Positions 1-64,000 of a stretch of DNA of 64,000 nt are shown here, piece after piece. This DNA comes from Rhizobium sp. ACO-34A (lineage in GTDB: Bacteria > Pseudomonadota > Alphaproteobacteria > Rhizobiales > Rhizobiaceae). Below the pieces are notes generated by a model. That model was given only the letters and a program-made list of their open reading frames with translations. It was not told the origin of the DNA and made no database searches. The position numbers and the translations under genes were made by a program. Position 1 is the first letter of the stretch; each line of letters begins with the position of its first letter. The stretch lies in contig CP021372.1 in NCBI GenBank assembly GCA_002600635.1, positions 265,001-329,000 of the forward strand, written 5' to 3'.

Positions 1-1188
<1,188 letters not shown>

Positions 1189-1496
1189 GTTCTCATTGAC
1201 CATGCTCATCGAACGGAGTTCGATGATGCATCTTTCTTGTCCTGACGCGCAGAAGCGCTCCGGACGGGCCGGCCGACAATGGCCGACGCGCTTTTGCGCT
1301 GTATGGCTGCCTTGCTCGACGTCGAGTTTGGCAGCAGTACAGAACGCGAGTTCGTCGCCAGGCGTCTGGCGCGCCGTCTGTAGCGTAGCGATCGAAGATC
1401 GCGGCAGCGTGAAGACAGGAAGGCATGACGTGTTCAAAGACTGAAAAATAGAGGCTATGTCGCCTCAACCAGCTTCTCATATTGTTGCGCTTCGCT
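1189..1496 (+). other. 23S-5S intergenic spacer
   Basis: About 308 bases between the two rRNA genes. It contains GC-rich potential stems, presumably for RNase III processing, and no tRNA or credible gene that I can see. Confidence 0.7.
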
Positions 1497-1614
1497 GACC
1501 TGGTGGTTATTGCGGGGCGGCTGCACCCGTTCCCATTCCGAACACGGCCGTGAAACGCCCCTGCGCCGATGGTACTTCGTCTCAAGACGCGGGAGAGTAG
1601 GTCGCTGCCAGGTC
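1497..1614 (+). rRNA. rrf: 5S ribosomal RNA
   Basis: Typical 5S sequence: the 5' gacctgg pairs with the 3' ccaggtc, and the hallmark cccgttcccattccgaacac lies in between. About 118 nt, co-oriented with 23S. The ends are set by the terminal helix and may shift by one or two bases. Confidence 0.95.
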
Positions 1615-1724
1615 TGCAAAACGCAACACGCACATGCGCCCGGACATGAAAGGTCCGCAAAGCGGCATGTGAAAAGATCAAAGCAACATCTTCTCATCAT
1701 GAAATGACGGCCCGAGCCGAAACA

Positions 1725-1749
1725 AAAGGGCCGCCCAAAGCGGTCCTTT
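1725..1749 (+). terminator. Hairpin terminator downstream of 5S
   Basis: A perfect stem of about 10 bp (aaagggccgc / gcggtccttt, with one G:U pair in RNA) around a 5-base loop, followed by a pyrimidine-rich tail. It lies 110 bases after 5S and is the likely end of the main rRNA transcript, although the tRNA downstream may be reached by readthrough. Confidence 0.75.
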
Positions 1750-1941
1750 CTGCTTTAAGGCCCTATATACAGTATGAAACTTCAACGCACCCGATGTATA
1801 ACGGGGCGTCCCTTACAGGAGCAGACAGCCTTCGGCAATTTGCTCCGGCACAGGCATCACCGCCAAACCGGTGACGCTACCGTGACAAAACCCAAACGGT
1901 TTTGCACACCGGATAAACCGCTTCGCGGTTTACCTACAGGA

Positions 1942-2018
<77 letters not shown>

Positions 2019-2192
2019 CGTCCCCCTTCCACTGAGTTCCAGTGAAGGCTTTTTAAGTCCAATTCCCCAATCAAAACAAAGCTGTAAAGCGAGAATACGG
2101 GTCTGGTGCGTTCCGGGAATGTCCACTGACAGCCAGACTTTTTGTGGGTATTTTTGCGGGTAGTTCACAACGACTATCCGGAGATACCAACA

Positions 2193-3413
2193 ATGGCGTT
2201 GACCGATACCGCAATCAAGAATGTGAAGCCCTCCGACAAGCCCCGCAAGATGAGTGACGGCGGCGGCCTGTTCCTGCTGGTGCAGCCGGCCGGCTCGAAG
2301 CTGTGGCGGCAGTCCTACCGTTTCGACGGCAAGCAGAAGCTCTTGAGCCACGGTTCCTATCCGACAGTGTCGCTTCAGGATGCGCGGGCAAAGCGCGAAG
2401 CCGCGAAGGAACTGCTCGGCAAGGGCATCGATCCCGCCGCGGACCTGAAATCCAAAAAGAAGAAGGAAGTCGAACCGGGCGAGATTTTTGCCGTCGTCGC
2501 CAAGGAGTGGTTCGATAACAGGAAGACGGGCTGGACGGAGCGTTATGCCTCTCGCCTGTGGAATCGTCTCGAAAACGATATCATCGGAAGGATCGGGGAT
2601 CGCCCCATTGCCGAAATCGAGCCGTGGGAGATACTGGAAGCCGTTCGCAAGATCGAAAAACGCGGCTCCCTGGTGATGGCCGGCCGGGTCCTGTCGACCT
2701 GCGGGCAGGTGTTCCGCTATGCGGTCTCGACGCAGCGTGCGAAGAGCGACCCCTCGCGGGACCTGCGGGGAGCGCTTCGCACGCCGAACCCCGTCCAGCA
2801 CCACAAGGCCATGAAGGCATCTGAACTGGCTCCCTTCTTTAAGGCTCTGGCCGCATATCCCGGAGATGAGCAGACGGTTCTGGCGTTGCGCTTCGTGATC
2901 CACACGATGGTCCGCACAACGGAAGCGCGACTCGCCGAATGGGAGGAGTTCGAATTGGATGCCAAGGAACCCGTCTGGCGTATTCCGGCCGAGCGCATGA
3001 AGATGGGCCATGGCCATATCGTTCCGCTCACACCGCAGGTACTGGCCATCCTCCGCAAGCTCAGGAAGCTCTCTGGTGGGAGCAAATATGTTATGCCGAC
3101 CACCACGAAGGAAGGCGTGATCTCGCAGAACACGATGATCTATGCGCTGTACCGGATGGGCTATCACTCCCGCGCCACTGTTCACGGCTTCCGTGGCACC
3201 GCGAGCACGATCCTCAACGAGCAGGGCTTCAATAGCGACTGGGTGGAGGCGCAACTGGCACATACGGATCGTGACGAGGTCCGCGCCGCCTATAACAGCG
3301 CCAGATGGCTGCCGCGACGCCGCAAGATGCTTCAGTGGTGGAGCAAGTATCTCGACAAGGTTGAGGCGGGAAGCAGCGCGAAACAGTCCGGTATTCGGGC
3401 CGCGGCTGCATGA
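2193..3413 (+). CDS. int: Tyrosine-type integrase of the ICE
   Basis: A 406-residue site-specific recombinase that would excise and integrate the element at tRNA-fMet. The N-terminus (MALTDTAIKNVKPSDKPRKM) is the DUF4102-type arm-binding domain of P4-like integrases. The catalytic domain keeps the R/H-x-x-R/Y set: Arg in HTMVRTTEARL, HGFR in VHGFRGTAST, His in QLAHTD and Tyr in RAAYNSA. I chose the ATG at 2193 because ggag precedes it and the protein then starts like its family; a longer open frame reaches back to 2142. Its location and orientation next to the tRNA support the attL assignment. The gene is intact. Confidence 0.95.
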   Translation: MALTDTAIKNVKPSDKPRKMSDGGGLFLLVQPAGSKLWRQSYRFDGKQKLLSHGSYPTVSLQDARAKREAAKELLGKGIDPAADLKSKKKKEVEPGEIFAVVAKEWFDNRKTGWTERYASRLWNRLENDIIGRIGDRPIAEIEPWEILEAVRKIEKRGSLVMAGRVLSTCGQVFRYAVSTQRAKSDPSRDLRGALRTPNPVQHHKAMKASELAPFFKALAAYPGDEQTVLALRFVIHTMVRTTEARLAEWEEFELDAKEPVWRIPAERMKMGHGHIVPLTPQVLAILRKLRKLSGGSKYVMPTTTKEGVISQNTMIYALYRMGYHSRATVHGFRGTASTILNEQGFNSDWVEAQLAHTDRDEVRAAYNSARWLPRRRKMLQWWSKYLDKVEAGSSAKQSGIRAAAA

Positions 3414-3470
3414 TTTGATCACTCAATGGCTTTGGCGGTTGCGACAGGGCCTGTATTTCCAGAGGAGGTG

Positions 3471-3494
3471 AGCGGGAGCTTCTGGGCTCCCGCT
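3471..3494. terminator. Hairpin between convergent genes
   Basis: A nine-base perfect inverted repeat (agcgggagc / gctcccgct) between the convergent integrase and the next gene. There is no clear T-tract on either side, so it is a possible bidirectional terminator only. Confidence 0.4.
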
Positions 3495-3501
3495 TCGATT
3501 A

Positions 3502-4068
3502 TCAAGCTCTGGCAAGAATCGCTGTGCGAGCGTGTTCACGCCAGAAGCGATCGACCAGACGTCCTTCCAGAATGTCCGCTTCCAGATGGAGGCGTTTGGC
3601 GGTGCAATGGTTGTCCCAGCCGGCTTCGAAGCGTCCTTCGCAGTGAAGCTCGTTAGCCCGGCTGGCAACATCCTTGGCTTCTGACTCCGAGGCAACCGGA
3701 ACGCACCATCCGACGTGGTCATCAAACACCTCGCCGGCCAGAACAAGCCGCCCTCGATCGTCGAGAAGACGGATCAACTGCGGCCTGAAACCGAGGGCGT
3801 CGGGACGGTCGTCAAGATTGAACCCGTGTTCCCGAATGCAGGTTTCGGAAAGTGCGATGGCATCTTCGATCAGGCCGCAATGGCCAAGATCGAATTGGTA
3901 TACGAGCTGCCAGGTTCCGAAGATGGGATTGTCTTCCATGAAGGATAAGTCGCCATCGCATAGGACGCGGAACTGGCGCCAGAACGCATCTTCGCGGATG
4001 GATGTTCCGGTTTGATAGGGCGTGACGACATAGGGAATGCCGTCGTGGTAACGCACTTGCAGGCTCAT
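3502..4068 (-). CDS. Unknown ICE protein, 188 aa
   Basis: I do not recognise a named family. It is a soluble, acidic 188-residue protein with no signal peptide or membrane segment. It has many Trp/His/Cys residues and a central HCGLIEDAIALSE stretch. The ATG at 4068 is preceded by aaggag. The leader upstream (4093-4136) folds into the same kind of two-hairpin structure seen before several genes at 48-51.5 kb. That groups this gene with the second ICE block although it lies next to the integrase. Genes of this kind in this position are common ICE accessory genes; the function is unknown. Confidence 0.75.
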   Translation of the reverse strand: MSLQVRYHDGIPYVVTPYQTGTSIREDAFWRQFRVLCDGDLSFMEDNPIFGTWQLVYQFDLGHCGLIEDAIALSETCIREHGFNLDDRPDALGFRPQLIRLLDDRGRLVLAGEVFDDHVGWCVPVASESEAKDVASRANELHCEGRFEAGWDNHCTAKRLHLEADILEGRLVDRFWREHARTAILARA

Positions 4069-4092
4069 GATATGCGCTCCTTGTGAAAGCGG

Positions 4093-4136
4093 GCGCTACG
4101 AAACCCTGTGCGGGTCTGTAGAGCCCACACGGGGTT
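4093..4136 (-). promoter_or_regulatory. Two-hairpin leader RNA (copy A)
   Basis: On the coding (minus) strand: a small hairpin ccc-gtgt-ggg, then a longer one in which ctac and acccg pair with cgggt-like and gtag strands, followed by aaggag and the start at 4068. The geometry matches the leaders at 48164, 48681, 50970 and 51468, though the base pairs differ. Confidence 0.5.
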
Positions 4137-4169
4137 GGAGTGTCGAATCCAGGAAGGATTGCGGGCTGA

Positions 4170-4671
4170 CTAAAGCCACCCGGACGCGGCGAAGGAGAAT
4201 GGCTCTCCCTTGCCGACGATGAGATGATCCAGCACGCGCACGTCCACCGTTTCCAATGCGGTCTTCAGCCGGTTGGTGTGCGAGATGTCGGCCGAGCTGG
4301 GCGACGTCTCGCGCGATGGATGCTGGTGGGCAAGGATCAGGGGTCGAGGCGTTTAGAGCCAGGGCGCGCTGTACGACCACGCGCGGGTAGACGGCCGCCG
4401 AATTGACCGTGCCGGTAAACAGCGTCTCATAAGAGAGGACACGATACTGGCTGTTGAGAAAAACCGCGACAACGATCTCGTTGGGCTCCGGCATCAGTCT
4501 CAGACGCAGGTAATCGCGAACCCCTGTCGTGCTGTTCAGAACAGGACCGGCTTTGAAAACGCGATCTTCGAGTATTGTGATGGCCTGCTCGATGATCCGG
4601 TCATCGTGCTGCATAGACGAAGTGTCGTTCGGCTCGGTCTGGGAACCAACGAGCGAGAGAGTAGTGGGCAT
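4170..4671 (-). pseudogene. radC: RadC/JAB-domain protein, frameshifted
   Basis: RadC-like proteins on mobile elements carry a JAMM metalloprotease-like domain of unclear function. The first part (VFLNSQYRVLSYETLFTGTVN, then [12 protein letters not shown]) is in one frame. The metal-binding part is in the next ([19 protein letters not shown], then LDHLIVG) and ends at a TAG at 4170. One extra C in the run at 4340-4343 separates them. Read without correction, the protein ends in an unrelated tail that loses the H-x-H-P-S motif. The start at 4671 follows ggagg. It could be a real mutation or a homopolymer error in the sequence. Confidence 0.8.
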
Positions 4672-4858
4672 TGCGAACCTCCAGATGTGAAATCGGAAGG
4701 TGCTTGCCCCGGAGAGCGCGGCCCTCCCGGTGATTGTGAACGTGATCTGATGACTATGCTGCATCCTTCATCTTGCGATGGCGTTCGCCGGGCGGATGCT
4801 GTGCGAACTGGTTCGATCAACGCGGAAGAATCCGCGCCGTAGCCTTGAAGATCGAAAG

Positions 4859-5605
4859 CTACCTGGGCGCGCCGACCGGGTCGGCAGGCGTTTTGGAATG
4901 GTCGGATCGTCCGGTTGTTTCATCTGCCGACAGGAGATCCAACGCGGAAAGCAGCGCATCGCCCTCGATGGGACCGGGGAGGATCAGCGACTTGCCGCTG
5001 GCGTTCTCCTGAAGCTTTACGGTCGGCGTCGCATTGACGCCATCGGCTGCACCTTCCTGCGTCTGAAGCTGTATCGATGTTCTCGAGCCATCGCTGGCGA
5101 TGCAGGCTTTGGTGTCGTCGTTCAGGCCGGGATAGTTTGTGCCGTCCGGAATACCGCGACCGTCGCTACGGGTATGGCGGTAAATCCAGGTCACGGCATC
5201 CCAGAAGGCAGGTTGTCCGCCGGTCTTCCCGACGCATTCGGCCAGTGTCGCAAGTTCGGTGGCGGCTGGCTCGTGGATCGACAGCGGCAGGTGATGCCAT
5301 ATCAGCACGGTATCGGGATGGCCATCGATCCAGGATTTGAGGACCGGAAAATAGGCTTTGCAGAACGTGCATTCCAGATCAGCATAAAGCGTAAGCGTAT
5401 AGCGGGCATCGTTTTGTCCCAAAAGCCAGGGCGGACCTGATAGGAATGATTGCAGGGTATGATTGCCGCCGATGACAACGCTTGCCGACGGTTCCGCCCG
5501 GTCCGCGAGATGCCAGGCCAGCAGGCCCAGCGGCGAGAGCAAGGCCGTTGCCAGAATAATCACTCCATAGTTCAGGGATCGATACGAGGTCGGTTTGATG
5601 GGCAC
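4859..5605 (-). CDS. DsbA-like thioredoxin-fold protein
   Basis: A membrane-anchored or exported thiol oxidoreductase of the DsbA/Thioredoxin_4 type. It has an N-terminal hydrophobic segment (about residues 12-33), then YADLECTFCKAYFPVLKSW with the C-x-x-C active site, and a cis-Pro region NATPT near residue 190. ICEs of the MPF_G class usually carry such a gene, presumably to form disulfides in Cys-rich transfer proteins such as the TraU- and TIGR03755-like proteins. I prefer the GTG at 5605 because aggag lies six bases upstream; the frame is open to a GTG at 5623. It stands alone, between radC and the LysR-like gene, in the same direction. Confidence 0.85.
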   Translation of the reverse strand: MPIKPTSYRSLNYGVIILATALLSPLGLLAWHLADRAEPSASVVIGGNHTLQSFLSGPPWLLGQNDARYTLTLYADLECTFCKAYFPVLKSWIDGHPDTVLIWHHLPLSIHEPAATELATLAECVGKTGGQPAFWDAVTWIYRHTRSDGRGIPDGTNYPGLNDDTKACIASDGSRTSIQLQTQEGAADGVNATPTVKLQENASGKSLILPGPIEGDALLSALDLLSADETTGRSDHSKTPADPVGAPR

Positions 5606-5784
5606 GGCTGGCTCCTGACGCACATTGCTGGGTGTGCATTGGCCCGAATGGGCTCTGCCAGTGGATCATGCCGGTGCGAATTCAGGAGCCAACAAACCGG
5701 AACCGGCCGGAACCGAATTGTTGGCCGAAGCAGACACTTTCTATTCCGGCTTGAAGCCGTTTCGGAATTTCACGGCTGTAAGGG

Positions 5785-6438
5785 TCAGTGTGCCAACGCT
5801 CGCGCTGCTGCAATCCTTCTTGCCCGTTCGATAAAGCGCTCGGCACAAGGATTGGATGTGACCTTGGAGTGAAGCAGATAGGTCGTCAAAGGGCGGGGAG
5901 GGCCGGAGAGCGGCCGCATGATGATTTCGAGATGGCGAGAGGCGGCGAATTGCGATCTTGCTCCAAGGGCGATCCCGTATCCGGCAGCCACGAGGTTGGC
6001 CAGAACGCCGAAGGTTTTAACCTCATGGGCGACATCGATCGCGATCCTTTCGGATTGAAGCATGGACGCGATCTGCTCGCTCATAGGGGCGCATCCGTCG
6101 GCCGCCCACATGATCAGCGGATAGTTTTCGAGTTCACGTAGAGGGATCGTATCCAGCGTCAGCAACGGGGAATTGACGGGCACGGCGACGGCGATTTCGT
6201 CTTCCCATAGAGGAAACGAGGATATCGACGGTCGTTTCGCCTTCGCGAGCGACAGGCCAATGTCATAATCGCCGTTCTCGATCCCTTGCATCTGTTCGGC
6301 CGACGATGTTTCGATCAGTTTGACCCGTGTTTCCGGTTCTTCGTCATGCTGCATGGCCAGCAGCTTCGCGACAGCAGGATTCAACGCCCCGAATGAGAAC
6401 GCGAGACGAAGGGGCGCGCTACCCAGGTGGCGTGGCAT
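5785..6438 (-). CDS. LysR-type substrate-binding domain only
   Basis: About 217 residues that match the effector-binding domain of LysR regulators: LRLAFSFGALNPAVAKLL, then DIGLSL, then a typical second subdomain with VAAGYGIALGARS. There is no N-terminal winged helix; the open frame begins almost at the domain boundary, and the DNA upstream is the regulatory gap and the divergent XRE gene. The ATG at 6438 follows aaagga. The protein cannot bind DNA the way LysR regulators do. Being divergent from an XRE gene, it might sense a ligand and act through that repressor. The pairing is an inference. Confidence 0.85.
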   Translation of the reverse strand: MPRHLGSAPLRLAFSFGALNPAVAKLLAMQHDEEPETRVKLIETSSAEQMQGIENGDYDIGLSLAKAKRPSISSFPLWEDEIAVAVPVNSPLLTLDTIPLRELENYPLIMWAADGCAPMSEQIASMLQSERIAIDVAHEVKTFGVLANLVAAGYGIALGARSQFAASRHLEIIMRPLSGPPRPLTTYLLHSKVTSNPCAERFIERARRIAAARALAH

Positions 6439-6502
6439 CGGCGGGAGTCCTTTCGTCTGTTGCAAACCCGGCGGGCGTCAAAATTCACCGTTATGAGATT
6501 AA

Positions 6503-6518
6503 GTTAACGTGGTTAAAC
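6503..6518. promoter_or_regulatory. Possible XRE operator in divergent gap
   Basis: A direct repeat gttaac-gtg-gttaaa, with gttaac itself palindromic, sits in the 107-base gap between the divergent LysR-like and XRE genes, 28 bases before the XRE start. It is a candidate operator or promoter element only. Confidence 0.35.
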
Positions 6519-6545
6519 TCGCAACATTGCTTGACGTTCCCGCCG

Positions 6546-6860
6546 ATGACGACGGAAACGATCAAGCCAGGGCGGCCCAAGGGAAAACGCACATATGAAG
6601 AGATGCCGGCCAAGGCATTTGGCGCGGCGGTTCTTTCCATGCGGGTGGAAAGGCGGATTTCTCAGGAGTTGCTCGCCAACATGGCGGAGATCGGCCGATC
6701 TCACATAGGCAAGATCGAGCGGGGCGAGCATATGCCGAACCTGGCGTTGATCCTGCGGATTGCGAATGCGCTTGGCTGTTCCGCTGCGGAGTTGATCGCT
6801 GAAACCGAGAGCAGGCTGACGCTCATCGACACGGGTAAAACGGATCAAACCGAAGCGTAG
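6546..6860 (+). CDS. XRE-family transcriptional regulator
   Basis: A 104-residue protein with one Cro/C1-type helix-turn-helix (residues about 27-82): RISQELLANMAEIGRSHIGKIE, then PNLALILRIANAL. The N-terminus is basic (GRPKGKR). Start at 6546 (ATGACGACGG). The frame is open upstream, but that part lies inside the divergent LysR-like gene. It probably represses its own promoter and the facing gene, and may control element functions such as excision or transfer; the target is not known. Confidence 0.88.
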   Translation: MTTETIKPGRPKGKRTYEEMPAKAFGAAVLSMRVERRISQELLANMAEIGRSHIGKIERGEHMPNLALILRIANALGCSAAELIAETESRLTLIDTGKTDQTEA

Positions 6861-6909
6861 CAGTTTGCGCGGACAGCCCACTGAAGCAAGTGTGACATGA
6901 GCGCCGGGA

Positions 6910-8730
6910 TCATGCGGGAAACGACAGGTAGGGGTTGTTTGGCGGCACCTCATCGAAAATCCGATGGGGATCGTTCAGCAGATAACCGTGCAGCCGCCGG
7001 GATTTTCTCGGCCCGGTGACTTCGCAGACCCAGATGTTCAGGCCGCTCGGCTGCTTGCGGTGCAGTGACAGTTTCTCGAATCGCTTCTGAACCCATTGCC
7101 AGTCGGCAACCTTGTCGGCCCTGGCGAGCTGGCCGACCTTCAGATGCTCCTGCGCATATCGCTGGAACAGGCCGGGGCTGACCAGATAAGCCGTATCGTC
7201 GACCGTATGGACCAGAGCCTTGGCGTCGTTGATGATGAGCTTCCGGCTTTCGATGCGCTGACGCAGCCATGCCATGAAATGTTCCCCGGAAGGCTCGGCC
7301 TGGCTGAAATCGCGAGAAGGTTCCGGTTGAACCGGCAAAGCCTTTTTCACAGGAGGTTCCGCAGCGGTTGGCTGTGTAGGATTTCCAAAATCGACCGGCG
7401 GTAATATGGGCGTTTCGGTTTCAGGGCTGTCGAACATATCCAGCAGCGCGCTCACCGCATCGTCCTTCGAGGGCGGGTGCTGGATTGGCGTGAGATTTTC
7501 GGGCGCTGTCTGGACAGCGGCGTTGGTCGATAACTGCGAACCTGATGTTGTCGCGGGAGCCTGTTCCATCGTTTCCTCGCCCTCCTGGACGACCTCGACG
7601 GAGCCGGAGAATGCCGCAGGACGCTCGCCGTTTTCCCATATCAGCGCCGGAGAAAGCCGCAGCAGCGTAAATGTATGCGACCATCCCTGGTCACCTGTCA
7701 CCGCGGCTTTCCAGATCGCCTTGCCCTCCGGTGTGGCCTGGACGATTCCGTGATCCTGAAGCACGCTGAAAACGGCCGTGTTGTTGGAGGGAATGCCTTC
7801 GATCCCCTGCGACAGCAGATGTGCCCGTAACTTGTCGGAGACGGTCTTGCTGACCAGCCAGAGAGTGTCTTCGGTCAGCCAGCCATCCGATGCCTGCGGC
7901 TGGTTGAGCTTCAGTTCTTGCCTGAGAAGATAGCGCAGCCCTTCGAGTAGCTTGCGCTGCAGCGCGTGTTTCGGGGCCGCCATGGCGCGGGCCGGATCGC
8001 CGCCGAGTTCCTGCGCCACCGAAGCCCGGTCGGCCTGTATCACCAATTCGCCCAAAGTGCCGGCATGTTCGTACTGGCCGGCAAGGACATAGAGCAGCGA
8101 CGACCACACCGAGGGATAATGGCTGAGCCAGTCGAGGATTTCCCGGTCGAGCACCTGATTGTAGAGAAGCCCCGTCGCGGCGGCATGGAGGCGATAATCG
8201 CGGTCCTTGCGATAGCGGAAGCGGTAGGGAGCGCGTAGAGGGCCATGCCATGGATGCCATGCGCTGCCGTCAGCCAGTTCGACATGCAGATCCACCGCGA
8301 TCTTGCCGACGTCGTGCAGCAGAGCCGCATAGGCCGCGGCGGTCGTCCATGCCTCCGACTGTTCAGACTGCTCCTCTGGCGTCGTCCCTGCTGGCAGCAG
8401 GTGCGACTGCCGTAGCTTGAGCGCATAGGCGACGATCTCCAGCCCATGATCGAGCATTCCGCCGGGAAAGGCGTGGTGATGGCTTTCCGAAGCGGGGAAC
8501 TGCTGGACCAGTTCCGCATAGCGTTCCAGGGGTCCACGATACAGGATGGCGAACTGCTGGCGCGACAGGGACGTCCGCTGCCAGATGTGTTCGATGAGTT
8601 TTTGCCGGCGCGGTGTCGCCAGCAGGGAGGCGGACTTTTCCGGACGGATCAGCCCTTTGCCTTTTTCCTCCGGCATCGTCAGTGCGGTTGTAGCTGGCGA
8701 GGGACGTTTTCGCTGAAGCAATGTGAACAT
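6910..8730 (-). CDS. traI: MobH-family relaxase (TraI_2/HD type)
   Basis: The conjugative relaxase that would nick at oriT and lead the transferred strand. The N-terminal domain (about residues 30-330) is HD-like: HHAFPGGMLDHGLEIV near residue 90 and ALLHDVGKIA near residue 140 supply the metal ligands. The middle is Pro/Glu-rich and linker-like. The C-terminus (about 490-606) is the conserved DUF1528-type domain (EPSGEHFMAWLRQRIESRKL, then YLLNDP). MobH relaxases belong with MPF_G transfer systems, which agrees with the tra genes downstream. The start at 8730 (MFTLLQRKRP) is the conventional one. oriT is expected near; I could not identify it. Confidence 0.93.
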   Translation of the reverse strand: MFTLLQRKRPSPATTALTMPEEKGKGLIRPEKSASLLATPRRQKLIEHIWQRTSLSRQQFAILYRGPLERYAELVQQFPASESHHHAFPGGMLDHGLEIVAYALKLRQSHLLPAGTTPEEQSEQSEAWTTAAAYAALLHDVGKIAVDLHVELADGSAWHPWHGPLRAPYRFRYRKDRDYRLHAAATGLLYNQVLDREILDWLSHYPSVWSSLLYVLAGQYEHAGTLGELVIQADRASVAQELGGDPARAMAAPKHALQRKLLEGLRYLLRQELKLNQPQASDGWLTEDTLWLVSKTVSDKLRAHLLSQGIEGIPSNNTAVFSVLQDHGIVQATPEGKAIWKAAVTGDQGWSHTFTLLRLSPALIWENGERPAAFSGSVEVVQEGEETMEQAPATTSGSQLSTNAAVQTAPENLTPIQHPPSKDDAVSALLDMFDSPETETPILPPVDFGNPTQPTAAEPPVKKALPVQPEPSRDFSQAEPSGEHFMAWLRQRIESRKLIINDAKALVHTVDDTAYLVSPGLFQRYAQEHLKVGQLARADKVADWQWVQKRFEKLSLHRKQPSGLNIWVCEVTGPRKSRRLHGYLLNDPHRIFDEVPPNNPYLSFPA

Positions 8731-8937
8731 GGGAGCGCCTGCTGTTGCGGCCGGTGGAAGAGCCTTTTCCTTTTCCGGATAGGCCCATTCCCCTTGGGAC
8801 CCATTCCCTTGCCCCTTACCCTGCCTTTTCCTTTGCCGAAGACCTTTTATTGCAGGTCGTGGGCCAGCTTCGGCGAGCAGGAATGCGAAAAGGCCAATGC
8901 CCTTTTGTCGGCGTCGGTGCTGGCTGAGATGATCGGA

Positions 8938-9516
8938 TTATGCCGCAGACGCACGATAGAATACGACTCTGGCGTTCGGCATGAGTTGCGTGAGATAGTC
9001 GAAGTCCTTGATGTTGGCAGTCAGGACGCTGGCGCCGAGAGCCTGAGCTTGCAGCAAGATAAGCGCATCATTCAGGAAGCGGCGCTCGTGACCTTCGTTT
9101 TTCGGCATGTTGGTCAGCCGGACCAATAATCCGGCGAGGACGCCGGCCGACCCCCATCCTTCCGGATCAGGCGCATGCAGTCGGTGCGCTGGGATGTCAT
9201 CAATGGTTTCCCGCACGGTTTTCAGGACCGATTTTGTCGCCGCATGCGTTGGATCGAGCCGGCCGAAGACGTGGATGAGTTCGGACAGGCAAACAGCCGA
9301 ATGATGGCATATCCGAAAATTCAGCAGCGTATCCACGGCCTCGGGAGATTTTCCCTGAAGCACATCGAGATAGGCGCAGGTGTCCAGCAGCAGCGGACCG
9401 CCGATCGGGGGCTCATCCTGCGCCCAGGTGAGCAGAGAATCCTCCCTGCGCATCAGGGGCGCGGTTCGTTTTTCCGGTTTGATTGCGCGAAGGGTTGCTC
9501 GCAATTCAAAGGGCAA
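8938..9516 (-). CDS. PIN-domain toxin (VapC-like)
   Basis: A 192-residue protein whose central part is a PIN ribonuclease domain: LLLDTCAYLDVLQG supplies the first acidic residue, NDALILLQAQ the middle one, and LTANIKDFDYL the last. The first 40 residues are an extension not typical of small VapC toxins. Its start overlaps the end of the upstream antitoxin-like gene by 11 bases, so the two are translated together. Such pairs next to the relaxase are common on MPF_G ICEs and could stabilise the element against loss. Confidence 0.85.
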   Translation of the reverse strand: MPFELRATLRAIKPEKRTAPLMRREDSLLTWAQDEPPIGGPLLLDTCAYLDVLQGKSPEAVDTLLNFRICHHSAVCLSELIHVFGRLDPTHAATKSVLKTVRETIDDIPAHRLHAPDPEGWGSAGVLAGLLVRLTNMPKNEGHERRFLNDALILLQAQALGASVLTANIKDFDYLTQLMPNARVVFYRASAA

Positions 9517-9808
9517 GGTCTATGTCCTGTGGAAGACTTCCCTTGCGGCGAACCAGTCGCGCGCCGAAATCGTCTTCAAGAGCAAGACGGGAGAGCGCGA
9601 GTTCGAGAAGTTCGGTATCGGTTTCCACATGGGCGCGCTTCTTCGCGGCTTCCACGAGTTCCGAAGAAACTCGCCCGGCAAGGCGGGTATCCTTCGCTCC
9701 TCCGAGCAGGCCACTCGCCTTCGCCTGGTCCAGAACCAGTCTGTTGCGCCTCTTTGCGACGGCTTCAATGTCGTTTGATTCAACGGTTGCGCGAACGGGC
9801 ATGGCCAT
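9506..9808 (-). CDS. Antitoxin partner of the PIN toxin
   Basis: A 100-residue charged, helical protein with no Cys. The part VSSELVEAAKKRAHVETDTELLELALSRLALEDDFGARL resembles ribbon-helix-helix-type antitoxins. It comes first in the pair and overlaps the toxin start. The ATG at 9808 is preceded by aaggag. The assignment as antitoxin rests on order, size and overlap more than on a named family. Confidence 0.75.
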   Translation of the reverse strand: MAMPVRATVESNDIEAVAKRRNRLVLDQAKASGLLGGAKDTRLAGRVSSELVEAAKKRAHVETDTELLELALSRLALEDDFGARLVRRKGSLPQDIDLAL

Positions 9809-10204
9809 CTCCTTGCGTTGAACGTAATATAGATTTTGTGCAACACTCGATCAAGCGCAATATGTGACCGATCGGGGCGGGAGTTAGATGGCGGCAACAC
9901 GGATATTCAGGGGAGGGTTCGTGGTGAGCGCCTGGAGGTGCGTGTTACGGCGTGGTGAACCGCTAACCCTTTTGGTCCTGGATAGCGTGGATGCGGAACT
10001 GGGCTGACGAGTTGCGCCAGGGGTCGTTCTCATGTGTCGAGAGCGCCGGATGCGAGCCAGCTGTCCTGGCGTTGTCTCAGAGTAGAGTTGGTGCTATCAT
10101 TGCACCTATGATCGATCGAACTTGATCGGCATGTGCCGCCAGCGCACTGACATTGATCAGGCGAGGACAAGGCCTCCTCCGAACGGAAGCTTCCTAGGTG
10201 GACC
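9809..10204. other. Gene-free gap upstream of DUF3742
   Basis: 395 bases between the divergent antitoxin and DUF3742 genes. No credible gene. It must hold both promoters, and an oriT could lie here or in 8731-8937, but I see no motif that proves either. Confidence 0.5.
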
Positions 10205-10660
10205 ATGGCAGCACAGATCTTCACTAAAGAATTCGGTTACAGGCTCGGTCGCACCGCAAGGCGCGCGGTACGAAGCTATCTGCGCCATGAACGGACTACG
10301 GCAGATTGGCTTGCGGTTCAGGGCGTTCCCGCTGTTCTCACGACACCATTGCTCTGGGGCATCAAGCTCGCGGTCGCTGGCTCGTTGCTCTATATTGCCT
10401 TCTGGTTGGCGATGCTGGTTGTGTTTGCGATCGCTGTAGTATTGGTGGCGCCGAATATCGATTGGGACGATGATCAGCAGCCAGAATGGCGTATGGGTTT
10501 GGCCGGATATGGCTTGTATCGGGGCGAAATCAGGATTGATCCTATGATCCAGACGATGAGGATGCAATTTCTTGATCTTCATCTTAAAGTTGGTGCAATC
10601 GGCGAAATGCTCTTAGACCCTGCTGATTTTGCTCCATCGGTTCCCGTTGTCATCATCTGA
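10205..10660 (+). CDS. DUF3742 ICE membrane protein, 3' frameshift
   Basis: A DUF3742 protein, a marker of MPF_G elements with unknown function. It starts FGYRLGRTARRAVRSYLRHERTTADWL, has a hydrophobic stretch (about residues 45-85), and ends its conserved part at EWRMGLAGYGLYRGEIRIDP. One base seems to be missing near 10543. With it restored, the protein would end YDPDDEDAIS and stop at 10573-10575, just before the convergent traG gene at 10579. As it stands the frame runs 85 bases further and overlaps the traG end. Confidence 0.8.
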   Translation: MAAQIFTKEFGYRLGRTARRAVRSYLRHERTTADWLAVQGVPAVLTTPLLWGIKLAVAGSLLYIAFWLAMLVVFAIAVVLVAPNIDWDDDQQPEWRMGLAGYGLYRGEIRIDPMIQTMRMQFLDLHLKVGAIGEMLLDPADFAPSVPVVII

Positions 10661-12102
10661 GCAATCCCTCCCGCTCGCACGCCGACCCATCCAAGTGCGG
10701 CAACCCAAAAGGTCGGCATCACGATGAACATCGTCGCCATCACGAAGTTCAGCAGCATATCTCCATAAGCGTTGTTCAAACCCATCAACGGACCGAAGTT
10801 CGAATGGGGCGCGGCGTCGCGCGAGAACCAGCCGGAGCCATAGAGCGCGTCGAGGATCGTGCTGTCGATCCAGCGGGCGAACTGGAACCAGAAGTCGACA
10901 AAGAACAGCGCGAACTGAACGCAACTCACGGTGACGAGCATTTTCAGGTCATAGGTGCCGATCGCGAGTACGATGGGGATACAGATCACCAGTGCCGTCT
11001 TCAGGAACGACAGGACCATCGGCAGGGCCTGGCGGACGGCGTCCATGGCGGGGAAATAACCAATCGCCCCGACCGACATCCCGAAATCTCTGGCACCCCG
11101 CGTGATGGCGTTCGGTACGGTCGTGTCGATCTGGCCGCCATAGTCGGAATAGACCTGCCCCTGGCTGATGGTCTGGTTCCGGGGCGCGGCAATGGCGCGG
11201 ATGACGGAATTGTCGAGGTCGTCGCGCGAGATGAACCCCGCCCAATTGGCCATGCGGGACATGAGGCCGGCATCGACCTGCGCCAGCAGCCGGTCGCGAA
11301 GGCCGGTGCTGGCATCGCTCCACCATTCGCTGCAAGTGGGATAGCCGCCGCCGCTCGGTCCCTCGGACAGGCCGGCATCGCGGGTGCTGTCATAGGGCCA
11401 GGCATCGCGCGGCGTGGCGGAGCGATAGGTGTCGTAATAGCCGGCGGTGTCGAGGAAGAAGGTCGAGCCGATCCAGCTCACGTCGTTCCTCTGCTCCTCG
11501 GAAAGCTCCGGCCGGTTCATGAATAACTTGGCGCGAGCCGGCCCGTAGCAGTTCAGCGAGAAGTCCCTGACCTCCTGAGCTAACAATGGATCGTCGATGC
11601 GCGTGGCGTCGATCTCCATGCGCATCTGCCGCAGGTCCGTGCCGCAGGGAATGGCGGCGACGGCGGCCCCCGTGATCGCCCTCGAAATCGAATGCATGAA
11701 GAACCACCAGACCGGAACCTTGGCTGACTGGCTGTTGAGCGTCGTGAACGACTGCGACCAGCCGGTATCGTTCGGTTGCGGGGCGTTGACCTGGCATTGT
11801 GTCGATCGGCTGCTGTCGAACTGGACGGTGTTGAGGTCGACGTCGATGAACGGAATACCGGCGAACATGATGACGACGATCGCGACGAAGACGCGGTTTT
11901 CGATCCGCATGGAGGAAAGCACGCCCTTGTTGCCTTCATCGGTGCCCTCAGCGCGGGCGCGCAGCCATTCCTGAATAATGATGGCGAGGAAGGGGATCGC
12001 GAAGACGCCACTGGCGACCAGCACGGCCCAGATACCGTTGTGGACGATCCAGGCGACGAGCGTCAGGTAATATTCGAGGTAGTCGGTGGTGTAGAGCGTC
12101 AT
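10579..12102 (-). CDS. traG: TraG N-terminal-domain transfer protein
   Basis: A 507-residue inner-membrane protein of the conjugative TraG-N family, needed for pilus assembly or mating-pair stabilisation in F-like and ICE systems. Membrane segments lie near the N-terminus (VAWIVHNGIWAVLVASGVFAIPFLAIII and VFVAIVVIMFAGIPF) and in the C-terminal third (LSFLKTALVICIPIVLAIG and following). The long loop between has Cys residues typical of a periplasmic domain. Last gene of the transfer operon; its end meets DUF3742. Confidence 0.9.
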   Translation of the reverse strand: MTLYTTDYLEYYLTLVAWIVHNGIWAVLVASGVFAIPFLAIIIQEWLRARAEGTDEGNKGVLSSMRIENRVFVAIVVIMFAGIPFIDVDLNTVQFDSSRSTQCQVNAPQPNDTGWSQSFTTLNSQSAKVPVWWFFMHSISRAITGAAVAAIPCGTDLRQMRMEIDATRIDDPLLAQEVRDFSLNCYGPARAKLFMNRPELSEEQRNDVSWIGSTFFLDTAGYYDTYRSATPRDAWPYDSTRDAGLSEGPSGGGYPTCSEWWSDASTGLRDRLLAQVDAGLMSRMANWAGFISRDDLDNSVIRAIAAPRNQTISQGQVYSDYGGQIDTTVPNAITRGARDFGMSVGAIGYFPAMDAVRQALPMVLSFLKTALVICIPIVLAIGTYDLKMLVTVSCVQFALFFVDFWFQFARWIDSTILDALYGSGWFSRDAAPHSNFGPLMGLNNAYGDMLLNFVMATMFIVMPTFWVAALGWVGVRAGGIAQMMTTGTDGAKSAGSKSISPIAPTLR

Positions 12103-12117
12103 GGGAACATTCCCGAC

Positions 12118-12468
12118 CTAAGCGGATTGAAACAGCAGGCTGGCCTCGAGAACGAGGATGGTGGCAACCGCGGCGATCTCCAGCCGCAACAGGTGGTGGC
12201 CGGTCTCCCGATCCTGCTCGCGGGCAAGCAATCTTTTCCGCATCCAGATCCAGCCCGTGACGGTCCCGGCATAGAGGACGAGACGCCAGATCAGAAACCA
12301 GGCGGAATGTCGTCGCATCCACTGTTCCCAGGCATGAACATCGCCGACCAGGCCAATGCCGACCAGATTGGCGACAACGGCCACTCCGAGAAACAGCAGG
12401 GCCCATGCCAGCACGGCACCGATCCGGCGGATCGGAAACCGATCTGAACGGAGCTTGTGCGGCGTCAT
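12118..12468 (-). CDS. Small ICE membrane protein
   Basis: 116 residues with three predicted membrane segments (about 15-38, 55-74, 93-113) and basic loops, notably a KRLLAREQDRETGHHLLRLE stretch. The start overlaps the end of the TIGR03755 gene by 4 bases, so it is in the transfer operon. Similar small proteins sit between the TraG- and TIGR03755-like genes in MPF_G elements. No function known to me. Confidence 0.75.
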   Translation of the reverse strand: MTPHKLRSDRFPIRRIGAVLAWALLFLGVAVVANLVGIGLVGDVHAWEQWMRRHSAWFLIWRLVLYAGTVTGWIWMRKRLLAREQDRETGHHLLRLEIAAVATILVLEASLLFQSA

Positions 12469-13871
12469 GGATTTGCCCCGTTGGATTTCTGCTGCTGCAA
12501 TTCGATCAGCCTGTTGCGGATCGGATCGCCTTCATCGACCCCTTCGGATGCCCCGCCGCGGATGAGCTGACGCGTGAGAATGAACCACGGTGAGTTGTTG
12601 GTCATTTCCCTGCGCAGTTCGAATTCGGTCTTGAGGTTCTGGATCTCCCGATCGAGATTGTCGCTTTCCTTGCCGATCGCCTCCTGAGCCAGCTTGTTGG
12701 CGGCCACATTGGGTTCCTTGCGTCCGGTCAGCAGGGTTCGCTGAAGCAGAAGAGCTTTTTCCAGCGCGCTTGCAAAAGCGGCGTCGGAGGTGAGGCGGCG
12801 GGTCAGGACGTCCTTGTCGGGTTCGTCACGCAGCGCTTCGATCACGCCGCGGGTGATGGGCAAGGATGCGCTGCTGACGGTCTGAAGGTTCTCCGAATTA
12901 GGGTCCTTGCTGCCATCAACCAGTTCCTGCATCGTTCCCCACCGAGCATCGAACTCTTCCTGAACCATCGGCGTCAGCCCAACGCCGGGTGTGGCCTGCG
13001 TCTTGGTGCAGTCCTCGCATGTCTGCTGGACCTGCTCGCCGAGAACGCGGGTCGCGAAGTCGACGGCCTTCTCCGGCGAATCCCAGGTCTGGCAGGCAAG
13101 GCGCTCGCCGCAACTGGACGAGTCTATCGCGGATGTATCCTCCACATCGCGGCCGTTGACCAGATTGTAGCCGGCGCGCGTCACGTCGGCGACGATCTTG
13201 ATCGGCTTCTGGCCGGCGCCGCCGGCATTCTCGCCACCCACCCACGGCACGCCCTCGTTGCCCTTGCTGTTCTCTGCTTCCTCGACCGCGGAGACGGCAT
13301 CGGTGCTCTGGACGGATTTCTTGAGCACGAGGCCCTCGGCGATCTGGTCCCAACCGAGTTGCCCGCCGGCAATGTCGGCCATGCGGTTGGCGATCGCCCG
13401 GCAGGTCAGCTTTGAGCGGTCGAAGTCCAGACGCGCCTGCAGCACGCCATTGGTGAGGAGATTGTAGAGGGCGGGATCGGCACGCTGGATGATCAGGGCG
13501 GGCAGGGAGGCGACCGCCGACGTGGCGTTCTGAACCACCTCCGACATGATCCGCTGGAACCCCTGCGTGATGCCGTTCAACTGGTTCTTGAGCGTGGTCA
13601 TGATGCTCATGTTCCCGCAGATCAGGTTGCTGTTCCAGCCGACACCGACGCCGATGGAATACATGCTCGCCGCACCCGTCATGGTCACGGCCCGACCACC
13701 GCCGATATTGTAGAGCACGGTGTCGTCCATGGTCTTTCCCTGGTACTGAAAACTGTACGGGCTGTTCTGGGCATGGACGGGTAAGCAAGAGAGAACCACA
13801 ACACCGGCCAGCAGGCCGGCTTGCAATCGGTAGCGAATACGAGAACGGGAATGGGATGAGGAAATCGTCAC
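12465..13871 (-). CDS. TIGR03755-family ICE transfer protein
   Basis: A 468-residue exported protein. The signal peptide ends near VHAQ (residue 35). The mature start NSPYSFQYQGKTMDDTVLYNIGGG and the motif GVGVGWNSNLICGNMSIMTTLKNQLNG are typical of TIGR03755, which resembles TraH. It has six or more Cys (including CGERLACQTW and CEDCTKTQ), which suggests periplasmic disulfides and fits the DsbA-like gene on the element. The second half is helical and charged. It lies in the operon between the TraU-like gene and the small membrane gene. Confidence 0.9.
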   Translation of the reverse strand: MTISSSHSRSRIRYRLQAGLLAGVVVLSCLPVHAQNSPYSFQYQGKTMDDTVLYNIGGGRAVTMTGAASMYSIGVGVGWNSNLICGNMSIMTTLKNQLNGITQGFQRIMSEVVQNATSAVASLPALIIQRADPALYNLLTNGVLQARLDFDRSKLTCRAIANRMADIAGGQLGWDQIAEGLVLKKSVQSTDAVSAVEEAENSKGNEGVPWVGGENAGGAGQKPIKIVADVTRAGYNLVNGRDVEDTSAIDSSSCGERLACQTWDSPEKAVDFATRVLGEQVQQTCEDCTKTQATPGVGLTPMVQEEFDARWGTMQELVDGSKDPNSENLQTVSSASLPITRGVIEALRDEPDKDVLTRRLTSDAAFASALEKALLLQRTLLTGRKEPNVAANKLAQEAIGKESDNLDREIQNLKTEFELRREMTNNSPWFILTRQLIRGGASEGVDEGDPIRNRLIELQQQKSNGANP

Positions 13872-13884
13872 GGGTTCGGTCCTC

Positions 13885-14820
13885 TCAATCGAAGTTCATG
13901 CTGCCGAGGAACACCTGACCGCGCCGCTGGCAGCAGCTATAGGGCCGCCACAGCGCCCAGGCGAAATCGCCCTGCTTTGCCTGGACGCGGGTGTTGGTGT
14001 TCGGAAACACGGCGCAGGAGTTGGTGAGCGTCGGGGTGAGTTCCTGCCATTTGCCGGTCCTGGCATCGCCTTCGACCAGTTCACCGGCCGGCCAGTAGCC
14101 GTCGCGGGGACTGGCGAGCAGGGGCTGGTAGACGTGCGGCTGGCCGCGGCGGGTGACGATATCGCCGGCGCGCTGTGCGACCACGGCGCTGCCCTTGTAG
14201 TCATCGGCCTGGTGCTGGAAGCCGCCACGCGGATAGACATTGCCCCAGAGGTTCATGGAGGTTCTGGCGCCGATCTCACGCCGGCCGGGGATCAGGGCTT
14301 CCGGGTAGACGGATTCCGGCAGATTGTAGCGCCAGGCGATCGTATCGAGCGTCGAGAGGAAGTAGGGGATCAACGGCTTTCCGGCCCCCTCGCAGGCAAA
14401 ACCGAACGTGCCGGCGAACCCACTGAACGCGCCGCCGGCCGGGTGGCCGATCACGTCGGCATTCTTGAATTTCTGGAGGTTGTTCTCGTTCGGCTGGCTG
14501 GTCGTTCCGTCGCCGCCGCTGACGGCGGTGGGATTGGCGACGCTGAGGAGACGCACTTCCATCCACGGGTTCGCGCCGGTGTTGGAATAGCTGGAGACTA
14601 CCGCATCCGGCACATAATGGCGGATCTTGACGGAGGTTCGCACCGAGCAGCCGAAGAAGCCGCATCTGAGCCAGTAGCAGATGCCGACGACCCGATATTC
14701 GAGGCAATCGGGAGAAAGGGCAGATGCGGCGATCGAAGCGGTGTCGAGTGCGGCGGCCGACGATGCGCAGCCGAGCATGATGCCGACGACGCCGGCGCGC
14801 AGGCGATTGGAGAGCTTCAT
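13885..14820 (-). CDS. TraU-like protein, TIGR03756
   Basis: A 311-residue exported protein with a signal peptide cleaved near SSAAALD. The Cys-rich N-terminal region (LSPDCLEYRVVGICYWLRCGFFGCSV) and the end WALWRPYSCCQRRGQVFLG are hallmarks of TraU/TIGR03756, a periplasmic factor for pilus assembly. The stop overlaps the next start by 4 bases on the upstream side (TIGR03757 at 14817), so translation is coupled. Confidence 0.92.
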   Translation of the reverse strand: MKLSNRLRAGVVGIMLGCASSAAALDTASIAASALSPDCLEYRVVGICYWLRCGFFGCSVRTSVKIRHYVPDAVVSSYSNTGANPWMEVRLLSVANPTAVSGGDGTTSQPNENNLQKFKNADVIGHPAGGAFSGFAGTFGFACEGAGKPLIPYFLSTLDTIAWRYNLPESVYPEALIPGRREIGARTSMNLWGNVYPRGGFQHQADDYKGSAVVAQRAGDIVTRRGQPHVYQPLLASPRDGYWPAGELVEGDARTGKWQELTPTLTNSCAVFPNTNTRVQAKQGDFAWALWRPYSCCQRRGQVFLGSMNFD

Positions 14821-15260
14821 TTCTGCTCCCTCCGGTATTCTTCGATCCGCGCCACGGCCTTCGCAATGTCAGCCTCGCCATAGACGACGTAGCGCCGGTC
14901 GACCACGACGGCGGGAAGCGTGGCGATGCCGAGGCTCCAGGCATCGGCTACGCCCTGATAGGCGGCGGCGATCTCCTGTTGCAGCCCTGCTCCGCCTTCC
15001 TGCAAACGCTGCCGGGCGATGGTTTCGGCGCTGTTCTGGTTGGCGGGAAGATTGGCCGACAGCCGTTCTTCGATCGCGCTGGCGTCATCGAGATAGGCCA
15101 CTGTCACATCGGCAGGAGCGGAAATGGAAATGGATCGCGTCGTGAAGACCTTGATCTCCGCGGCCGATACGTTTTCGAACGCGACCGTGCCGAGCAGGAT
15201 GCTGGTCGATGCGATCGGAAAGCCTTTGGTCAGGAAAATAGAAAGAAGCGAATGAGGCAT
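14817..15260 (-). CDS. TIGR03757-family ICE protein
   Basis: About 147 residues, exported, with a hydrophobic N-terminus ending around SAAEIKVF. Conserved features are EIKVFTTRSISI, then VAYLDDASAIEERLSANLP, then LGIATLPAVVVDRRYVVYGEADI, a thioredoxin-like fold without the C-x-x-C. This is the TIGR03757 type, related to the TrbC/TraW group. I chose the ATG at 15260, preceded by ggag, over an upstream start at 15305. It sits between the TraU-like gene and an unknown gene. Confidence 0.88.
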   Translation of the reverse strand: MPHSLLSIFLTKGFPIASTSILLGTVAFENVSAAEIKVFTTRSISISAPADVTVAYLDDASAIEERLSANLPANQNSAETIARQRLQEGGAGLQQEIAAAYQGVADAWSLGIATLPAVVVDRRYVVYGEADIAKAVARIEEYRREQK

Positions 15261-15323
15261 CACGGGCTCCGGGAAACGGCGTCGTTCTGGAGCTTGGACA
15301 TTCATCCCGAACCGGGTGTCGGG

Positions 15324-15815
15324 TCAGTCAACAATTGGAACGGGGAGGCAACCGGATTTCAATACATCGCCAGAAGCCGGGAATGGCTTCTCCAGGATGA
15401 GCAAGCCGCCCTTCGTCAGGCCGCATTTTCGCCATCCGGCTTTGAGGAAGCAGAAGCCTGGATTCGTGCTCCGGATGGCCTTCGGATTGACGTAGGTATA
15501 GCGCCGCTCACCAGGCCACACGAAATCAGCGACGGCGTCAGCCTGTCGGATAAGCTCGGACGAGCGGTGCGGGCCTTCGTTGCGGAAGACGGAGCAGTTG
15601 ATGCCCTCTTCGCCGCGTCGATCGACGAACTTCCGCCAGACGAACATGGCCGAGCCGTGGGCTGTTCTAAGCACGATCTTCTCGCCGGGGCCGGCGAAGA
15701 GCCTGCGCTTGCGTCCATGGCGATATTGCCGGCATGAGTAGTGCCGCTCGAATAGGTCAAGGCAGACACAATCCCCGTCCTTCGTCAAAAACCATAGCGT
15801 CGGCAGGCTGGTCAT
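15324..15815 (-). CDS. Conserved unknown protein in tra operon
   Basis: 163 residues, basic, with eight Cys and several Trp. Readable blocks are RTAHGSAMFVWRKFVDRRGEEGINCSVFRNEG, HRSSELIRQADAVADFVWPGERRYTYVNPKAI and GFCFLKAGWRKCGLTKGGLLILEKP. The middle block resembles small uncharacterised proteins of phages and ICEs in which the Asn-Glu-Gly and Tyr-Val-Asn-Pro parts are kept. No signal peptide. The start overlaps the TraC stop by one base. It is not one of the standard transfer proteins, so it may be cargo within the operon. Confidence 0.7.
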   Translation of the reverse strand: MTSLPTLWFLTKDGDCVCLDLFERHYSCRQYRHGRKRRLFAGPGEKIVLRTAHGSAMFVWRKFVDRRGEEGINCSVFRNEGPHRSSELIRQADAVADFVWPGERRYTYVNPKAIRSTNPGFCFLKAGWRKCGLTKGGLLILEKPFPASGDVLKSGCLPVPIVD

Positions 15816-18694
15816 CAGCCCGGCTCATCCAGCTCGTCCATCGGCAGCGTTTCGATGCCGCGCATGCGGTCCATCCGCTCGGCGATCTTGAAGGCGGCAT
15901 TCAGTTCGCCGATTCCGTGCTCCTGCATGAGCTGGAACCGCTCGGCTTTCTCTTCGGGCTCGGTCATGGCAAGCGCCAGATAGAGGCTTGGCGGGACGGC
16001 GCGGAACAACAGCTCCATCGAGCGTGAGAGGATCACGCCCTCGGTGAACTTGCCGGCTTCTTTGCGGGCCGAAAGCATCAGCGCCTTCTGCGAGGGATTG
16101 AGTTCGCGGAACCGGGCGATCTTCTCGACCTCGTCCGGCGGCATGGAGAGGCAGATCCACCATTCGATCATCGAGAGCATGGGTTCGGCTGCCCTCGGCA
16201 GGTCGTCGAGGTTCTGGGTGGCGAGCCAATACCATGCGCCGAGCTTGCGCCACATCTTGGTGATCTTCACCACATAGGGGGCGAGCAGCGGGTTCTTCGT
16301 GATGATGTGGCCTTCATCCGTGACGTTGATGATCGGACGGCCGAGGAACTGGTCGCGCTCGGCGATATTGTTGACCGTGTTGATCAGCGAGATGTAGGCG
16401 ATGGAGAGCTGGGCGTTGTAGCCCTCGCGTGCGAAGGTGGCGAGGTCGACGACGGTGATGTCGGCCTCCGGCCATGGGGTGCCGGGCCGGTCGAACATTT
16501 CGCCATCGACACCCTGGCAAAACATATCCATCGCGTCGGCCATTTCGAGGAGGCGAGCGCGGCGCGTTTCGGGAATCGTGGAGTCCTGACCCCGCTCGCG
16601 CAGCGCATCGCGCACGTCGCGGGTCAGCACGGTCCGTTTCGCCGGCACGCAGCGATGGGCGGCGTCGAGAATGCATTGCCTGATCAAGCTGCGGTCGGCG
16701 CGCGTCATGCGCGCCTCTTCCTTGTCCTCGCCGCCGGTGATCATCAGCCGAGCGGTGATCTCCAACTCGCCGAGCACATCGCGCTGTTCATCGCTCTCGA
16801 TCGTGTCTTTCTGCTCCCGATCCTCGTCCAGCGCGTCGGCGTCCAGCGTCTGCACCTTGCCCGGCGTTTCTACCAGCCTCCAGGCATCGGCGAAGGGCGC
16901 GAGACTGACGCCAGCGCCGGGCGACAGTTTTACACGGTGCACGGTGAGCCCGAGCCTTGCGGCGAAATCGCCGAACAGGCCGAAGGAATTGCCGGCCTCG
17001 ACGATGAACAGCCGCGGCCGATAGATGGCGGTGATCTGGTTGAGGATATTGTTGAGGGTCGCCGACTTGCCGGAGCCGGTCGGGCCAAACAGGAAGAGAT
17101 GGGCGTTCATCTGTCGATCGAGGCGGTTCAAGGGATCGAAGGTAACGGTTCCGCCACCGCGATTGAAGAAGGTGATCCCTGGATGCCCGGTGCCGGGGCT
17201 ACGGCCCCAGAAGGGGGCGAGGTTGGCGGCATGCTGGGCGAACATCAGTTGCGTGTACCATTGCCGCCGGTCCTTCATCGGATCGTAGACGCAGGGAAGC
17301 CAGCGCAGGTAGGAGTTGAGAGGAGCGACCTCATCCTCCTCGCGGACCGGCTGAAGACCGGCATTGAGGAGGACGTTGCCGAGTTGCAATCCCCGTGCAT
17401 CCAGATCGGCAAGATTGCGGCCGCGCAGGTAGAAGGCGATGGCTCCACGATAGAGCTTGTGGGAGCCACCGATCAGGCCGCGTGCCTGCTGTACGTCCCG
17501 CAGCGTCTGTTCCGAGGCCAGCGTTTCGCCGACGGCCTTCTTCGCAAGCTGGTTCAGATGGGTTTCGAGCGTATCCTGCGGCGTGGCGACGAGCGTGAGG
17601 CACATCACCGTGTCCTCCGGCATCTGGTCCATCAGCGTGTTGATGGCGTCACCGCCCTTGCGGGTTTCGCCGGTGATATGACCGGCGGCGGGCGGCATGC
17701 GCAGGCGGTCGACCACGATCGTCCGGTGGGGAAGCCCGTCGAACTGCCAGACGCCGTTTTCCAGATCGGAGCGGGGCTGGCCGAAGAAGAGCCGCTGCGA
17801 AAAATCCGTGCCGCTGGCAAGCTCGACCTCACCGGGTTCGCTTTCCTCGGGATAGCTGGCCATACGATAGAAGCGTTCCCGGTCTTCCGCGCCTGGTCCC
17901 AACATGGTCGGATTGGGGTTGAACCAGCGCAGCAGCCAGTCGTGGATGCCGGCCGCATCGAGGCGGCGGGTCTTGATACCGGCATTGGCAAGACCACCCG
18001 CCAGCCGCTCGCAGGTTATGTTCAACGCCTGCTCGGGGGAAAGCCCGCGCCGCGCCGGACTCCGGTCGACACGCCGGTAGACGACCAGACGCACGCGCCT
18101 CGTCTGCCCGCGCCAGGGAAGATGGGTGACGGCGGTATCCTCGAACAGCCCGCCCGGCTTGGCGATGGCGCGCAGGTGATGGCCGAGAAAGCGCAGGTAG
18201 AAGTCGCTGAAGGCCGAGCCTTTGGCGCGTGGCTGCACATAGTCCGCCAGACTGTCGATATAGTGGTTCCAGTCGGCCTCGTCCTGCACGTAGAGCTGCA
18301 TCACCCATGGCGCTTCGTCCAGTTCGTCGAAACTGTCCTGAAGCGCGTTCTCGAGGGCGTCCCGCGCCCGGGCGAGCCAGCTTGCTTCCCGGCCCTCGGT
18401 GCCAACTGGCGTGAGTTCGTAAAAGGCCGCGACAGAGGCGCCGTCATCGAGAAGCATGGATTTGGAGTCCGGCAGGTACTCGGCCCATGGCAGCAGATCG
18501 GCAAAGGACGGCGCGACATCGTAGAGTTTCTGTTCATCGGCGCGCTTCGCCAGCCTGCTCCTGGGGTCGCGCATGCTGCCCGGTTCGGCAATCCCGTTCA
18601 TCGCCAATCCTATGACATGCCGATCCCAGGCATTGTCAGGCCCGGTTTCGGGGGTATCGGCTGCGTTATTTCGGGCGGAGAAGGGCCATCGCAT
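15815..18694 (-). CDS. traC: TraC-type conjugation ATPase, TIGR03744
   Basis: A 959-residue VirB4/TraC-family ATPase that powers pilus assembly and substrate transfer at the inner membrane. The Walker A motif FGPTGSGKSATLNNIL is near residue 535. Walker B-like and later parts read VVDLATFA, INVTDEGHIITKNPLLAPY and ATQNLDDLP. The N-terminal half is the TraC_F_IV-type domain. The length is usual for TIGR03744. The start overlaps the end of the lipoprotein gene by one base. The frame is intact across almost 2.9 kb. Confidence 0.95.
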   Translation of the reverse strand: MRWPFSARNNAADTPETGPDNAWDRHVIGLAMNGIAEPGSMRDPRSRLAKRADEQKLYDVAPSFADLLPWAEYLPDSKSMLLDDGASVAAFYELTPVGTEGREASWLARARDALENALQDSFDELDEAPWVMQLYVQDEADWNHYIDSLADYVQPRAKGSAFSDFYLRFLGHHLRAIAKPGGLFEDTAVTHLPWRGQTRRVRLVVYRRVDRSPARRGLSPEQALNITCERLAGGLANAGIKTRRLDAAGIHDWLLRWFNPNPTMLGPGAEDRERFYRMASYPEESEPGEVELASGTDFSQRLFFGQPRSDLENGVWQFDGLPHRTIVVDRLRMPPAAGHITGETRKGGDAINTLMDQMPEDTVMCLTLVATPQDTLETHLNQLAKKAVGETLASEQTLRDVQQARGLIGGSHKLYRGAIAFYLRGRNLADLDARGLQLGNVLLNAGLQPVREEDEVAPLNSYLRWLPCVYDPMKDRRQWYTQLMFAQHAANLAPFWGRSPGTGHPGITFFNRGGGTVTFDPLNRLDRQMNAHLFLFGPTGSGKSATLNNILNQITAIYRPRLFIVEAGNSFGLFGDFAARLGLTVHRVKLSPGAGVSLAPFADAWRLVETPGKVQTLDADALDEDREQKDTIESDEQRDVLGELEITARLMITGGEDKEEARMTRADRSLIRQCILDAAHRCVPAKRTVLTRDVRDALRERGQDSTIPETRRARLLEMADAMDMFCQGVDGEMFDRPGTPWPEADITVVDLATFAREGYNAQLSIAYISLINTVNNIAERDQFLGRPIINVTDEGHIITKNPLLAPYVVKITKMWRKLGAWYWLATQNLDDLPRAAEPMLSMIEWWICLSMPPDEVEKIARFRELNPSQKALMLSARKEAGKFTEGVILSRSMELLFRAVPPSLYLALAMTEPEEKAERFQLMQEHGIGELNAAFKIAERMDRMRGIETLPMDELDEPG

Positions 18695-19140
18695 CAGTAA
18701 TTCTCCGTCCGCTCGCCCGGCATGGCGTATTGCTGGCGCTGATAAAGCGGAAAGATTGTGGTGTAGCCCGGAACGGGAGCCGGATCGCTGCCGGTCAGAT
18801 GCGGGAATACATACATGGCGAGATCCGGGTTCGGCAGCCGGTGGAACTGGCTGTAAATCTCGTTTTGGGCCGTGCGGGTATAGCTGGCGGCAACCGCCGG
18901 CGCCGCCTTCAGGTCGGTTTCGGTCAAGGGACGGCGCAATGACTGGCGGGCGTCGAGCAATTGCCGGGCAGTCTGTCCGCTGCGGGCGCTGCCGCCTGTC
19001 TCACTGGTCCAGATATCCATCATGGTCCGGTTGTCATGGGGCAGCAGTTTGTCCTTGCTGGTTCCGCAGCCGGCAAGTGTCACGGCGACGGCCAGCACCG
19101 CCAGACCGTTAATTTGGCCGTTAATCCAGATCCTGCGCAT
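18694..19140 (-). CDS. TIGR03751 conjugal transfer lipoprotein
   Basis: 148 residues beginning MRRIWINGQINGLAVLAVAV and a lipobox LAGCGTS with Cys25, so it is probably anchored to the outer membrane like VirB7/TraV-type proteins. The conserved region TMMDIWTSETGGSARSGQTARQLLDARQSL and the Pro-rich end (FPHLTGSDPAPVPGYTTIFPLY) fit TIGR03751. The frame is open further upstream but that part lies within the TIGR03752 gene; the start here overlaps that gene by 20 bases. Confidence 0.92.
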   Translation of the reverse strand: MRRIWINGQINGLAVLAVAVTLAGCGTSKDKLLPHDNRTMMDIWTSETGGSARSGQTARQLLDARQSLRRPLTETDLKAAPAVAASYTRTAQNEIYSQFHRLPNPDLAMYVFPHLTGSDPAPVPGYTTIFPLYQRQQYAMPGERTENY

Positions 19141-20518
19141 GGGCGGTCTCTCCAATACGATGATCGACCTTGCGGCCCTTCGGCTCGTAGTCGATGGTGA
19201 GGGGCTGTTCGATATGGACGGCGACCTTCGCGCCCGGGCGCACATAGACGGCAGCGAATGCCTGGCCGTAGAGCTTGTTGACCCAGGCCGACATATCCTG
19301 CACGCCACCAGCCAGAATGCGGCCCATGGCCTCGTTGCCGGATATGCCGACGGTGCCGATCGAGCCGTCATTGTTGGAAACGACGGCGACGCTGCCATTG
19401 TCGGACTTGATCAGAGAGGCGGCGCCCGCGCCGGCTGCGGTGATCAGAGCCTGCGTGCCAAGATATTGCTGGGCGTTGCTGCGGCGCTCGCCGCTGACGC
19501 AGGGGATGCCGTAGGGGTCGCTGATCCAGCCAAGGCCGTCCTGTATGCTATTATTGCTACTGTTGCTCTGCTGGCGATTGCTGTTGCGGCCACCGTCTTC
19601 CGGCAGGGTGCGGATTGTCCCGTCGTTGAAGACGAACGTGACCGAGCGGATCTGCCCGCGGACGCACGAAAGCGTCCAGTCGCCGGATGCCGTGCCGCTC
19701 ACCACCGCGCCGGCGACATCGGGAATGTCGATGCCGTTGGCGGTGAGGTTGTCCGGGCCGATGAGCACCTTGAAGGGATAGGGGTCGTTGACGGTCCCGT
19801 CGATCGGCACGCGGCCGATCAGCGCCGTCATGGCGATGGAGCCTATCAGCGTCGAATTGGTGGGGACCGTATAGACCGGTTTTGCCTTCGGGACCGCCGT
19901 TGCCCGGTTGTCGGCGACGGCCGCCTTGCTATCGTCTATAAGGCTCTGTGCCGAACCGAACGAGGTCGGGAAGCTGAAGCTGTCGCCGGATGTGCCGCTG
20001 CGTTTCTCCCGGCGGGCATCGTCAGGCTCGGTCCATTGAACGCCATCGGCGCTTGCGCCCTCCAGCCCGAGGCCGACCGGCAGTTCACCTTCCTTCAGAT
20101 TCTCGATTCGGCGCTGCAAATCCTGCAACATGCCCTGCGTCCGGCTACGCTCGCCCATCACCTGTTCACGGTCCTGCCGCAACTGGTTGCGCTCGTTTTC
20201 CAATGCGCTCTGAATACGGCGATCGATGGCGCCTTCGCGGGCGCGCAGCCGATCGTTCTCGGCCTTCTGTGTGCGATTGTCGGAAAGCGCGGTCTGGAGT
20301 TCGCCGCGCAACTGGCGGACCAGGCCGACCAGGGTGGCGACCGTGTCGCGCGGCGTGTCACCTTCGATGCCGAGCGCGCGGGCTTCTTCCGGCGTGAGTT
20401 GTGGGCCGCCGGGTCCGGAAGGTTGTTCGCCCCCACCCGAAAACAGTTTGACGCCGACGAAGACAACCAGCAGCGCCATCGGGATCATCAGCCATTTGAG
20501 GAGACCATTACTGCGCAT
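19121..20518 (-). CDS. TraB/VirB10-like protein, TIGR03752
   Basis: About 465 residues. One N-terminal membrane anchor (LLKWLMIPMALLVVFVGVKLF), a long coiled coil (about residues 60-140; VRQLRGELQTALSDNRTQKAEN and onwards), then the C-terminal beta-rich scaffold domain (TVPTNSTLIGSIAMTALIGRVPIDG; VRPGAKVAVHIEQPL). This is the element that spans both membranes in the secretion channel. I used the ATG at 20518; it overlaps the TIGR03749 stop by 11 bases. Confidence 0.92.
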   Translation of the reverse strand: MRSNGLLKWLMIPMALLVVFVGVKLFSGGGEQPSGPGGPQLTPEEARALGIEGDTPRDTVATLVGLVRQLRGELQTALSDNRTQKAENDRLRAREGAIDRRIQSALENERNQLRQDREQVMGERSRTQGMLQDLQRRIENLKEGELPVGLGLEGASADGVQWTEPDDARREKRSGTSGDSFSFPTSFGSAQSLIDDSKAAVADNRATAVPKAKPVYTVPTNSTLIGSIAMTALIGRVPIDGTVNDPYPFKVLIGPDNLTANGIDIPDVAGAVVSGTASGDWTLSCVRGQIRSVTFVFNDGTIRTLPEDGGRNSNRQQSNSSNNSIQDGLGWISDPYGIPCVSGERRSNAQQYLGTQALITAAGAGAASLIKSDNGSVAVVSNNDGSIGTVGISGNEAMGRILAGGVQDMSAWVNKLYGQAFAAVYVRPGAKVAVHIEQPLTIDYEPKGRKVDHRIGETAHAQDLD

Positions 20519-21410
20519 AGTCGCCTCCCAGTTTCCCATTCGACGGAACCGGCCGGTTCTTGCTGGCATCGATCCGGCTGACCACCGGCAGCAACGATTC
20601 CGCCAGCCCATAGCCTTTGGTCACGAGGTAGACGACGGTGGTGTCGTCCGGCGTGCCGGCCGGTCCCAGCGCATCGTGTTGAAACGTGCCGGTCGAAAAA
20701 TCCCCCTGCAGATCGCGCGGATCGAGGGTGATCCAGCGGTTCGATCTGTTCGAGAGGCGAACGGCCGTGACCCAGAAGTCGTCGAGCCGCCAGCCGGCCA
20801 GAACCTGCGCACGGACCGGCTGCGTCGGTATCAGGGAGCCGAGGGAAAGGTTTCGCCTGACTGTCGCACGGGTGACGCCGGCGACCGACTCGACGGTTCG
20901 GAGCGGCGCATAGAGATTCTGGGAGGCGTAGCGGGTCAGGACGACGGGGATCGGCGTTTCCCGAACCGGGCGCGATGGGGTGGAATCGTCCTTGTCGTCA
21001 CCGTCGCCTGACACAGCCGACAAATCGCCATAACGAACGGGCGCAGTCTCACCCTCGACGATCCGCACCGGTTCAAGCGGTGGCTGGTCGGCTTTCGCCG
21101 CGTCGGCGACGATATCCAGCAGGATGAGTGTGCCGCTGTCGGCATCCTGCAATTGCAGCCGCGTCGGCTCGATCGGCTCGCTGGCCTTCAGATAGATCGC
21201 GCCGGCCGCGCTCTGCACCCTGAGACGGCTGCCGATGGAGGCGGGTACGCCGACGCGGACGTTGCGATCGATGAACACGACGCGTTCCTGACCGACCTGG
21301 AGGGGCACGGCGAGCGGCAGGCGTTCCCAGCGGAGGAGTTCGACCGAATGAGCCGTCGAGGCGAGGCCGGCGGCCATGAGGAGGCTGATGGGAATACGGG
21401 TGCGTTTCAT
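20508..21410 (-). CDS. TraK/VirB9-like protein, TIGR03749
   Basis: 300 residues with a signal peptide (MAAGLASTAHSVE). The mature start ELLRWERLPLAVPLQVGQERVVFIDRNVRVGVP and the middle RTVESVAGVTRATVRRNLSL are typical of TIGR03749, the secretin-like TraK group of the outer-membrane core. It is coupled to its neighbours by short overlaps (4 bases with TIGR03746 upstream, 11 with TIGR03752 downstream). Confidence 0.92.
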   Translation of the reverse strand: MKRTRIPISLLMAAGLASTAHSVELLRWERLPLAVPLQVGQERVVFIDRNVRVGVPASIGSRLRVQSAAGAIYLKASEPIEPTRLQLQDADSGTLILLDIVADAAKADQPPLEPVRIVEGETAPVRYGDLSAVSGDGDDKDDSTPSRPVRETPIPVVLTRYASQNLYAPLRTVESVAGVTRATVRRNLSLGSLIPTQPVRAQVLAGWRLDDFWVTAVRLSNRSNRWITLDPRDLQGDFSTGTFQHDALGPAGTPDDTTVVYLVTKGYGLAESLLPVVSRIDASKNRPVPSNGKLGGDYAQ

Positions 21411-22099
21411 CGTGTTTCTCCCGATGGGATGTCGAACAGGCCGGAGGTGGGATTGGTGGTCTTTATGGCGTCGGGGACGGCGATGCGCTGTGGCATGTCG
21501 CTGTAGCAGTCGAGCATCAGACCGTAGGGATTGCGTTCCGGATCGACATCGGCGCGCACGACCTTGACCGTGTAGCGCACGAGGGCGCGCTTGACCTGCT
21601 CGTCCGCGAAATACTCGTCCGCTGCCACATCCATGGTGACGATCCAGTCCCGGTCCGAAACCGTCTTCACGTGCAGTTTTGGATCTTCTCCATAACCGCG
21701 GCCCGGAATCTCGTAGATGCCGCGCACGCGCTGACGCAGTTCTCCGGTCGATCGCCGGTATTCGTAGTCACGGTTCAGGAACATCTGGCAGGCCGATGTC
21801 AGATAGGGCGACAGCGCATGGATGTTGCGAGGATAATCCTCGTCGCCATTGGTTGGCCAGCGCTGGAGCTGCTGCCAGATATAGAAGGTGATGGCGTAGA
21901 CGTTTTCCGGGGGGATTTCCCACCATTTGCGGGTGCTGCCCGAACGCAGGTCCGGCGGGACATGGATGGTCAGTTCCCGCGGTGCGCTCCACCAGCCGGC
22001 GCCAAGCACCAGCGAGACCGCAAACAATGCGCCGGTGCCGATCCTGAGCGTTCTGATATGGGATTGGAGATGCAGGACCTCGTTCTTGAAGCGGCTCAT
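21407..22099 (-). CDS. TraE/VirB8-like protein, TIGR03746
   Basis: 230 residues: a short cytoplasmic N-terminus, one membrane segment (TGALFAVSLVLGAGWWSAP) and a periplasmic domain with ELTIHVPPDLRSGSTRKWWEIPPENVYAITFYIWQQLQRWP, typical of TIGR03746 (PFL_4703 family). This protein is thought to be the VirB8 counterpart. It overlaps both neighbours by 4 bases. Confidence 0.92.
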   Translation of the reverse strand: MSRFKNEVLHLQSHIRTLRIGTGALFAVSLVLGAGWWSAPRELTIHVPPDLRSGSTRKWWEIPPENVYAITFYIWQQLQRWPTNGDEDYPRNIHALSPYLTSACQMFLNRDYEYRRSTGELRQRVRGIYEIPGRGYGEDPKLHVKTVSDRDWIVTMDVAADEYFADEQVKRALVRYTVKVVRADVDPERNPYGLMLDCYSDMPQRIAVPDAIKTTNPTSGLFDIPSGETR

Positions 22100-22491
22100 C
22101 TGGTCCTCCGTGTGGTCCAGTAACCCGAGCGTGTGATCAGGGTGCTACCGCCGGCAAACGAGGTCAGCAGGAAGACGTGCCTGGCGATCCACCACTGGAT
22201 CTGCCGGTAGATCCAGACATCCGGCCGGCCGCGTTTTTGGCGGCGCAGCACACCGCCGCCGACGAAGACGCCGGCGGCGATGGCGGCGACGATCGCCGTG
22301 GGGGTGATAGCGATCGACGCGAAGACGATGGACAGCGGTATCCCCACGACGAAGCCGGCCGTGCCGGAAAGGCTGGCGCAGACCCAAAGCTCGTCCGCGG
22401 TCAGACCGCGAACGACGATCGGGTGGCGATTGAGCCGGTGCGGCAGAAACGCCACCGTTCCGTCCGAGCGGAGATCCTGCTGTCCTGTCAT
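22096..22491 (-). CDS. TIGR03750 conjugal transfer protein
   Basis: 131 residues. After LPHRLNRHPIVVRGLTADELWVCA come two membrane segments (about 38-60 and 62-82) and a basic tail RRQKRGRPDVWIYRQIQWW. This fits TIGR03750, the TraL/VirB3-like small membrane protein. The ATG at 22491 starts the coding block after a 12-base gap from TIGR03745. Confidence 0.9.
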   Translation of the reverse strand: MTGQQDLRSDGTVAFLPHRLNRHPIVVRGLTADELWVCASLSGTAGFVVGIPLSIVFASIAITPTAIVAAIAAGVFVGGGVLRRQKRGRPDVWIYRQIQWWIARHVFLLTSFAGGSTLITRSGYWTTRRTR

Positions 22492-22503
22492 CGTCCGGTC
22501 TCC

Positions 22504-22869
22504 TCAAAGGATGCCGGTGGCGCGGGTCAGCAGCCAGATGCCGACGACCAGAAGAATGGCGCCGACGGCGACGGAAAGACCGAACTGGCCCCAGGTAGCG
22601 CGGCCGGTGTGGATCTCGGCATAGCGGGAATAGGCATGGTAGCTGACGCCGATGAACATCGAGGCGACCACCAGCAGCGCGATCAGCATCACCATGTCGT
22701 AAGAGTAGTTGCGCAGCGTATCCATGATGCCGGAGCCGGTGCCGCGCGACGGGTCTTCCAGGGTCGGAAGGCCCTGTGCCAGCGCCAAGGACGGCATCAG
22801 TGCGGTTGCCGGGGCGGAGAGAGGAACCGCGATGGCGGCGGAACGGATATGGGGAATGTATCGGGTCAT
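22504..22869 (-). CDS. TIGR03745 membrane protein, pilin-like
   Basis: 121 residues with a signal peptide ending LALAQG and two membrane segments (SYDMVMLIALLVVASMFIG and LSVAVGAILLVVGIWLL). The size and topology are those of a conjugative prepilin (TraA/VirB2), and TIGR03745 is a candidate pilin in MPF_G systems, though I know no proof. Start at 22869. Confidence 0.88.
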   Translation of the reverse strand: MTRYIPHIRSAAIAVPLSAPATALMPSLALAQGLPTLEDPSRGTGSGIMDTLRNYSYDMVMLIALLVVASMFIGVSYHAYSRYAEIHTGRATWGQFGLSVAVGAILLVVGIWLLTRATGIL

Positions 22870-22890
22870 GATGGGATGCCTTTCCGTTGC

Positions 22891-23124
22891 TTACGAGAGG
22901 AGGAAGAGGGTCAGCACCAGGTAGATCGACGCGAAACGCACCGCGACGCCGAGGAACTGACGTTGGGACAGCCGCTCGTCCGACCAGCCGACATAGGCGG
23001 TGCGGAGCGCCCATGCGCCCCAGACAAGGAGAACGGCGAAGACGGTGCCGACCAAAACGATCGAGACGGCTGAGGGCGTGAAGCCGCCATTCGCCTGAAA
23101 GGCGGAGAGCTGGTCGGCGTTCAT
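22891..23124 (-). CDS. TIGR03758 small membrane protein
   Basis: 77 residues, two membrane segments around SIVLVGTVFAVLLVWGAWALR and FASIYLVLTLFLLS, starting MNADQLSAFQANGGF. This is TIGR03758; with TIGR03745 it forms a pair of pilin-sized proteins. It overlaps the RAQPRD gene by 4 bases. Confidence 0.9.
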   Translation of the reverse strand: MNADQLSAFQANGGFTPSAVSIVLVGTVFAVLLVWGAWALRTAYVGWSDERLSQRQFLGVAVRFASIYLVLTLFLLS

Positions 23125-23477
23125 TTGGCGGTCTCCGGGCTGGTTTCCCTGCGATAGTCACCGGTGAGCGCGGAGGGATCGCGCGGCTGTTCGCGAGGAG
23201 GGGCGAGATAATCGTTGATACCGGCTCTGATCCGGTTCAGGTCGGCGTTGAGACGCCTGTAGTCGAAATGATAGCGGGTGCGGGTCCGAGGCGCTGCTGT
23301 CGCCGACTGCTGGGCCAGTCGACCGGCAAGCTCGATCTGGCGGACAACAGCCGCAAGGTGTTCGCGTTCCTGGCTGTCGTCATCGGCCGCTGCCGGCTGG
23401 GTCAGCGTCAGGCCGCCGAGAAGCAAGGCGGTCATGATCTGCCGCCATATCGAAGCCAGATTGAAGGGTCGCGCCAT
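23121..23477 (-). CDS. RAQPRD-family ICE protein (TIGR01690)
   Basis: 118 residues: a signal peptide (LLLGGLTLTQPAAAD), then a helical region EREHLAAVVRQIELAGRLAQQ and YHFDYRRLNADLNRIRAGINDYL that is diagnostic of this family. The namesake RAQPRD-type motif is present as REQPRD near the end. The ATG at 23477 follows gggga; the longer open frame to 23603 is not needed. It is the first gene of this sub-block, 213 bases from the divergent antitoxin gene, so a promoter is likely in between. Confidence 0.9.
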   Translation of the reverse strand: MARPFNLASIWRQIMTALLLGGLTLTQPAAADDDSQEREHLAAVVRQIELAGRLAQQSATAAPRTRTRYHFDYRRLNADLNRIRAGINDYLAPPREQPRDPSALTGDYRRETSPETAK

Positions 23478-23690
23478 TGTGCCATTCCCCGGTGAAACGA
23501 ATGGCGCGATGCTGCTGCGGCGGCGAAGGGAAAGCCGCAAACAATGGGGAATACGGTGTGCCCATATTAGGTCGGGAGGGGATGGAGTGGGCGGAGCAGC
23601 CAAATGGCCCGCTCGGAGCAGTTGCGGCAGGTTTGTTTGCCCGGTTTTCTCGAAAGGTGCTATTTAGCGATCAGCTTTGAAGAAATCGCC

Positions 23691-23942
23691 ATGTTGCAGA
23701 TCGCGCACGCCACCGAGCAGCTTGTCCGTAAGGTCGCGGCCTGTCTTGGCTGCACGCCGGAGGACGTTATTCGCGGTGCGATTGCGCGAGAAGCCAGGGC
23801 GCTCGGTGTTATTGAAGAACCACCGGCGCGTAAGATCATGACGACCGCTGACATCCTCGCGTTCGGCAAGAGAGCGGCGGCACGTCCTGTTCTCGATCCC
23901 CGTTCCCCGCAACAGATTGCGGACGACATTAACGCCCTATGA
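23691..23942 (+). CDS. VapB-like antitoxin
   Basis: 83 residues. The N-terminus LQIAHATEQLVRKVAACLGCTPEDVIRGAIAREARALG is a ribbon-helix-helix-like region, and the C-terminus (TTADILAFGKRAAARPVLDPRSPQQIADDINAL) is the type that wraps VapC toxins. The stop overlaps the next ATG (CTATGATC), typical of a VapBC pair. Opposite in direction to the transfer operon, so it is an inserted module. Confidence 0.85.
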   Translation: MLQIAHATEQLVRKVAACLGCTPEDVIRGAIAREARALGVIEEPPARKIMTTADILAFGKRAAARPVLDPRSPQQIADDINAL

Positions 23943-24094
23943 TCGTCGTCGATAGCTCGGTCGTTGTTGCGATTTTCGAGGAAGAAGAAGACGCAACGAT
24001 ATTTGCCGCCGGCATCGTGTCCGGCGAGGGATTGGTTATGGCAGCCGTCAATGCCACGAACCGGGACGGATCGATCGTCAGGGAGAGGGAATGA
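23939..24094 (+). pseudogene. VapC toxin, N-terminal remnant
   Basis: 51 codons beginning MIVVDSSVVVAIFEEEEDATIFAA, the start of a VapC PIN domain with the first catalytic Asp. The frame then reads VMAAVNATNRDGSIVRERE and stops. A normal VapC has about 130 residues, so two thirds, with the other acidic residues, are gone. The next toxin-antitoxin module follows within 6 bases, so its arrival may have removed the rest. The antitoxin remains intact. Confidence 0.82.
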
Positions 24095-24100
24095 TGGCCA

Positions 24101-24451
24101 CTATTTTGCCTGGAATTGTGTTCGTTGCGCCCCAAGTCCGAAAAACCGCAGAAGGGCGAGATTGACGGTCTCCATGGCCTGCGCGTCCAGACGCCCGAAC
24201 ACGGCTCCGGCCTTTGCGCGCGGCACAGTCATGGCCCGATCGATCATGATCTGCGAGGGCTTACGCAAACCATTATTGGCGTCCGGCTGGATTGTGATCC
24301 GAACCAGATGCTCCTCACGAACGTCGCTTGTCAGTTGGAGCACCGTAACGGACGGCAGTTCGGTAAAGGCGTCATCCTGCACCACGAGCGCCGGCCATGG
24401 TTTGCCGTAGTCGCCACTCACGGCGATCGTAATCAGGTCACCGCGTTTCAT
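24101..24451 (-). CDS. MazF/PemK-like toxin
   Basis: 116 residues of the PemK/MazF endoribonuclease type: MKRGDLITIAVSGDYGKPWPALVVQDD, then VTVLQLTSDV, then LRKPSQIMIDRAMTVPRAKAGAVFGRL. The order is antitoxin first, with a 4-base overlap. The likely role is to stabilise the element or limit growth of cells that lose it. Intact. Confidence 0.9.
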   Translation of the reverse strand: MKRGDLITIAVSGDYGKPWPALVVQDDAFTELPSVTVLQLTSDVREEHLVRITIQPDANNGLRKPSQIMIDRAMTVPRAKAGAVFGRLDAQAMETVNLALLRFFGLGAQRTQFQAK

Positions 24452-24750
24452 GCCTTCCCGTCATCTCCGAACTGGTCTTCGTCGAACAGCGCGTCCAGTT
24501 CCTTGAGGGACCGCGCTTCGTCGCTATCCGGATCACGAGCGCGTTCGGCTATCGCGAGAGATTGCTTCCGTGCTTCGGCCTCGAAGGCCTTCCGCCGCTG
24601 ATGCTCGACATAGGCCCGCATGAAATCCCGCAGCACCTGGGCGGCCGGCTTGTCCTCTGCTTCCGTTGCTTGCGTAAACGCAGTCTTCAGCGCAGGATCG
24701 ATCCGGAAGTTGAAGGTTTCGGCCTTGGGATGTTGGGTCGCTCTCGGCAT
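24448..24750 (-). CDS. Antitoxin of the PemK-like toxin
   Basis: 100 residues: MPRATQHPKAETFNFRIDPALKTAFTQATE is a ribbon-helix-helix start, followed by a helical acidic tail ending DALFDEDQFGDDGKA that would bind the toxin. The ATG at 24750 is preceded by aggagg, so the longer open frame to 24930 is not used. A perfect palindrome lies 32 bases upstream of the ATG and may be its operator. Confidence 0.88.
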   Translation of the reverse strand: MPRATQHPKAETFNFRIDPALKTAFTQATEAEDKPAAQVLRDFMRAYVEHQRRKAFEAEARKQSLAIAERARDPDSDEARSLKELDALFDEDQFGDDGKA

Positions 24751-24781
24751 ACCAGCCTCCTGTAGTGCGAAATGCACGTAT

Positions 24782-24795
24782 AATGTAATTACATT
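24782..24795. promoter_or_regulatory. 14-bp perfect palindrome, likely TA operator
   Basis: aatgtaattacatt is its own reverse complement and lies 32 bases upstream of the antitoxin start, where ribbon-helix-helix antitoxins usually bind to repress their operon. The surrounding bases are AT-rich in an otherwise GC-rich region. Confidence 0.5.
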
Positions 24796-24874
24796 TTCGT
24801 GAAGTTGCAATCCGCTATGCCAAGGAGGCGGTTCAGCCCGTTCAGTGCGGATATCATACCTCCAACCACTTCCT

Positions 24875-25624
24875 TCATAGATATTTCTTGAAGCTTCCCG
24901 CAAACACATCCATCGCGATCCCGAGCGCAATGGCGCTCGGCAGCAGGATCAGCAGCGGGCTGATGCTGATCGGCAGGGCAAGATAGATCACCCACGGCAG
25001 AACAGCGAGTGGCATCAGCGAGGCTTTGGCTCGGTGGTAGACGAAGCCCGATTCCCGGCCGGCACCGAATCTACGGATATCACGCCTGACCAACCCGTCG
25101 ACCAGCCCGGCGAAGGTTGCCAGCAGGAAGAGCGGCAGGGTGAGCACCAGCACCAGCAGGCGGACGATGAACACGAGCAGCACGAACGCAGAGGCAATCA
25201 GGTAGCTCTCGGTCCAGACGTAGACCAGGCTGATGTAATAGCGAAAATCGCGGGCAGCGCCGCGAGCGGGCGCGCTGGCCTGTTCGGACGCTTCGACTAT
25301 CCATTGTGACAACCCACTTTTGACGAATATCCAGTCATAAGCTTGCTCCACCAGCCAATGGGCCGTCCGTCCCGGTTCCTGCACGATGGCGCTGCGGGTA
25401 AAATGCGCCGAGAGCTGGGCCAGTTCATAATCGAGCATGTTGGAGGCATGGTGCCAGCCTTCGTCCGGCCAGAAGAAGTACATGCCAACGCATTCGATGG
25501 CGATGCTGATCAGCAGCGAGCCGGCAAGCACACCGAACAGACGGAACGGCAGGGTGATGAGGCCCGTGATCAGCCCCTGCTGGCGATCCTGCTGTCGCGC
25601 GGCGGCCGCGGCCGGATCGCTCAT
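24875..25624 (-). CDS. TIGR03747 ICE membrane protein
   Basis: 249 residues, with membrane segments near 17-48, 140-180 and 205-240. Conserved parts are GMYFFWPDEGWHHASNMLDYELAQL and DFRYYISLVYVWTESYLIASAFVLL, then GLVDGLVRRDIRRFGAGRESGFVYHRAK. This fits TIGR03747, a partner of the coupling protein. Its start overlaps the traD stop by 4 bases. Confidence 0.92.
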   Translation of the reverse strand: MSDPAAAAARQQDRQQGLITGLITLPFRLFGVLAGSLLISIAIECVGMYFFWPDEGWHHASNMLDYELAQLSAHFTRSAIVQEPGRTAHWLVEQAYDWIFVKSGLSQWIVEASEQASAPARGAARDFRYYISLVYVWTESYLIASAFVLLVFIVRLLVLVLTLPLFLLATFAGLVDGLVRRDIRRFGAGRESGFVYHRAKASLMPLAVLPWVIYLALPISISPLLILLPSAIALGIAMDVFAGSFKKYL

Positions 25625-27789
25625 GATCCAGCCTCATGCCTATCCTTGTCCGTTTCAAGATTCTGGAAGCTGTCGAGCAGGTCGTCGGGCAGGGCCGCAT
25701 CCTGAAGGTCGGGAATGCCCTGATTGTCCCACCAGTCGGTCGCCTCGACATAATGTTGACGCATATAACCGGCGAGTTGCTGCAGGTCCTTCGGCATTTC
25801 CTCATCGGGATCTGGCGCGGGGAGCGGCATTCTGACCTTCCAGAGATTGCCGCCCTCCAACAGAGCGAACGCCTGTCCCTTCGGCAGGCCGACCACATGC
25901 GCGGGTTCGATCAGTGGCACGGTCGAGCTGGTGATGCGATCGGCCGTGTTGCTGGTGAAATCCGTCTTGCCGTGAATGTCGGAGCTGTCGGTCGCGCCGC
26001 TGACGATGGAGGTCGTATAGACCTCGACCCTGGGCAACTGCCGCGTCAGCAGTTCGGCGGTGATGGTTTCGCGCACGCGCAGCATGAACAGGTTGTTGAA
26101 ATTTCCGACAATCTGCCCGGCCTTGGCGCGGTTTCCGATCCGCGCTTCGATATCGCTGAGCGTCTGGGTATAGGCGGTGACCTGAAGCCCTGCGCCACCC
26201 CCTTTGTTGACCATGGGGATGAACTCGTCGCCCATCAACTCGTTGAACTCGTCGGCATGGACATTGATCGGCACCTTGGCCCCGGCGTCGGCGCCGGGCA
26301 GGCCATCGTCAATCCCGAACTTGTAGATATGGCCGGCCACCGACACGAGATCCGAAAACATGCTGTTGCCGACGGCGGCGGCAACCTCGGCGTCCGAGAG
26401 CGCATCCAGCCCGACATAGACCACCGCCCGTTTCCTGATGATCTGCATCCAGTCGAAGATCGGGCGGGGATCGCGCAGGTCGGAATAGTTGGGGGCGAGC
26501 AGTTGCGACGTCTTGCCGGTGGTGAGCTTTTCCAGAAGCGGCAGGAGCGAAGCGACGATCTTGTCAAAATAGGTACGGTCATAACGGACCGCCGATCGAA
26601 GCCCGTCAAGAACAGGGTCGAAGATCCGGACCTGCGACAGATATTGTTCGAGGGCAACAACGCGCTTCTCGCGGCCAACCATGTGGCGTGGGATGTTCTT
26701 GTCGTTCAGCTTCGCCTCGATCTGCACTATGATTTCCCATGCCTTCGGCTCGTGCTTCGCGAAGAATGCCTGCGCATATTCGATGAACAAGGCGTCGATA
26801 TTGACCACATGTCGCTGGATCAGCAGGTAGTCCGGCCGCTGTCCCAGCTCGACCAAAGCCCTCGCGATGATGTTGACGAAGCGCCATGCAAATTCGCGGA
26901 AAGCGGCGGAATTGCCTTCGCCGGAAAGCTGCCCGGCAATGCGGGTCGCGACCTCGGAAATCCGCCCGAACCGGCCGACGGCATTGTAGCGTGCGGAGAA
27001 ATCCGGCCAGCCGAGATGGAAGACGTAGAACTCGCCGGCACGACCGGCACGTTTCGCCTCGACATACATGCGCTTCAGCAGGTCCGCGTCCCCTTTTGGG
27101 TCGAAAACGATGACCACCTCATGCTCGCCACTGGCGCTGCGGCGGCGGATGTCCTGCGTGATGAACAGTTCGGCAAGCCTGGTCTTGCCGACGCGGGTGG
27201 TCCCGAGCACGAGGGAATGCCCGACGCGCTCGCCGAGCGGCAGGGTGACGTCGATCTCATGCGGCTCGATCCCGTGCAGGCGCGGCATGCCGCCAACCGG
27301 CGGCAGCGGACGCACTGGATTGAGTGGGCTATCCCACGATGTCAGTCTGGCGAACTTCGAGAGCGGGAACGGTGCGAACTCCAGACGCTGCTCGAGGCGG
27401 CGGGCGAAACGATAGAGTGGCGTCGGCTCGACATAGCCGCGGAACTCCGGCCGATAGGTCTGCATCAGCCGATGGGTGTGCCGTTGCTCCCATTTGAAGC
27501 CACGACCGATGAACAGCCTTTGGCGGCTGACGGGAACGGCGCGGCTGGTCATGACATAGCGGGGCAGGCGGCGGATATTGCGACGGTAGCGCAGGATTGC
27601 CAGCGCATCGCGCAGGCGGATCGCGCCGAAGGTCAGGAAGGTAAAAGAGGAACAAAGCCCCAGAATAGGGTTGAGCGCCAGCGACCAGGGCGCGACCAGG
27701 CAGACCAGTGCCGCGCCGATGCAGACCGCGACGATATAGAGTTCTACGGCGGGACGAAGCAGCACCTCGACCGAATGGGGATTGGCCAT
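25621..27789 (-). CDS. traD: Type IV coupling protein TraD (TIGR03743)
   Basis: A 722-residue VirD4/TraD-family ATPase that brings the relaxase-DNA complex to the secretion channel. There are two N-terminal membrane segments (within residues 10-60). Walker A is LGTTRVGKTRLAELFI near residue 196, and Walker B is around INVHADEFNELMGDEF. The C-terminal part reads AYTQTLSDIEARIGNRAKAGQIVGNFNNLFMLRV. The length is usual for TIGR03743. Intact. It follows TIGR03765 with a 10-base gap. Confidence 0.95.
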   Translation of the reverse strand: MANPHSVEVLLRPAVELYIVAVCIGAALVCLVAPWSLALNPILGLCSSFTFLTFGAIRLRDALAILRYRRNIRRLPRYVMTSRAVPVSRQRLFIGRGFKWEQRHTHRLMQTYRPEFRGYVEPTPLYRFARRLEQRLEFAPFPLSKFARLTSWDSPLNPVRPLPPVGGMPRLHGIEPHEIDVTLPLGERVGHSLVLGTTRVGKTRLAELFITQDIRRRSASGEHEVVIVFDPKGDADLLKRMYVEAKRAGRAGEFYVFHLGWPDFSARYNAVGRFGRISEVATRIAGQLSGEGNSAAFREFAWRFVNIIARALVELGQRPDYLLIQRHVVNIDALFIEYAQAFFAKHEPKAWEIIVQIEAKLNDKNIPRHMVGREKRVVALEQYLSQVRIFDPVLDGLRSAVRYDRTYFDKIVASLLPLLEKLTTGKTSQLLAPNYSDLRDPRPIFDWMQIIRKRAVVYVGLDALSDAEVAAAVGNSMFSDLVSVAGHIYKFGIDDGLPGADAGAKVPINVHADEFNELMGDEFIPMVNKGGGAGLQVTAYTQTLSDIEARIGNRAKAGQIVGNFNNLFMLRVRETITAELLTRQLPRVEVYTTSIVSGATDSSDIHGKTDFTSNTADRITSSTVPLIEPAHVVGLPKGQAFALLEGGNLWKVRMPLPAPDPDEEMPKDLQQLAGYMRQHYVEATDWWDNQGIPDLQDAALPDDLLDSFQNLETDKDRHEAGS

Positions 27790-27799
27790 GACGGATGCC

Positions 27800-28351
27800 T
27801 CATTGCTCGATGCCGGTCGCGGTGATCAGCACGGGATAGTGGCGAAGGCCGAGCCGACCGGCGAGATCATCGCCGGATGAAGGGGAAAGCGTCAGGCCGC
27901 CGGTGAGCTTGCGCAATTCGGCCAGTGCTTCCGGCGTCTCGACATTGACCACCAGGCCAATGGCGTTCAGGTCGCGCAGGATCTCGCCGCGTTCTCCGAG
28001 CCAGGAGCGGGAGCGGTTGTCGTCGCCGATCAGGAAGATCGGGGTCAGACCCGGTGCCTGGATCACCCGGCGCGGCTCCTCACCCGGCGACAGGCGTTCC
28101 GAGCGCACCGGCAGCATGTCCGCCTCGGAATAGGGTTTTGCGGGAAGTGGTGCGATGGTGATCGGCGGAAGGGGCTGACCTTGCTTCGGCGGCAGATCGA
28201 ATGCCTGGTAGAATGGCAAGGCCGAGACGCCGCCGTGATCCTCGACCACGATCAGCGGCAGTGATTGAGCGGATGCCGGCGAACCGCCGAACGGTGCCAG
28301 GATGGCGAGTGCGGTTGCTGCCGTGAGGAAGGCAGGTCGATGGATCATCAT
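27800..28351 (-). CDS. TIGR03765 ICE protein
   Basis: 183 residues with a signal peptide (GGSPASAQS). The mature part LIVVEDHGGVSALPFYQAF, then LPVRSERLSPGEEPRRVI, then IFLIGDDNRSRSWLGERGEILRDLNAIGLVVNVET fits TIGR03765. The N-terminal extension resembles a RecA-independent pilus accessory, but the role is unknown. It is coupled upstream to the VUT gene by a 4-base overlap. Confidence 0.9.
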   Translation of the reverse strand: MMIHRPAFLTAATALAILAPFGGSPASAQSLPLIVVEDHGGVSALPFYQAFDLPPKQGQPLPPITIAPLPAKPYSEADMLPVRSERLSPGEEPRRVIQAPGLTPIFLIGDDNRSRSWLGERGEILRDLNAIGLVVNVETPEALAELRKLTGGLTLSPSSGDDLAGRLGLRHYPVLITATGIEQ

Positions 28352-28926
28352 GGATCGCTCCTTGCGCTATGTTCGGAAGATGCTGGGTGGGAGATATGTG
28401 GCTGGTCGGGTCGCCTATGCAGACAGGCAATGACCGGAGCCGCGAACAGGCTGAGCCACAGCTTTCCGATCACCTGTCCGGCGAGAAAATCGAACGATCC
28501 GAAAGCGAACCAGAGGAAGACCGCGCTGTCTGCAACTGAACCCGCGATCCCGCTCGCGAAGACGGCAAGACCGGGCCTGTACTGCCGGAGCGGCGTATAG
28601 ACGATCAGGTCCGCCAGTTCGGCCAGCAGGAAGGCGGAGACGGACGCAACGACGAGTGCCGGCGGTGCGACCAACCAGGAGAACATCCCGCCGATGGCGA
28701 TGGCCCGGAGCGCCGCACGAATGCCTCCGGCGTCCTGAACCATATCGCGCAGGACAAGCGCCGCCCCGACTACCAGGACACCGCTCGGCGCCGTCAGGCC
28801 GAATCCGACCGGGACCGTGCAAGGTCCATTGGGCAGGCAGGTGGCGCCGACATTACCGATCATCCAGTTGGCGAGCGGAACTGTTGCGGCAAACGCTGCT
28901 ATCAGGGCGATGGTCCTAAGCCGCAT
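28348..28926 (-). CDS. VUT/YhhQ-type transporter
   Basis: About 192 residues and five or six membrane segments. It starts MRLRTIALIAAFAATVPLANWM, and the family signature APSGVLVVGAALVLRDMVQ is followed by LLAELADLIVYTPLRQ and AGSVADSAVFLWFAFGS. The VUT family (PF02592) includes E. coli YhhQ, a transporter of the queuosine precursors preQ0/preQ1. It overlaps the TGT-like gene by 11 bases and TIGR03765 by 4, so it is translated with both. Importing a 7-deazaguanine precursor for the two enzymes upstream is the obvious hypothesis; the substrate is not proven. Confidence 0.85.
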   Translation of the reverse strand: MRLRTIALIAAFAATVPLANWMIGNVGATCLPNGPCTVPVGFGLTAPSGVLVVGAALVLRDMVQDAGGIRAALRAIAIGGMFSWLVAPPALVVASVSAFLLAELADLIVYTPLRQYRPGLAVFASGIAGSVADSAVFLWFAFGSFDFLAGQVIGKLWLSLFAAPVIACLHRRPDQPHISHPASSEHSARSDP

Positions 28927-29623
28927 GGAACAAATCCCCCTGAATGGTTCGTTCGGTCCATGTGACCGGGCTCTGGACGGCATCGATGCGCCGGGCCATC
29001 CGCTCCGGGCAGGTTTCCGATCCGATGTTCTTGAAGTTGCGGGCGACGTTGGCGCTGTCGACCGAGGCGAAGGGCCAGCGGTCGCCTGCAAGCCGGAGAC
29101 CTCGCAGCATATGGACCTTCAGCCAGGGGAGATGACCGTGCCGGGAAAGGGTGTTGAATGCTTCATCGGCCCTGCGCCGCCAGCTATCCGAACCGACCTG
29201 CCAGTAGCGGCCGGAACTGCCGAAGCAGATGCGCGGCCAGCGGTCGGCGATTTCGAGCAGGTAATCGGTCGGCAGCGCCATATGCCAGACAGGCGCTCCC
29301 GCCACCTTTGGATAGGGCCATTCACCAACCAGGGCACGCTGGTCCTCTATCGTGCCGTCGATCACATCGGGGATGACGGCCCAGTTCTCACCGCCGAGGC
29401 GCGGTTCCAGCCAGCGGTAATATTGCTCCCATTGGACTTCATGCTCGCGCGTGAAGGCGGAGAACGCGCCGTTGTCCCACATCACGGATTGCCCGTGGGC
29501 GAGGCACCAGTCGGCATCTTGCGGAGCAGCGAAGGAAACGCAGAAATGCTTTCCGGCCAGCTTTTCCAGTTCGGGTCGTGGGGTGAGCGGCGTGCCATGA
29601 TAATGCAGCATTGGCCACCTCAC
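28916..29623 (-). CDS. TGT-like (DpdA-like) base-exchange protein
   Basis: 235 residues. I read it as a reduced tRNA-guanine-transglycosylase-like TIM barrel. D50-N-G-A-F54 corresponds to the D-S-G-G-F motif of TGT/DpdA, VIPDVIDG (83-90) to a following strand motif, FGSSGR (134-139) to the glycine loop, VHMLRG (170-175) to the H-G-F/L element, and SVDSANVAR (187-195) to S-A-D-S of DpdA proteins. The zinc-binding Cys cluster of tRNA TGTs is absent. DpdA proteins put 7-deazaguanines into DNA. Neighbours are a PP-loop ATPase (4-base overlap) and a YhhQ-like transporter (11-base overlap). The assignment is from motif reading, not from an alignment. Confidence 0.65.
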   Translation of the reverse strand: MRWPMLHYHGTPLTPRPELEKLAGKHFCVSFAAPQDADWCLAHGQSVMWDNGAFSAFTREHEVQWEQYYRWLEPRLGGENWAVIPDVIDGTIEDQRALVGEWPYPKVAGAPVWHMALPTDYLLEIADRWPRICFGSSGRYWQVGSDSWRRRADEAFNTLSRHGHLPWLKVHMLRGLRLAGDRWPFASVDSANVARNFKNIGSETCPERMARRIDAVQSPVTWTERTIQGDLFHAA

Positions 29624-30699
29624 GAGGATGTCGCATCAGATGTGATGAGATCGAATGTGTGGGATGGCTCCTCATGCCATTCGCAGAGCGCCATGTCGGA
29701 ATTGCAGCCGCTGCCGGTCTGGCTGTCGAAGAACAGTTCGTATTGCCGGCCGCCGCGGCTGGTCCGGCTCCATTCAACAACGGTGTGAATGTCGGCGTAG
29801 GTGCCCGGCCTGTCCGCATCCATCGGGTCTTTCAGGGCTGCGAAGAATGTCGAGACGCGGCGTTTATTGGCGGCCGAGACGATCGCCTCCCATCGCGCCA
29901 CGCGCTTGATATGCTCGGGAAACCTTGTGGCGATCTGCCGAAGCTCGCTCTTGGCGCAGTTGATGCAGGGCATGCAGCCGACGCGGCCCATGCCGAGTGA
30001 ATACAGAGGATTCGGAGCGAGGCCATGCCGACGGTGCATCGACCATACATCGTCAACCGACCACTGGAAGATCGGTCGCCAGAGCATGGAGCCGCTGTCA
30101 TGGCGGTTCCACACGGGCAGCTTTGCCCGGTTGCGGCTTTCCGCGGCGCGAATGCCCAGCCATTGCAGGACCGGCCCGTGTCGCAACATCGGGAAGACGA
30201 CCTCCAATGTTATCGGCTGGGACTTGAGCTCATCCGTGCAGAATTGTGCCATCCGCGACGGGAACCTTCCTTTGCATATGCACAGGTCGAGGAAGGGAAT
30301 GCCGGTCGGCTGGTTGAGGGTGGCAGCCTCGGCAACGATCGCGTCGGGAACACCCTGTTTCGGCCATTCCCGCAGAATGTATTCGCGATGCCGGGCAATC
30401 CGTTTTGAGAAATCGGCGCAGACGATCTCGATCTCCGGACCGCCCGTGCGCTCGGAGAGACGCGAGATGAACTCGTAGGTGATCTCGTGCTCATGGCCGG
30501 TGTCGGCGAACACCGCCCGAAAGGGGATGCCGGCCTCCAGCGCCAGCAGATAGACGGCGGTGCTGTCCTTGCCGCCCGAGACATTGATCAGATGCTGGAA
30601 CAGATCGGCGCCGGACGCCTGCCGATTGCGAAACAACGAATGCCGCGGGCGTCTCGATGATGGATAGGAGCGGCGGCGCGGAACGGTGAGGCATGTCAT
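29620..30699 (-). CDS. PP-loop ATPase, PAPS-reductase family
   Basis: 359 residues. The PP-loop SGGKDS is at 41-46, followed by FADTGHEHEITYEFI. The central part PFLDLCICKGRFPSRMAQFCTDELKSQPI, and GCMPCINCAKSEL with Cys242, 245 and 248, are typical of DndC-like and phage PAPS-reductase-like proteins, which adenylate substrates or carry an iron-sulfur cluster. True PAPS reductase is unlikely on an ICE with no sulfate genes. The first 30 residues are basic and may contain an overlong start. First gene of the cassette; it begins 3 bases after the lytic transglycosylase stop. Confidence 0.85.
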   Translation of the reverse strand: MTCLTVPRRRSYPSSRRPRHSLFRNRQASGADLFQHLINVSGGKDSTAVYLLALEAGIPFRAVFADTGHEHEITYEFISRLSERTGGPEIEIVCADFSKRIARHREYILREWPKQGVPDAIVAEAATLNQPTGIPFLDLCICKGRFPSRMAQFCTDELKSQPITLEVVFPMLRHGPVLQWLGIRAAESRNRAKLPVWNRHDSGSMLWRPIFQWSVDDVWSMHRRHGLAPNPLYSLGMGRVGCMPCINCAKSELRQIATRFPEHIKRVARWEAIVSAANKRRVSTFFAALKDPMDADRPGTYADIHTVVEWSRTSRGGRQYELFFDSQTGSGCNSDMALCEWHEEPSHTFDLITSDATSS

Positions 30700-30702
30700 G
30701 GC

Positions 30703-31269
30703 TCACTCCTTCCGGCTGGCGGAGACGCCGAGCACACGGGCGAGATGCTGGCCGACGCTCCGGCGATAACGCGCGGCGGGCGCGCCGCCGGCGGGCCGGT
30801 GATAGCGCCCGATGGCGAGCATCCATTCTTCGCCGGGATTGTGCTGTTCGCCCAGAATCTCGGCGGCGATCACCAGGTTGCGATAGGGATCGAGCAGGTC
30901 GCAGGGATGTTCGTAGCGTTGCTGTTGATAGCCGAGATTGATCTGGCCGAGGCCGACATCCACGCGGGAAGGCGGTGCTTCCTGCAAGGCCCGCTGCAAT
31001 CCGATACAGGCTTCGCCTTTACTACCGAAGCGGCGGGCCTCTCCTGCCACATTCAATGTCCACGGCCAGGGCGTGATGCGGTCGCCCTGCCGGATACCGC
31101 TTTCCTGCAAGGCGACCGCATAGAGCACGGGTGACGGTATGCCGGCGCGCTGCGCGGCGATCTGATATGCTGGCGGCGGAATTTCCTGCGCGGACGCCGC
31201 AATCGTGCCGACCATGCCGATGGCTAGCGTCATGGCCGACAGAGCAAGCCGGGTTACTGCCGCTGCCAT
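30703..31269 (-). CDS. Lytic transglycosylase (VirB1-like)
   Basis: 188 residues with a signal peptide ending ASAQE. SLT-type domain: RAGIPSPVLYAVALQESGI holds the catalytic Glu, and DVGLGQINLGYQQQRYEHPCDLLDPYRNLVIAAEIL the typical following motif. It would open the peptidoglycan for the transfer channel. It overlaps the TIGR03759 stop by 16 bases. Confidence 0.92.
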   Translation of the reverse strand: MAAAVTRLALSAMTLAIGMVGTIAASAQEIPPPAYQIAAQRAGIPSPVLYAVALQESGIRQGDRITPWPWTLNVAGEARRFGSKGEACIGLQRALQEAPPSRVDVGLGQINLGYQQQRYEHPCDLLDPYRNLVIAAEILGEQHNPGEEWMLAIGRYHRPAGGAPAARYRRSVGQHLARVLGVSASRKE

Positions 31270-32012
31270 TGCCCGTTCACCTGCCGCACGACTGCGGGCA
31301 GGTCTCCTTCAAGTCCGAGCGACAGCCAGCGGCCGGAATCGTGGTTCAGAGTGATTGCGCCGCTGCGTACCCTGACGGGATCGATCTGGATGCCTTTGGC
31401 CCAGTCGCGGATGCGGGCATCGTCCTGCCGGGTGCCGACCATATAGAGGTCGAATTCCGTGCCGGCCGATTGCAGCCTCTGCACCGCCTGGCCGCAGGCG
31501 GGGCATTTGTCCTTGACGAAGACGGCGAGCCGGCCCGATCCGGCGGGCGTTGCCTGGAGGTCGGCGAGTGAGGCGCCGACGCGCTCCATGCCGGGATGAA
31601 GCCGCTGCCAGGCGTCGTCATAGGCACGCTGATAGGCGAGCAGTCTCGCGACCCGGCGCGCTTCGATTCCCACCTGCAATTCCGCATAGCGGCGGCGTTC
31701 CTCGTCGGTGCTGGCCTCGATGCCGAGCGTCGTCAGCGGATCGAGATTGGGGGAGTAAACCCCGAGCGGTCCCTGCATCAGCGAGCGATATCGGGTCCAT
31801 TCCTCTTCGCGCAGCCCCCAGTCGCTGGCTTTCTGCGTGTCGCTATAGCCGGTGAAGCCGGGTTGCTCGCGGCTCGGAAGGATGGTCGAGGATGTGGCGG
31901 ATGCGTCCTCAGCGTTCGCGGTGTCCGAAAGCAGAACCGAAGGGGAGATCGACAGGGCAATGGAAAGGATAATGCGCCTTGTGCAATGAAGGGAGGCGGG
32001 CATGATCGTCAT
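31254..32012 (-). CDS. TIGR03759 ICE protein
   Basis: 252 residues with a signal peptide cleaved near ANAED. Conserved parts are ASDWGLREEEWTRYRSLMQGPLGVYSPNLDPLTTLGIEA and a thioredoxin-like domain with FVKDKCPACGQAVQRLQ (C-x-x-C) in the second half. TIGR03759 is a periplasmic MPF_G protein of unknown role. Two possible starts lie within 4 codons. It overlaps the PilL-N gene by 4 bases. Confidence 0.92.
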   Translation of the reverse strand: MTIMPASLHCTRRIILSIALSISPSVLLSDTANAEDASATSSTILPSREQPGFTGYSDTQKASDWGLREEEWTRYRSLMQGPLGVYSPNLDPLTTLGIEASTDEERRRYAELQVGIEARRVARLLAYQRAYDDAWQRLHPGMERVGASLADLQATPAGSGRLAVFVKDKCPACGQAVQRLQSAGTEFDLYMVGTRQDDARIRDWAKGIQIDPVRVRSGAITLNHDSGRWLSLGLEGDLPAVVRQVNGQWQRQ

Positions 32013-32599
32013 GAGCGTGCCTCCGCCGTCAGTGGGCGGCGCTCGACACGCCCGGCGGCATGGCTCCCCGCCTGCTGTTGCGGAAACACCGGACTGAAAT
32101 CCGGAGCGGCGAAACGGGTGAAGCAGACCGTGCGTGCCCCGTCGTCGACACTCAGGTTCCAGGCGGAACCGGAGAGCGTCAGCAGCGCATCGCGCAGCAT
32201 CAGTGGGCCGAGACGATGATGGGAGGCGGGCAACGGCAGGGCCGAGAGCGTGGCGACGTCATCATTGGAGCAGAGTTTGTAACCCGACCGGGAGAGCACC
32301 TGCCGCAGCGCCTCACCGACGGTGGCCTTACGGGTCTCGGGAATGGAAACCTGGACCACCTGCCGCATCAGATCCCGTTGCGCCGACGCCGGTGCAAGCT
32401 CGACCAGCGTATATCGGCCATAGCGAAGCACGGGGATGAAATCCGGATCGCGCTCTACGGGCGGGATGGACGCCTTGAGCATCGGCGGCGGTTCGGGCGG
32501 CGCATCCGTTGTGGTCGAGCATCCGCTGATGATCGCGGCCGTGGACAGCAGCGAACTCAAACCTGCAAGATGATGGCGAAATCGGCGGGCAAGGCACAT
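32009..32599 (-). CDS. PilL N-terminal domain lipoprotein
   Basis: 196 residues. A basic N-terminus and lipobox-like IISGCSTTT (Cys27) precede the PilL_N-type region: VLRYGRYTLVELAP, RDLMRQVVQVSIP, VGEALRQVLSRSGYKLC, then LTLSGSAWNLSVDDGARTVCF. It resembles the N-terminal part of type IVB pilus PilL of PFGI-like ICEs. Only this piece of the pil cluster is in the window. First gene of the transfer operon, so the main tra promoter is expected upstream of 32599. Confidence 0.88.
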   Translation of the reverse strand: MCLARRFRHHLAGLSSLLSTAAIISGCSTTTDAPPEPPPMLKASIPPVERDPDFIPVLRYGRYTLVELAPASAQRDLMRQVVQVSIPETRKATVGEALRQVLSRSGYKLCSNDDVATLSALPLPASHHRLGPLMLRDALLTLSGSAWNLSVDDGARTVCFTRFAAPDFSPVFPQQQAGSHAAGRVERRPLTAEARS

Positions 32600-33223
32600 G
32601 GATCGGTCCCCAACAACATGAGACCGTCACCATCGACCTGCCGGGCAGGGGCATCAGCAAACAATAAGGACATGAGAAACACCGGGTTGTTTGAAAGACA
32701 CAAGGGCGCAAGCGTATTCTTGAGGGCAGGTTGTTCTTTTAGACCAGTGGTGCAGGCGTTCACCAATCTTGATGGATCGTGACCCAATGGTCCAACCCAC
32801 GAGGCTGGCGAGTCAGTAAGGTCGTTGTCTTCCGTCCGCGCGCTGGAGCTTCTTTATTGCGGAGATTTGACGCCACTTTTGCAAGGTGCCCGAGCGAGGC
32901 CACGCGCCGTCATTCTGGTTTGTGGATGCTCTCGGCCGTTTTCCCCCGGCAGCGCAGGCGGATAGAAGGATGGCTTGAGCAGTCAATCTGCACTTGCGCC
33001 AGAATATGTCGAAAGACCGCTGAGTGTTGTGAGGTTCTCAAGAAAACGGAAGGCGCGCCGTCCGCATTGGCACACCAGTCTGCTGATTCACGGCCTACGA
33101 TGGCGCGTGGGTCTGTTCAGGGATCGCGAACGCAGCGGTTCTTCGGCCATGCAAGGCCGGAGGTTCGCCCACTCGCATCTGGCAAAACGCCACAGCAGAG
33201 GCCATTAAAGGAGGATCGCGACG
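32600..33223. other. Gene-free stretch upstream of tra operon
   Basis: 624 bases. Several overlapping frames are open but none reads like a protein. It must hold the promoter of the transfer operon (reading left). I see no clear operator or repeat. Confidence 0.5.
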
Positions 33224-34204
33224 ATGGTCGATTTGCACACAATCGAATCCTGGCGAAAGGCGCCTCGTCTCACGTCTTTTGCGGAATTCTTCGAAAGGAC
33301 CGCGAGCGGCCGCGCTGGAGCGCCGGATCTTGCCCAGCCGGCACCGGACATGAGCCTGCTCGACTTCGATCTCTACTGCACGGTGTTCGCGCACGCTTAC
33401 AGGCAGATGTGGACACCGTTCAACGCCCACTGGCTTGCCAGCATTCCGTACCGGCTTGAGGAGCAATGCCGTTTGGGTCCAGCCATGCTGTCATTCGCGT
33501 TGCGGGCCTGGGCTCGAAGTGCTGCCCCGGCGACGGTTTACCTTGGGGGCGGGGCCGGGTTGCCTCGCACGGACGCTGGCGAGATTCGGCGACGGGCGCA
33601 TCAAGACGCTGAATTGCAGCCCGACCGACGCCAATCGTGCTCGCTTCCTCGCAATCGAGGAAGCGAGCACGCGCATTTCTTCCATGGACCGTTTTTCGAG
33701 CTGGACGATGCACGGTATCAAATCGATGATGACCTGCAGTCGTTTCGAAACGGCTTTGACCTGATTTCGAAGACACCTTCCAGATGTTATGATCGTGATC
33801 GGCGCAGCCAGCTCGATTTCATCGCTCCAAGACTCCGGCCTGGAGGCCTATTGATTCAGGTCGAAAAGCTTTCGCACAAGGACGCCCACACATATCATGA
33901 GCGCGAACGCCAGAAAAAGATCAGGTGTTCAAGTCGGTTCTTTTCGGCAGGCCAGATATCGAAGAAAAAGGAGGAGGTCGTCGATACGATGGCGGATTGC
34001 CAGGTGGATATGGCGACGACCATGGCCGCCTTGCAGGCCAACTTCCGATATTCGGTCGTCACATGGAACAGCGGGAACTTCTATACATTCGTCTCATCGA
34101 ACTCGCGGGAGGCTGTTCAGGCATTCGTGTCGCTGTTGGTGAAGCCGGCGATCCCTGTGGAATTCTGCTACGAAACGCTGCCGCTCATTATTGTGATTCC
34201 GTAA
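33224..34204 (+). pseudogene. SAM-dependent methyltransferase, several frameshifts
   Basis: The start (LLDFDLYCTVFAHAYRQMWTPFNAHWL) and the end (FRYSVVTWNSGNFYTFVSSNSREAVQAF) are in one frame. The SAM-binding motif YTLGAGPGCLARTLARFGDG is in another (about 33540-33650), and the part around 33925 (FKSVLFGRPDIEEK) in a third. At least four frame switches are needed to read the protein through (near 33545, 33650, 33920 and 33965). RPGGLLIQVEKLSHKDAHTY would be its post-motif strand. Shown as a single damaged gene. The ATG at 33224 has aaggagg 15 bases upstream. Confidence 0.75.
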
Positions 34205-35815
34205 CCGAGCCGCTGGAAGCTGAACTCGTCTGGCGTCGCGCGGATTCTGTGATACCTCTCGCGCCGGCGGCATAGACGATGAGCACGCAGTTGCCGGCCG
34301 CGCCGCAAGGCAGGGCAAATGCCGCCGAGGTGAGGCGAGTGTTGTCGTCATTGGTGCCGCATCTCTCACCTTTCTGGAACCGCCCCCTGCGTGACTACGC
34401 TTGCGCTGCCTACGACATTGCGCCTTTCACCGCACATTTTGTCTCATCGTCGTGACGACCATGAAGCCTCTCAGCTATCTGTCGAGCGAGCGGCGAAAAG
34501 GTCGGGCTTCAACGACGCCGATGCCAGGCGGGTCGCTGATCAGATCACGGTGTCCCCTGTCATTCAGAGCGGCCCGCATTGTTCCTGCTCACCGAGCCGG
34601 ATGCCTTCTAAACCCACCTGTTCAGCCTGCTCGGCCTGAGAGAGCACGCCGGGAATGGCACGTTGCCTACCACGCCTCGACCGTGACCTTTGCGGAGAAG
34701 GCGAAAAAGGGACCTGTTGGCTTCGGCTCGATGGTGAGGCACTGAATGTCTTCGGCCTTTCCCGACGCCGGATGGACTCATATAGCGTTGTGGTTTCAAC
34801 GGCCCCTATCGCTTCGCTTTTACCAACGCGAGTGGGAAAAGTGCTCCGAATGCTGCGGCCGCGCGGCTTCTTGCCGAACTGCCCTCCACCGAATTCGCTT
34901 CGGCTTCTGCGGCGATCAAAGCGGCAAATCAGGCTCTCTGGCGAAGGACTTTCCCAGTCATCCGTCAACCTGCTCCAGCTCGACGATCTCGATGTCGCCG
35001 ACCTGGCCGCCGATCATCTCGACGACGCGGACTCCTGGATGTCGCGTTGCGTTGTCGGGAGCGGAGAGTTTGCGGAACATCTTCTCGATGAGCTTGATCG
35101 CCTTAATGCGGGGCCCTGGACCGGCTGGGTTCGGCGAACCACCGATCTGTTCTGGGCTTTGGAGAACGGCCGGATCGTCCCTTTGCATCTTGCCGACAGG
35201 GGGTTGCGGGCGCGGGGCGCGTCTTCGGTCGAGATTGCATTCGACCGGGAGAGCCTTGACCGCGGCACTCGGACGCGGCGGATAGTTCCGAATCTGCTCA
35301 CCGTATTTCTCCTGCTGTCGATCCTGCGGGCGTCAGGGTTCTAGGCGGCTGCCGTCAGGTCGTCTATTATCCCCTCATGGCGTCATCTGATCGCCGCAGC
35401 GCTCAAGCGGTCAGGGGAGGTAAAACTGCTCAACGAGATGAGCGCCGATGTTCATTCCGGGATATGGGGCCATCGGGTGCTGAAGCCGGTCGACGGCTAT
35501 CCGTTCGGGCGAGCGTGGAACAATCAGGAAGTATTCGGGACATCCTCGAAACCTATGAAGGACTACCGCTGTGCCAGGCCTGCGGCGATCTCGCGAGCTT
35601 TACCGGGGACGCGATCTGGGCAAGGCTCTCAGAGGGAATGTCAGAAGGAACAATCGACGCTTCCTTGATCAAATGGGCGTAGGCCTGACAGTGCCGCTGA
35701 TGCCGTGCTCCCTCATTTTCTGTTTCCCAGGCAGTCTGCTTGCCGCCCGCGAACATGTCCCGACGTTGCCTTCGACCATTTAAAGGTCTATATTTTGGTC
35801 GAATGGAGTTGCGAT
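34205..35815. other. Degenerate region with gene fragments
   Basis: About 1.6 kb with no intact gene. Pieces that read like protein occur in changing frames: a plus-strand Ala-rich piece near 34850-34950 (RLLAELPSTEFASASAAIKA), a minus-strand piece at 34958-35188 (IKLIEKMFRKLSAPDN; VRVVEMIGGQVGDIEIVELEQ), and a plus-strand piece at about 35520-35680 (DILETYEGLPLCQACGDLA). None is recognisable to me. It looks like remnants of several genes after indels. Confidence 0.5.
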
Positions 35816-36091
35816 ATGAAGTTCTCCCGACAGGTCAAACCAATCAGCTATCTGAAAGCACACGCGCCAGAGATCGTCCGCTCTCTGCTGATACCCGTGA
35901 CGCCGTCGTTCTGACCGTTCACGGAGAGGCGAAGGCTGTCCTTCAGGACGTTTCCCATTATGAAGAAACGCAGGAGACTTTGGCGCTACTGAAGGTTCTT
36001 GCGCTCACCAACAGGCAGGTCGAGGCGGGAAAATGTCCGGCCGGCGGCAGAGGCGTTCAAGCGGATACGCCAGCGGGTGTCCCGGTCCTGA
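35816..36091 (+). pseudogene. Phd/YefM-like antitoxin, frameshifted
   Basis: Reads MKFSRQVKPISYLKAHAPEIVRSL, then needs one added base near 35888 to continue DTRDAVVLTVHGEAKAVLQDVSHYEETQETLALLKVLAL, and one base removed near 36034 to end FKRIRQRVSRS with TGA at 36089-36091. Without correction the frame stops after about 32 residues. The restored stop overlaps the ParE start (TGATG), confirming the pair. An ATG at 35816 with ggag upstream fits. Confidence 0.8.
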
Positions 36092-36414
36092 TGCCATACC
36101 GGGTTCTTTTTACCGAGGATGCCGAGAGGGACATCGAGGATCTTTATCGCTTTCTTGCCGGCCGCGACGGCATTGAAATGGCGGAGCGCGTCCTCGACGA
36201 ACTGGAAGCCGCGGCCGTAACACTCGAAGATATGCCTGTCCGCGGAAACATCCCTAAGGAACTCGAATCCGTTGGGATCACCGAATATCGCGAACTGCAT
36301 CACAAGCCCTGGCGGATGATTTATCGCATCATAGGAAGCGACGTCGTGATCTATTGTGTCGTTGACGGCCGGCGCGACATGCAGTCGTTCCTTGAGCGCC
36401 GGCTGCTTCGATAG
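36091..36414 (+). CDS. parE: ParE/RelE-family toxin
   Basis: 107 residues: MPYRVLFTEDAERDIEDLYRFLAG, then MPVRGNIPKELESVGITEYRELHHKPWRMIYRIIGSDVVIYCVVDGRRDM. This is a complete ParE fold with its C-terminal strand and RRD/M motif. ParE toxins poison DNA gyrase. The frame is intact although its antitoxin is broken as sequenced. Confidence 0.9.
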   Translation: MPYRVLFTEDAERDIEDLYRFLAGRDGIEMAERVLDELEAAAVTLEDMPVRGNIPKELESVGITEYRELHHKPWRMIYRIIGSDVVIYCVVDGRRDMQSFLERRLLR

Positions 36415-36422
36415 GGCCTGCA

Positions 36423-36708
36423 TTACCGACGACATCGGATTATTTCGGCTTTCTGAACCGTATCCAACTCCGCCGCCGTTCTCGGGATGAACTCGATTCC
36501 AGCGCCTTCGAGAGACATCTGAATTGCTTTCAGATTCGCTGTCGTTATTGGCGGACGGCCATCCTCGACTTCGGCGCGGCTAACTGTCGCCACACCGACA
36601 TATCGCTGCATGGGCAAGGTCCTTTGCGCTCCAACGGATCAGCGCACGAGCGGCTCGAATTTGTGCGCCTGTGATTTCATTGTTATCATTTGATTTCAAA
36701 TTGCTCAT
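36423..36708 (-). pseudogene. XRE regulator, two frameshifts
   Basis: The start at 36708 (MSNLKSNDNNEITGAQIRAA) runs RALIRWSAKDLAHAA. The second part (VGVATVSRAEVEDGRPPITTANLKAIQMSLEGAGIEFIP) is one base out of frame, the switch being near 36600. The family continues IPENGGGVG, which appears only if one G is added near 36482. So one short helix-turn-helix gene carries two indels. It faces away from the 36823 gene and may have been its repressor. Confidence 0.78.
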
Positions 36709-36822
36709 TTCCAATTTGTCTGATACGGTAAGTTTGCCTGAATCCAGGTTCAGGCGGCTGCACCCGGTGCTAGGAACACCAAGTACAGCCTGACCACAAC
36801 CAAGCTGGATGGAGTTCGGATC

Positions 36823-37470
36823 ATGGCTGATTCCGACATTAGCAGAACTTTGCCGTCAATCACGCAGGGAAACCTCCTGCGGTTCACAGAACGCTTCCTT
36901 TCCGACAAGGCAGCCGAACAGGCCCGCAGCAATGCCGGCGACATCGATCCGGTGCTAGCGAAATGGGACGAATGGTTCGTTGCCAATTCCGACTTGGCCC
37001 GCCTGTGTCGTGTGCAGCAGCACCTCGAAACGGAGCTGATGCGCAATTGCGCCAGTCCCGTCGTGGAAATTCCTCTGCCCGGCAGCAAAGATCTGTTCCT
37101 CGCGCATACGGAGGACGAGATCGATGCCGTGCTGAAAGGCGAGGAACTCGACAGTGAGAGGAACCGCGCAAAGGAGCAACTGCGCACCCGCTGCTCTGCA
37201 TGGAACGCTGCCGACGAGATCGTGGGCTACAGCCGTGCCAAGAAAACGGAGGAAGAGGCTTCCGATGTCGAATTCCGGCTGGTCGAGGAATTGTGGGCCA
37301 TGCCGGCGCAATCGGTTTTGGCGGCTGCAGGCAAGGTGCATTCGATAGTGCGGCACGGCGCGCCCAAGGTGGACATTGACGACTTCCCTTGGCCGGCAAT
37401 GCGGTTGCTGCTGGCCGATCTGCTTGTCATGAGTGGCGCGGCTCCTTTCACTCCCGCGGCTTGCCAATAA
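36823..37470 (+). CDS. Conserved unknown protein, 215 aa
   Basis: A soluble, acidic 215-residue protein: AARSNAGDIDPVLAKWDEWF-like start region, LARLCRVQQHLETELM, VGYSRAKKTEEEASDVEFRLVEELWAMPAQSVLAAAGK, then DIDDFPWPAMRLLLADLL. No membrane segment. It resembles uncharacterised proteins of alphaproteobacteria often next to XRE genes. The ATG at 36823 has ggag 8 bases upstream. Intact. Its end overlaps the convergent XRE remnant. Confidence 0.7.
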   Translation: MADSDISRTLPSITQGNLLRFTERFLSDKAAEQARSNAGDIDPVLAKWDEWFVANSDLARLCRVQQHLETELMRNCASPVVEIPLPGSKDLFLAHTEDEIDAVLKGEELDSERNRAKEQLRTRCSAWNAADEIVGYSRAKKTEEEASDVEFRLVEELWAMPAQSVLAAAGKVHSIVRHGAPKVDIDDFPWPAMRLLLADLLVMSGAAPFTPAACQ

Positions 37471-37662
37471 GATCCTCGAACGTGACCCCGAGCGCCGTGG
37501 CAAGCGTCGCGACAGTCTTCAGCTTCGGGAATGCTTCCGGCATTCGAGGTTACTGATCGACGTCCGGTCCATTCCGGCGCGGGCGGCAAGCTCCTCTTGG
37601 TTCCACCCGCGCTTACTCCTCAACCGTTTCAGATTTGCAGCGAAATATTCATAGCTTTCCAT
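37448..37662 (-). pseudogene. XRE regulator, one frameshift
   Basis: Starts at 37662 MESYEYFAANLKRLRSKRGWNQEELAARAGMDRTSISNLE, then one base must be changed near 37530 to continue PKLKTVATLATALGVTFEDLIGKPRE and stop at 37448. Without this the protein lacks the last helix of the HTH domain. It lies just downstream of the inverted-repeat operator at 37676-37720, which also flanks the promoter of the peptide-transport genes. Confidence 0.8.
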
Positions 37663-37675
37663 TCCCGAAGTTATT

Positions 37676-37720
37676 GCGTTTTGTAGAGCATTCCACTACG
37701 GAGAATACTCTACAAAACGC
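37676..37720. promoter_or_regulatory. Inverted-repeat operator (site A)
   Basis: Perfect 13-base inverted repeat gcgttttgtagag / ctctacaaaacgc separated by 19 bases that contain ctacggagaata. The same core (ctacggag.at.ctctacaaaa) recurs at 44690 beside another XRE gene. Position between the divergent XRE remnant and the transporter genes fits an XRE-controlled operator/promoter. Confidence 0.65.
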
Positions 37721-37735
37721 AGTCGGCCAAACCTT

Positions 37736-37757
37736 CGAAGCGAAATCGTTTGCTTCG
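37736..37757. promoter_or_regulatory. Imperfect palindrome upstream of transporter
   Basis: cgaagcgaaa and tttgcttcg are near-perfect inverted halves, 77 bases before the transporter start. A possible second regulator site or stem in the leader. No function assigned. Confidence 0.3.
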
Positions 37758-37833
37758 CGGCAGGGAAAGCTGCGCGGCGAAGAATGCCTTTGCCATCCGG
37801 AGTTCACTGTCAAAACAATAAGGGAACCTCGAA

Positions 37834-39424
37834 ATGCCATTGTACTCTCAATTCCGTTCAACCGCGTTTACTGTGGCTCTCGCCGCAACGGTGTGGATCG
37901 GCCCCTTTGTGGCTGCGGTTACCGCGCAGGAACTGCGCGTTGCGACATCCTATAAACTGATGACGCTCGACCCGCATTTTGCCGACCTCAACGAAAACAC
38001 GTCGTTGCTCTCTCACATCTATGAACGGCTCGTCTATCAGGATGCGCAATTGAACCCGCAGCCAGGACTCGCGACCTCCTGGCGGCAGGTGTCGGATAAG
38101 CAATGGGAGTTCAAGCTTAGGGAGAACGTACGCTTTCATGATGGCTCGGCGTTCACGGCAGCGGACGTTATCTATACGATCGAGCGCATCCGTGACTTTC
38201 TCAAGCCGCCGACCAGCGCCTTCCGGCCCTACACGCAGTCGATCACGTCTGTCACCGCGCCCGATCCACTCACCGTCGTGATCGAGACCAGCGAAAGCGC
38301 GCCCACGCTGCCTCTTTCGATGTCGTCAATATTCATCATGCCGAAGAAGGAGGATGGCTTCGTGACGACCGAGGCGCTGAATGCCGGAACCTTGCCGGTC
38401 GGGACGGGGCCGTACAAATTCGACTCCTGGCAGTCGGGCGAGCAGATCAGGCTTGTACGAAACGACGATTACTGGGGCGGGAGGCCCGTCTGGCAGGACG
38501 TGACGTTCCGTGTGATCGAAAGCCCGGCCGCGCGTGTGGCGGCGCTAACGGCTGGCGATGTCGATCTCGCCGACTACGTCCCGGCTCGCGACGTCGAAGC
38601 GCTGAAGAGCCGCGGGTTGAATGTCGCAAGCACCAGCGCTGCACGCTCCAACTTCCTTCAGTTCGACATGAGCCGGGACAAGCTTCCGGGGTAACGGACA
38701 AGTCAGGAAATCCGATAGCGAACCCTTTCCGGGACAAGCGGGTCCGACAGGCACTGGAGATGGCCACCGACAGGCCGTTCATCGTCGAAAAAATCCTGCT
38801 CGGATACGGCACGGCCGCGGCACAACTCTTTCCGCCCGACCTTCCCGGCACGTCCGCCAAGCTTACGGTGGAGCCGCCGGATTATGACGGCGCAAAGGCT
38901 CTGCTTGCGGAGGCGGGTTTTCCGGACGGTTTCAATCTTGTCCTCGGCGGGCCATCGGGCCGATATCCGGGCGACGGCGAATCCTTGCAGGCGATCGCGC
39001 AGAACTGGGCCAGGATCGGCGTCGGGGTCAGGCCGGTCGCGGCTCCGTTCTCCGTCTTCATGACGCAGCGCTCGAACGGCGAGTATCCCGCTTGGTACAT
39101 CGGCTGCTCGGGGAAACGGTGACGCTTTGCCTCGACGCCGTGCTCGCCTCACCGAATGCGGAGCGTGGGAGTGGTTCGACAAACTGGGGCGGCTACGCGA
39201 ATCCGGCCTTCGAAGAAATGCTGGCGAGCGCCAAGGCGATCCCGGAAGGCCCGGAACGGAACGAAGCGCTGGCACGGGCGACGGAATTCGTCATGGCCGA
39301 CTACCCGATGCTGCCGCTCTACCACTTCCATCTCATCACCGGTTATGGCCCGGCCGTCTCTTCCTACACGGTGCATCCGCGCGGATGGACGACGGCCATG
39401 CAGGCCGTGCCGGCGGCAGAGTAG
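37834..39424 (+). pseudogene. Oligopeptide-binding protein, two frameshifts
   Basis: An SBP_bac_5-family periplasmic binding protein: signal peptide ending VTAQE, then LRVATSYKLMTLDPHFADLNENTSLLSHIYERL, LPVGTGPYKFDSW and the final AFEEMLASAKAIPEGPERNEALARATEFVMADYPMLPLYH. The frame changes near 38690 (a run of four G) and again near 39110, so the gene as sequenced is in three frames. Both switches could be genuine mutations or homopolymer errors. It heads an intact permease-ATPase set and would have supplied its ligand specificity. Confidence 0.85.
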
Positions 39425-39437
39425 GGGGGGCGGTGCC

Positions 39438-40409
39438 ATGCTGGCCGTCATCACAGGAAGGCTATCTGAGGCCTTCCTTCTTCTCTTCGTCATGTCGTTA
39501 ATCGGGTTCGTCGGGATCCATAGTGTCGGCAACCCCGTCTATAACATGGTCAACATCGAAACCGCGACGGCGGAGGACATCCGGCGGGCGACGATCGCGC
39601 TCGGCCTGGATCAGCCCGTCTGGCGACAATACCTTCTTTTTATCGGAAACGTCGCCAGCGGAAATTTCGGGAGATCGTACATCTACCACCTGCCGGCCTT
39701 CGGCCTGGTGATGAGCAAGCTTCCCGCGACGCTTGAACTGGCGGCGATCGCCATGCTGATCGCGGCGCCGGCCGGGACGCTGCTCGGGCTCATTGCCGGG
39801 CGCAGGCAGGGAAGGGCTGTCGACCGAACGATCCTCAACGGGAGCGTGTTCGCGCTGAGCATTCCGTCGTTCTGGTTGAGCATGGTGTTGATTGTGCTCG
39901 GCGCGATCCTTGTCGGCTGGTTCCCCGCGGGTGGCAGAGGACCCACGGTGACACTGCTGGGATATGACTGGAGCTTTCTGACGCTCGCCGGGCTGAAGCA
40001 GCTCACGCTGCCTGCCCTGGCGCTTGCCATCCCGAACATCGCCCTGATCGCACGACTGGCGCGGTCGGGCACGATCGAGGTCGAGGCGCTGGATTTCACC
40101 CGGTTTTGCCGCGCCAAGGGGCTCTCGTCCCGGCGTATCCTCCTCCGGCACACCTTGCCGAACATCAGCATCCCGATCGTGACGATCGTCGGCATGCAGT
40201 TCGGCGGCATGCTCGCCTTCGCCGTCGTGGTGGAGTCGATCTTCGCCTGGCCCGGCGTCGGCAAGCTGCTGATCGACTCGATCCAGCTTCTCGACCGTCC
40301 CGTCGTGATGGCGACGCTGACGTTCATATCCGTCGCCTTCATCGGGCTGAATGCCCTCGTCGATCTGTTCTACGCCGTGCTCGACCCGCGCGTGCGTCTC
40401 TCCGCATGA
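39438..40409 (+). CDS. Peptide ABC transporter permease (DppB-like)
   Basis: 323 residues, six membrane segments and the inner-membrane permease motif EALDFTRFCRAKGLSSRRILLRHTLPNISIP (EAA loop). It starts MLAVITGRLSEAFLLLFVMSLIGFVGIH, the usual DppB/OppB start. I used the ATG at 39438, 14 bases after the binding-protein stop; the frame is open upstream but overlaps it. Confidence 0.93.
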   Translation: MLAVITGRLSEAFLLLFVMSLIGFVGIHSVGNPVYNMVNIETATAEDIRRATIALGLDQPVWRQYLLFIGNVASGNFGRSYIYHLPAFGLVMSKLPATLELAAIAMLIAAPAGTLLGLIAGRRQGRAVDRTILNGSVFALSIPSFWLSMVLIVLGAILVGWFPAGGRGPTVTLLGYDWSFLTLAGLKQLTLPALALAIPNIALIARLARSGTIEVEALDFTRFCRAKGLSSRRILLRHTLPNISIPIVTIVGMQFGGMLAFAVVVESIFAWPGVGKLLIDSIQLLDRPVVMATLTFISVAFIGLNALVDLFYAVLDPRVRLSA

Positions 40410-40422
40410 GAAGGGAAGCCCC

Positions 40423-41298
40423 ATGAAAGCAGAAACGATCCGCGCACGATGGCCGCGTCCGAAGAGATATGGCATTACCTTCTCGAAATGCTTGCTGGCC
40501 ACCTATATCCTGCTTGCGGTGGCGGCGCCGCTAATCGCGCCGCAGAACCCGTATGACCCTTTGCAAATCTATGGCTGGGAGGCGTCCTCTCCTCCGGGCG
40601 CAGCAGGGACCGGCGGCTACATCTACCTGCTCGGGACAGACGGTCTCGGGCGGGATATCGCCAGCACCATTCTCTACGGTCTGCGCATAAGCCTGGTCGT
40701 CTCGATCACCAGCGCCGTCGTCGCGGCGGCGATCGGCCTTACCGCAGGTGTCTGCGCCGCATGGTCCGGCGGGTGGATCGACGCCGCCATCATGCGGCTG
40801 GTCGACCTGCAACTCAGCCTCCCGACGATCCTGGTCGCGCTCATCGCCATCGTTACGCTCGGCCCCGGTATCGATCGGATCATCCTGGCGCTCATCATCG
40901 CCCAGTGGGCGACTTACGCGAGGATGGCGCGCGGGGTGGCGCTGAGCGAGATCGGCAAGCCATATCTCGACGCCGCACGTTTGCTGCGGCTGCCGGCATG
41001 GAGGATCATCTTCAGGCATCTCCTTCCCAACAGCATAGCTCCCGCCGTGACGCTGATTCCGATCGAACTGGGACATGCGGTGGCGCTGGAAGCGACCCTG
41101 TCGTTCCTCGGCCTCGGCGTTCCGATCGACAAGCCATCCCTCGGATCGACGGTGGCGAACGGGTTCCAGTATCTCATGACCGGTCAATACTGGATCAGTC
41201 TGTTCCCCGGCCTCGCGCTGTTCGGGCTGATCGCAAGCATCAATTTCGTCGGCGAAGACGTACGGCGCCGTCTCGACCCAAGGAACCGTTCGTTATGA
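40423..41298 (+). CDS. Peptide ABC transporter permease (DppC-like)
   Basis: 291 residues with a conserved N-terminus (LLATYILLAVAAPLIAPQNPYDPL), LLGTDGLGRDIASTILYGLRISL and the EAA loop GKPYLDAARLLRLPAWRIIFRHLLPNSIAP. ATG at 40423 after aaggga. Its stop overlaps the ATPase start by 4 bases. Confidence 0.93.
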   Translation: MKAETIRARWPRPKRYGITFSKCLLATYILLAVAAPLIAPQNPYDPLQIYGWEASSPPGAAGTGGYIYLLGTDGLGRDIASTILYGLRISLVVSITSAVVAAAIGLTAGVCAAWSGGWIDAAIMRLVDLQLSLPTILVALIAIVTLGPGIDRIILALIIAQWATYARMARGVALSEIGKPYLDAARLLRLPAWRIIFRHLLPNSIAPAVTLIPIELGHAVALEATLSFLGLGVPIDKPSLGSTVANGFQYLMTGQYWISLFPGLALFGLIASINFVGEDVRRRLDPRNRSL

Positions 41299-42980
41299 TG
41301 TCAGAATTCAAACGAGTCCCGCTTCTCGAGGTCAGCAATCTCACCCTGAAACACCATGCCTCGACCGGACCGACGACGATCCTGCGGGATGTCAGCCTTG
41401 AACTCGGACGCGGCGAAATCCTCGGCGTCATCGGCGAATCCGGCGCCGGCAAGTCGACTTTGGGAAACGCCATTCTCGGCCAGCTCGCACCGGGGCTTGA
41501 GCGAACCGCCGGCGCTATCCGTTTCGAAGGAAAGGCACTCGGCGACAAGGATGGACGACAACGAGACGGCATACGGGGACGCAGGATATCCGCCATCTTT
41601 CAGGATCACACGGCTTCGCTCGACCCGCTGATGACCATTGGTGCGCAGATAGAGGAAACGATACGCGCGGCTCGCGGGAATGCCTCGAGGCGGCAGGCTC
41701 GTGAGCACGCCCTCGCCCTGTTGTCCCGCGTCGGCATCCCCGATCCGGATGCGAGGTATCATAGCTATCCGCACCAGTTCTCCGGAGGTCAGCGGCAGCG
41801 CGCCGTAATCGCTATCGCACTTGCAAGCGATCCGGATGTCATCATCGCCGATGAGCCGACCTCCGCCCTCGACGCGACGGTCCAGAAACAGATCCTTGGG
41901 TTGCTTCGCGGTCTCGTTGACGAGACGCATGTGTCCATCGTTCTCGTCACGCATGACATGGGCGTGATCGCGGAGATCGCCGACAGAGTTCTCGTCATGA
42001 GAAACGGCGAGGTCGTGGAGCAGGATGCAACGGCAATTGTTCTCGATTCTCCCCGGAATGACTACACGCGAAGCCTGCTCGCGGCCGTACCACGGCTGCG
42101 CATCTCCCCACCCGAAATGTCTGACGCCACAGGTGGGGACGCAGGGGCCTCGCCGTGCGGGTGTGCCCCCGGATCGCATGAGGCTGCTCCTATCCTCGTG
42201 GCACAAGGCGTTACGAAGGCCTTTGCGGTTCCTGGCTTTGCGCACTGGTTTTCCAGGAACAATGCCAAACCAGCGTTGCAGGATGTGTCGGTCCGGTTGG
42301 GCCGCGGCGCAATCACGGGGATCGTCGGCGAAAGCGGAAGCGGAAAGACGACCATCGGCCGGATTGTCGCGGGTCTGGAGACGGCCGGCGAAGGGAAGAT
42401 CGAGATCGACGGCGCCGTGTTCGATATCTCACGGCCGAGACGACGCAGCGGCCTGCTCGGCCGGGTTCAGATGATCTTCCAGGACCCGGCGGTGTCCCTC
42501 AACCCGAGAATGACCATCCGTGAGACCCTGGAGGAGAGCGTCCGATACGGTGCCAAACGCGAGAGCGGCCCGGTCATGCCCGACGCGGGTGCGATGATCG
42601 ATCGACTGGGATTGGCGCGTGCCCTCATGGAACGCTACCCGCATCAACTCTCCGGCGGGCAGAAGCAGCGTGTATGCATTGCCCGCGCACTTCTTGCCAG
42701 GCCGCAGATCATCGTGGCAGACGAGCCCACCTCCGCACTCGATGTCTCCGTGCAGGCGGAGATCGTCTCACTCCTGAAGGAGAGCATCGCCGAGGAGGGG
42801 ATATCGATGTTGTTCATCTCGCACGATCTCGCGCTCGTGCAGGACCTCTGCCGCGCGATCTACATCTTCAAGGACGGCAGGGTCGAGGACTTCGGTTCCC
42901 CGGATTTCATCTTTCTGCAATCACGAAATCCGTACACCCGCAGCCTGATCGATGCACGTTCCCTGCGGTTCACGCACTAA
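41295..42980 (+). CDS. Fused double ABC ATPase (DppD-DppF-like)
   Basis: 561 residues with two complete nucleotide-binding domains: the first with IGESGAGKSTLG, the signature FSGGQRQR and ADEPTSALD; the second with VGESGSGKTTIG, LSGGQKQR and ADEPTSALD. It replaces the separate D and F subunits. The ATG at 41295 overlaps the permease stop. The gene is complete. Confidence 0.94.
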   Translation: MMSEFKRVPLLEVSNLTLKHHASTGPTTILRDVSLELGRGEILGVIGESGAGKSTLGNAILGQLAPGLERTAGAIRFEGKALGDKDGRQRDGIRGRRISAIFQDHTASLDPLMTIGAQIEETIRAARGNASRRQAREHALALLSRVGIPDPDARYHSYPHQFSGGQRQRAVIAIALASDPDVIIADEPTSALDATVQKQILGLLRGLVDETHVSIVLVTHDMGVIAEIADRVLVMRNGEVVEQDATAIVLDSPRNDYTRSLLAAVPRLRISPPEMSDATGGDAGASPCGCAPGSHEAAPILVAQGVTKAFAVPGFAHWFSRNNAKPALQDVSVRLGRGAITGIVGESGSGKTTIGRIVAGLETAGEGKIEIDGAVFDISRPRRRSGLLGRVQMIFQDPAVSLNPRMTIRETLEESVRYGAKRESGPVMPDAGAMIDRLGLARALMERYPHQLSGGQKQRVCIARALLARPQIIVADEPTSALDVSVQAEIVSLLKESIAEEGISMLFISHDLALVQDLCRAIYIFKDGRVEDFGSPDFIFLQSRNPYTRSLIDARSLRFTH

Positions 42981-43079
42981 ACGCGTCGGCGAATCTCTTC
43001 CAGGAAGGAGTAGCCGGCAACAGCTTTCTTGCACCTTAGCTGAAACGAGCGGCAGACCGACGCCGTAGAAAGGTAAATC

Positions 43080-44318
43080 ATGAGTGACACATTCAGACTG
43101 GCTGTAACTGGTCAATCCCTCATCAAGCACGATACCCGCGGCATCGATATCCCGGCATTTCAGCAGGTGCAGGAGGTGCTCCGGCAAGCCGATCTCGCTT
43201 TCACCAATTTCGAAGGGACAATTCTCGGACGCCATGGCGGATGGCCTCTCAAAGGATCGTTCTTCGGCAGCAGTGGACCCGTTGTCCTCGACGCGCTCCG
43301 GTCTATGGGGTTTCAGGCGCTTTCGTTGTCTAACAACCATGCCTTCGATCTCGGTCCGTCCGGTGTTCTGTCAACACTGGAAGAGGTGGAACAGCGCGGC
43401 TTTCTCCATGCCGGTCTCGGCCGAAACCATACCGAAGCCGCTCGCGCGGCAACCGGGACGTTCGGCGGCAGACGCGTGGCGATCGTTGCCATGGACGGCG
43501 GTCCCGGCCCGGATTTCATGTATGCCACGGACGGAACCGATAGCCGGCCCGAGCGCCCGGGTGTGAACCGGCTCCGGCTCACCCAGGTGATCGAGGTTGA
43601 TGATGAGGCATTCAGACGACTGAATGATCTGCGCGAGAAAGTCGGCTACACGACGATGGACCTTACAAACGACAGCCAGCCCGATGACCCGCCGCACATC
43701 GAGCTGGAAGCGGAAATGGGCATTGCCCGCGCGATCTTCCGCCGATCTGACAGGTTCGGACGCGGCGTCAGGGTCGACAAGAAGGACATGGCGCGAAATC
43801 TCGCGGCGATCACGTCAGCCGCGCAAGAGGGATGCCTCGTCATCGCCTACCTGCATCACCATCATTGGGCATCGGATTGGTATCAGGTCCCTGACTGGGG
43901 CGGGTCTATCGCGAAGCAATGCATCGATGCCGGTGCATCGATGTTCCTCAGCCATGGCGCTCCTGTCCTTCAGCCGGTCGAGATTTATCGCGGCCGGCCG
44001 ATCTTCTACAGCCTGGGCAATTTCGTATTCCATGTTCGTTCCGAGGGATCGTTGTGGACGGCGTCGGAAATCTGGCAAAGCGTCATCGGATCATGCCAGT
44101 TTGATTCCCGGAACGAACTGGTCGATATGACATTTGTCCCGATTGTCATTGCCGCCGGCAAAGCATCTGCGGATGGCCGTTCGGGAGACCTTCTGGTTCC
44201 TCAACGCGCGACAGGAAAAGTTGCCGAAGAGATACTGCATCGATTCAGTGAGCAGTCCCGTCAGGTTGGGACCAACATCACTGTCTCCGACGGGATTGGC
44301 TCCGTAAAGCTGGGGTGA
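43080..44318 (+). CDS. CapA-family metallophosphatase
   Basis: 412 residues, CapA/PGA_cap type: FTNFEGTILG, SLSNNHAFDLGPSGV, AYLHHHHWASDWY and SHGAPVLQPVEIYRGRPIFYSLGNFVF are the metal-binding and fold motifs. There is no signal peptide, unlike CapA of capsule systems. ATG at 43080, 99 bases after the ATPase. CapA-like proteins beside peptide transporters may process imported gamma-linked peptides; this is an inference. Confidence 0.88.
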   Translation: MSDTFRLAVTGQSLIKHDTRGIDIPAFQQVQEVLRQADLAFTNFEGTILGRHGGWPLKGSFFGSSGPVVLDALRSMGFQALSLSNNHAFDLGPSGVLSTLEEVEQRGFLHAGLGRNHTEAARAATGTFGGRRVAIVAMDGGPGPDFMYATDGTDSRPERPGVNRLRLTQVIEVDDEAFRRLNDLREKVGYTTMDLTNDSQPDDPPHIELEAEMGIARAIFRRSDRFGRGVRVDKKDMARNLAAITSAAQEGCLVIAYLHHHHWASDWYQVPDWGGSIAKQCIDAGASMFLSHGAPVLQPVEIYRGRPIFYSLGNFVFHVRSEGSLWTASEIWQSVIGSCQFDSRNELVDMTFVPIVIAAGKASADGRSGDLLVPQRATGKVAEEILHRFSEQSRQVGTNITVSDGIGSVKLG

Positions 44319-44398
44319 TGAGGAGCTGGTTTACTGGGTCCTGAATTCGGCGAGCTACAGAGTAATTGGCTGGCAACTTCTCATTGTGAAGCTGGACG

Positions 44399-44659
44399 TC
44401 ATTCCTCTGTCGGCGCAGCATTCTTCTGTTTCCGGGAAGGTCTGTTTGCCTTCTCGGATTTCAACAGGTCCGCAGCCTCGATCCCAAGAACCTGTGCCAG
44501 GGTGTCTACGGTATCTATGGTGGGGCTATAGACGCGACGCTCCAGCGAACTGATGTAGCCGCGATCGAGGTTGGCGAGGGCTGCCAACCCCTCTTGCGAG
44601 AGGCCTTTCTCATTTCGCCGGTTTCTAAGATTACGCGCAAATATATCTCTTATTTCCAT
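44399..44659 (-). CDS. XRE-family regulator
   Basis: 86 residues with one HTH_3 domain (NLRNRRNEKGLSQEGLAALANLDRGYISSLE, then TIDTVDTLAQVLGIEAADLL). Intact, unlike the two XRE genes at 36.4 and 37.4 kb. An operator like that at 37676 lies 31 bases upstream of its start, so it probably represses itself and, through site A, the peptide-transport operon. Confidence 0.9.
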   Translation of the reverse strand: MEIRDIFARNLRNRRNEKGLSQEGLAALANLDRGYISSLERRVYSPTIDTVDTLAQVLGIEAADLLKSEKANRPSRKQKNAAPTEE

Positions 44660-44689
44660 ACGGATATGATGCGCACTGTCGTATATTCA

Positions 44690-44714
44690 TCTACGGAGTA
44701 TTCTCTACAAAATC
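44690..44714. promoter_or_regulatory. Operator-like motif (site B)
   Basis: ctacggagtattctctacaaaatc. It shares all but three bases with site A over this length (two in the core and one at the last position); the core gagtattctc is the reverse complement of the site A core gagaatactc. Located upstream of the intact XRE gene. Confidence 0.6.
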
Positions 44715-44926
44715 CGTCGACGCCCGGTTCTTTGCTGGGTGTCTTGACGCCAAGTTTTATTGTCTGGCTCGAGGGTCCGTGACCTGAAAAGGCTTAGCAT
44801 GAGAACGGGTAACAGGACGATAAAGGCCACCTTATGGAAAGGAGGAGCAAGTTCTGAACAAAAGCGGGAGGCCTCATATCATGAGGGGATGAATGAACGA
44901 GGCATGCCATGGCAGGCGCGGAGAAG

Positions 44927-45184
44927 ATGACGATCGCGATCACCCCCGAAATGGAGAGGATCGTGCGCGATGCCGTTGAGGCCGGGGATTACGCGTCCAC
45001 CAGCGAAGTGATTGGGGAGGCCCTGCGCGAATGGACGGACCGACGCGACCCGCCCGGCTATACGATCGAGGAACTTCGGGATCTCGTTCGCGAAGGCGAC
45101 AAGAGCGGGCCGAGCGCGAGGGAAAGCATGGCGGATGTGAAGGTTGAGGCGCGGCGCCGTTTGAGGCTGCCGGCGCGCGGCTGA
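44927..45184 (+). CDS. ParD/CopG-type antitoxin, orphan
   Basis: 85 residues: MTIAITPEMERIVRDAVEAGDYASTSEVIGEALREWTDRRD is the ribbon-helix-helix of ParD antitoxins. The tail ARESMADVKVEARRRL would contact a ParE toxin. The ATG at 44927 follows ggaga. No ParE follows; the next 140 bases hold no gene. It may neutralise a toxin elsewhere or be a remnant. The ParE at 36.1 kb is close but oriented with its own antitoxin. Confidence 0.8.
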   Translation: MTIAITPEMERIVRDAVEAGDYASTSEVIGEALREWTDRRDPPGYTIEELRDLVREGDKSGPSARESMADVKVEARRRLRLPARG

Positions 45185-45323
45185 TTGTGCCGCCGATCAT
45201 TCGTGCGGGGCATCTTGCCCGAGGGCTCTATCGAGCGCGGCGCTTGGGCCAGGATATCGTTTTGTAGAGATGCTTGCCGGAAATTCGTGACGGATGAAGG
45301 CGGCACCTAAGGGCCGCCAAAGA

Positions 45324-45776
45324 TTATTCCTCCAGCCAATCGCGAGCGATCTTCAGATGCGGATCGATATCGGCTGTCTGGACCTGCGCCCAGCAATCGA
45401 CGGTCTCGCCTTCATAGCCGATCGGTCGTTCCATGACGGAATCGGACGAAGGATCAGTGTCGGACTCATCGTAGCAGATCACGCAAACGTTGTCGGCATC
45501 ACACCGGACGGAATGAACGGCCCCGTCGGTCATGTCGACCATAACGAGCCGGGGAACGAGGTCGAGCGAACGAGCCGCCGAGACGATGGCATTCTGCTCG
45601 GTGTCATCGAAGCAAACGAAGGGCCTTTCATAGCCCGCATCCGCAGCCAGGGCCTTAGCCTTGTCGTAGTGGATGCCATAGGCGCAGTCCTTGTCTGATA
45701 CCGTGACGGTAAACATAGGCATATCGGGGATACCTGAAGCGTTGTGGCACGCGACCGCAATATTCATGGTTCTCAT
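45324..45776 (-). CDS. Unknown ICE protein, 150 aa
   Basis: 150 residues, acidic, with several Cys and Trp: FTVTVSDKDCAYGIHYDKAKALAADAGYERPFVCFDD and VPRLVMVDMTDGAVHSVRCDADNVCVICYDES. No membrane segment. The ATG at 45776 follows aaggag. It sits downstream of the helicase behind a terminator, so it may have its own promoter. Function unknown. Confidence 0.7.
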   Translation of the reverse strand: MRTMNIAVACHNASGIPDMPMFTVTVSDKDCAYGIHYDKAKALAADAGYERPFVCFDDTEQNAIVSAARSLDLVPRLVMVDMTDGAVHSVRCDADNVCVICYDESDTDPSSDSVMERPIGYEGETVDCWAQVQTADIDPHLKIARDWLEE

Positions 45777-45824
45777 AAAACAGCTCCTTGACTTGTTGGG
45801 AGTGGGGATGATGAGGGGAGGAGA

Positions 45825-45857
45825 AAAAGAAGGGACGGCCTGATGGGACCGTCCCTA
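45825..45857 (-). terminator. Rho-independent terminator after helicase
   Basis: On the minus strand: stem gggacgg / ccgtccc with a 10-base loop, then ttcttttt. It lies 12 bases after the helicase stop. Confidence 0.8.
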
Positions 45858-45868
45858 CTAATGGAAGA

Positions 45869-48139
45869 TCACGCGGCGACGAGCTGCCTCGCCAGTGCCA
45901 CTTCCACCGAATCTCCGTCCTGGTTCAGGGCGTCGAGCCCGGATTCCGGCACGTCGCCCGACGTGCTTTGCGAGACGAGGATCTTCCTGGCCATCAGCGC
46001 CAGGCACGTCATTTGCGACGTGCCGGCATAACCGAGATAGATCACCTTCACGGGCAGCTTCTGGCCGATACGCCATGACCGACGGGAGGCCTGCTGAAGC
46101 GTGTATGTGTTGTAGCCGGACTGCATGAACACGATCGTCGGAAACTCCAGAAGATCGAGCCCGGTCTTGACCAGATCGGGATTGGTGAGAAGTACGTCGA
46201 TGCCCCGGTCGAGTTGCTCGGCGATCCAGTCCTCCCGCCGTGATGTCTCCACGCTTGCGCGCAGCACCGCGACCTTCAGGCCTTCCTGTTCGAGCAGCGA
46301 CTTCAGCCTCGACGTGGTATCCCGCGTCCCGGTATAGACGGTGTAGGCGAGCACCTTGTGGCCTTCGGCTTTTTCTGCCTTGCAGATGTCGATCAGTTCC
46401 CTTTCCTTCGGCATGATCTCCAGATCGGAGAACTGCGCAGCGGTGAAGGCGATCAGATTCCGCGTGCGCGGATGCTTGACTGCCTCAGTGCGGAAGCATG
46501 TGTCCGGCCAGGCCAGAAGCACATTGAGGACGACGCCGAGCAGCGTCGTGTCGCGACGGGCGAGAGCCTGCTTCAGCTCCGCCGTGAGAGTCCCTGCCAG
46601 ATCGCGATAGGCCGCGGCCTGATCAGGGTCCATGAGCACCTCACGGAACTCTTCGTCATAAGGCGGCAACACGTTGCCGCCAATGTCCTTCAGCTTGAGG
46701 AACACGGTGAAGGGAAGAACGCAGCGCAGGATGCCCTTGGGGCCGAAGCCCGGAGCCTTGACCGTGCGGACCGTGATCTTGGTGCCGCGGGCGGTCTTGT
46801 GGGCCGCGCCGTTGCTCTCGGAATAGATGTCCTTCAGGACACCGTGGTCGCGCATGAACGCCATGCTGGCCGCGGTCATGCTGCCGGCCTTGCCGGGCCG
46901 GTAGCCGTCTTCGATCATGCGTCCGGTCAACGTCCGGAAGAGGAGTGCGAACAAGTCGTCCGCATAGCCGCCCATCAGCGTGCCGGTGAGCAGGATGGTC
47001 TTACGCGCCTTGGCGGCGAGCACACCCATTGCCTGTCCCTGCGCCGAACCTGGCCCCTTGTATTCATGGCCTTCGTCGCAGATGAGGAGGTCGAAGAAGC
47101 CCTGCGGCAGATATCTCTTGATATATTCTGAGGGCTGGTATCCGCCTTCACCGAAGCCGAACTCCAGATTGGCCATGGCGCGTTCCATGCGTTGGGCCTG
47201 GCGGTCGGAGAAGACAAGCTCGCCGTTGGCATCCATCAGGTTGATGAACTCGTGGATGTTGTCGCCGAGCAGGGAGACCAGGAAGGATTCGCCGAACTGC
47301 TTCATCAACCGCTGCGCGGTCGCTTCTCCGATGGTGGGAATACGCTTCAGCGCCTTGGCCACCGCCGAAGACTGGTCGGCTCCGGAGGGGCTGCGCGGGC
47401 GCATCAGCGTCCAGAGTGCTGAGGCGCAATGGCCGCATTTGCGACGAAACTCCTCGGCTTCAAGCTCGACCGTGCTGATCGGCTCGCCGTCGAGGTCGGT
47501 GATGACCTGACCGCAATGCGGGCATGAACCGATGAAGCCATCGGGAACGTGGCGCCGGACGAAAGCGGGTCTCCAATGGAAACCCATTCGCATCCGGACG
47601 CGGCCGAGGACGAAGAACTCCTGTCCCGTGGCGGGAACGCCGAGCTGCGCGCGCAGCGTCAGGAGCTTCATCAGTGTATCCGGGCCGTTGAGGACCCAGA
47701 CCCTGGCCCCGGGTACGGTTTCGAGGATTTCGCGGCGCCATTTGTAGACGAGGTGCGGCGGCGACAGGACGAGCGAGCGGCGATATCCCTCGGCATAGAG
47801 GACGGCAGCGACGGCGGTTGCCATCAAAGTTTTGCCGGTTCCCATTTCGGCATTGATGATCGCGGCGCGTTCGCCCTGGTTGATCAGCAACTCGGCGACC
47901 GCGTGGATGACTTCGGCCTGAGCGTCGAAGGGCCGGCGCTTGAGGCCGTCAAGGACGGCCTGCCGGTGGGGTCTTGCCTGTCCGGTGTAGACGGGCGGAT
48001 TGGACCGATTGAGGGATTCCAGCAGATCGTCGCCGAATTCGCCGACAAAATCCGTCAGGCTGACGGAAAGCGGGTCGCGTTCCTCGGTGAGAAGTTCGCC
48101 GTCGACAGGAGCGTCGAGCGTGGTGTCGAGATCGGACAT
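45869..48139 (-). CDS. SNF2-like SF2 helicase with Cys cluster
   Basis: 756 residues. Motif I NAEMGTGKT near residue 98, motif Ia LVLSPPHLVYKWRREI, then a Cys pair CPHCGQ and CGHC (near 215 and 243) that may bind zinc. Motif II is ICDEGHEYKG near residue 356, motif III LLTGTLMGG, and motif VI QASRRSWRIGQ. It is a conserved gene of this ICE class, upstream of a methylase-like gene; the function is unknown. The leader at 48164-48208 precedes it. Intact. Confidence 0.9.
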   Translation of the reverse strand: MSDLDTTLDAPVDGELLTEERDPLSVSLTDFVGEFGDDLLESLNRSNPPVYTGQARPHRQAVLDGLKRRPFDAQAEVIHAVAELLINQGERAAIINAEMGTGKTLMATAVAAVLYAEGYRRSLVLSPPHLVYKWRREILETVPGARVWVLNGPDTLMKLLTLRAQLGVPATGQEFFVLGRVRMRMGFHWRPAFVRRHVPDGFIGSCPHCGQVITDLDGEPISTVELEAEEFRRKCGHCASALWTLMRPRSPSGADQSSAVAKALKRIPTIGEATAQRLMKQFGESFLVSLLGDNIHEFINLMDANGELVFSDRQAQRMERAMANLEFGFGEGGYQPSEYIKRYLPQGFFDLLICDEGHEYKGPGSAQGQAMGVLAAKARKTILLTGTLMGGYADDLFALLFRTLTGRMIEDGYRPGKAGSMTAASMAFMRDHGVLKDIYSESNGAAHKTARGTKITVRTVKAPGFGPKGILRCVLPFTVFLKLKDIGGNVLPPYDEEFREVLMDPDQAAAYRDLAGTLTAELKQALARRDTTLLGVVLNVLLAWPDTCFRTEAVKHPRTRNLIAFTAAQFSDLEIMPKERELIDICKAEKAEGHKVLAYTVYTGTRDTTSRLKSLLEQEGLKVAVLRASVETSRREDWIAEQLDRGIDVLLTNPDLVKTGLDLLEFPTIVFMQSGYNTYTLQQASRRSWRIGQKLPVKVIYLGYAGTSQMTCLALMARKILVSQSTSGDVPESGLDALNQDGDSVEVALARQLVAA

Positions 48140-48163
48140 GGTGATGCTCCATAAAAGAACAGG

Positions 48164-48208
48164 GCACGCACCGACCCCTGCGGGGCGATGGACATGCCCC
48201 AGGGGGTG
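48164..48208 (-). promoter_or_regulatory. Two-hairpin leader RNA (copy B)
   Basis: Minus strand: ccccctgggg, then a longer stem with apical gccccgcaggggtc and flanking gca/tgc. It lies 25 bases before the helicase start. Same architecture as copies A, C, D and E. Confidence 0.55.
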
Positions 48209-48252
48209 AAAAGGATGGGAAGAGAGAGGCGGCGTTCAGCCGTGGATGATGT

Positions 48253-48656
48253 TCAGTGCCGTTGAGGCGACATCAGCGTGGTGATGCTGCGGCTGCTGTC
48301 AGTGATGATCCAGAGCGTCAGGTCCGGTTCGATCTCGTAGATCGAGAACAGCCTTTCTTCTCCGGTTGCGACGGCGTTGTCGTTGTCCTGCCAGCCTGCG
48401 TCGTACTGATCGCCCCAATCACATTTGAGATGGCGGCGAAGATAAGGGGCCGGGTCGAGCCGGCCACGTTCAACCAGATCGGCGATGCTGGTCGTGAAGG
48501 CAATCTGGCCGGCTGGAAACTTCGGCTGCGGCAGTTGCGAAAGACTTTCAAGTATCGCGGCCTGGTTCCTGGCTTGAGGCCATGCCCCCTGAAGTTCAGG
48601 ACGCCGAATTTGAATGGTTGCTTGCGCGGGTCTGTACCTGTGTATTCGGATGCCAT
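48253..48656 (-). pseudogene. Small ICE protein, apparent frameshift
   Basis: The start at 48656 (MASEYTGTDPRKQPFKFG, with ggagcg upstream) and the end in the next frame (LESLSQLPQPKFPAGQIAFTTSIADL, then RLDPAPYLRRHLKCDWGDQYDAGW) must be joined by a frame change between about 48540 and 48640. The second part is a clear paralogue of the next gene (48743-49039): both have RLDP.PY.LR.H...DWG and a WQ/EN spacing. Unknown function. Confidence 0.6.
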
Positions 48657-48680
48657 GATGGACGCTCCTTCGGTGAGAAG

Positions 48681-48724
48681 CGGAGTCACGACGCCCATCG
48701 GGGCGACATGACCCCGTTGGGTGG
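48681..48724 (-). promoter_or_regulatory. Two-hairpin leader RNA (copy C)
   Basis: Minus strand: ccc-aac-ggg, then gtcatg..cgtgac closing an apical cgccc-cgat-gggcg. It is upstream of the gene starting at 48656. The pairs are compensatory relative to copies B, D and E. Confidence 0.55.
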
Positions 48725-48742
48725 ATGAGGATTGATGCAGGT

Positions 48743-49039
48743 TCAGCGTTCGGACGACATGCGGACGTGCGTTGCGCTGCGATCAGCCAGAGTGAGGATC
48801 GAGATCGCCAGTTCGCGATGCACGATGTAGAAGGATTCCAGGGCGCCGCCTGACTGCAATGCGGCATTGTTCTCCTGCCATTTGTAGTCGGCCACCTCGC
48901 CCCAGTCGCCGCGCATGTGGCGCAGATAGTAGGGCAGCGGGTCGAGTCGGCCTTCGTCCATGGTCTGCTGGATCTTTTCGCTGAAGATCAGCGCGCCGAT
49001 CTCGAACAGCCGGGGCGGGCCTTTGGCGTTGGATGCCAT
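48743..49039 (-). CDS. Small ICE protein, paralogue
   Basis: 98 residues: MASNAKGPPRLFEIGALIFSEKIQQTMDEGRLDPLPYYLRHMRGDWGEVADYKWQENNAALQSGGALESFYIVHRELAISIL. It is a paralogue of the C-terminal part of the previous gene, with the same size and pattern. ATG at 49039 after ggaggt. Function unknown; such pairs are common in ICE regions of this type. Confidence 0.7.
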   Translation of the reverse strand: MASNAKGPPRLFEIGALIFSEKIQQTMDEGRLDPLPYYLRHMRGDWGEVADYKWQENNAALQSGGALESFYIVHRELAISILTLADRSATHVRMSSER

Positions 49040-49108
49040 GTGAACACCTCCATTGAGATTAAGAGAAGCCGCCGTTCGGTCGGAACGACAGGGGCGGCGG
49101 GGAAAGCA

Positions 49109-50218
49109 TCAGCGGATGGTGAGCACCTGGCCCCGTGTCGGGGAGCCTGGTGTCATGTCCCATGCCCTGATGATGGGGACAAACCTGTCGGTGAGGATGC
49201 GGACTTCGGCGAGGGAGCCGTCGTCGCGCTCGGTATATTCCATGGTCTGGGACTTTTCCTTGTGGGTGTCGCCCTTGACGATCATGACCTTGCCGGACGG
49301 CGATCGCACGACGCCGGAGATCGCACCGGCGGCGAGCGCCAGGGCGAGATGCCATTGAGACAGGGCGCGCGCCGGCGGCCGCAACGATTGCTGCGAGGCG
49401 CCGAGATGCGTGTCGAGCGAAGGCCAGAGTCCTTGCAGGCGATGGATCTCGGCGGCGAATTGCTCCGGCTCGATCGAGACGCGGTGGAACTGCTCCGGTT
49501 CGGCCTGCACTGCCGGAACAGTGTACGGATCGAACGGCCATTCGGCCGGCAGTTCCTCCGCTTCGATTTCCCCCGCACCGACCTGTAACAGACGGTCGCG
49601 GGCGGATTTGGCGGCGGCGTTGACCAGTTCACGCTGGCGAACGCGCTTGCCGAAGATCACCACCTGCTTGAACTGCGTTTCCACTCCACGGTAGACGCGC
49701 AATCCGGTAAAGTGGCGGGTGAGCCAGCCGACCACCTCGTCGTCGAGCGTGTAGTGCGGGATGATGAAGACGAGCACGCCGCCATATTGAAGGAGCGGCA
49801 GGCTGCGCTGGTAGAAAAGCTTTTCCAGCCTCGGGCGGCCCTGGATCTGGTGGCGGTAGAGGCCATTGTCGTCCTTCGGGAGATCGCCATAGGGCGGGTT
49901 GAGCCAGAGAAGGCCGAACGACTGCCTGGAAATCAACGTGTCCATCAGGTCGCCATGGATGCAATGATCCACAAGACCGCGGGCGTGCCTGGCGCGCTCG
50001 GCGTCGAATTCAACGGCATAGGCGGAAACCAGATCGCGGCCGAGAACGTGAGCGGCTTCGGCAACGGCGACACCTTCGCCGGCGCAGGGGTCGATGATGT
50101 TCATCGGTCCCTCTGCCGGCACGAGGGCGGCAAGGGCCCGCTCGAGCGTCGGTTCATCGGTGGGAAAGTAGCCGTTTCGCGCGAAATTCCGCGCAAGCCG
50201 GGGGAACATGAGAGCCAT
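49109..50218 (-). CDS. N6-adenine methylase-like protein (DUF6094)
   Basis: 369 residues. IIDPCAGEGVAVAEAA is motif I for SAM binding, and LLWLNPPYGDLP is the N-P-P-Y catalytic motif IV. The C-terminal third is unique to this group (PEQFAAEIHRLQGLWPSLDTHL; ALALAAGAISGVV). It lacks an evident target-recognition domain. It may methylate element DNA or a partner. ATG at 50218. Intact. Confidence 0.88.
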   Translation of the reverse strand: MALMFPRLARNFARNGYFPTDEPTLERALAALVPAEGPMNIIDPCAGEGVAVAEAAHVLGRDLVSAYAVEFDAERARHARGLVDHCIHGDLMDTLISRQSFGLLWLNPPYGDLPKDDNGLYRHQIQGRPRLEKLFYQRSLPLLQYGGVLVFIIPHYTLDDEVVGWLTRHFTGLRVYRGVETQFKQVVIFGKRVRQRELVNAAAKSARDRLLQVGAGEIEAEELPAEWPFDPYTVPAVQAEPEQFHRVSIEPEQFAAEIHRLQGLWPSLDTHLGASQQSLRPPARALSQWHLALALAAGAISGVVRSPSGKVMIVKGDTHKEKSQTMEYTERDDGSLAEVRILTDRFVPIIRAWDMTPGSPTRGQVLTIR

Positions 50219-50293
50219 GGGAAACTCCTGGTTCTGATGGAAGGAAAAGGAGGACGCACAACAAGCGCGTCCTGGGGGAGGTGAGGCAGGAGG

Positions 50294-50944
50294 TCAGGCG
50301 GCGCGGCGAAGCGGCTGGGCCGAAACCATGTCATGCGGAGAGGTCGTGAGCGTGCCGCCACGAATGAGGTCACCGAGCGCGTCGGTGAGCATGGGAACGT
50401 CGATGGCCAGTTGATGCGCTTCGAGCGGACCGAGAGACTTGGGAAGGCGCGTAAGCATGACCTTCTCCTGCAGCAGTTCCATCACGGCATCGCGCCAGTG
50501 ATCGAGCAGCGGAAGCGGGCAGGTGTCCCGCACCAGCGTCCATAGCCGGTCGTATCGCGCCGGGTCATTTCGACGCAGCAGCGCAAGCGCCCTGGCGTTG
50601 GCCTTGTCGGGCTTGACGCAGCGCCGGTCGAACAGCCACAGATTGATGATCGAGCCGAACAGCGTACGCCGGAAGACGCGCGTCGCGCGCTTTTCCAGCC
50701 GGTCGACACCGCCGACGGAGATCAGGCTGACATTGCCCTGTCCGTCATCGATGTTGAGTTCATTGAGACCTTCCTCACTATTGCCGAGGGTGAGCCGGGC
50801 GAGAAACTGCTGGATCGCGGTGTCGCGCGCCCAGACGGAGAGGAAGACGAGAGTGCCGTTGTCGTCGGTGACGCAGCCATCGGCCATCATGTCGGAGCAT
50901 TCGGCGATGCGAAAGAGCGAATGGGAAGAGAGTGCTTCGGGCAT
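50294..50944 (-). CDS. Unknown ICE protein, 216 aa
   Basis: About 216 residues starting MPEALSSHSLFRIAECSDMMADGCVTDDNGTLVF; later FLARLTLGNSEEGLNELNIDD, ATRVFRRTLFGSIINLWLFDRRCVKPDKANARALALLRR and DTCPLPLLDHWRDAVMELLQE. No named family. I chose the ATG at 50944, with aaggac 12 bases upstream. It follows the two-hairpin leader at 50970-51012. Confidence 0.75.
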   Translation of the reverse strand: MPEALSSHSLFRIAECSDMMADGCVTDDNGTLVFLSVWARDTAIQQFLARLTLGNSEEGLNELNIDDGQGNVSLISVGGVDRLEKRATRVFRRTLFGSIINLWLFDRRCVKPDKANARALALLRRNDPARYDRLWTLVRDTCPLPLLDHWRDAVMELLQEKVMLTRLPKSLGPLEAHQLAIDVPMLTDALGDLIRGGTLTTSPHDMVSAQPLRRAA

Positions 50945-50969
50945 AGTAATGTCCTTCGAACAGGAGAAG

Positions 50970-51012
50970 GGCAGCACCGCCCGTCGGGACGATGCTGCGC
51001 CCCAGTGGGTTG
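50970..51012 (-). promoter_or_regulatory. Two-hairpin leader RNA (copy D)
   Basis: Minus strand: ccc-act-ggg, then gcagca..tgctgc closing an apical gtccc-gac-gggc. It lies 25 bases before the gene at 50944. Confidence 0.55.
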
Positions 51013-51027
51013 TTGGATGAAGGGCCT

Positions 51028-51444
51028 TCAGGCAGCGACTGCCTGTTTACCGAAACGCCGTTGAAGAGCCGACGGTGTGGGTATGGGCTGGCCGGCATGA
51101 TGGGCGCGAACGCGATCACGCCATTCGGACGATTTCTCCGGCGCCATCTCCAGATAGCGAAGCGGGCAGGAGTAGTAATAAGGATGAGCCGCTTCTTCGA
51201 GCGTCTTGTATCCCCACCAGCCGCTTGATTGGCCGAGCAATGTGCAGCCGATGATGGCGGTGGTTTGCTCGCAGACAGGTTTCGAGGTGTCCGGTTCTTT
51301 CGGAGTGAAGCGGATCACCGACCAGAGCACGTCTTCGCGGATAGCGTAGGCGACGGTTTCGTAGCGGTCGGTTTCGGTTTCACCCGGTTGAACCAATTCT
51401 TCGATAAGCGCCTCGCGGCTCCAGTTTGAAAATATCCAGCCCAT
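51028..51444 (-). CDS. Unknown ICE protein, 138 aa
   Basis: 138 residues: MGWIFSNWSREALIEELVQPGETETDRYETVAYAIREDVLWSVIRF, then IIGCTLLGQSSGWWGYKTLEEAAHPYYYSCPLRYLEMAP. The Trp-rich ends and PYYYSCPLRYL are diagnostic of a small conserved family found on ICEs and plasmids (I think DUF6927). The ATG at 51444 follows aggaga; a longer frame upstream overlaps the next gene and is not used. Confidence 0.78.
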   Translation of the reverse strand: MGWIFSNWSREALIEELVQPGETETDRYETVAYAIREDVLWSVIRFTPKEPDTSKPVCEQTTAIIGCTLLGQSSGWWGYKTLEEAAHPYYYSCPLRYLEMAPEKSSEWRDRVRAHHAGQPIPTPSALQRRFGKQAVAA

Positions 51445-51467
51445 GAGGGGTCTCCTGGCAAAAATTG

Positions 51468-51507
51468 CCGGAGTCCTCCCCATCGGGGCAGGAACCCCGG
51501 CGGGTGG
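51468..51507 (-). promoter_or_regulatory. Two-hairpin leader RNA (copy E)
   Basis: Minus strand: ccc-gcc-ggg, then gttcct..aggac closing an apical gcccc-gat-gggg. It lies 23 bases before the gene at 51444. Confidence 0.55.
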
Positions 51508-51535
51508 CGGAACGTCGAATGATCGACAGGCGAAA

Positions 51536-51979
51536 TCAGGGCTGGCGGTGCCAGTCCTGCGTGAGCGGCGCGAAGGTGTAACCCAACGCATTGAGCCGGT
51601 CCCTCTGCTCGCGCAGCAGGCGCCGGTCCACGGTGGCGTCCAGCTTGACGATATCGCCAAGCGGCCAGAGCGTGCCGAACAGAACCGCATCGTCGGCATC
51701 GGAAGATGTCTTCGAGGCGGGGGCTGCGGGCTCGGCGCCGAACGGCGTCGTGTCGACCAGGGGATCGCGGGGGCTGCGTGCCTTCGTCGGGGACGGTGCC
51801 CTGGCGGCAGGCGCGGGCGCCGGCGTTTCCTCATCGATCGGATCGACTTCGTGCGGAGAGAGGTTTCTCGCGTCGTCGCCGCTGAGCGTGTCGGCATTCG
51901 AGAGCGTCATTCCGCCCAGATGGGCGCGGATCTCGATGACCATCCGCCCGTTGGCCGTATTGTCCGTCGTCGAATGATT
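51536..51979 (-). pseudogene. Unknown ICE gene, 5' end lost at IS
   Basis: The open frame (51536-51943 from the first Met) reads VIEIRAHLGGMTLSNADTL, a Pro/Ala-rich middle and the end RRLLREQRDRLNALGYTFAPLTQ. It remains open up to the IS end, in SNHSTTDNTANGRMVIEI, with no start of its own, so the beginning is likely missing. The true family is unknown. The insertion sequence begins at 51980. Confidence 0.6.
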
Positions 51980-52034
51980 TGAGACTTTTTGGGCTTTGGA
52001 AGAATGGAGTTTCCGGCTCGGTCTGCGGGTTGAT

Positions 52035-53015
52035 TTAAGCTGCTTTGGCCTGGTGGTTCAAGCGGCGCTGTTTGATGGTGTCTCGTTTGATCCTTTCGCG
52101 TTCGAGCAGGATGGTCTGACCGCGCCCGAAGTAGACTTCGGCCGGGGTGAGATTGTCGAGGCTCTCGTGATATCGGCGATGATTGTAGTGCTCGACGAAG
52201 GCCGCGATCTGCGCTTCTAGGTCTTCCTGGAAGAAGTAGTTTTCGAGCAGGATGCGGTTCTTGAGTGTTTGGTGCCAACGCTCGATCTTGCCCTGCGTTT
52301 GCGGATGGCCGGGAGCACCGTGGACCTGGTCGATCTTGTATTTCTCCAGCCATTCACCGAGATCGGAGGCGACGTAACACGGGCCGTTGTCGGACAGCAG
52401 GCGTGGCCGGTGCTCGACCTTGACCTTGTCGCAGCCTGATGCGGCCAATGCCAGATCGAGCGTGTCGGTGACGTCATCGACTTTCATGCCGGTGCACAGC
52501 TTCCAGGCGATGACGTAACGGGAATAGTCGTCGAGAATGGTAGACAGGTAGAACCATCCCCAGCCAATGACCTTCAGATAGGTGAAGTCGGTTTGCCATA
52601 TCTCGTTCGGCCGCGTGGTCTTGTCCTTGAACTCGTCGTTGGCCTTGATGACGATATAGGCAGGCGACGTAATCAGGTCATGGGCCTTGAGCAGGCGATA
52701 GACCGAAGCCTCTGACACAAAATAGCTTTCCGTGTCGGTGAACTTCACCGCCAGTTCGCGTGGCGAAAGATCGGCATGATCCAGCGCCATGGTGATGATC
52801 CGGTCCCTGACATCGTCGGGAATGCGGTTCCACACCCGTGATGGCGCAGACGTCCGGTCTTCCAGACCTTCGACGCCATGGGTCTGGAAGCGATCATACC
52901 AGCGGTAGAAGGTCGGCCTTGGGATGCCGAGCTTGTCGAGGGTTTGCCTGGCCGACAGGTGCGCCTGCTCAACGAGCCGGATGATCTCAAGCTTTTCGGT
53001 AGCGGGATATCTCAT
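52035..53015 (-). CDS. IS3 transposase orfB (integrase core)
   Basis: 326 residues with the rve DDE domain: WQTDFTYLKVIGWGWFYLSTILDDYSRYVIAW holds the first Asp, LLSDNGPCYVASDLGEWLE the second, and PQTQGKIERWHQTLKNRILLENYFFQ the Glu. An N-terminal HTH (KLEIIRLVEQAHLSARQTLDKL) precedes them. Its ATG overlaps the orfA stop (ATGA). It probably acts as an OrfAB fusion made by -1 frameshifting. Complete. Confidence 0.93.
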   Translation of the reverse strand: MRYPATEKLEIIRLVEQAHLSARQTLDKLGIPRPTFYRWYDRFQTHGVEGLEDRTSAPSRVWNRIPDDVRDRIITMALDHADLSPRELAVKFTDTESYFVSEASVYRLLKAHDLITSPAYIVIKANDEFKDKTTRPNEIWQTDFTYLKVIGWGWFYLSTILDDYSRYVIAWKLCTGMKVDDVTDTLDLALAASGCDKVKVEHRPRLLSDNGPCYVASDLGEWLEKYKIDQVHGAPGHPQTQGKIERWHQTLKNRILLENYFFQEDLEAQIAAFVEHYNHRRYHESLDNLTPAEVYFGRGQTILLERERIKRDTIKQRRLNHQAKAA

Positions 53016-53386
53016 TCCTCGTCGCCCCCATCCCCGATCATGCTTTTTTTGAGCAGGCGGTTCTCCAGGGTGAGATCGGCCAGCGCCTCTTTCAGGTCGC
53101 GGCTCTCCTTGCGCAGAGCCTTTACCTCGTCACTGGTCGCCGAGCGGGCGGTGTCGCCTGCAAGGCGCTTCTTGCCCGCTTCGAGGAATTCCTTCGACCA
53201 GCTATAATACAGGCTTTCGGTGATCCCCTCGCGGCGGCAGATCGCAGCGATGCTGTCTTCGCCACGCAGCCCTTCAAGCACGATGCGGATCTTCTCCTCC
53301 GACGAATGATGCTTGCGCGTGGCACGGCGGATGTCCTTGATCGTCTTTTCGGCCGCTGATGTTTGCGGCCCGGTTTTCTGTCTCAT
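53012..53386 (-). CDS. IS3 transposase orfA
   Basis: About 124 residues: HTH_Tnp_1 domain (HHSSEEKIRIVLEGLRGEDSIAAICRREGI) and a leucine-zipper-like end (LRKESRDLKEALADLTLENRLLKK). The ATG at 53386 follows aaaggaag. Near its end the run of seven A followed by G (53044-53051) is a likely -1 slippery site; the -1 frame from there is open into orfB. Confidence 0.9.
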   Translation of the reverse strand: MRQKTGPQTSAAEKTIKDIRRATRKHHSSEEKIRIVLEGLRGEDSIAAICRREGITESLYYSWSKEFLEAGKKRLAGDTARSATSDEVKALRKESRDLKEALADLTLENRLLKKSMIGDGGDEE

Positions 53387-53456
53387 CTTCGCTTCCTTTG
53401 AATGAGCTACGATGAGCTGAAAATCCTCTCTTCTCAATTAAACCAGTTCTGTCTCA

Positions 53457-54252
53457 AGGGCGCTGATGTCCGACAGGCGGTGGAAACCCGCACGCATTTT
53501 TCAATTCCACTGTCGGTATGGCCACCCGCTTCTATCTCGCGGATGGACGCGTGACGAACCTGGTTATGTTGAGCCAGAAATTATTCTTTGCAAACACGAT
53601 CGAACAATTTGTCGAACTCGTGAATTCAGCGCAGCCCGTTGCACCAGGTGCCGGGCCGAACAAGGCAGGTCTTGATGCCTTTCTGGCGTCAAACCCCAAT
53701 GTGATGAATGTGTTCAGAATGCGCGCTGCCGCCAAGGCCCCCGTCAGCTTTGGCAATACGGAGTTCCACGCCGTCCATGTGTTTCGTTACCTGAATGCGG
53801 GCGGCGATCTGCATCATGTTCGTTGTCATTGGATACCGCTCGATGGTGTCAAGGGGCAGGATCCCCAAGTTCTCACCCATGAGAGCGTCGACGTGCTGTT
53901 CCTTGAACTCAACGAGCGCCTGAAATCCTCCCCGGTTGAGTTCGAACTCGAACTGGAAATCGGAAAGCCCGGCGATCCGACAAATGATGCGACTGCACTC
54001 TGGCCGGAAGATCGGCAACGCGTGCGCATCGGCCGCCTGCGCGTGACAGCAACGACCACTGAAGAAGAGATCGGTGATCGCCTCATGAATCACGATCCGA
54101 CGATGCTCGTCGATGGAATCGAGGCAACGGACGACCCGATTCTGCAGATCCGGCGGGGTGTTTACGAGGCGTCCGCTGCCCAGCGGAGTGGAGGCTGGCA
54201 GGCCAATAGAACTCAACTCGCGGGAGGAACGGATGGGACGGCGAAACCTTGA
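53457..54252 (+). pseudogene. SrpA-type catalase-related protein, 5' truncated
   Basis: The frame is open from 53472 (PTGGGNPHAFFNSTVGMATRFYLADGRVTNLV) after an in-frame TGA, and runs to 54252. The later part (EFHAVHVFRYLNAGGDLHHVRCHWIPLDGV; SPVEFELELEIGKPGDPTNDATALWPEDRQRV; DDPILQIRRGVY) fits catalase-related peroxidases of the SrpA type. About the first 100 residues, with the distal haem His, are missing and the IS lies there. A Met at 53518 is present but the product would be inactive. Confidence 0.82.
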
Positions 54253-54655
54253 CCACATGCGCGCACTCGATACCGCCTGGAACAGAAGGCAATGGTCTGA
54301 CTATGCAGCACTGCTCGACGACGATCTTGTCGCCTGGAGATCAGGAGATTTCGAATCTCACGGTAAGCAGGAACATGTTCTTCGAGCGCAGCGCTTTTGC
54401 GCGGCCTATCCCGCAAGCCGCGTTCAGGAACAATACCTGGATTTCTTTCTGAGCGCGGACGGTCACAAGACCTGCTCGATAGCAGTCCTGTCTGAAATCA
54501 CGGATGGGAAAGCCCCCGCGTTTGAAATCACCTTCGGCGCAATCTGCACGTGGCGGGATGGTCGCGTCGTGGAGCAGCGCGAATACGTCGATGACCAACT
54601 TTTTCAAGAGCATCTTCAACAATACACGCTGACAACGGAGACCAATCATGAGTGA
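54233..54655 (+). CDS. NTF2/SnoaL-like protein
   Basis: 140 residues, alpha-beta cone fold: HMRALDTAWNRRQWSDYAALLDDDLVAW, then RFCAAYPASRV, then FEITFGAICTWRDGRVVEQREYVDDQLF. Such proteins act as isomerases, hydrolases or carriers; no specific substrate can be read. ATG at 54233 after ggaggaac, overlapping the catalase fragment end by 20 bases. Coupled by 8 bases to the next gene. Confidence 0.82.
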   Translation: MGRRNLDHMRALDTAWNRRQWSDYAALLDDDLVAWRSGDFESHGKQEHVLRAQRFCAAYPASRVQEQYLDFFLSADGHKTCSIAVLSEITDGKAPAFEITFGAICTWRDGRVVEQREYVDDQLFQEHLQQYTLTTETNHE

Positions 54656-55166
54656 CACCATTGCCCCTCTGGAAGCTCGCCTTGCCATGGCCCAGACCGT
54701 CACGAACCAGCCGGACGGTCCGGGAAAACGCATTGGCAAGCGTGGTGAGTTGACCATGATCGGAAATGTGCTGCCGGGCGGCGCGGCCCTGTTCCGCGAA
54801 CGCCTGCCGCAGTTTCAGGCCGAAGCCGGCTACTGGGAGGATCGCGTCGGAACCGTCCAGGACTTCCGTATCCTGCTATTCGACAATGACACCAGGTTTC
54901 TTCTTTCGCTAGTCTATGACGGCGACTTCGAGCCCTATCTTGTCGATATCACCACTCAGGCGCACCAGTGGCTCGATTTTTTGGCAACCGATGTGCTGGA
55001 AGGCTATCCGGGATTGACCAGCCCTACGGCTACCGAGTGGGTGAAGAGCCTTATGCACCCTGCCGAATTCTTCTATGTCGGCGCCCCGAATTCGAGTGTC
55101 CGCGACATCAAGAAGATGGAGAAGCTTTCGAAAGCCGTAAGCGATCTTCTCGACGCGGCTAGTTGA
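54648..55166 (+). CDS. Unknown protein beside DyP peroxidase
   Basis: 172 residues, soluble: RIGKRGELTMIGNVLPGGAALFRERLPQFQAEAGYWEDRVGTVQDFRILLFDNDTRFLLSLVYDGDFEPYLVD. The EAGYWEDRVGTVQDFR and F-D-N-D-T-R segments recall sequences found near or fused to DyP-type peroxidases; the role is unknown. It ends 4 bases before the peroxidase gene, so they are likely co-translated. Confidence 0.72.
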   Translation: MSDTIAPLEARLAMAQTVTNQPDGPGKRIGKRGELTMIGNVLPGGAALFRERLPQFQAEAGYWEDRVGTVQDFRILLFDNDTRFLLSLVYDGDFEPYLVDITTQAHQWLDFLATDVLEGYPGLTSPTATEWVKSLMHPAEFFYVGAPNSSVRDIKKMEKLSKAVSDLLDAAS

Positions 55167-55170
55167 TACG

Positions 55171-56502
55171 ATGGCGTCGATACTGAATCTTGCCGATATA
55201 CAGGGAACGGTCCTGCGCAGCCGGCCTATGCCCTATTTCGGCAGCTACCTCATGTTCACGATCCATGAGGCCAATGCAGTAGGAACCCTTCTGAGACGCC
55301 TCATTCCGCATATCACATCCGCGGCTGACTGGAATGCACCGGCAGAGAATGCATGGATCAACATCGTGTTCTCATATGCCGGCCTGCGAAAACTGGTAGG
55401 AGATAAGCTTCTGGAGGGCTTTCCGAAGGAGTTCCGACAGGGGATGGCCGCACGTAGCGGCTATCTCGGTGATGTGGGTGTCAATGCACCGGAACATTGG
55501 GACTTGCCGCATGGAGGGAACGGATTTGACATCGGCCTTCTGGTCATGGCCGGAAGCCTCGAACTCAAGGATGCCAAGCTTGCCACCGGACGCGAGGCTT
55601 TGGACGGGATTCCGGGCGTCGAACTCATCAACCGACTTGATGTCGGCGTGCCGCCGACACTCAGGGAGCATTTTGGATATGTCGACGGGATCAGCCATCC
55701 CTTCATCGAGGGACAGGGTGGCAGTCCCTTGTCGGGGCAGGATGTATTGAAACCCGGCGAATTCATACTCGGCTACGAGAATGAACTCGGGAGCGTCGCC
55801 TCACTCGATGCTCCGGAAGCTCTATGGCGCAATGGAACGTTCGTCGCGATCCGCAAGATCCGGCAGGACGTTGCCGCATTTCGACGCTTCCTTCACGAGG
55901 CAGGCGGAGGAACGACAGAAGGTGCCGAAATGCTTGCGGCAAAAATGATGGGTCGTTGGCGAAGTGGCGCACCTTTGGCCCTGTCACCGGACAAGGATGA
56001 TCCTGCTCTGGCGCAGGAAAGCTCCCGCAACAACGCATTTTCCTACTACCAGACTGACGCCGAAGGCAGAAATACCCCGGTCGGCAGTCATATTCGTCGG
56101 GTCAATCCGCGCGATGCGCTGAAGGACTCACTGACGAATATCCGGCTGCATCGGGTTCTTCGCCGGGGTTTCGCATTCGGTCCATCGCTTCCGGACAATA
56201 CGATGATCGATGATGGGATCGATCGCGGGATCATGCTGGCCATTATCAATGCCAACCCTGGCAGGCAGTTTGAATTCGTGCAGGCTCAATGGGTAAACGA
56301 CGGAGATTTCATAACGCAGGGTACGAGAACTGATCCCATCGTAGGAAGGAGGGATCAGGCTGACGATTATCAATATCCGGCGAAACCAGTGCGAAAACGA
56401 GTGCAGGGGATCCCTGCCTATACGGCAACACGGGGAGGAGAACATGTATTCTTACCCGGTATCTCGGCGATTCGCTGGGTTGTGGAGCAGTATTTCTGGT
56501 AA
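55171..56502 (+). CDS. DyP-type haem peroxidase
   Basis: 443 residues. The family motif GYVDG is at 169-173, with the distal Asp/Arg pair (HRVLRRGF near 330) and the proximal haem ligand His307 in GSHIRR. No signal peptide, so it acts in the cytoplasm or in an encapsulin-like compartment (none seen here). It oxidises bulky aromatic substrates with H2O2. Complete. Confidence 0.93.
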   Translation: MASILNLADIQGTVLRSRPMPYFGSYLMFTIHEANAVGTLLRRLIPHITSAADWNAPAENAWINIVFSYAGLRKLVGDKLLEGFPKEFRQGMAARSGYLGDVGVNAPEHWDLPHGGNGFDIGLLVMAGSLELKDAKLATGREALDGIPGVELINRLDVGVPPTLREHFGYVDGISHPFIEGQGGSPLSGQDVLKPGEFILGYENELGSVASLDAPEALWRNGTFVAIRKIRQDVAAFRRFLHEAGGGTTEGAEMLAAKMMGRWRSGAPLALSPDKDDPALAQESSRNNAFSYYQTDAEGRNTPVGSHIRRVNPRDALKDSLTNIRLHRVLRRGFAFGPSLPDNTMIDDGIDRGIMLAIINANPGRQFEFVQAQWVNDGDFITQGTRTDPIVGRRDQADDYQYPAKPVRKRVQGIPAYTATRGGEHVFLPGISAIRWVVEQYFW

Positions 56503-56564
56503 AAAATTACAGAACTATTCCTGACTTTCCGAAATTTAGTCCTTAAATATGTGAAGGGTGAACG

Positions 56565-57539
56565 ATGAATTTTGATTCAATGACACGCCGTGAAGCGATG
56601 TTGTTTGCAAATGCTGTTGCAGCAATCGTTGCATTACCATCGTATGATGCGTTTGCATCAAGCGGCGCGACCGCCTCCAACTCTAACGAAGGAACGACGA
56701 CAATGGCTTATGTTACCACCAGGGACGGCGTTGAAATCTTCTACAAGGACTGGGGTCCGAAGGACGCACAGCCGATCGTTTTCCATCACGGCTGGCCGTT
56801 GTCGTCGGACGACTGGGACGCGCAGATGCTGTTTTTCCTTTCGAAAGGCTATCGCGTCGTCGCCCATGACCGTCGCGGCCACGGGCGCTCCGCCCAGGTG
56901 GCGGACGGCCATGACATGGACCACTACGCCGCCGACGCCTTTGCTGTGGTCGAAGCGCTCGACCTGAAGAATGCCGTTCACATCGGTCACTCGACGGGCG
57001 GCGGTGAAGTTGCCCGCTACGTAGCCAGACATGGCCAGCCCGCCGGGCGGGTGGCCAAGGCGGTTCTCGTTTCCGCAGTGCCGCCGCTGATGCTGAAGAC
57101 GGACGCCAACCCGGAAGGTCTGCCGATTGAAGTGTTTGACGGTTTCCGTGCAGCGCTTGCCGCCAACCGCGCCCAGTTCTTCCGCGATGTTCCGGCCGGT
57201 CCGTTCTACGGTTTCAACCGCGAGGGCGCCACGGTTCAGGAAGGCGTGATCCAGAACTGGTGGCGTCAGGGCATGATGGGCGGCGCCAAGGCTCATTACG
57301 ACGGCATCAAGGCCTTCTCCGAAACCGACCAGACGGAAGACCTGAAGGCGATCACCGTTCCGACGCTTGTGCTGCATGGCGAAGACGACCAGATCGTGCC
57401 GATTGTGGCTTCGGCGTTGAAATCCTCGAAGCTTCTGCGCAACGGCACGCTCAAGACATATCCCGGCTTCTCGCACGGCATGCTGACCGTCAATGCAGAT
57501 GTGCTGAATGCCGACCTTCTTGCCTTCGTGAACGAATGA
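56565..57539 (+). CDS. Alpha/beta hydrolase, non-haem chloroperoxidase family
   Basis: 324 residues from the first ATG. The catalytic set is GHSTGGG (Ser), the acid in HGEDDQIVP and His in GFSHGM. The first 40 residues contain a twin-Arg-like start ([26 protein letters not shown]), suggesting export. A second ATG at 56703 ([18 protein letters not shown]), with gaagg before it, would make a cytosolic 278-residue form. Perhydrolases of this type make or break peracids and esters. Confidence 0.9.
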
Positions 57540-58117
57540 TCTGTAAGCTTGGAGTGTTAACGTCGGTCGAAGGCCTGCTTCAAACCTGCTTGTGATCGCT
57601 CGAAGCTTAGAACATTTCCAGTGAAATCCGGACTATCGGTGATAGACGGACGTTTTTAGCGCGTAGCCGCCGGTATACCACCGCGGCTCCAATCCCAGGC
57701 CGGGCGTGAAGTCCGGCCTATTGCCTTGACGTTACCGACATATTTCGCGTCGAATGATACCGAGGCCATCGTGTGTCTGCCGTCGTAAAAAATTGCCGCC
57801 TTATCCCGTCGAAGAAACCGTATCTCGGGATTGAATATCGGACCGTGATCATCTCCGGTTTTACGGAGCAATTCCATCATCCATCACCAACGCAACGAAG
57901 GCATTGTGCCAGTTGCTGAGGATCTGCGCGGCATGGAGATCTGAATGCTTCGTGTCGAAGTCATTCCGACGTGACTTTAGGCCTCCGTCCTGTCTTCCGG
58001 CCTCGTAAAATGCGGCTGAACCACGTTTTACTTGCCTTAAAAACATAAACGGCTAATCCTCTCGATAATGAAGTGCATTTTGTGCTGGACGCTAAGGGCG
58101 TTACGCCGGGGGAGAAA
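57540..58117. other. Intergenic region
   Basis: 578 bases between the hydrolase and the kinase. Short open frames exist (for example minus strand 57656-57880) but read like no known protein. The promoter of the kinase should be in the right half. Confidence 0.5.
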
Positions 58118-59980
58118 ATGCCGATCAGCCTCGTTCCGCGCATGGAAGCGGGAAGCCACCACAATACGATGAGCAATTCGCTGCTTCAGCGCGTACGGGA
58201 TTTCGACTGGGCGTCATGTCCTGCTGGACCTGTCGAAATTTGGCCTGAGGAATTACGCGCGGTCTGCCGGACCGCACTGCTCTCATCCACTCCAATGGCT
58301 GTTCTAATCGGACGAGCGGGCGTTGTACTCCCAAACGATGCGATACGAATCCTGTTTGGACCCGATTATGCTCACGGACTGGGTAAGCCGGTCGCGGAAG
58401 TGCTGATCCACAGCGCCCCTTTCGCGCATGATCTGCTGGAACGGGCATTTCGCGGTCATTCGTCACGCTTCCACGATATCCCTCTTCCCCTCAGCGAGGC
58501 CGGGAAAGCTCGGCAGGCGTGGTTCGATCTGGAGTTTACTCCGATAATCGATGCCAAGGGCGATGTCCATGGCGCTTTGGTCGTCTGCATTGAAACCACA
58601 CAGCGCAAGAAAGCGCTGATGGACCTGGAGAGCTCTCGGGAGCGTCTGGACCTTGCTCTGGAATCAGGTGGCGTGGTGGGGGTTTGGGAAATCGATTTCG
58701 AGCACGAAACAGTGCGTTCCGACGCCCGGTATGCGCTGCTGCACAATGTCGATCCCGATGTTGCCGCTATCGGAGCACACCGGGATTTATTCATGGCCGG
58801 GATCCACCCGGATGACCTCGCTCATGTCATGCAGGCTTTCGACAAAGCCAAAATCGAGGGAATCTATCGCTGCCAGCATCGCGTTGTCGGCAAGACAGGA
58901 ACACGGTGGATCGTCGCCTCGGGACGAATAAAACACGATGGCAAGGGAAAGCCGCTGACATTTACCGGAACGGCAATCGACGTGACGGAGCAGATCGAAA
59001 CATCGGCCGCATTGACGGAGAGCGAGAAGCGCTTCCGGACATACGCGGAAACTCTCCCGCACGTAATCTTCGAATGGAACAACACGGGCCGGGCGACGTA
59101 TGTCAATCGCCGTTGGAACGAATTTACAGGCTGCGATGAGAATGACCCGAGGGTTTGGGATTGGCAGAGCTTTGTTCATCCCGACGAACGTGCTCTGGTT
59201 TTGGCCGATTGGACACGGGCACGCGCCACAGAGGACCAATTGTCATTTGAAGCCCGCCATCTTCACGCCTCCGGCCAGTATCGCTGGATGCGGGCAGCGG
59301 CACTTCCGATCCGGGATTCCAACGGCGTTATGAGAGGTTGGATCGGTACGCTTACGGACATCCACGAGGAAAAACTTCTTCAGGAAGAACGTGAACTGGT
59401 GTCCAGGGAACTCGATCACAGGATCAAGAATTTCTTCGCGGTTACCAGAGGGCTTGTCAACCTCACGGCGCGCGAAAATCACGACGATTCAAGCTTCGTG
59501 GAACGAATACAGGGGCGCCTCACCGCGCTTCATCATTCGCACGACCTGATCCGGCAGGATGGAGGGACAGGAGCGCAGCATGGTGACACGCTTCATGCTC
59601 TCATACGCCACCTGCTTGCCCCCTATACGGTAGAAGGCTCATCGGAGCATATTGTCGTGGAGGGTGACGACATTTCGCTCCTGGCTCAGGAAGCAACACC
59701 ATTTGCACTGGTCTTCCACGAACTCGCTACCAATGCAGCAAAATATGGCGCGCTCTCAGCGGCAGACGGTCGGTTAAATGTCTCGTCCAGCTATCTGGAC
59801 GGCACTTTGACGTTGTTGTGGCGCGAACGAGGCGATATGCGCTCCGAAAATTTAACGCATGGCGGCGGCTTCGGTTCGCGTCTGATCCACATGATCATCG
59901 AGCGGCAGATGAACGGACGCTTCGAGCGTAGTGATACTCCGGAAGGCGTGACGATCCTGCTGGAAATACCAAGACCCTGA
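58118..59980 (+). CDS. HWE-family sensor histidine kinase with PAS domains
   Basis: About 620 residues. N-terminal region with ARVRDFDWASCPAGPVEIWPEELR-like start, then PAS/PAC repeats (ESGGVVGVWEIDFEHETVR; HVIFEWNNTGRATYVNRRWNEFTGCDENDP). The HWE/HisKA_2 phosphoacceptor region is SRELDHRIKNFFAVTRGLVNLTARE, and the ATPase part is FHELATNAAKYGAL. ATG at 58118 with gggggag just before; the earlier ATG at 58073 is less likely. Such kinases feed the general stress response in alphaproteobacteria. No response regulator lies beside it. Confidence 0.9.
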   Translation: MPISLVPRMEAGSHHNTMSNSLLQRVRDFDWASCPAGPVEIWPEELRAVCRTALLSSTPMAVLIGRAGVVLPNDAIRILFGPDYAHGLGKPVAEVLIHSAPFAHDLLERAFRGHSSRFHDIPLPLSEAGKARQAWFDLEFTPIIDAKGDVHGALVVCIETTQRKKALMDLESSRERLDLALESGGVVGVWEIDFEHETVRSDARYALLHNVDPDVAAIGAHRDLFMAGIHPDDLAHVMQAFDKAKIEGIYRCQHRVVGKTGTRWIVASGRIKHDGKGKPLTFTGTAIDVTEQIETSAALTESEKRFRTYAETLPHVIFEWNNTGRATYVNRRWNEFTGCDENDPRVWDWQSFVHPDERALVLADWTRARATEDQLSFEARHLHASGQYRWMRAAALPIRDSNGVMRGWIGTLTDIHEEKLLQEERELVSRELDHRIKNFFAVTRGLVNLTARENHDDSSFVERIQGRLTALHHSHDLIRQDGGTGAQHGDTLHALIRHLLAPYTVEGSSEHIVVEGDDISLLAQEATPFALVFHELATNAAKYGALSAADGRLNVSSSYLDGTLTLLWRERGDMRSENLTHGGGFGSRLIHMIIERQMNGRFERSDTPEGVTILLEIPRP

Positions 59981-60131
59981 GCCCACAGCTCATGGCGGAG
60001 ACCGCATGTCTCTGGAAATTCCTCCGCCCAGCGAAAGCAGCCAGCCGACGGTCCGTAAACGGACCCGTTAACTAAGCGGCTGTTCCAGCTTCTGTTGCTC
60101 AAAGGATTTTGATTGGCCGCATCTTCGCACC

Positions 60132-60156
60132 GGAACGAAGTCAATCACCGCGCGTT
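60132..60156 (+). promoter_or_regulatory. EcfG-like general stress promoter
   Basis: ggaac, 16 bases, cgtt. This matches the alphaproteobacterial EcfG consensus GGAAC-N16-CGTT exactly and lies 34 bases upstream of the start at 60190. It should drive the two membrane-protein genes that follow. Confidence 0.7.
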
Positions 60157-60189
60157 GTCTCGACAAGCTCAAGAAAAGGGAGAGGCAAC

Positions 60190-60267
60190 ATGGGTCGCGG
60201 TATTCTACTCTGGTTCCTGGGGGTGCCGATCCCTCTGATCCTTCTGATCATGCTGTTCTGGCATTAG
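60190..60267 (+). CDS. Very small hydrophobic protein, 25 aa
   Basis: Reads MGRGILLWFLGVPIPLILLI plus MLFWH, with gggagagg before the ATG. One membrane helix. Similar 25-residue proteins occur upstream of membrane stress genes in Rhizobiales. Its stop is 10 bases before the next start, so it is co-transcribed, and the EcfG-like promoter is just upstream. Confidence 0.75.
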   Translation: MGRGILLWFLGVPIPLILLIMLFWH

Positions 60268-60276
60268 GAGGTGATC

Positions 60277-61179
60277 ATGGAACGGACCTATCCTGTCGAG
60301 ACTAATAGTGTCGAATCTGCGCAACCAGCCGTGAGCTGGGGAGCAATATTTGTCGGTGCCCTGGCTGCCAGCACTGTCTCTGTCATCCTGATGCTGATCG
60401 GATCCGGCATTGGGCTCACCATCGTTTCGCCCTGGCCTGGTCAGGGCAGCGGCATTACTGCCTTTGCAGCCACGACAGCCGTCGGACTTATCATCGTTCA
60501 GTGGGTGTCTGCCGGAGTTGGTGGCTACCTCGCAGGCCGCCTGCGCACAAAATGGGTGGCCGTAAGATCGGATGAGGTGTTCTTTCGCGACACGGTCCAC
60601 GGCTTCATGGCATGGGCCGTCGCCACCCTGCTCATGTTCGGCGTCCTGGGATCGGGACTGACATCTACGGTAAGCGGCGGCGCTCATGCGGCATCCAATG
60701 TTGCCTCCGGCGCGTTAGCGGGCGTATCTGCTGCTGCGGGAAACGACGGAGCCAATGGCTCTCTCGGATACCTTGTCGACAATCTCATGCGTCCAGGTTC
60801 GCTTCCCGCCAACACGGAATCTAGTGCCGGGATTGAAAGCCGGGCGCAAATTATCGGCGAGGTGTCCCGGATTCTGACGGAAAGTACTGCCTCCGGCTCA
60901 ATCGCTGACGACGAGAAAAACTATCTGGCGCAGCTTATTGCCAGCAACACGGGGATATCGGAATCGGATGCCAATAAACGGATCGACGCCGGGCTGACCC
61001 GGATCGAGAATGCGAAAACGCAGGCCCGCGAGGCTGCCGATACCGCACGAAAAGCTGGTGCTGCTCTGGCACTGGCAAGTGCCCTCGCGCTTCTCGTCGG
61101 CGCTTTCATTGCCAGTGCCGCAGCAGCTCTTGCCGGTCAGCAACGAGATGAGGAAAACAATACCGTAGCGTTGGCATAA
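60277..61179 (+). CDS. Membrane protein, PhnA-like of Rhizobiales
   Basis: 300 residues: MERTYPVETNSVESAQPAVSWGAIFVGALAASTVSVILMLIGSGIGL, then SPWPGQG, and a second pair of segments (VQWVSAGVGGYLAGRLRTKW; TVHGFMAWAVATLLMFGVLGSGL). The second half is a soluble helical loop and a last membrane segment (ALALASALALLVGAFIASAAAALAG). It is annotated as PhnA-like in many Rhizobiales but is unrelated to PhnA. ATG at 60277 after aggaggtg. Probably a stress-induced envelope protein. Confidence 0.8.
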   Translation: MERTYPVETNSVESAQPAVSWGAIFVGALAASTVSVILMLIGSGIGLTIVSPWPGQGSGITAFAATTAVGLIIVQWVSAGVGGYLAGRLRTKWVAVRSDEVFFRDTVHGFMAWAVATLLMFGVLGSGLTSTVSGGAHAASNVASGALAGVSAAAGNDGANGSLGYLVDNLMRPGSLPANTESSAGIESRAQIIGEVSRILTESTASGSIADDEKNYLAQLIASNTGISESDANKRIDAGLTRIENAKTQAREAADTARKAGAALALASALALLVGAFIASAAAALAGQQRDEENNTVALA

Positions 61180-61283
61180 CCGCTGGCGGTGTCTAGCAAT
61201 CACAATTGAAGGTCACGGATGCATATGGAGCTCAGGAGTTCTGTGTGCGTCAAACCAATAATCCTGAAACGAGGTGACAAACC

Positions 61284-61781
61284 ATGGCAAAGGAAAAGAC
61301 ACTCGAGGATCTGTTTCATGACACGCTGAAGGATATCTACTACGCCGAGCGCAAGATCCTGAAGGCATTGCCAAAGATGAAAAGGGTGGCGCAGTCGGAA
61401 GATTTGAAGGCTGCTTTCGAAAAACACCGCGAGGAGACTGAGGGCCATGTCGAGAGGCTGGTCCAGGTGTTCGAGATCATCGGCAAGGCGGCGAGAGGCA
61501 AGACCTGCGACGCGATCGAGGGAATTATCGCCGAAGGCGAAGAGATCATGGAGGAGTACAAGGATACAGCGGCGCTCGACGCCGGCCTGATTTCGTCGGC
61601 TCAGGCGGTGGAACACTATGAGATCACCCGCTACGGCACGTTGAAGCGGTGGGCAAAGGAGCTCGGCATGACCGATGCGGCCAAGCTTCTCGACCAGACA
61701 CTTCAGGAAGAGGCCAAAACGGACGGCGATCTGACGAAGCTTGCCGACGCTTCGGCCAACCAACGCGCCAAGGCCGGGTGA
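61284..61781 (+). CDS. Ferritin-like protein (YciE/YciF, DUF892)
   Basis: 165 residues, four helices: TLEDLFHDTLKDIYYAERKILKALPKM, FEKHREETEGHVERLVQVFE, IIAEGEEIMEEYKD and SSAQAVEHYEITRYGTLKRWAKELGM, with E/H residues at ferroxidase positions. It protects against iron/peroxide stress. ATG at 61284. Its end is 66 bases before the catalase, with a hairpin between. Confidence 0.92.
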   Translation: MAKEKTLEDLFHDTLKDIYYAERKILKALPKMKRVAQSEDLKAAFEKHREETEGHVERLVQVFEIIGKAARGKTCDAIEGIIAEGEEIMEEYKDTAALDAGLISSAQAVEHYEITRYGTLKRWAKELGMTDAAKLLDQTLQEEAKTDGDLTKLADASANQRAKAG

Positions 61782-61787
61782 TTAGGA

Positions 61788-61813
61788 AGAAGGGCGCCAC
61801 TTGGCGCCCTTCT
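61788..61813 (+). terminator. Strong hairpin between ferritin and catalase
   Basis: Perfect 11-base stem agaagggcgcc / ggcgcccttct with a 4-base loop. Followed by only a few T, so it may attenuate rather than end transcription. Confidence 0.55.
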
Positions 61814-61847
61814 CCATTTGAACAGAGATCACATAAAGGAGCCAACT

Positions 61848-63962
61848 GTGTCAGCCACCGACAAAGCCGAAAATGCGCGAAAGTCACTCAAGATTCATGA
61901 CCAGAAGCTCGACGCCGGCCCAGGCGGAGATCTTCATCAGATTGCCGACGACAAGACACCGACCATGACCACCGCGCAGGGCGGGCCGGTTTCGGATGAC
62001 CTTAATACGCTCAAGGTCGGTGATCGAGGTCCAACGCTGATAGAGGATTTCCATTTCCGTGAGAAGATCTTTCACTTCGATCATGAACGTATTCCCGAAC
62101 GCGTGGTTCATGCACGGGGCTACGGCGCGCATGGCTATTTCGAGACGACAAAGTCCCTCAGCGAATATACGCGCGCAGACATTTTCCAACGGGTTGGCGA
62201 GAAGACGCCAGTCTTCGTCCGTTTTTCCACGGTCGCCGGATCGAAGGGTTCGTTCGACCTTGCCCGCGACGTGCGCGGCTTTGCCGTCAAGATATACACC
62301 AAGGAAGGCAACTGGGATCTCGTCGGCAATAATATTCCCGTCTTCTTCATCCAGGATGCGATCCGGTTTCCCGATATGGTCCATGCCGTCAAGGAGGAGC
62401 CGGACCGGGCTTTCCCACAGGCCCAGTCAGCCCATGACAATTTCTGGGACTTCATCAGCCTGACACCTGAATCCATGCACATGATCATGTGGGTCATGTC
62501 GGATCGCGCAATTCCGCGCTCCTTCCGCTTCATGGAAGGTTTTGGCGTTCATACGTTCCGCCTCGTGAACGACAAGGACGAGTCGACTTTCGTCAAATTC
62601 ATCTGGAAGCCGAAGCTCGGTCTCCAATCGGTTGTCTGGAACGAGGCGGTCAAGATCAACGGTGCGGATCCAGACTTCCATCGGCGCGATCTGTGGACCG
62701 CCATCCAAGCCGGGGACTTCCCGGAATGGGAACTGTGCGTGCAGCTCTTCGATCAGAACTTCGCCGACAGTTTTGATTTCGATGTGCTCGACCCGACGAA
62801 GCTGATTCCGGAAGAAGTCATCAAGCCAATCCCGGTCGGACGGCTGGTGCTGGATCGTATGCCGGACAATTTCTTCGCCGAGACCGAGCAGGTCGCATTC
62901 ATGACGCAGAACGTGCCGCCCGGCATCGACTTTTCGAACGATCCACTGCTTCAGGGGCGTAATTTCTCCTATCTCGACACGCAGTTGAAGCGGTTGGGCA
63001 GCCCCAACTTCACGCATATTCCGATCAATGCGCCAAAGTGTCCGTTCCATCATTTCCAGCAGGACGGGCATATGGCCATGCGCAACCCCGTCGGGCGGGC
63101 AAACTACCAGCCCAACTCCTGGGACGAAGGGCCGAGGCCTGATCCCAGGCGCGGGTTCCGGTCGTTTGCAGCACAGGAAGACGGGCAGAAAGATCGCCTT
63201 AGGCCGGAGAGCTTCGCCGACCATTACAGTCAAGCGCGGCAATTCTATCTGAGCCAGACTGCTGTGGAGCAGAAGCATATCGCCATGGCGCTGACCTTCG
63301 AACTGTCGAAGGTGGAAACGCCTGTGATCCGCGAGCGTGTTGTATCCCACCTGCTCAACATCGACATGAGCCTTGCCGAAACGGTCGCCGACAAGCTCGG
63401 CATTCGCAAGATGCCGAAGGCCGCGGATACGGCTGTTCCAGTGCGCGATGATCTGTCGCCATCTCCGGCGCTGAGCATCATCGGGAACTGTCCGGACAGT
63501 TTCAAGGGCCGCAAGATCGGCGTCCTGGTCGGCAATGGTTCAGATGCCCAGATGCTCACCGGTATCCGGCAGGCCGCGGAAAAGGAAGGCGCAGTGGTGG
63601 AATTGGTCGCGCCAACGGTCGGAGGTTTCGAAACATCCAGCGGTAATTGGATGGAGGCCGACCATATGATTGACGGCGGTCCATCCGTATTGTTTGACGC
63701 GGTAGCCCTTGTGTTATCTGAAGAAACGGCCAACCGGCTTATCGGCGAGGCCACGGCGCGGGATTTCGTCGCTGATGCGTTCGCCCATTGCAAGTTCATC
63801 GGCTTTACAGCGGGCGCAATGCCGCTGCTGGCAAAGGCGGGCGTTGAAGTTGACATGGACGAGGGACTAATCCCGCTCGACAATGCAAAAGCAGCGTCCG
63901 ACTTCATCATCTCCTGTCGCAAGCTCCGGCTATGGGCGCGGGAAGATGCCGTCAAGCTCTAA
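61848..63962 (+). CDS. katE: Large-subunit catalase (KatE/HPII type)
   Basis: 704 residues with a GTG start, aaggag upstream. Core catalase motifs: [16 protein letters not shown] with the catalytic His, [29 protein letters not shown] (Asn), and [14 protein letters not shown] with the proximal Tyr. The C-terminal 150 residues form the flavodoxin/GATase1-like domain of large catalases ([22 protein letters not shown]). Complete and likely cytoplasmic. The 38 bases after it hold nothing. Confidence 0.96.
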
Positions 63963-64000
63963 CTTTACGACATACGACTGATGTGAAGAGACGTTTCGAA

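Follow-up and report, generated by a model that had tools for sequence, protein, structure and literature searches.

The window, a stretch of 64,000 nucleotides from Rhizobium sp. ACO-34A, contains three consecutive genes for a PP-loop ATPase, a DpdA/TGT-like barrel protein and a YhhQ/QPTR-like transporter, set among genes for conjugation (Table 1). The element that carries them is a MobH/PFGI-1-class integrative conjugative element (ICE), in which the MobH/TraI relaxase, TraD, TraC and TIGR037xx proteins were all matched. An earlier, sequence-only reading had described an ICE-borne trio inside a tra operon, and the matches on the flanking genes agree with this. It had also described the three genes as overlapping one another and joined to transfer genes on both sides, and the coordinates bear this out, with all genes on the minus strand. 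Three bases separate the end of the transglycosylase (SLT) gene from the start of the PP-loop gene, and the transporter gene overlaps the PFL_4695 gene by four bases. Of the two internal overlaps reported, that of 11 bases between the middle and transporter genes stands, whereas that of 4 bases between the PP-loop and middle genes is likely an 8-base gap, because the ATG is the more likely start of the middle gene than the GTG. The ATG is favoured by a GAGG six bases upstream and by protein length, as the copy in the database (P0001) and numerous relatives have 231 aa or a number near it. The trio shows no compositional sign of recent arrival, as the GC3 of its genes (0.72-0.77) is like that of the five transfer genes measured (0.74-0.81).

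Table 1. Genes of the trio, their neighbours and the relaxase of the same element, in positions of the window.
Feature	Position	Strand	Remarks
PP-loop ATPase, PAPS/APS-reductase-like, 359 aa	30699-29620	minus	SGGKDS motif
Middle gene, DpdA/TGT-like base-exchange protein	29623-28916	minus	235 aa from GTG; ATG 29611 likelier (231 aa)
YhhQ/QPTR-like transporter, 192 aa	28926-28348	minus	Vut_1 (PF02592), phrog_4899
Transglycosylase SLT of transfer operon, upstream neighbour	30703-31269	minus	PF01464
TIGR03759 conjugation protein	31254-32012	minus	E 5.2e-82
PilL2 of PFGI-1-class elements	32009-32599	minus	TIGR03748, E 7.4e-38
PFL_4695 family element protein, downstream neighbour	27800-28351	minus	TIGR03765, E 4.3e-40
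TraD coupling protein, TOL type	25621-27789	minus	TIGR03754, 1093.7 bits
MobH relaxase of same element as trio	6910-8730	minus	NF041494 and TIGR03760 above cut-off

All four motifs first read in the middle protein (DNGAF, VIPDVIDG, FGSSGR and SVDSAN) are present. Its only cysteines, at 28, 40, 133 and 205, form no CxCxxC, in line with the claimed absence of a zinc cluster, but this absence is not distinctive. DpdA of phage 9g, with cysteines at 91, 139, 214 and 253, likewise has no CxCxxC, which rules out a zinc-less barrel as the mark of a new family. Two alignments with many rows in common both keep residues D50, D86, H171, R174 and D189 unchanged in 74 of 74 rows. Aligned to 9g DpdA, D50 and D189 fall on aspartates, D86 on a serine near an LDG motif, and H171 on the hallmark histidine, H196. 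Going by the roles known for TGT, Asp189 would be the nucleophile, Asp50 the acid/base and Asp86 the residue for base recognition. The middle protein matches phrog_887 (E 1.1e-42), as does 9g DpdA, and hhalign aligns the barrel family with 9g DpdA at E 6.6e-7 across 90 columns. The shared PHROG and the hallmark histidine place the protein, at the level of sequence, with 9g DpdA. According to excerpts of Hutinet 2019, this histidine is missing in DpdA2; it speaks against DpdA2 (nt-1 type) as the family of the middle protein.

The TGT/DpdA-like fold that had been claimed for the middle protein reappears in a structure model (pLDDT 89.6, pTM 0.87), a predicted TGT-like barrel for which all 50 VIA rows listed are TGT or Cap10; the claim thus withstands the structural check that the sequence-only reading had set for itself. 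Foldseek with this model placed generic TIM barrels on top, none at E ≤ 0.001. Among sequences of solved structures, a sequence search found no match and a profile search found a single chance row (E 0.9); the search of Pfam found no match at E ≤ 1, and hence none to the TGT family PF01702.

Two phage proteins connect the barrel with chemistry in print. Besides the PHROG and the histidine, 9g DpdA shares with it the barrel motifs, two catalytic-type aspartates and the lack of a CxCxxC. It is longer (317 aa vs 235 aa), and the middle protein lies in a conjugative element and is paired with a transporter, whereas FolE, QueD and QueC genes adjoin dpdA in 9g and were found for none of the eight operon proteins scanned. 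In the published accounts, as excerpted, 9g DpdA modifies DNA and failed to complement a tgt mutant of E. coli. Salmonella phage 7-11 encodes a relative that is 31-32% identical to the middle protein (tblastn 1e-19; hhalign E 4.3e-28), and since this is the sole place in 7-11 matched by the query, we infer that it is the protein called DpdA by the authors of Hutinet 2019. The excerpts of that paper give 7-11 a DpdA, no preQ0 genes, and a very low level of dADG, 50 ± 2 per 10^6 nt (~0.02% of G), and describe no knockout of the DpdA gene. Unlike the window, the 6.5 kb around the 7-11 relative holds no annotated YhhQ. In the same excerpts, Mycobacterium phage Orion, with a lone DpdA, has no modification, and both Orion and its host are without the preQ0 pathway; YhhQ is encoded by some phages and is uncorrelated with group. 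The sequence-only reading knew of no characterised system with these three genes. A literature search that covered mostly titles and the beginnings of abstracts found no paper on the trio, on a YhhQ-DpdA pairing or on such an enzyme among conjugative transfer genes, but the middle protein does have a relative in a lone-DpdA phage already in print. Bacterial dpd islands (dpdA-K), too, have a TGT-like enzyme for DNA, and about 9% of them carry YhhQ according to the excerpted part of a preprint. The eight operon proteins scanned gave no match to dpdB, dpdC or a restriction gene.

The 192-aa protein is a predicted transporter of the YhhQ/QPTR family (COG1738, PF02592). It exceeds the cut-off of the Vut_1 model (34.1 bits, E 4.4e-8, cut-off 27.2), stays below that of TIGR00697 (35.4 bits, E 9e-9, cut-off 50.95) and matches its PHROG at E 2.5e-37. 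E. coli QPTR (YhhQ) transports preQ0 and preQ1, as the available excerpts state. No match to QueD was found in the host genome (6.28 Mb, 100% complete, 0.64% contamination), with a Caulobacter control positive for both QueC and QueD. The QueC search gave two weak partial matches, one of them at 22.7 bits against a cut-off of 22 (model positions 2-61); by our own reading of the sequences they lie in MnmA-like and NAD-synthetase-like ORFs, and we reject both as QueC. With no QueD and no true QueC, the host seems, from its gene content, to rely on salvaged precursor. An element-borne importer would be meaningful in such a host, yet the chromosome has a YhhQ of its own (1.4e-13), along with QueF (9.0e-32), QueA (4.4e-122) and TGT (1.3e-152).

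These host genes bear on two alternatives. In the first, the cassette would simply feed 7-deazaguanine to an uptake-dependent host as a nutritional benefit, leaving the DNA of the element unmarked. We give this hardly any credence: the host already has its own YhhQ, a transporter alone would suffice for such a benefit, and in viral loci a base exchanger almost invariably accompanies the transporter (see below). In the second, the pair would import a queuosine precursor for tRNA, the barrel acting as a mini-TGT without an RNA-binding domain that tunes translation during transfer or infection. The barrel fold does match tRNA TGTs, the substrates of E. coli QPTR suit this route, and QueF, QueA and TGT of the host could make Q from a salvaged precursor. 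Next to a full-length host TGT, however, another enzyme for tRNA would be superfluous, and the PHROG and hallmark histidine put the barrel with the DNA modifier of 9g; this route is unlikely.

Proximity of YhhQ to the DpdA-like protein was noted from the outset, and the partnership proved far stronger than the sequence-only reading could know: in phage neighbourhoods the barrel-YhhQ pair is a common viral module. YhhQ, identified by profile search, shares the strand of the barrel gene and is no more than 1 kb away in 71 of 85 barrel loci, 80 of which are the best 80 of 571 viral relatives, and the linkage is thus measured near this branch. Clustering at 90% identity brings the count to 52 of 65, and among loci with at least 1 kb on both sides it is 61 of 69. 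YhhQ is upstream of the barrel in 40 loci and downstream in 31, so the pairing does not descend from a single gene order. Two sorts of YhhQ take part, with scores near 1e-70 and near 1e-15. Seen from the YhhQ side (best 80 of 272 viral loci), the barrel adjoins in 71/80, in a set that shares contigs with the barrel loci and is not independent of them. Profiles or named families identify a TGT-like protein in 72 of these 80 loci, and in 79 with a motif-based third type included. The nine loci without the barrel comprise one with a phiLM21-type protein, seven with the third type and one at a contig edge. The phiLM21 protein (L275) is TGT-like by the name of its PHROG, phrog_1279 'queuine tRNA-ribosyltransferase', and is not joined to the barrel by hhalign (prob 4.1). 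The third-type protein, directly upstream in its seven YhhQ loci, has DNG, PDV, GG, VHxGR and D in barrel order; the one member scanned matches phrog_15826, of unknown function, and its hhalign match to the barrel family is weak (prob 52.6, E 1.4e-4), leaving it an unproven TGT-like candidate.

Named records stand against a general rule that joins YhhQ to the barrel. The barrel occurs in 104 named phage records and this sort of YhhQ in 14. Among 11 phage or plasmid loci fetched through the barrel, three have YhhQ (L001-L003) and the others (L004, L014-L020) have none, including three enterobacterial phages (L016-L018). In some viral loci the neighbours link the barrel directly to 7-deazaguanines. 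A QueC gene (PF06508; E 1.2e-41, 2e-42 and 8.6e-42) lies immediately upstream of the barrel, and YhhQ before QueC, in L048, L078 and L083, of which the last two start almost alike and are perhaps one lineage. The barrel gene of Caulobacter phage DMCA is overlapped by one that is QueD-like at 22.5 bits, against a cut-off of 22.4. As a separate observation, a small neighbour (S1) may be a QueF- or GTP-cyclohydrolase-like T-fold protein, for which one member gives Pfam matches at E 0.06-0.07 only.

The PP-loop protein, in which C140, C154, C242, C245 and C339 are conserved beside the SGGKDS motif, fits the PAPS/APS reductase-like family PF01507 by family match and fold. It falls under the CysH-type cut-offs of NCBIfam (60.9 vs 154, 44.2 vs 165.1 and 43.2 vs 235.3 bits) and under that of QueC (PF06508; 17.1 bits, cut-off 22), and is nearer to APS/PAPS reductases than to QueC/Cap9. 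This matters for the possibility that the PP-loop and TGT-like proteins act as do Cap9 and Cap10 of type IV CBASS, a PP-loop protein and a TGT-like barrel that occur together in the excerpts of PMC11996544, PMC13329287 and PMC13279940. A 7-deazaguanine would then be bound, or be joined to a partner protein at its N-terminus. Such a protein target is very unlikely: the eight operon proteins scanned include no match to a CD-NTase, the PP-loop protein is PAPS-reductase-like rather than QueC-like, and the viral barrel is accompanied by the transporter far more often than by a PP-loop protein.

The PP-loop gene also decides how far the trio is a unit. The sequence-only reading had treated it as a three-gene system of its own, a view that the linkage counts do not sustain. 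Viral PP-loop loci (best 80 of 544, flanks ≤ 6 kb) contain the barrel, YhhQ, the third type and the phiLM21 type in 0 of 80 cases each. From the other side, a PP-loop gene of the window's sort is near the barrel in 7 of 98 barrel-set loci and near YhhQ in 3 of 80 loci (E ≤ 1e-3), and the PP-loop protein is unsupported as a regular member of the viral module. Five Rhizobiaceae loci with a 50-53% PP-loop relative (a relative in genome G636 was left out of the loci fetched) hold neither barrel nor YhhQ, and three of five barrel-YhhQ pairs in Rhizobiaceae are without such a PP-loop gene. The PP-loop gene and the barrel-YhhQ pair may thus be two unrelated phage passengers that arrived separately and act separately, the former in sulfur or nucleotide metabolism, and we regard the chances of this as even. 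Counter to it, both elements of this type in 394 genomes keep all three genes in the same order with similar dN/dS, L014 and L053 have another PP-loop subtype next to the barrel gene or overlapping it, and QueC is similarly placed in three viral loci. In addition, PF01507 is the commonest Pfam family, with five members (weak matches included, at least one being the QueC of L078), among 100 neighbour ORFs scanned, a chosen set from 355 cluster representatives of which at most 300 were listed. Separate arrival would bear on the PP-loop protein alone, and the favoured account of the pair can hold alongside it.

The trio is intact in an element of Rhizobium subbaraonis (L006), within the same nine-gene order from PilL2 through the gene after TraD. 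Between the window and R. subbaraonis, dN/dS is about 0.14, 0.15 and 0.23 for the three genes. Their dS (0.73-0.82) and dN (0.10-0.19) compare with 0.58-1.08 and 0.05-0.29 in six other operon genes. The trio genes seem to have diverged along with the element under purifying selection, and their intact state at the same site, together with dN/dS, argues against chance. In the 394 sampled Rhizobiaceae genomes, two elements have PFL_4695, and both hold the trio in the same gene order; an alignment search of these genomes found five barrel genes, all with YhhQ adjoining. Searched with one sequence, 397 genomes of the order yielded the window's own gene only; this search may have missed some, as the alignment search found more. 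Barrel P0002 (90%) and PP-loop protein P0123 (81%) are likely a third instance of the trio, since the longest contig given for each has 3391 bases.

Looking across the phylum, 10 of 398 sampled genomes have a PFL_4695 match: the window's own, eight above the cut-off, which we compared over 9-12 kb each, and one below it (G042), which we excluded. The window has the TIGR03759-SLT-PFL_4695-TraD order of PFGI-1/TOL-type elements and adds the trio. SLT adjoins PFL_4695 at -123 to +18 bp in seven of the eight other elements; for the remaining one BLAST gave no SLT match, and 749 bp lie between TIGR03759 and PFL_4695. The eight stretches contained no match to any trio gene. Given that SLT abuts PFL_4695 in seven of eight and the cassette was found in none, the trio appears to have been inserted into the transfer operon in this lineage.

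We favour, at a probability of roughly 55%, a phage-derived 'import and insert' 7-deazaguanine cassette that became part of the transfer operon in a MobH/PFGI-1-type ICE of Rhizobiaceae. The basis of this explanation is the predicted fold, the conserved residues, the linkage, the conservation in two elements and the gene content of the host. From it we infer the substrate, the DNA target, the timing, the anti-restriction benefit and any part played by the PP-loop protein. Points that weigh against it are the generic barrels at the top of the Foldseek ranking, the profile search of solved structures, the serine opposite D86, the very low dADG of 7-11, the unmodified Orion, the scarcity of the pair in named records, the weak ties of the third and phiLM21 types to the barrel, and the transporter's score under the TIGR00697 cut-off. 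YhhQ would import preQ0/preQ1-type bases into a host unable to make them, and the DpdA-type barrel would put the imported base in the place of guanine by TGT chemistry, with DNA the most likely target. As the genes lie inside the transfer operon, the trio would be expected to be made together with the transfer machinery. The DNA of the element could then be marked around transfer and be cut less by the restriction enzymes of the recipient. The PP-loop enzyme may tailor the imported base, or may do an unrelated ATP- or sulfur-dependent job.

DpdA, the lone phage DpdA and phage YhhQ are already in print, and phage 7-deazaguanines are reportedly the subject of Cui et al. 2023. 7-Deazaguanines in DNA are known from phages and from bacterial dpd islands; the enzyme would be new to conjugative transfer operons, where the trio might hide element DNA from the defences met in the next host. 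The excerpts of Hutinet 2019 call the modification of lone-DpdA phages difficult to predict; for these phages, the near-fixed pairing of viral YhhQ with a TGT-like protein offers a simple testable rule: import, then insert. More speculatively, and with odds well short of even, an element without host supply may use its own importer and exchanger to write a salvaged, diet-dependent base, perhaps altered by the PP-loop enzyme and undescribed, into the DNA that it sends, as a disguise for transfer. Phage YhhQ may, on the same speculation, chiefly feed DNA base exchangers, with scavenging a common route to modified phage DNA. If so, disguise during transfer would hinge on what neighbouring organisms excrete.

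Immediately 5' of the YhhQ genes (predicted 7-deazaguanine-precursor transporters) in seven viral loci lies a third type of protein, one member of which matched phrog_15826, a family annotated as 'unknown function', in a PHROG scan. From its motif order and a weak hhalign match, this type is apparently TGT-like.

Two small proteins occur around these genes. The first, S1, is about 80 aa long, carries a CPxD motif and is encoded near the gene for the barrel, the small DpdA/TGT-like predicted base-exchange protein. S1 was found in 21 of the 98 barrel-set loci and in 9 of 80 YhhQ loci (best 80 of 272), two sets that share contigs, and in none of 80 control loci (viral PP-loop loci, best 80 of 544). 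It falls in phrog_37496 (one member scanned) and is possibly a T-fold protein. The second, S2, has a GGLEPRFI motif and falls in phrog_9572 (one member scanned). It is present in 5/98 barrel-set and 10/80 YhhQ loci and absent from all 80 control loci, with the same selections of 80, and accompanies more than one TGT-like type.

On three viral contigs, a QueC of 182 aa is encoded immediately 5' of the barrel gene. Its length is close to the median size reported in PMC13329287 for Cap9, the QueC-like PP-loop protein of type IV CBASS.

Within the window, two overlapping ORFs in the transfer gene region look, by eye, like a candidate PemK/MazF-type toxin and antitoxin. The helicase and DUF6094 methyltransferase genes possibly belong to the element core or to defence. 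The ABC transporter and PGA_cap genes adjoin the transfer genes of the conjugative element.

Coordinates of features in the window and in the fetched loci (L numbers)
Feature	Sequence	Position	Remark
Third-type protein	L234	3147-3770	upstream of YhhQ
Third-type protein	L236	2557-3150	upstream of YhhQ
Third-type protein	L246	3376-4008	upstream of YhhQ
Third-type protein	L247	3370-4008	upstream of YhhQ
Third-type protein	L250	3415-4005	upstream of YhhQ
Third-type protein	L272	3369-3980	upstream of YhhQ
Third-type protein	L304	2958-3584	upstream of YhhQ
S1	L003	5765-5995	near barrel gene
S1	L014	4678-4914	near barrel gene
S1	L066	2837-3151	near barrel gene; 18 further loci also have S1
S2	L002	6690-6947	
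S2	L003	5512-5754	
S2	L004	6723-6974	
S2	L234	3760-4002	
QueC, 182 aa	L048	5456-6001	upstream of barrel gene
QueC, 182 aa	L078	5444-5989	upstream of barrel gene
QueC, 182 aa	L083	2823-3368	upstream of barrel gene
Annotated nucleoside 2-deoxyribosyltransferase	L019	4582-4998	Bradyrhizobium plasmid; overlaps barrel gene
Two overlapping ORFs	window	24101-24930	
Peptide/nickel-type ABC transporter (solute-binding protein, permease, ATPases) and PGA_cap protein genes	window	37834-44318	
Helicase (ResIII/SNF2/Helicase_C) and DUF6094 methyltransferase genes	window	45869-50218	minus strand
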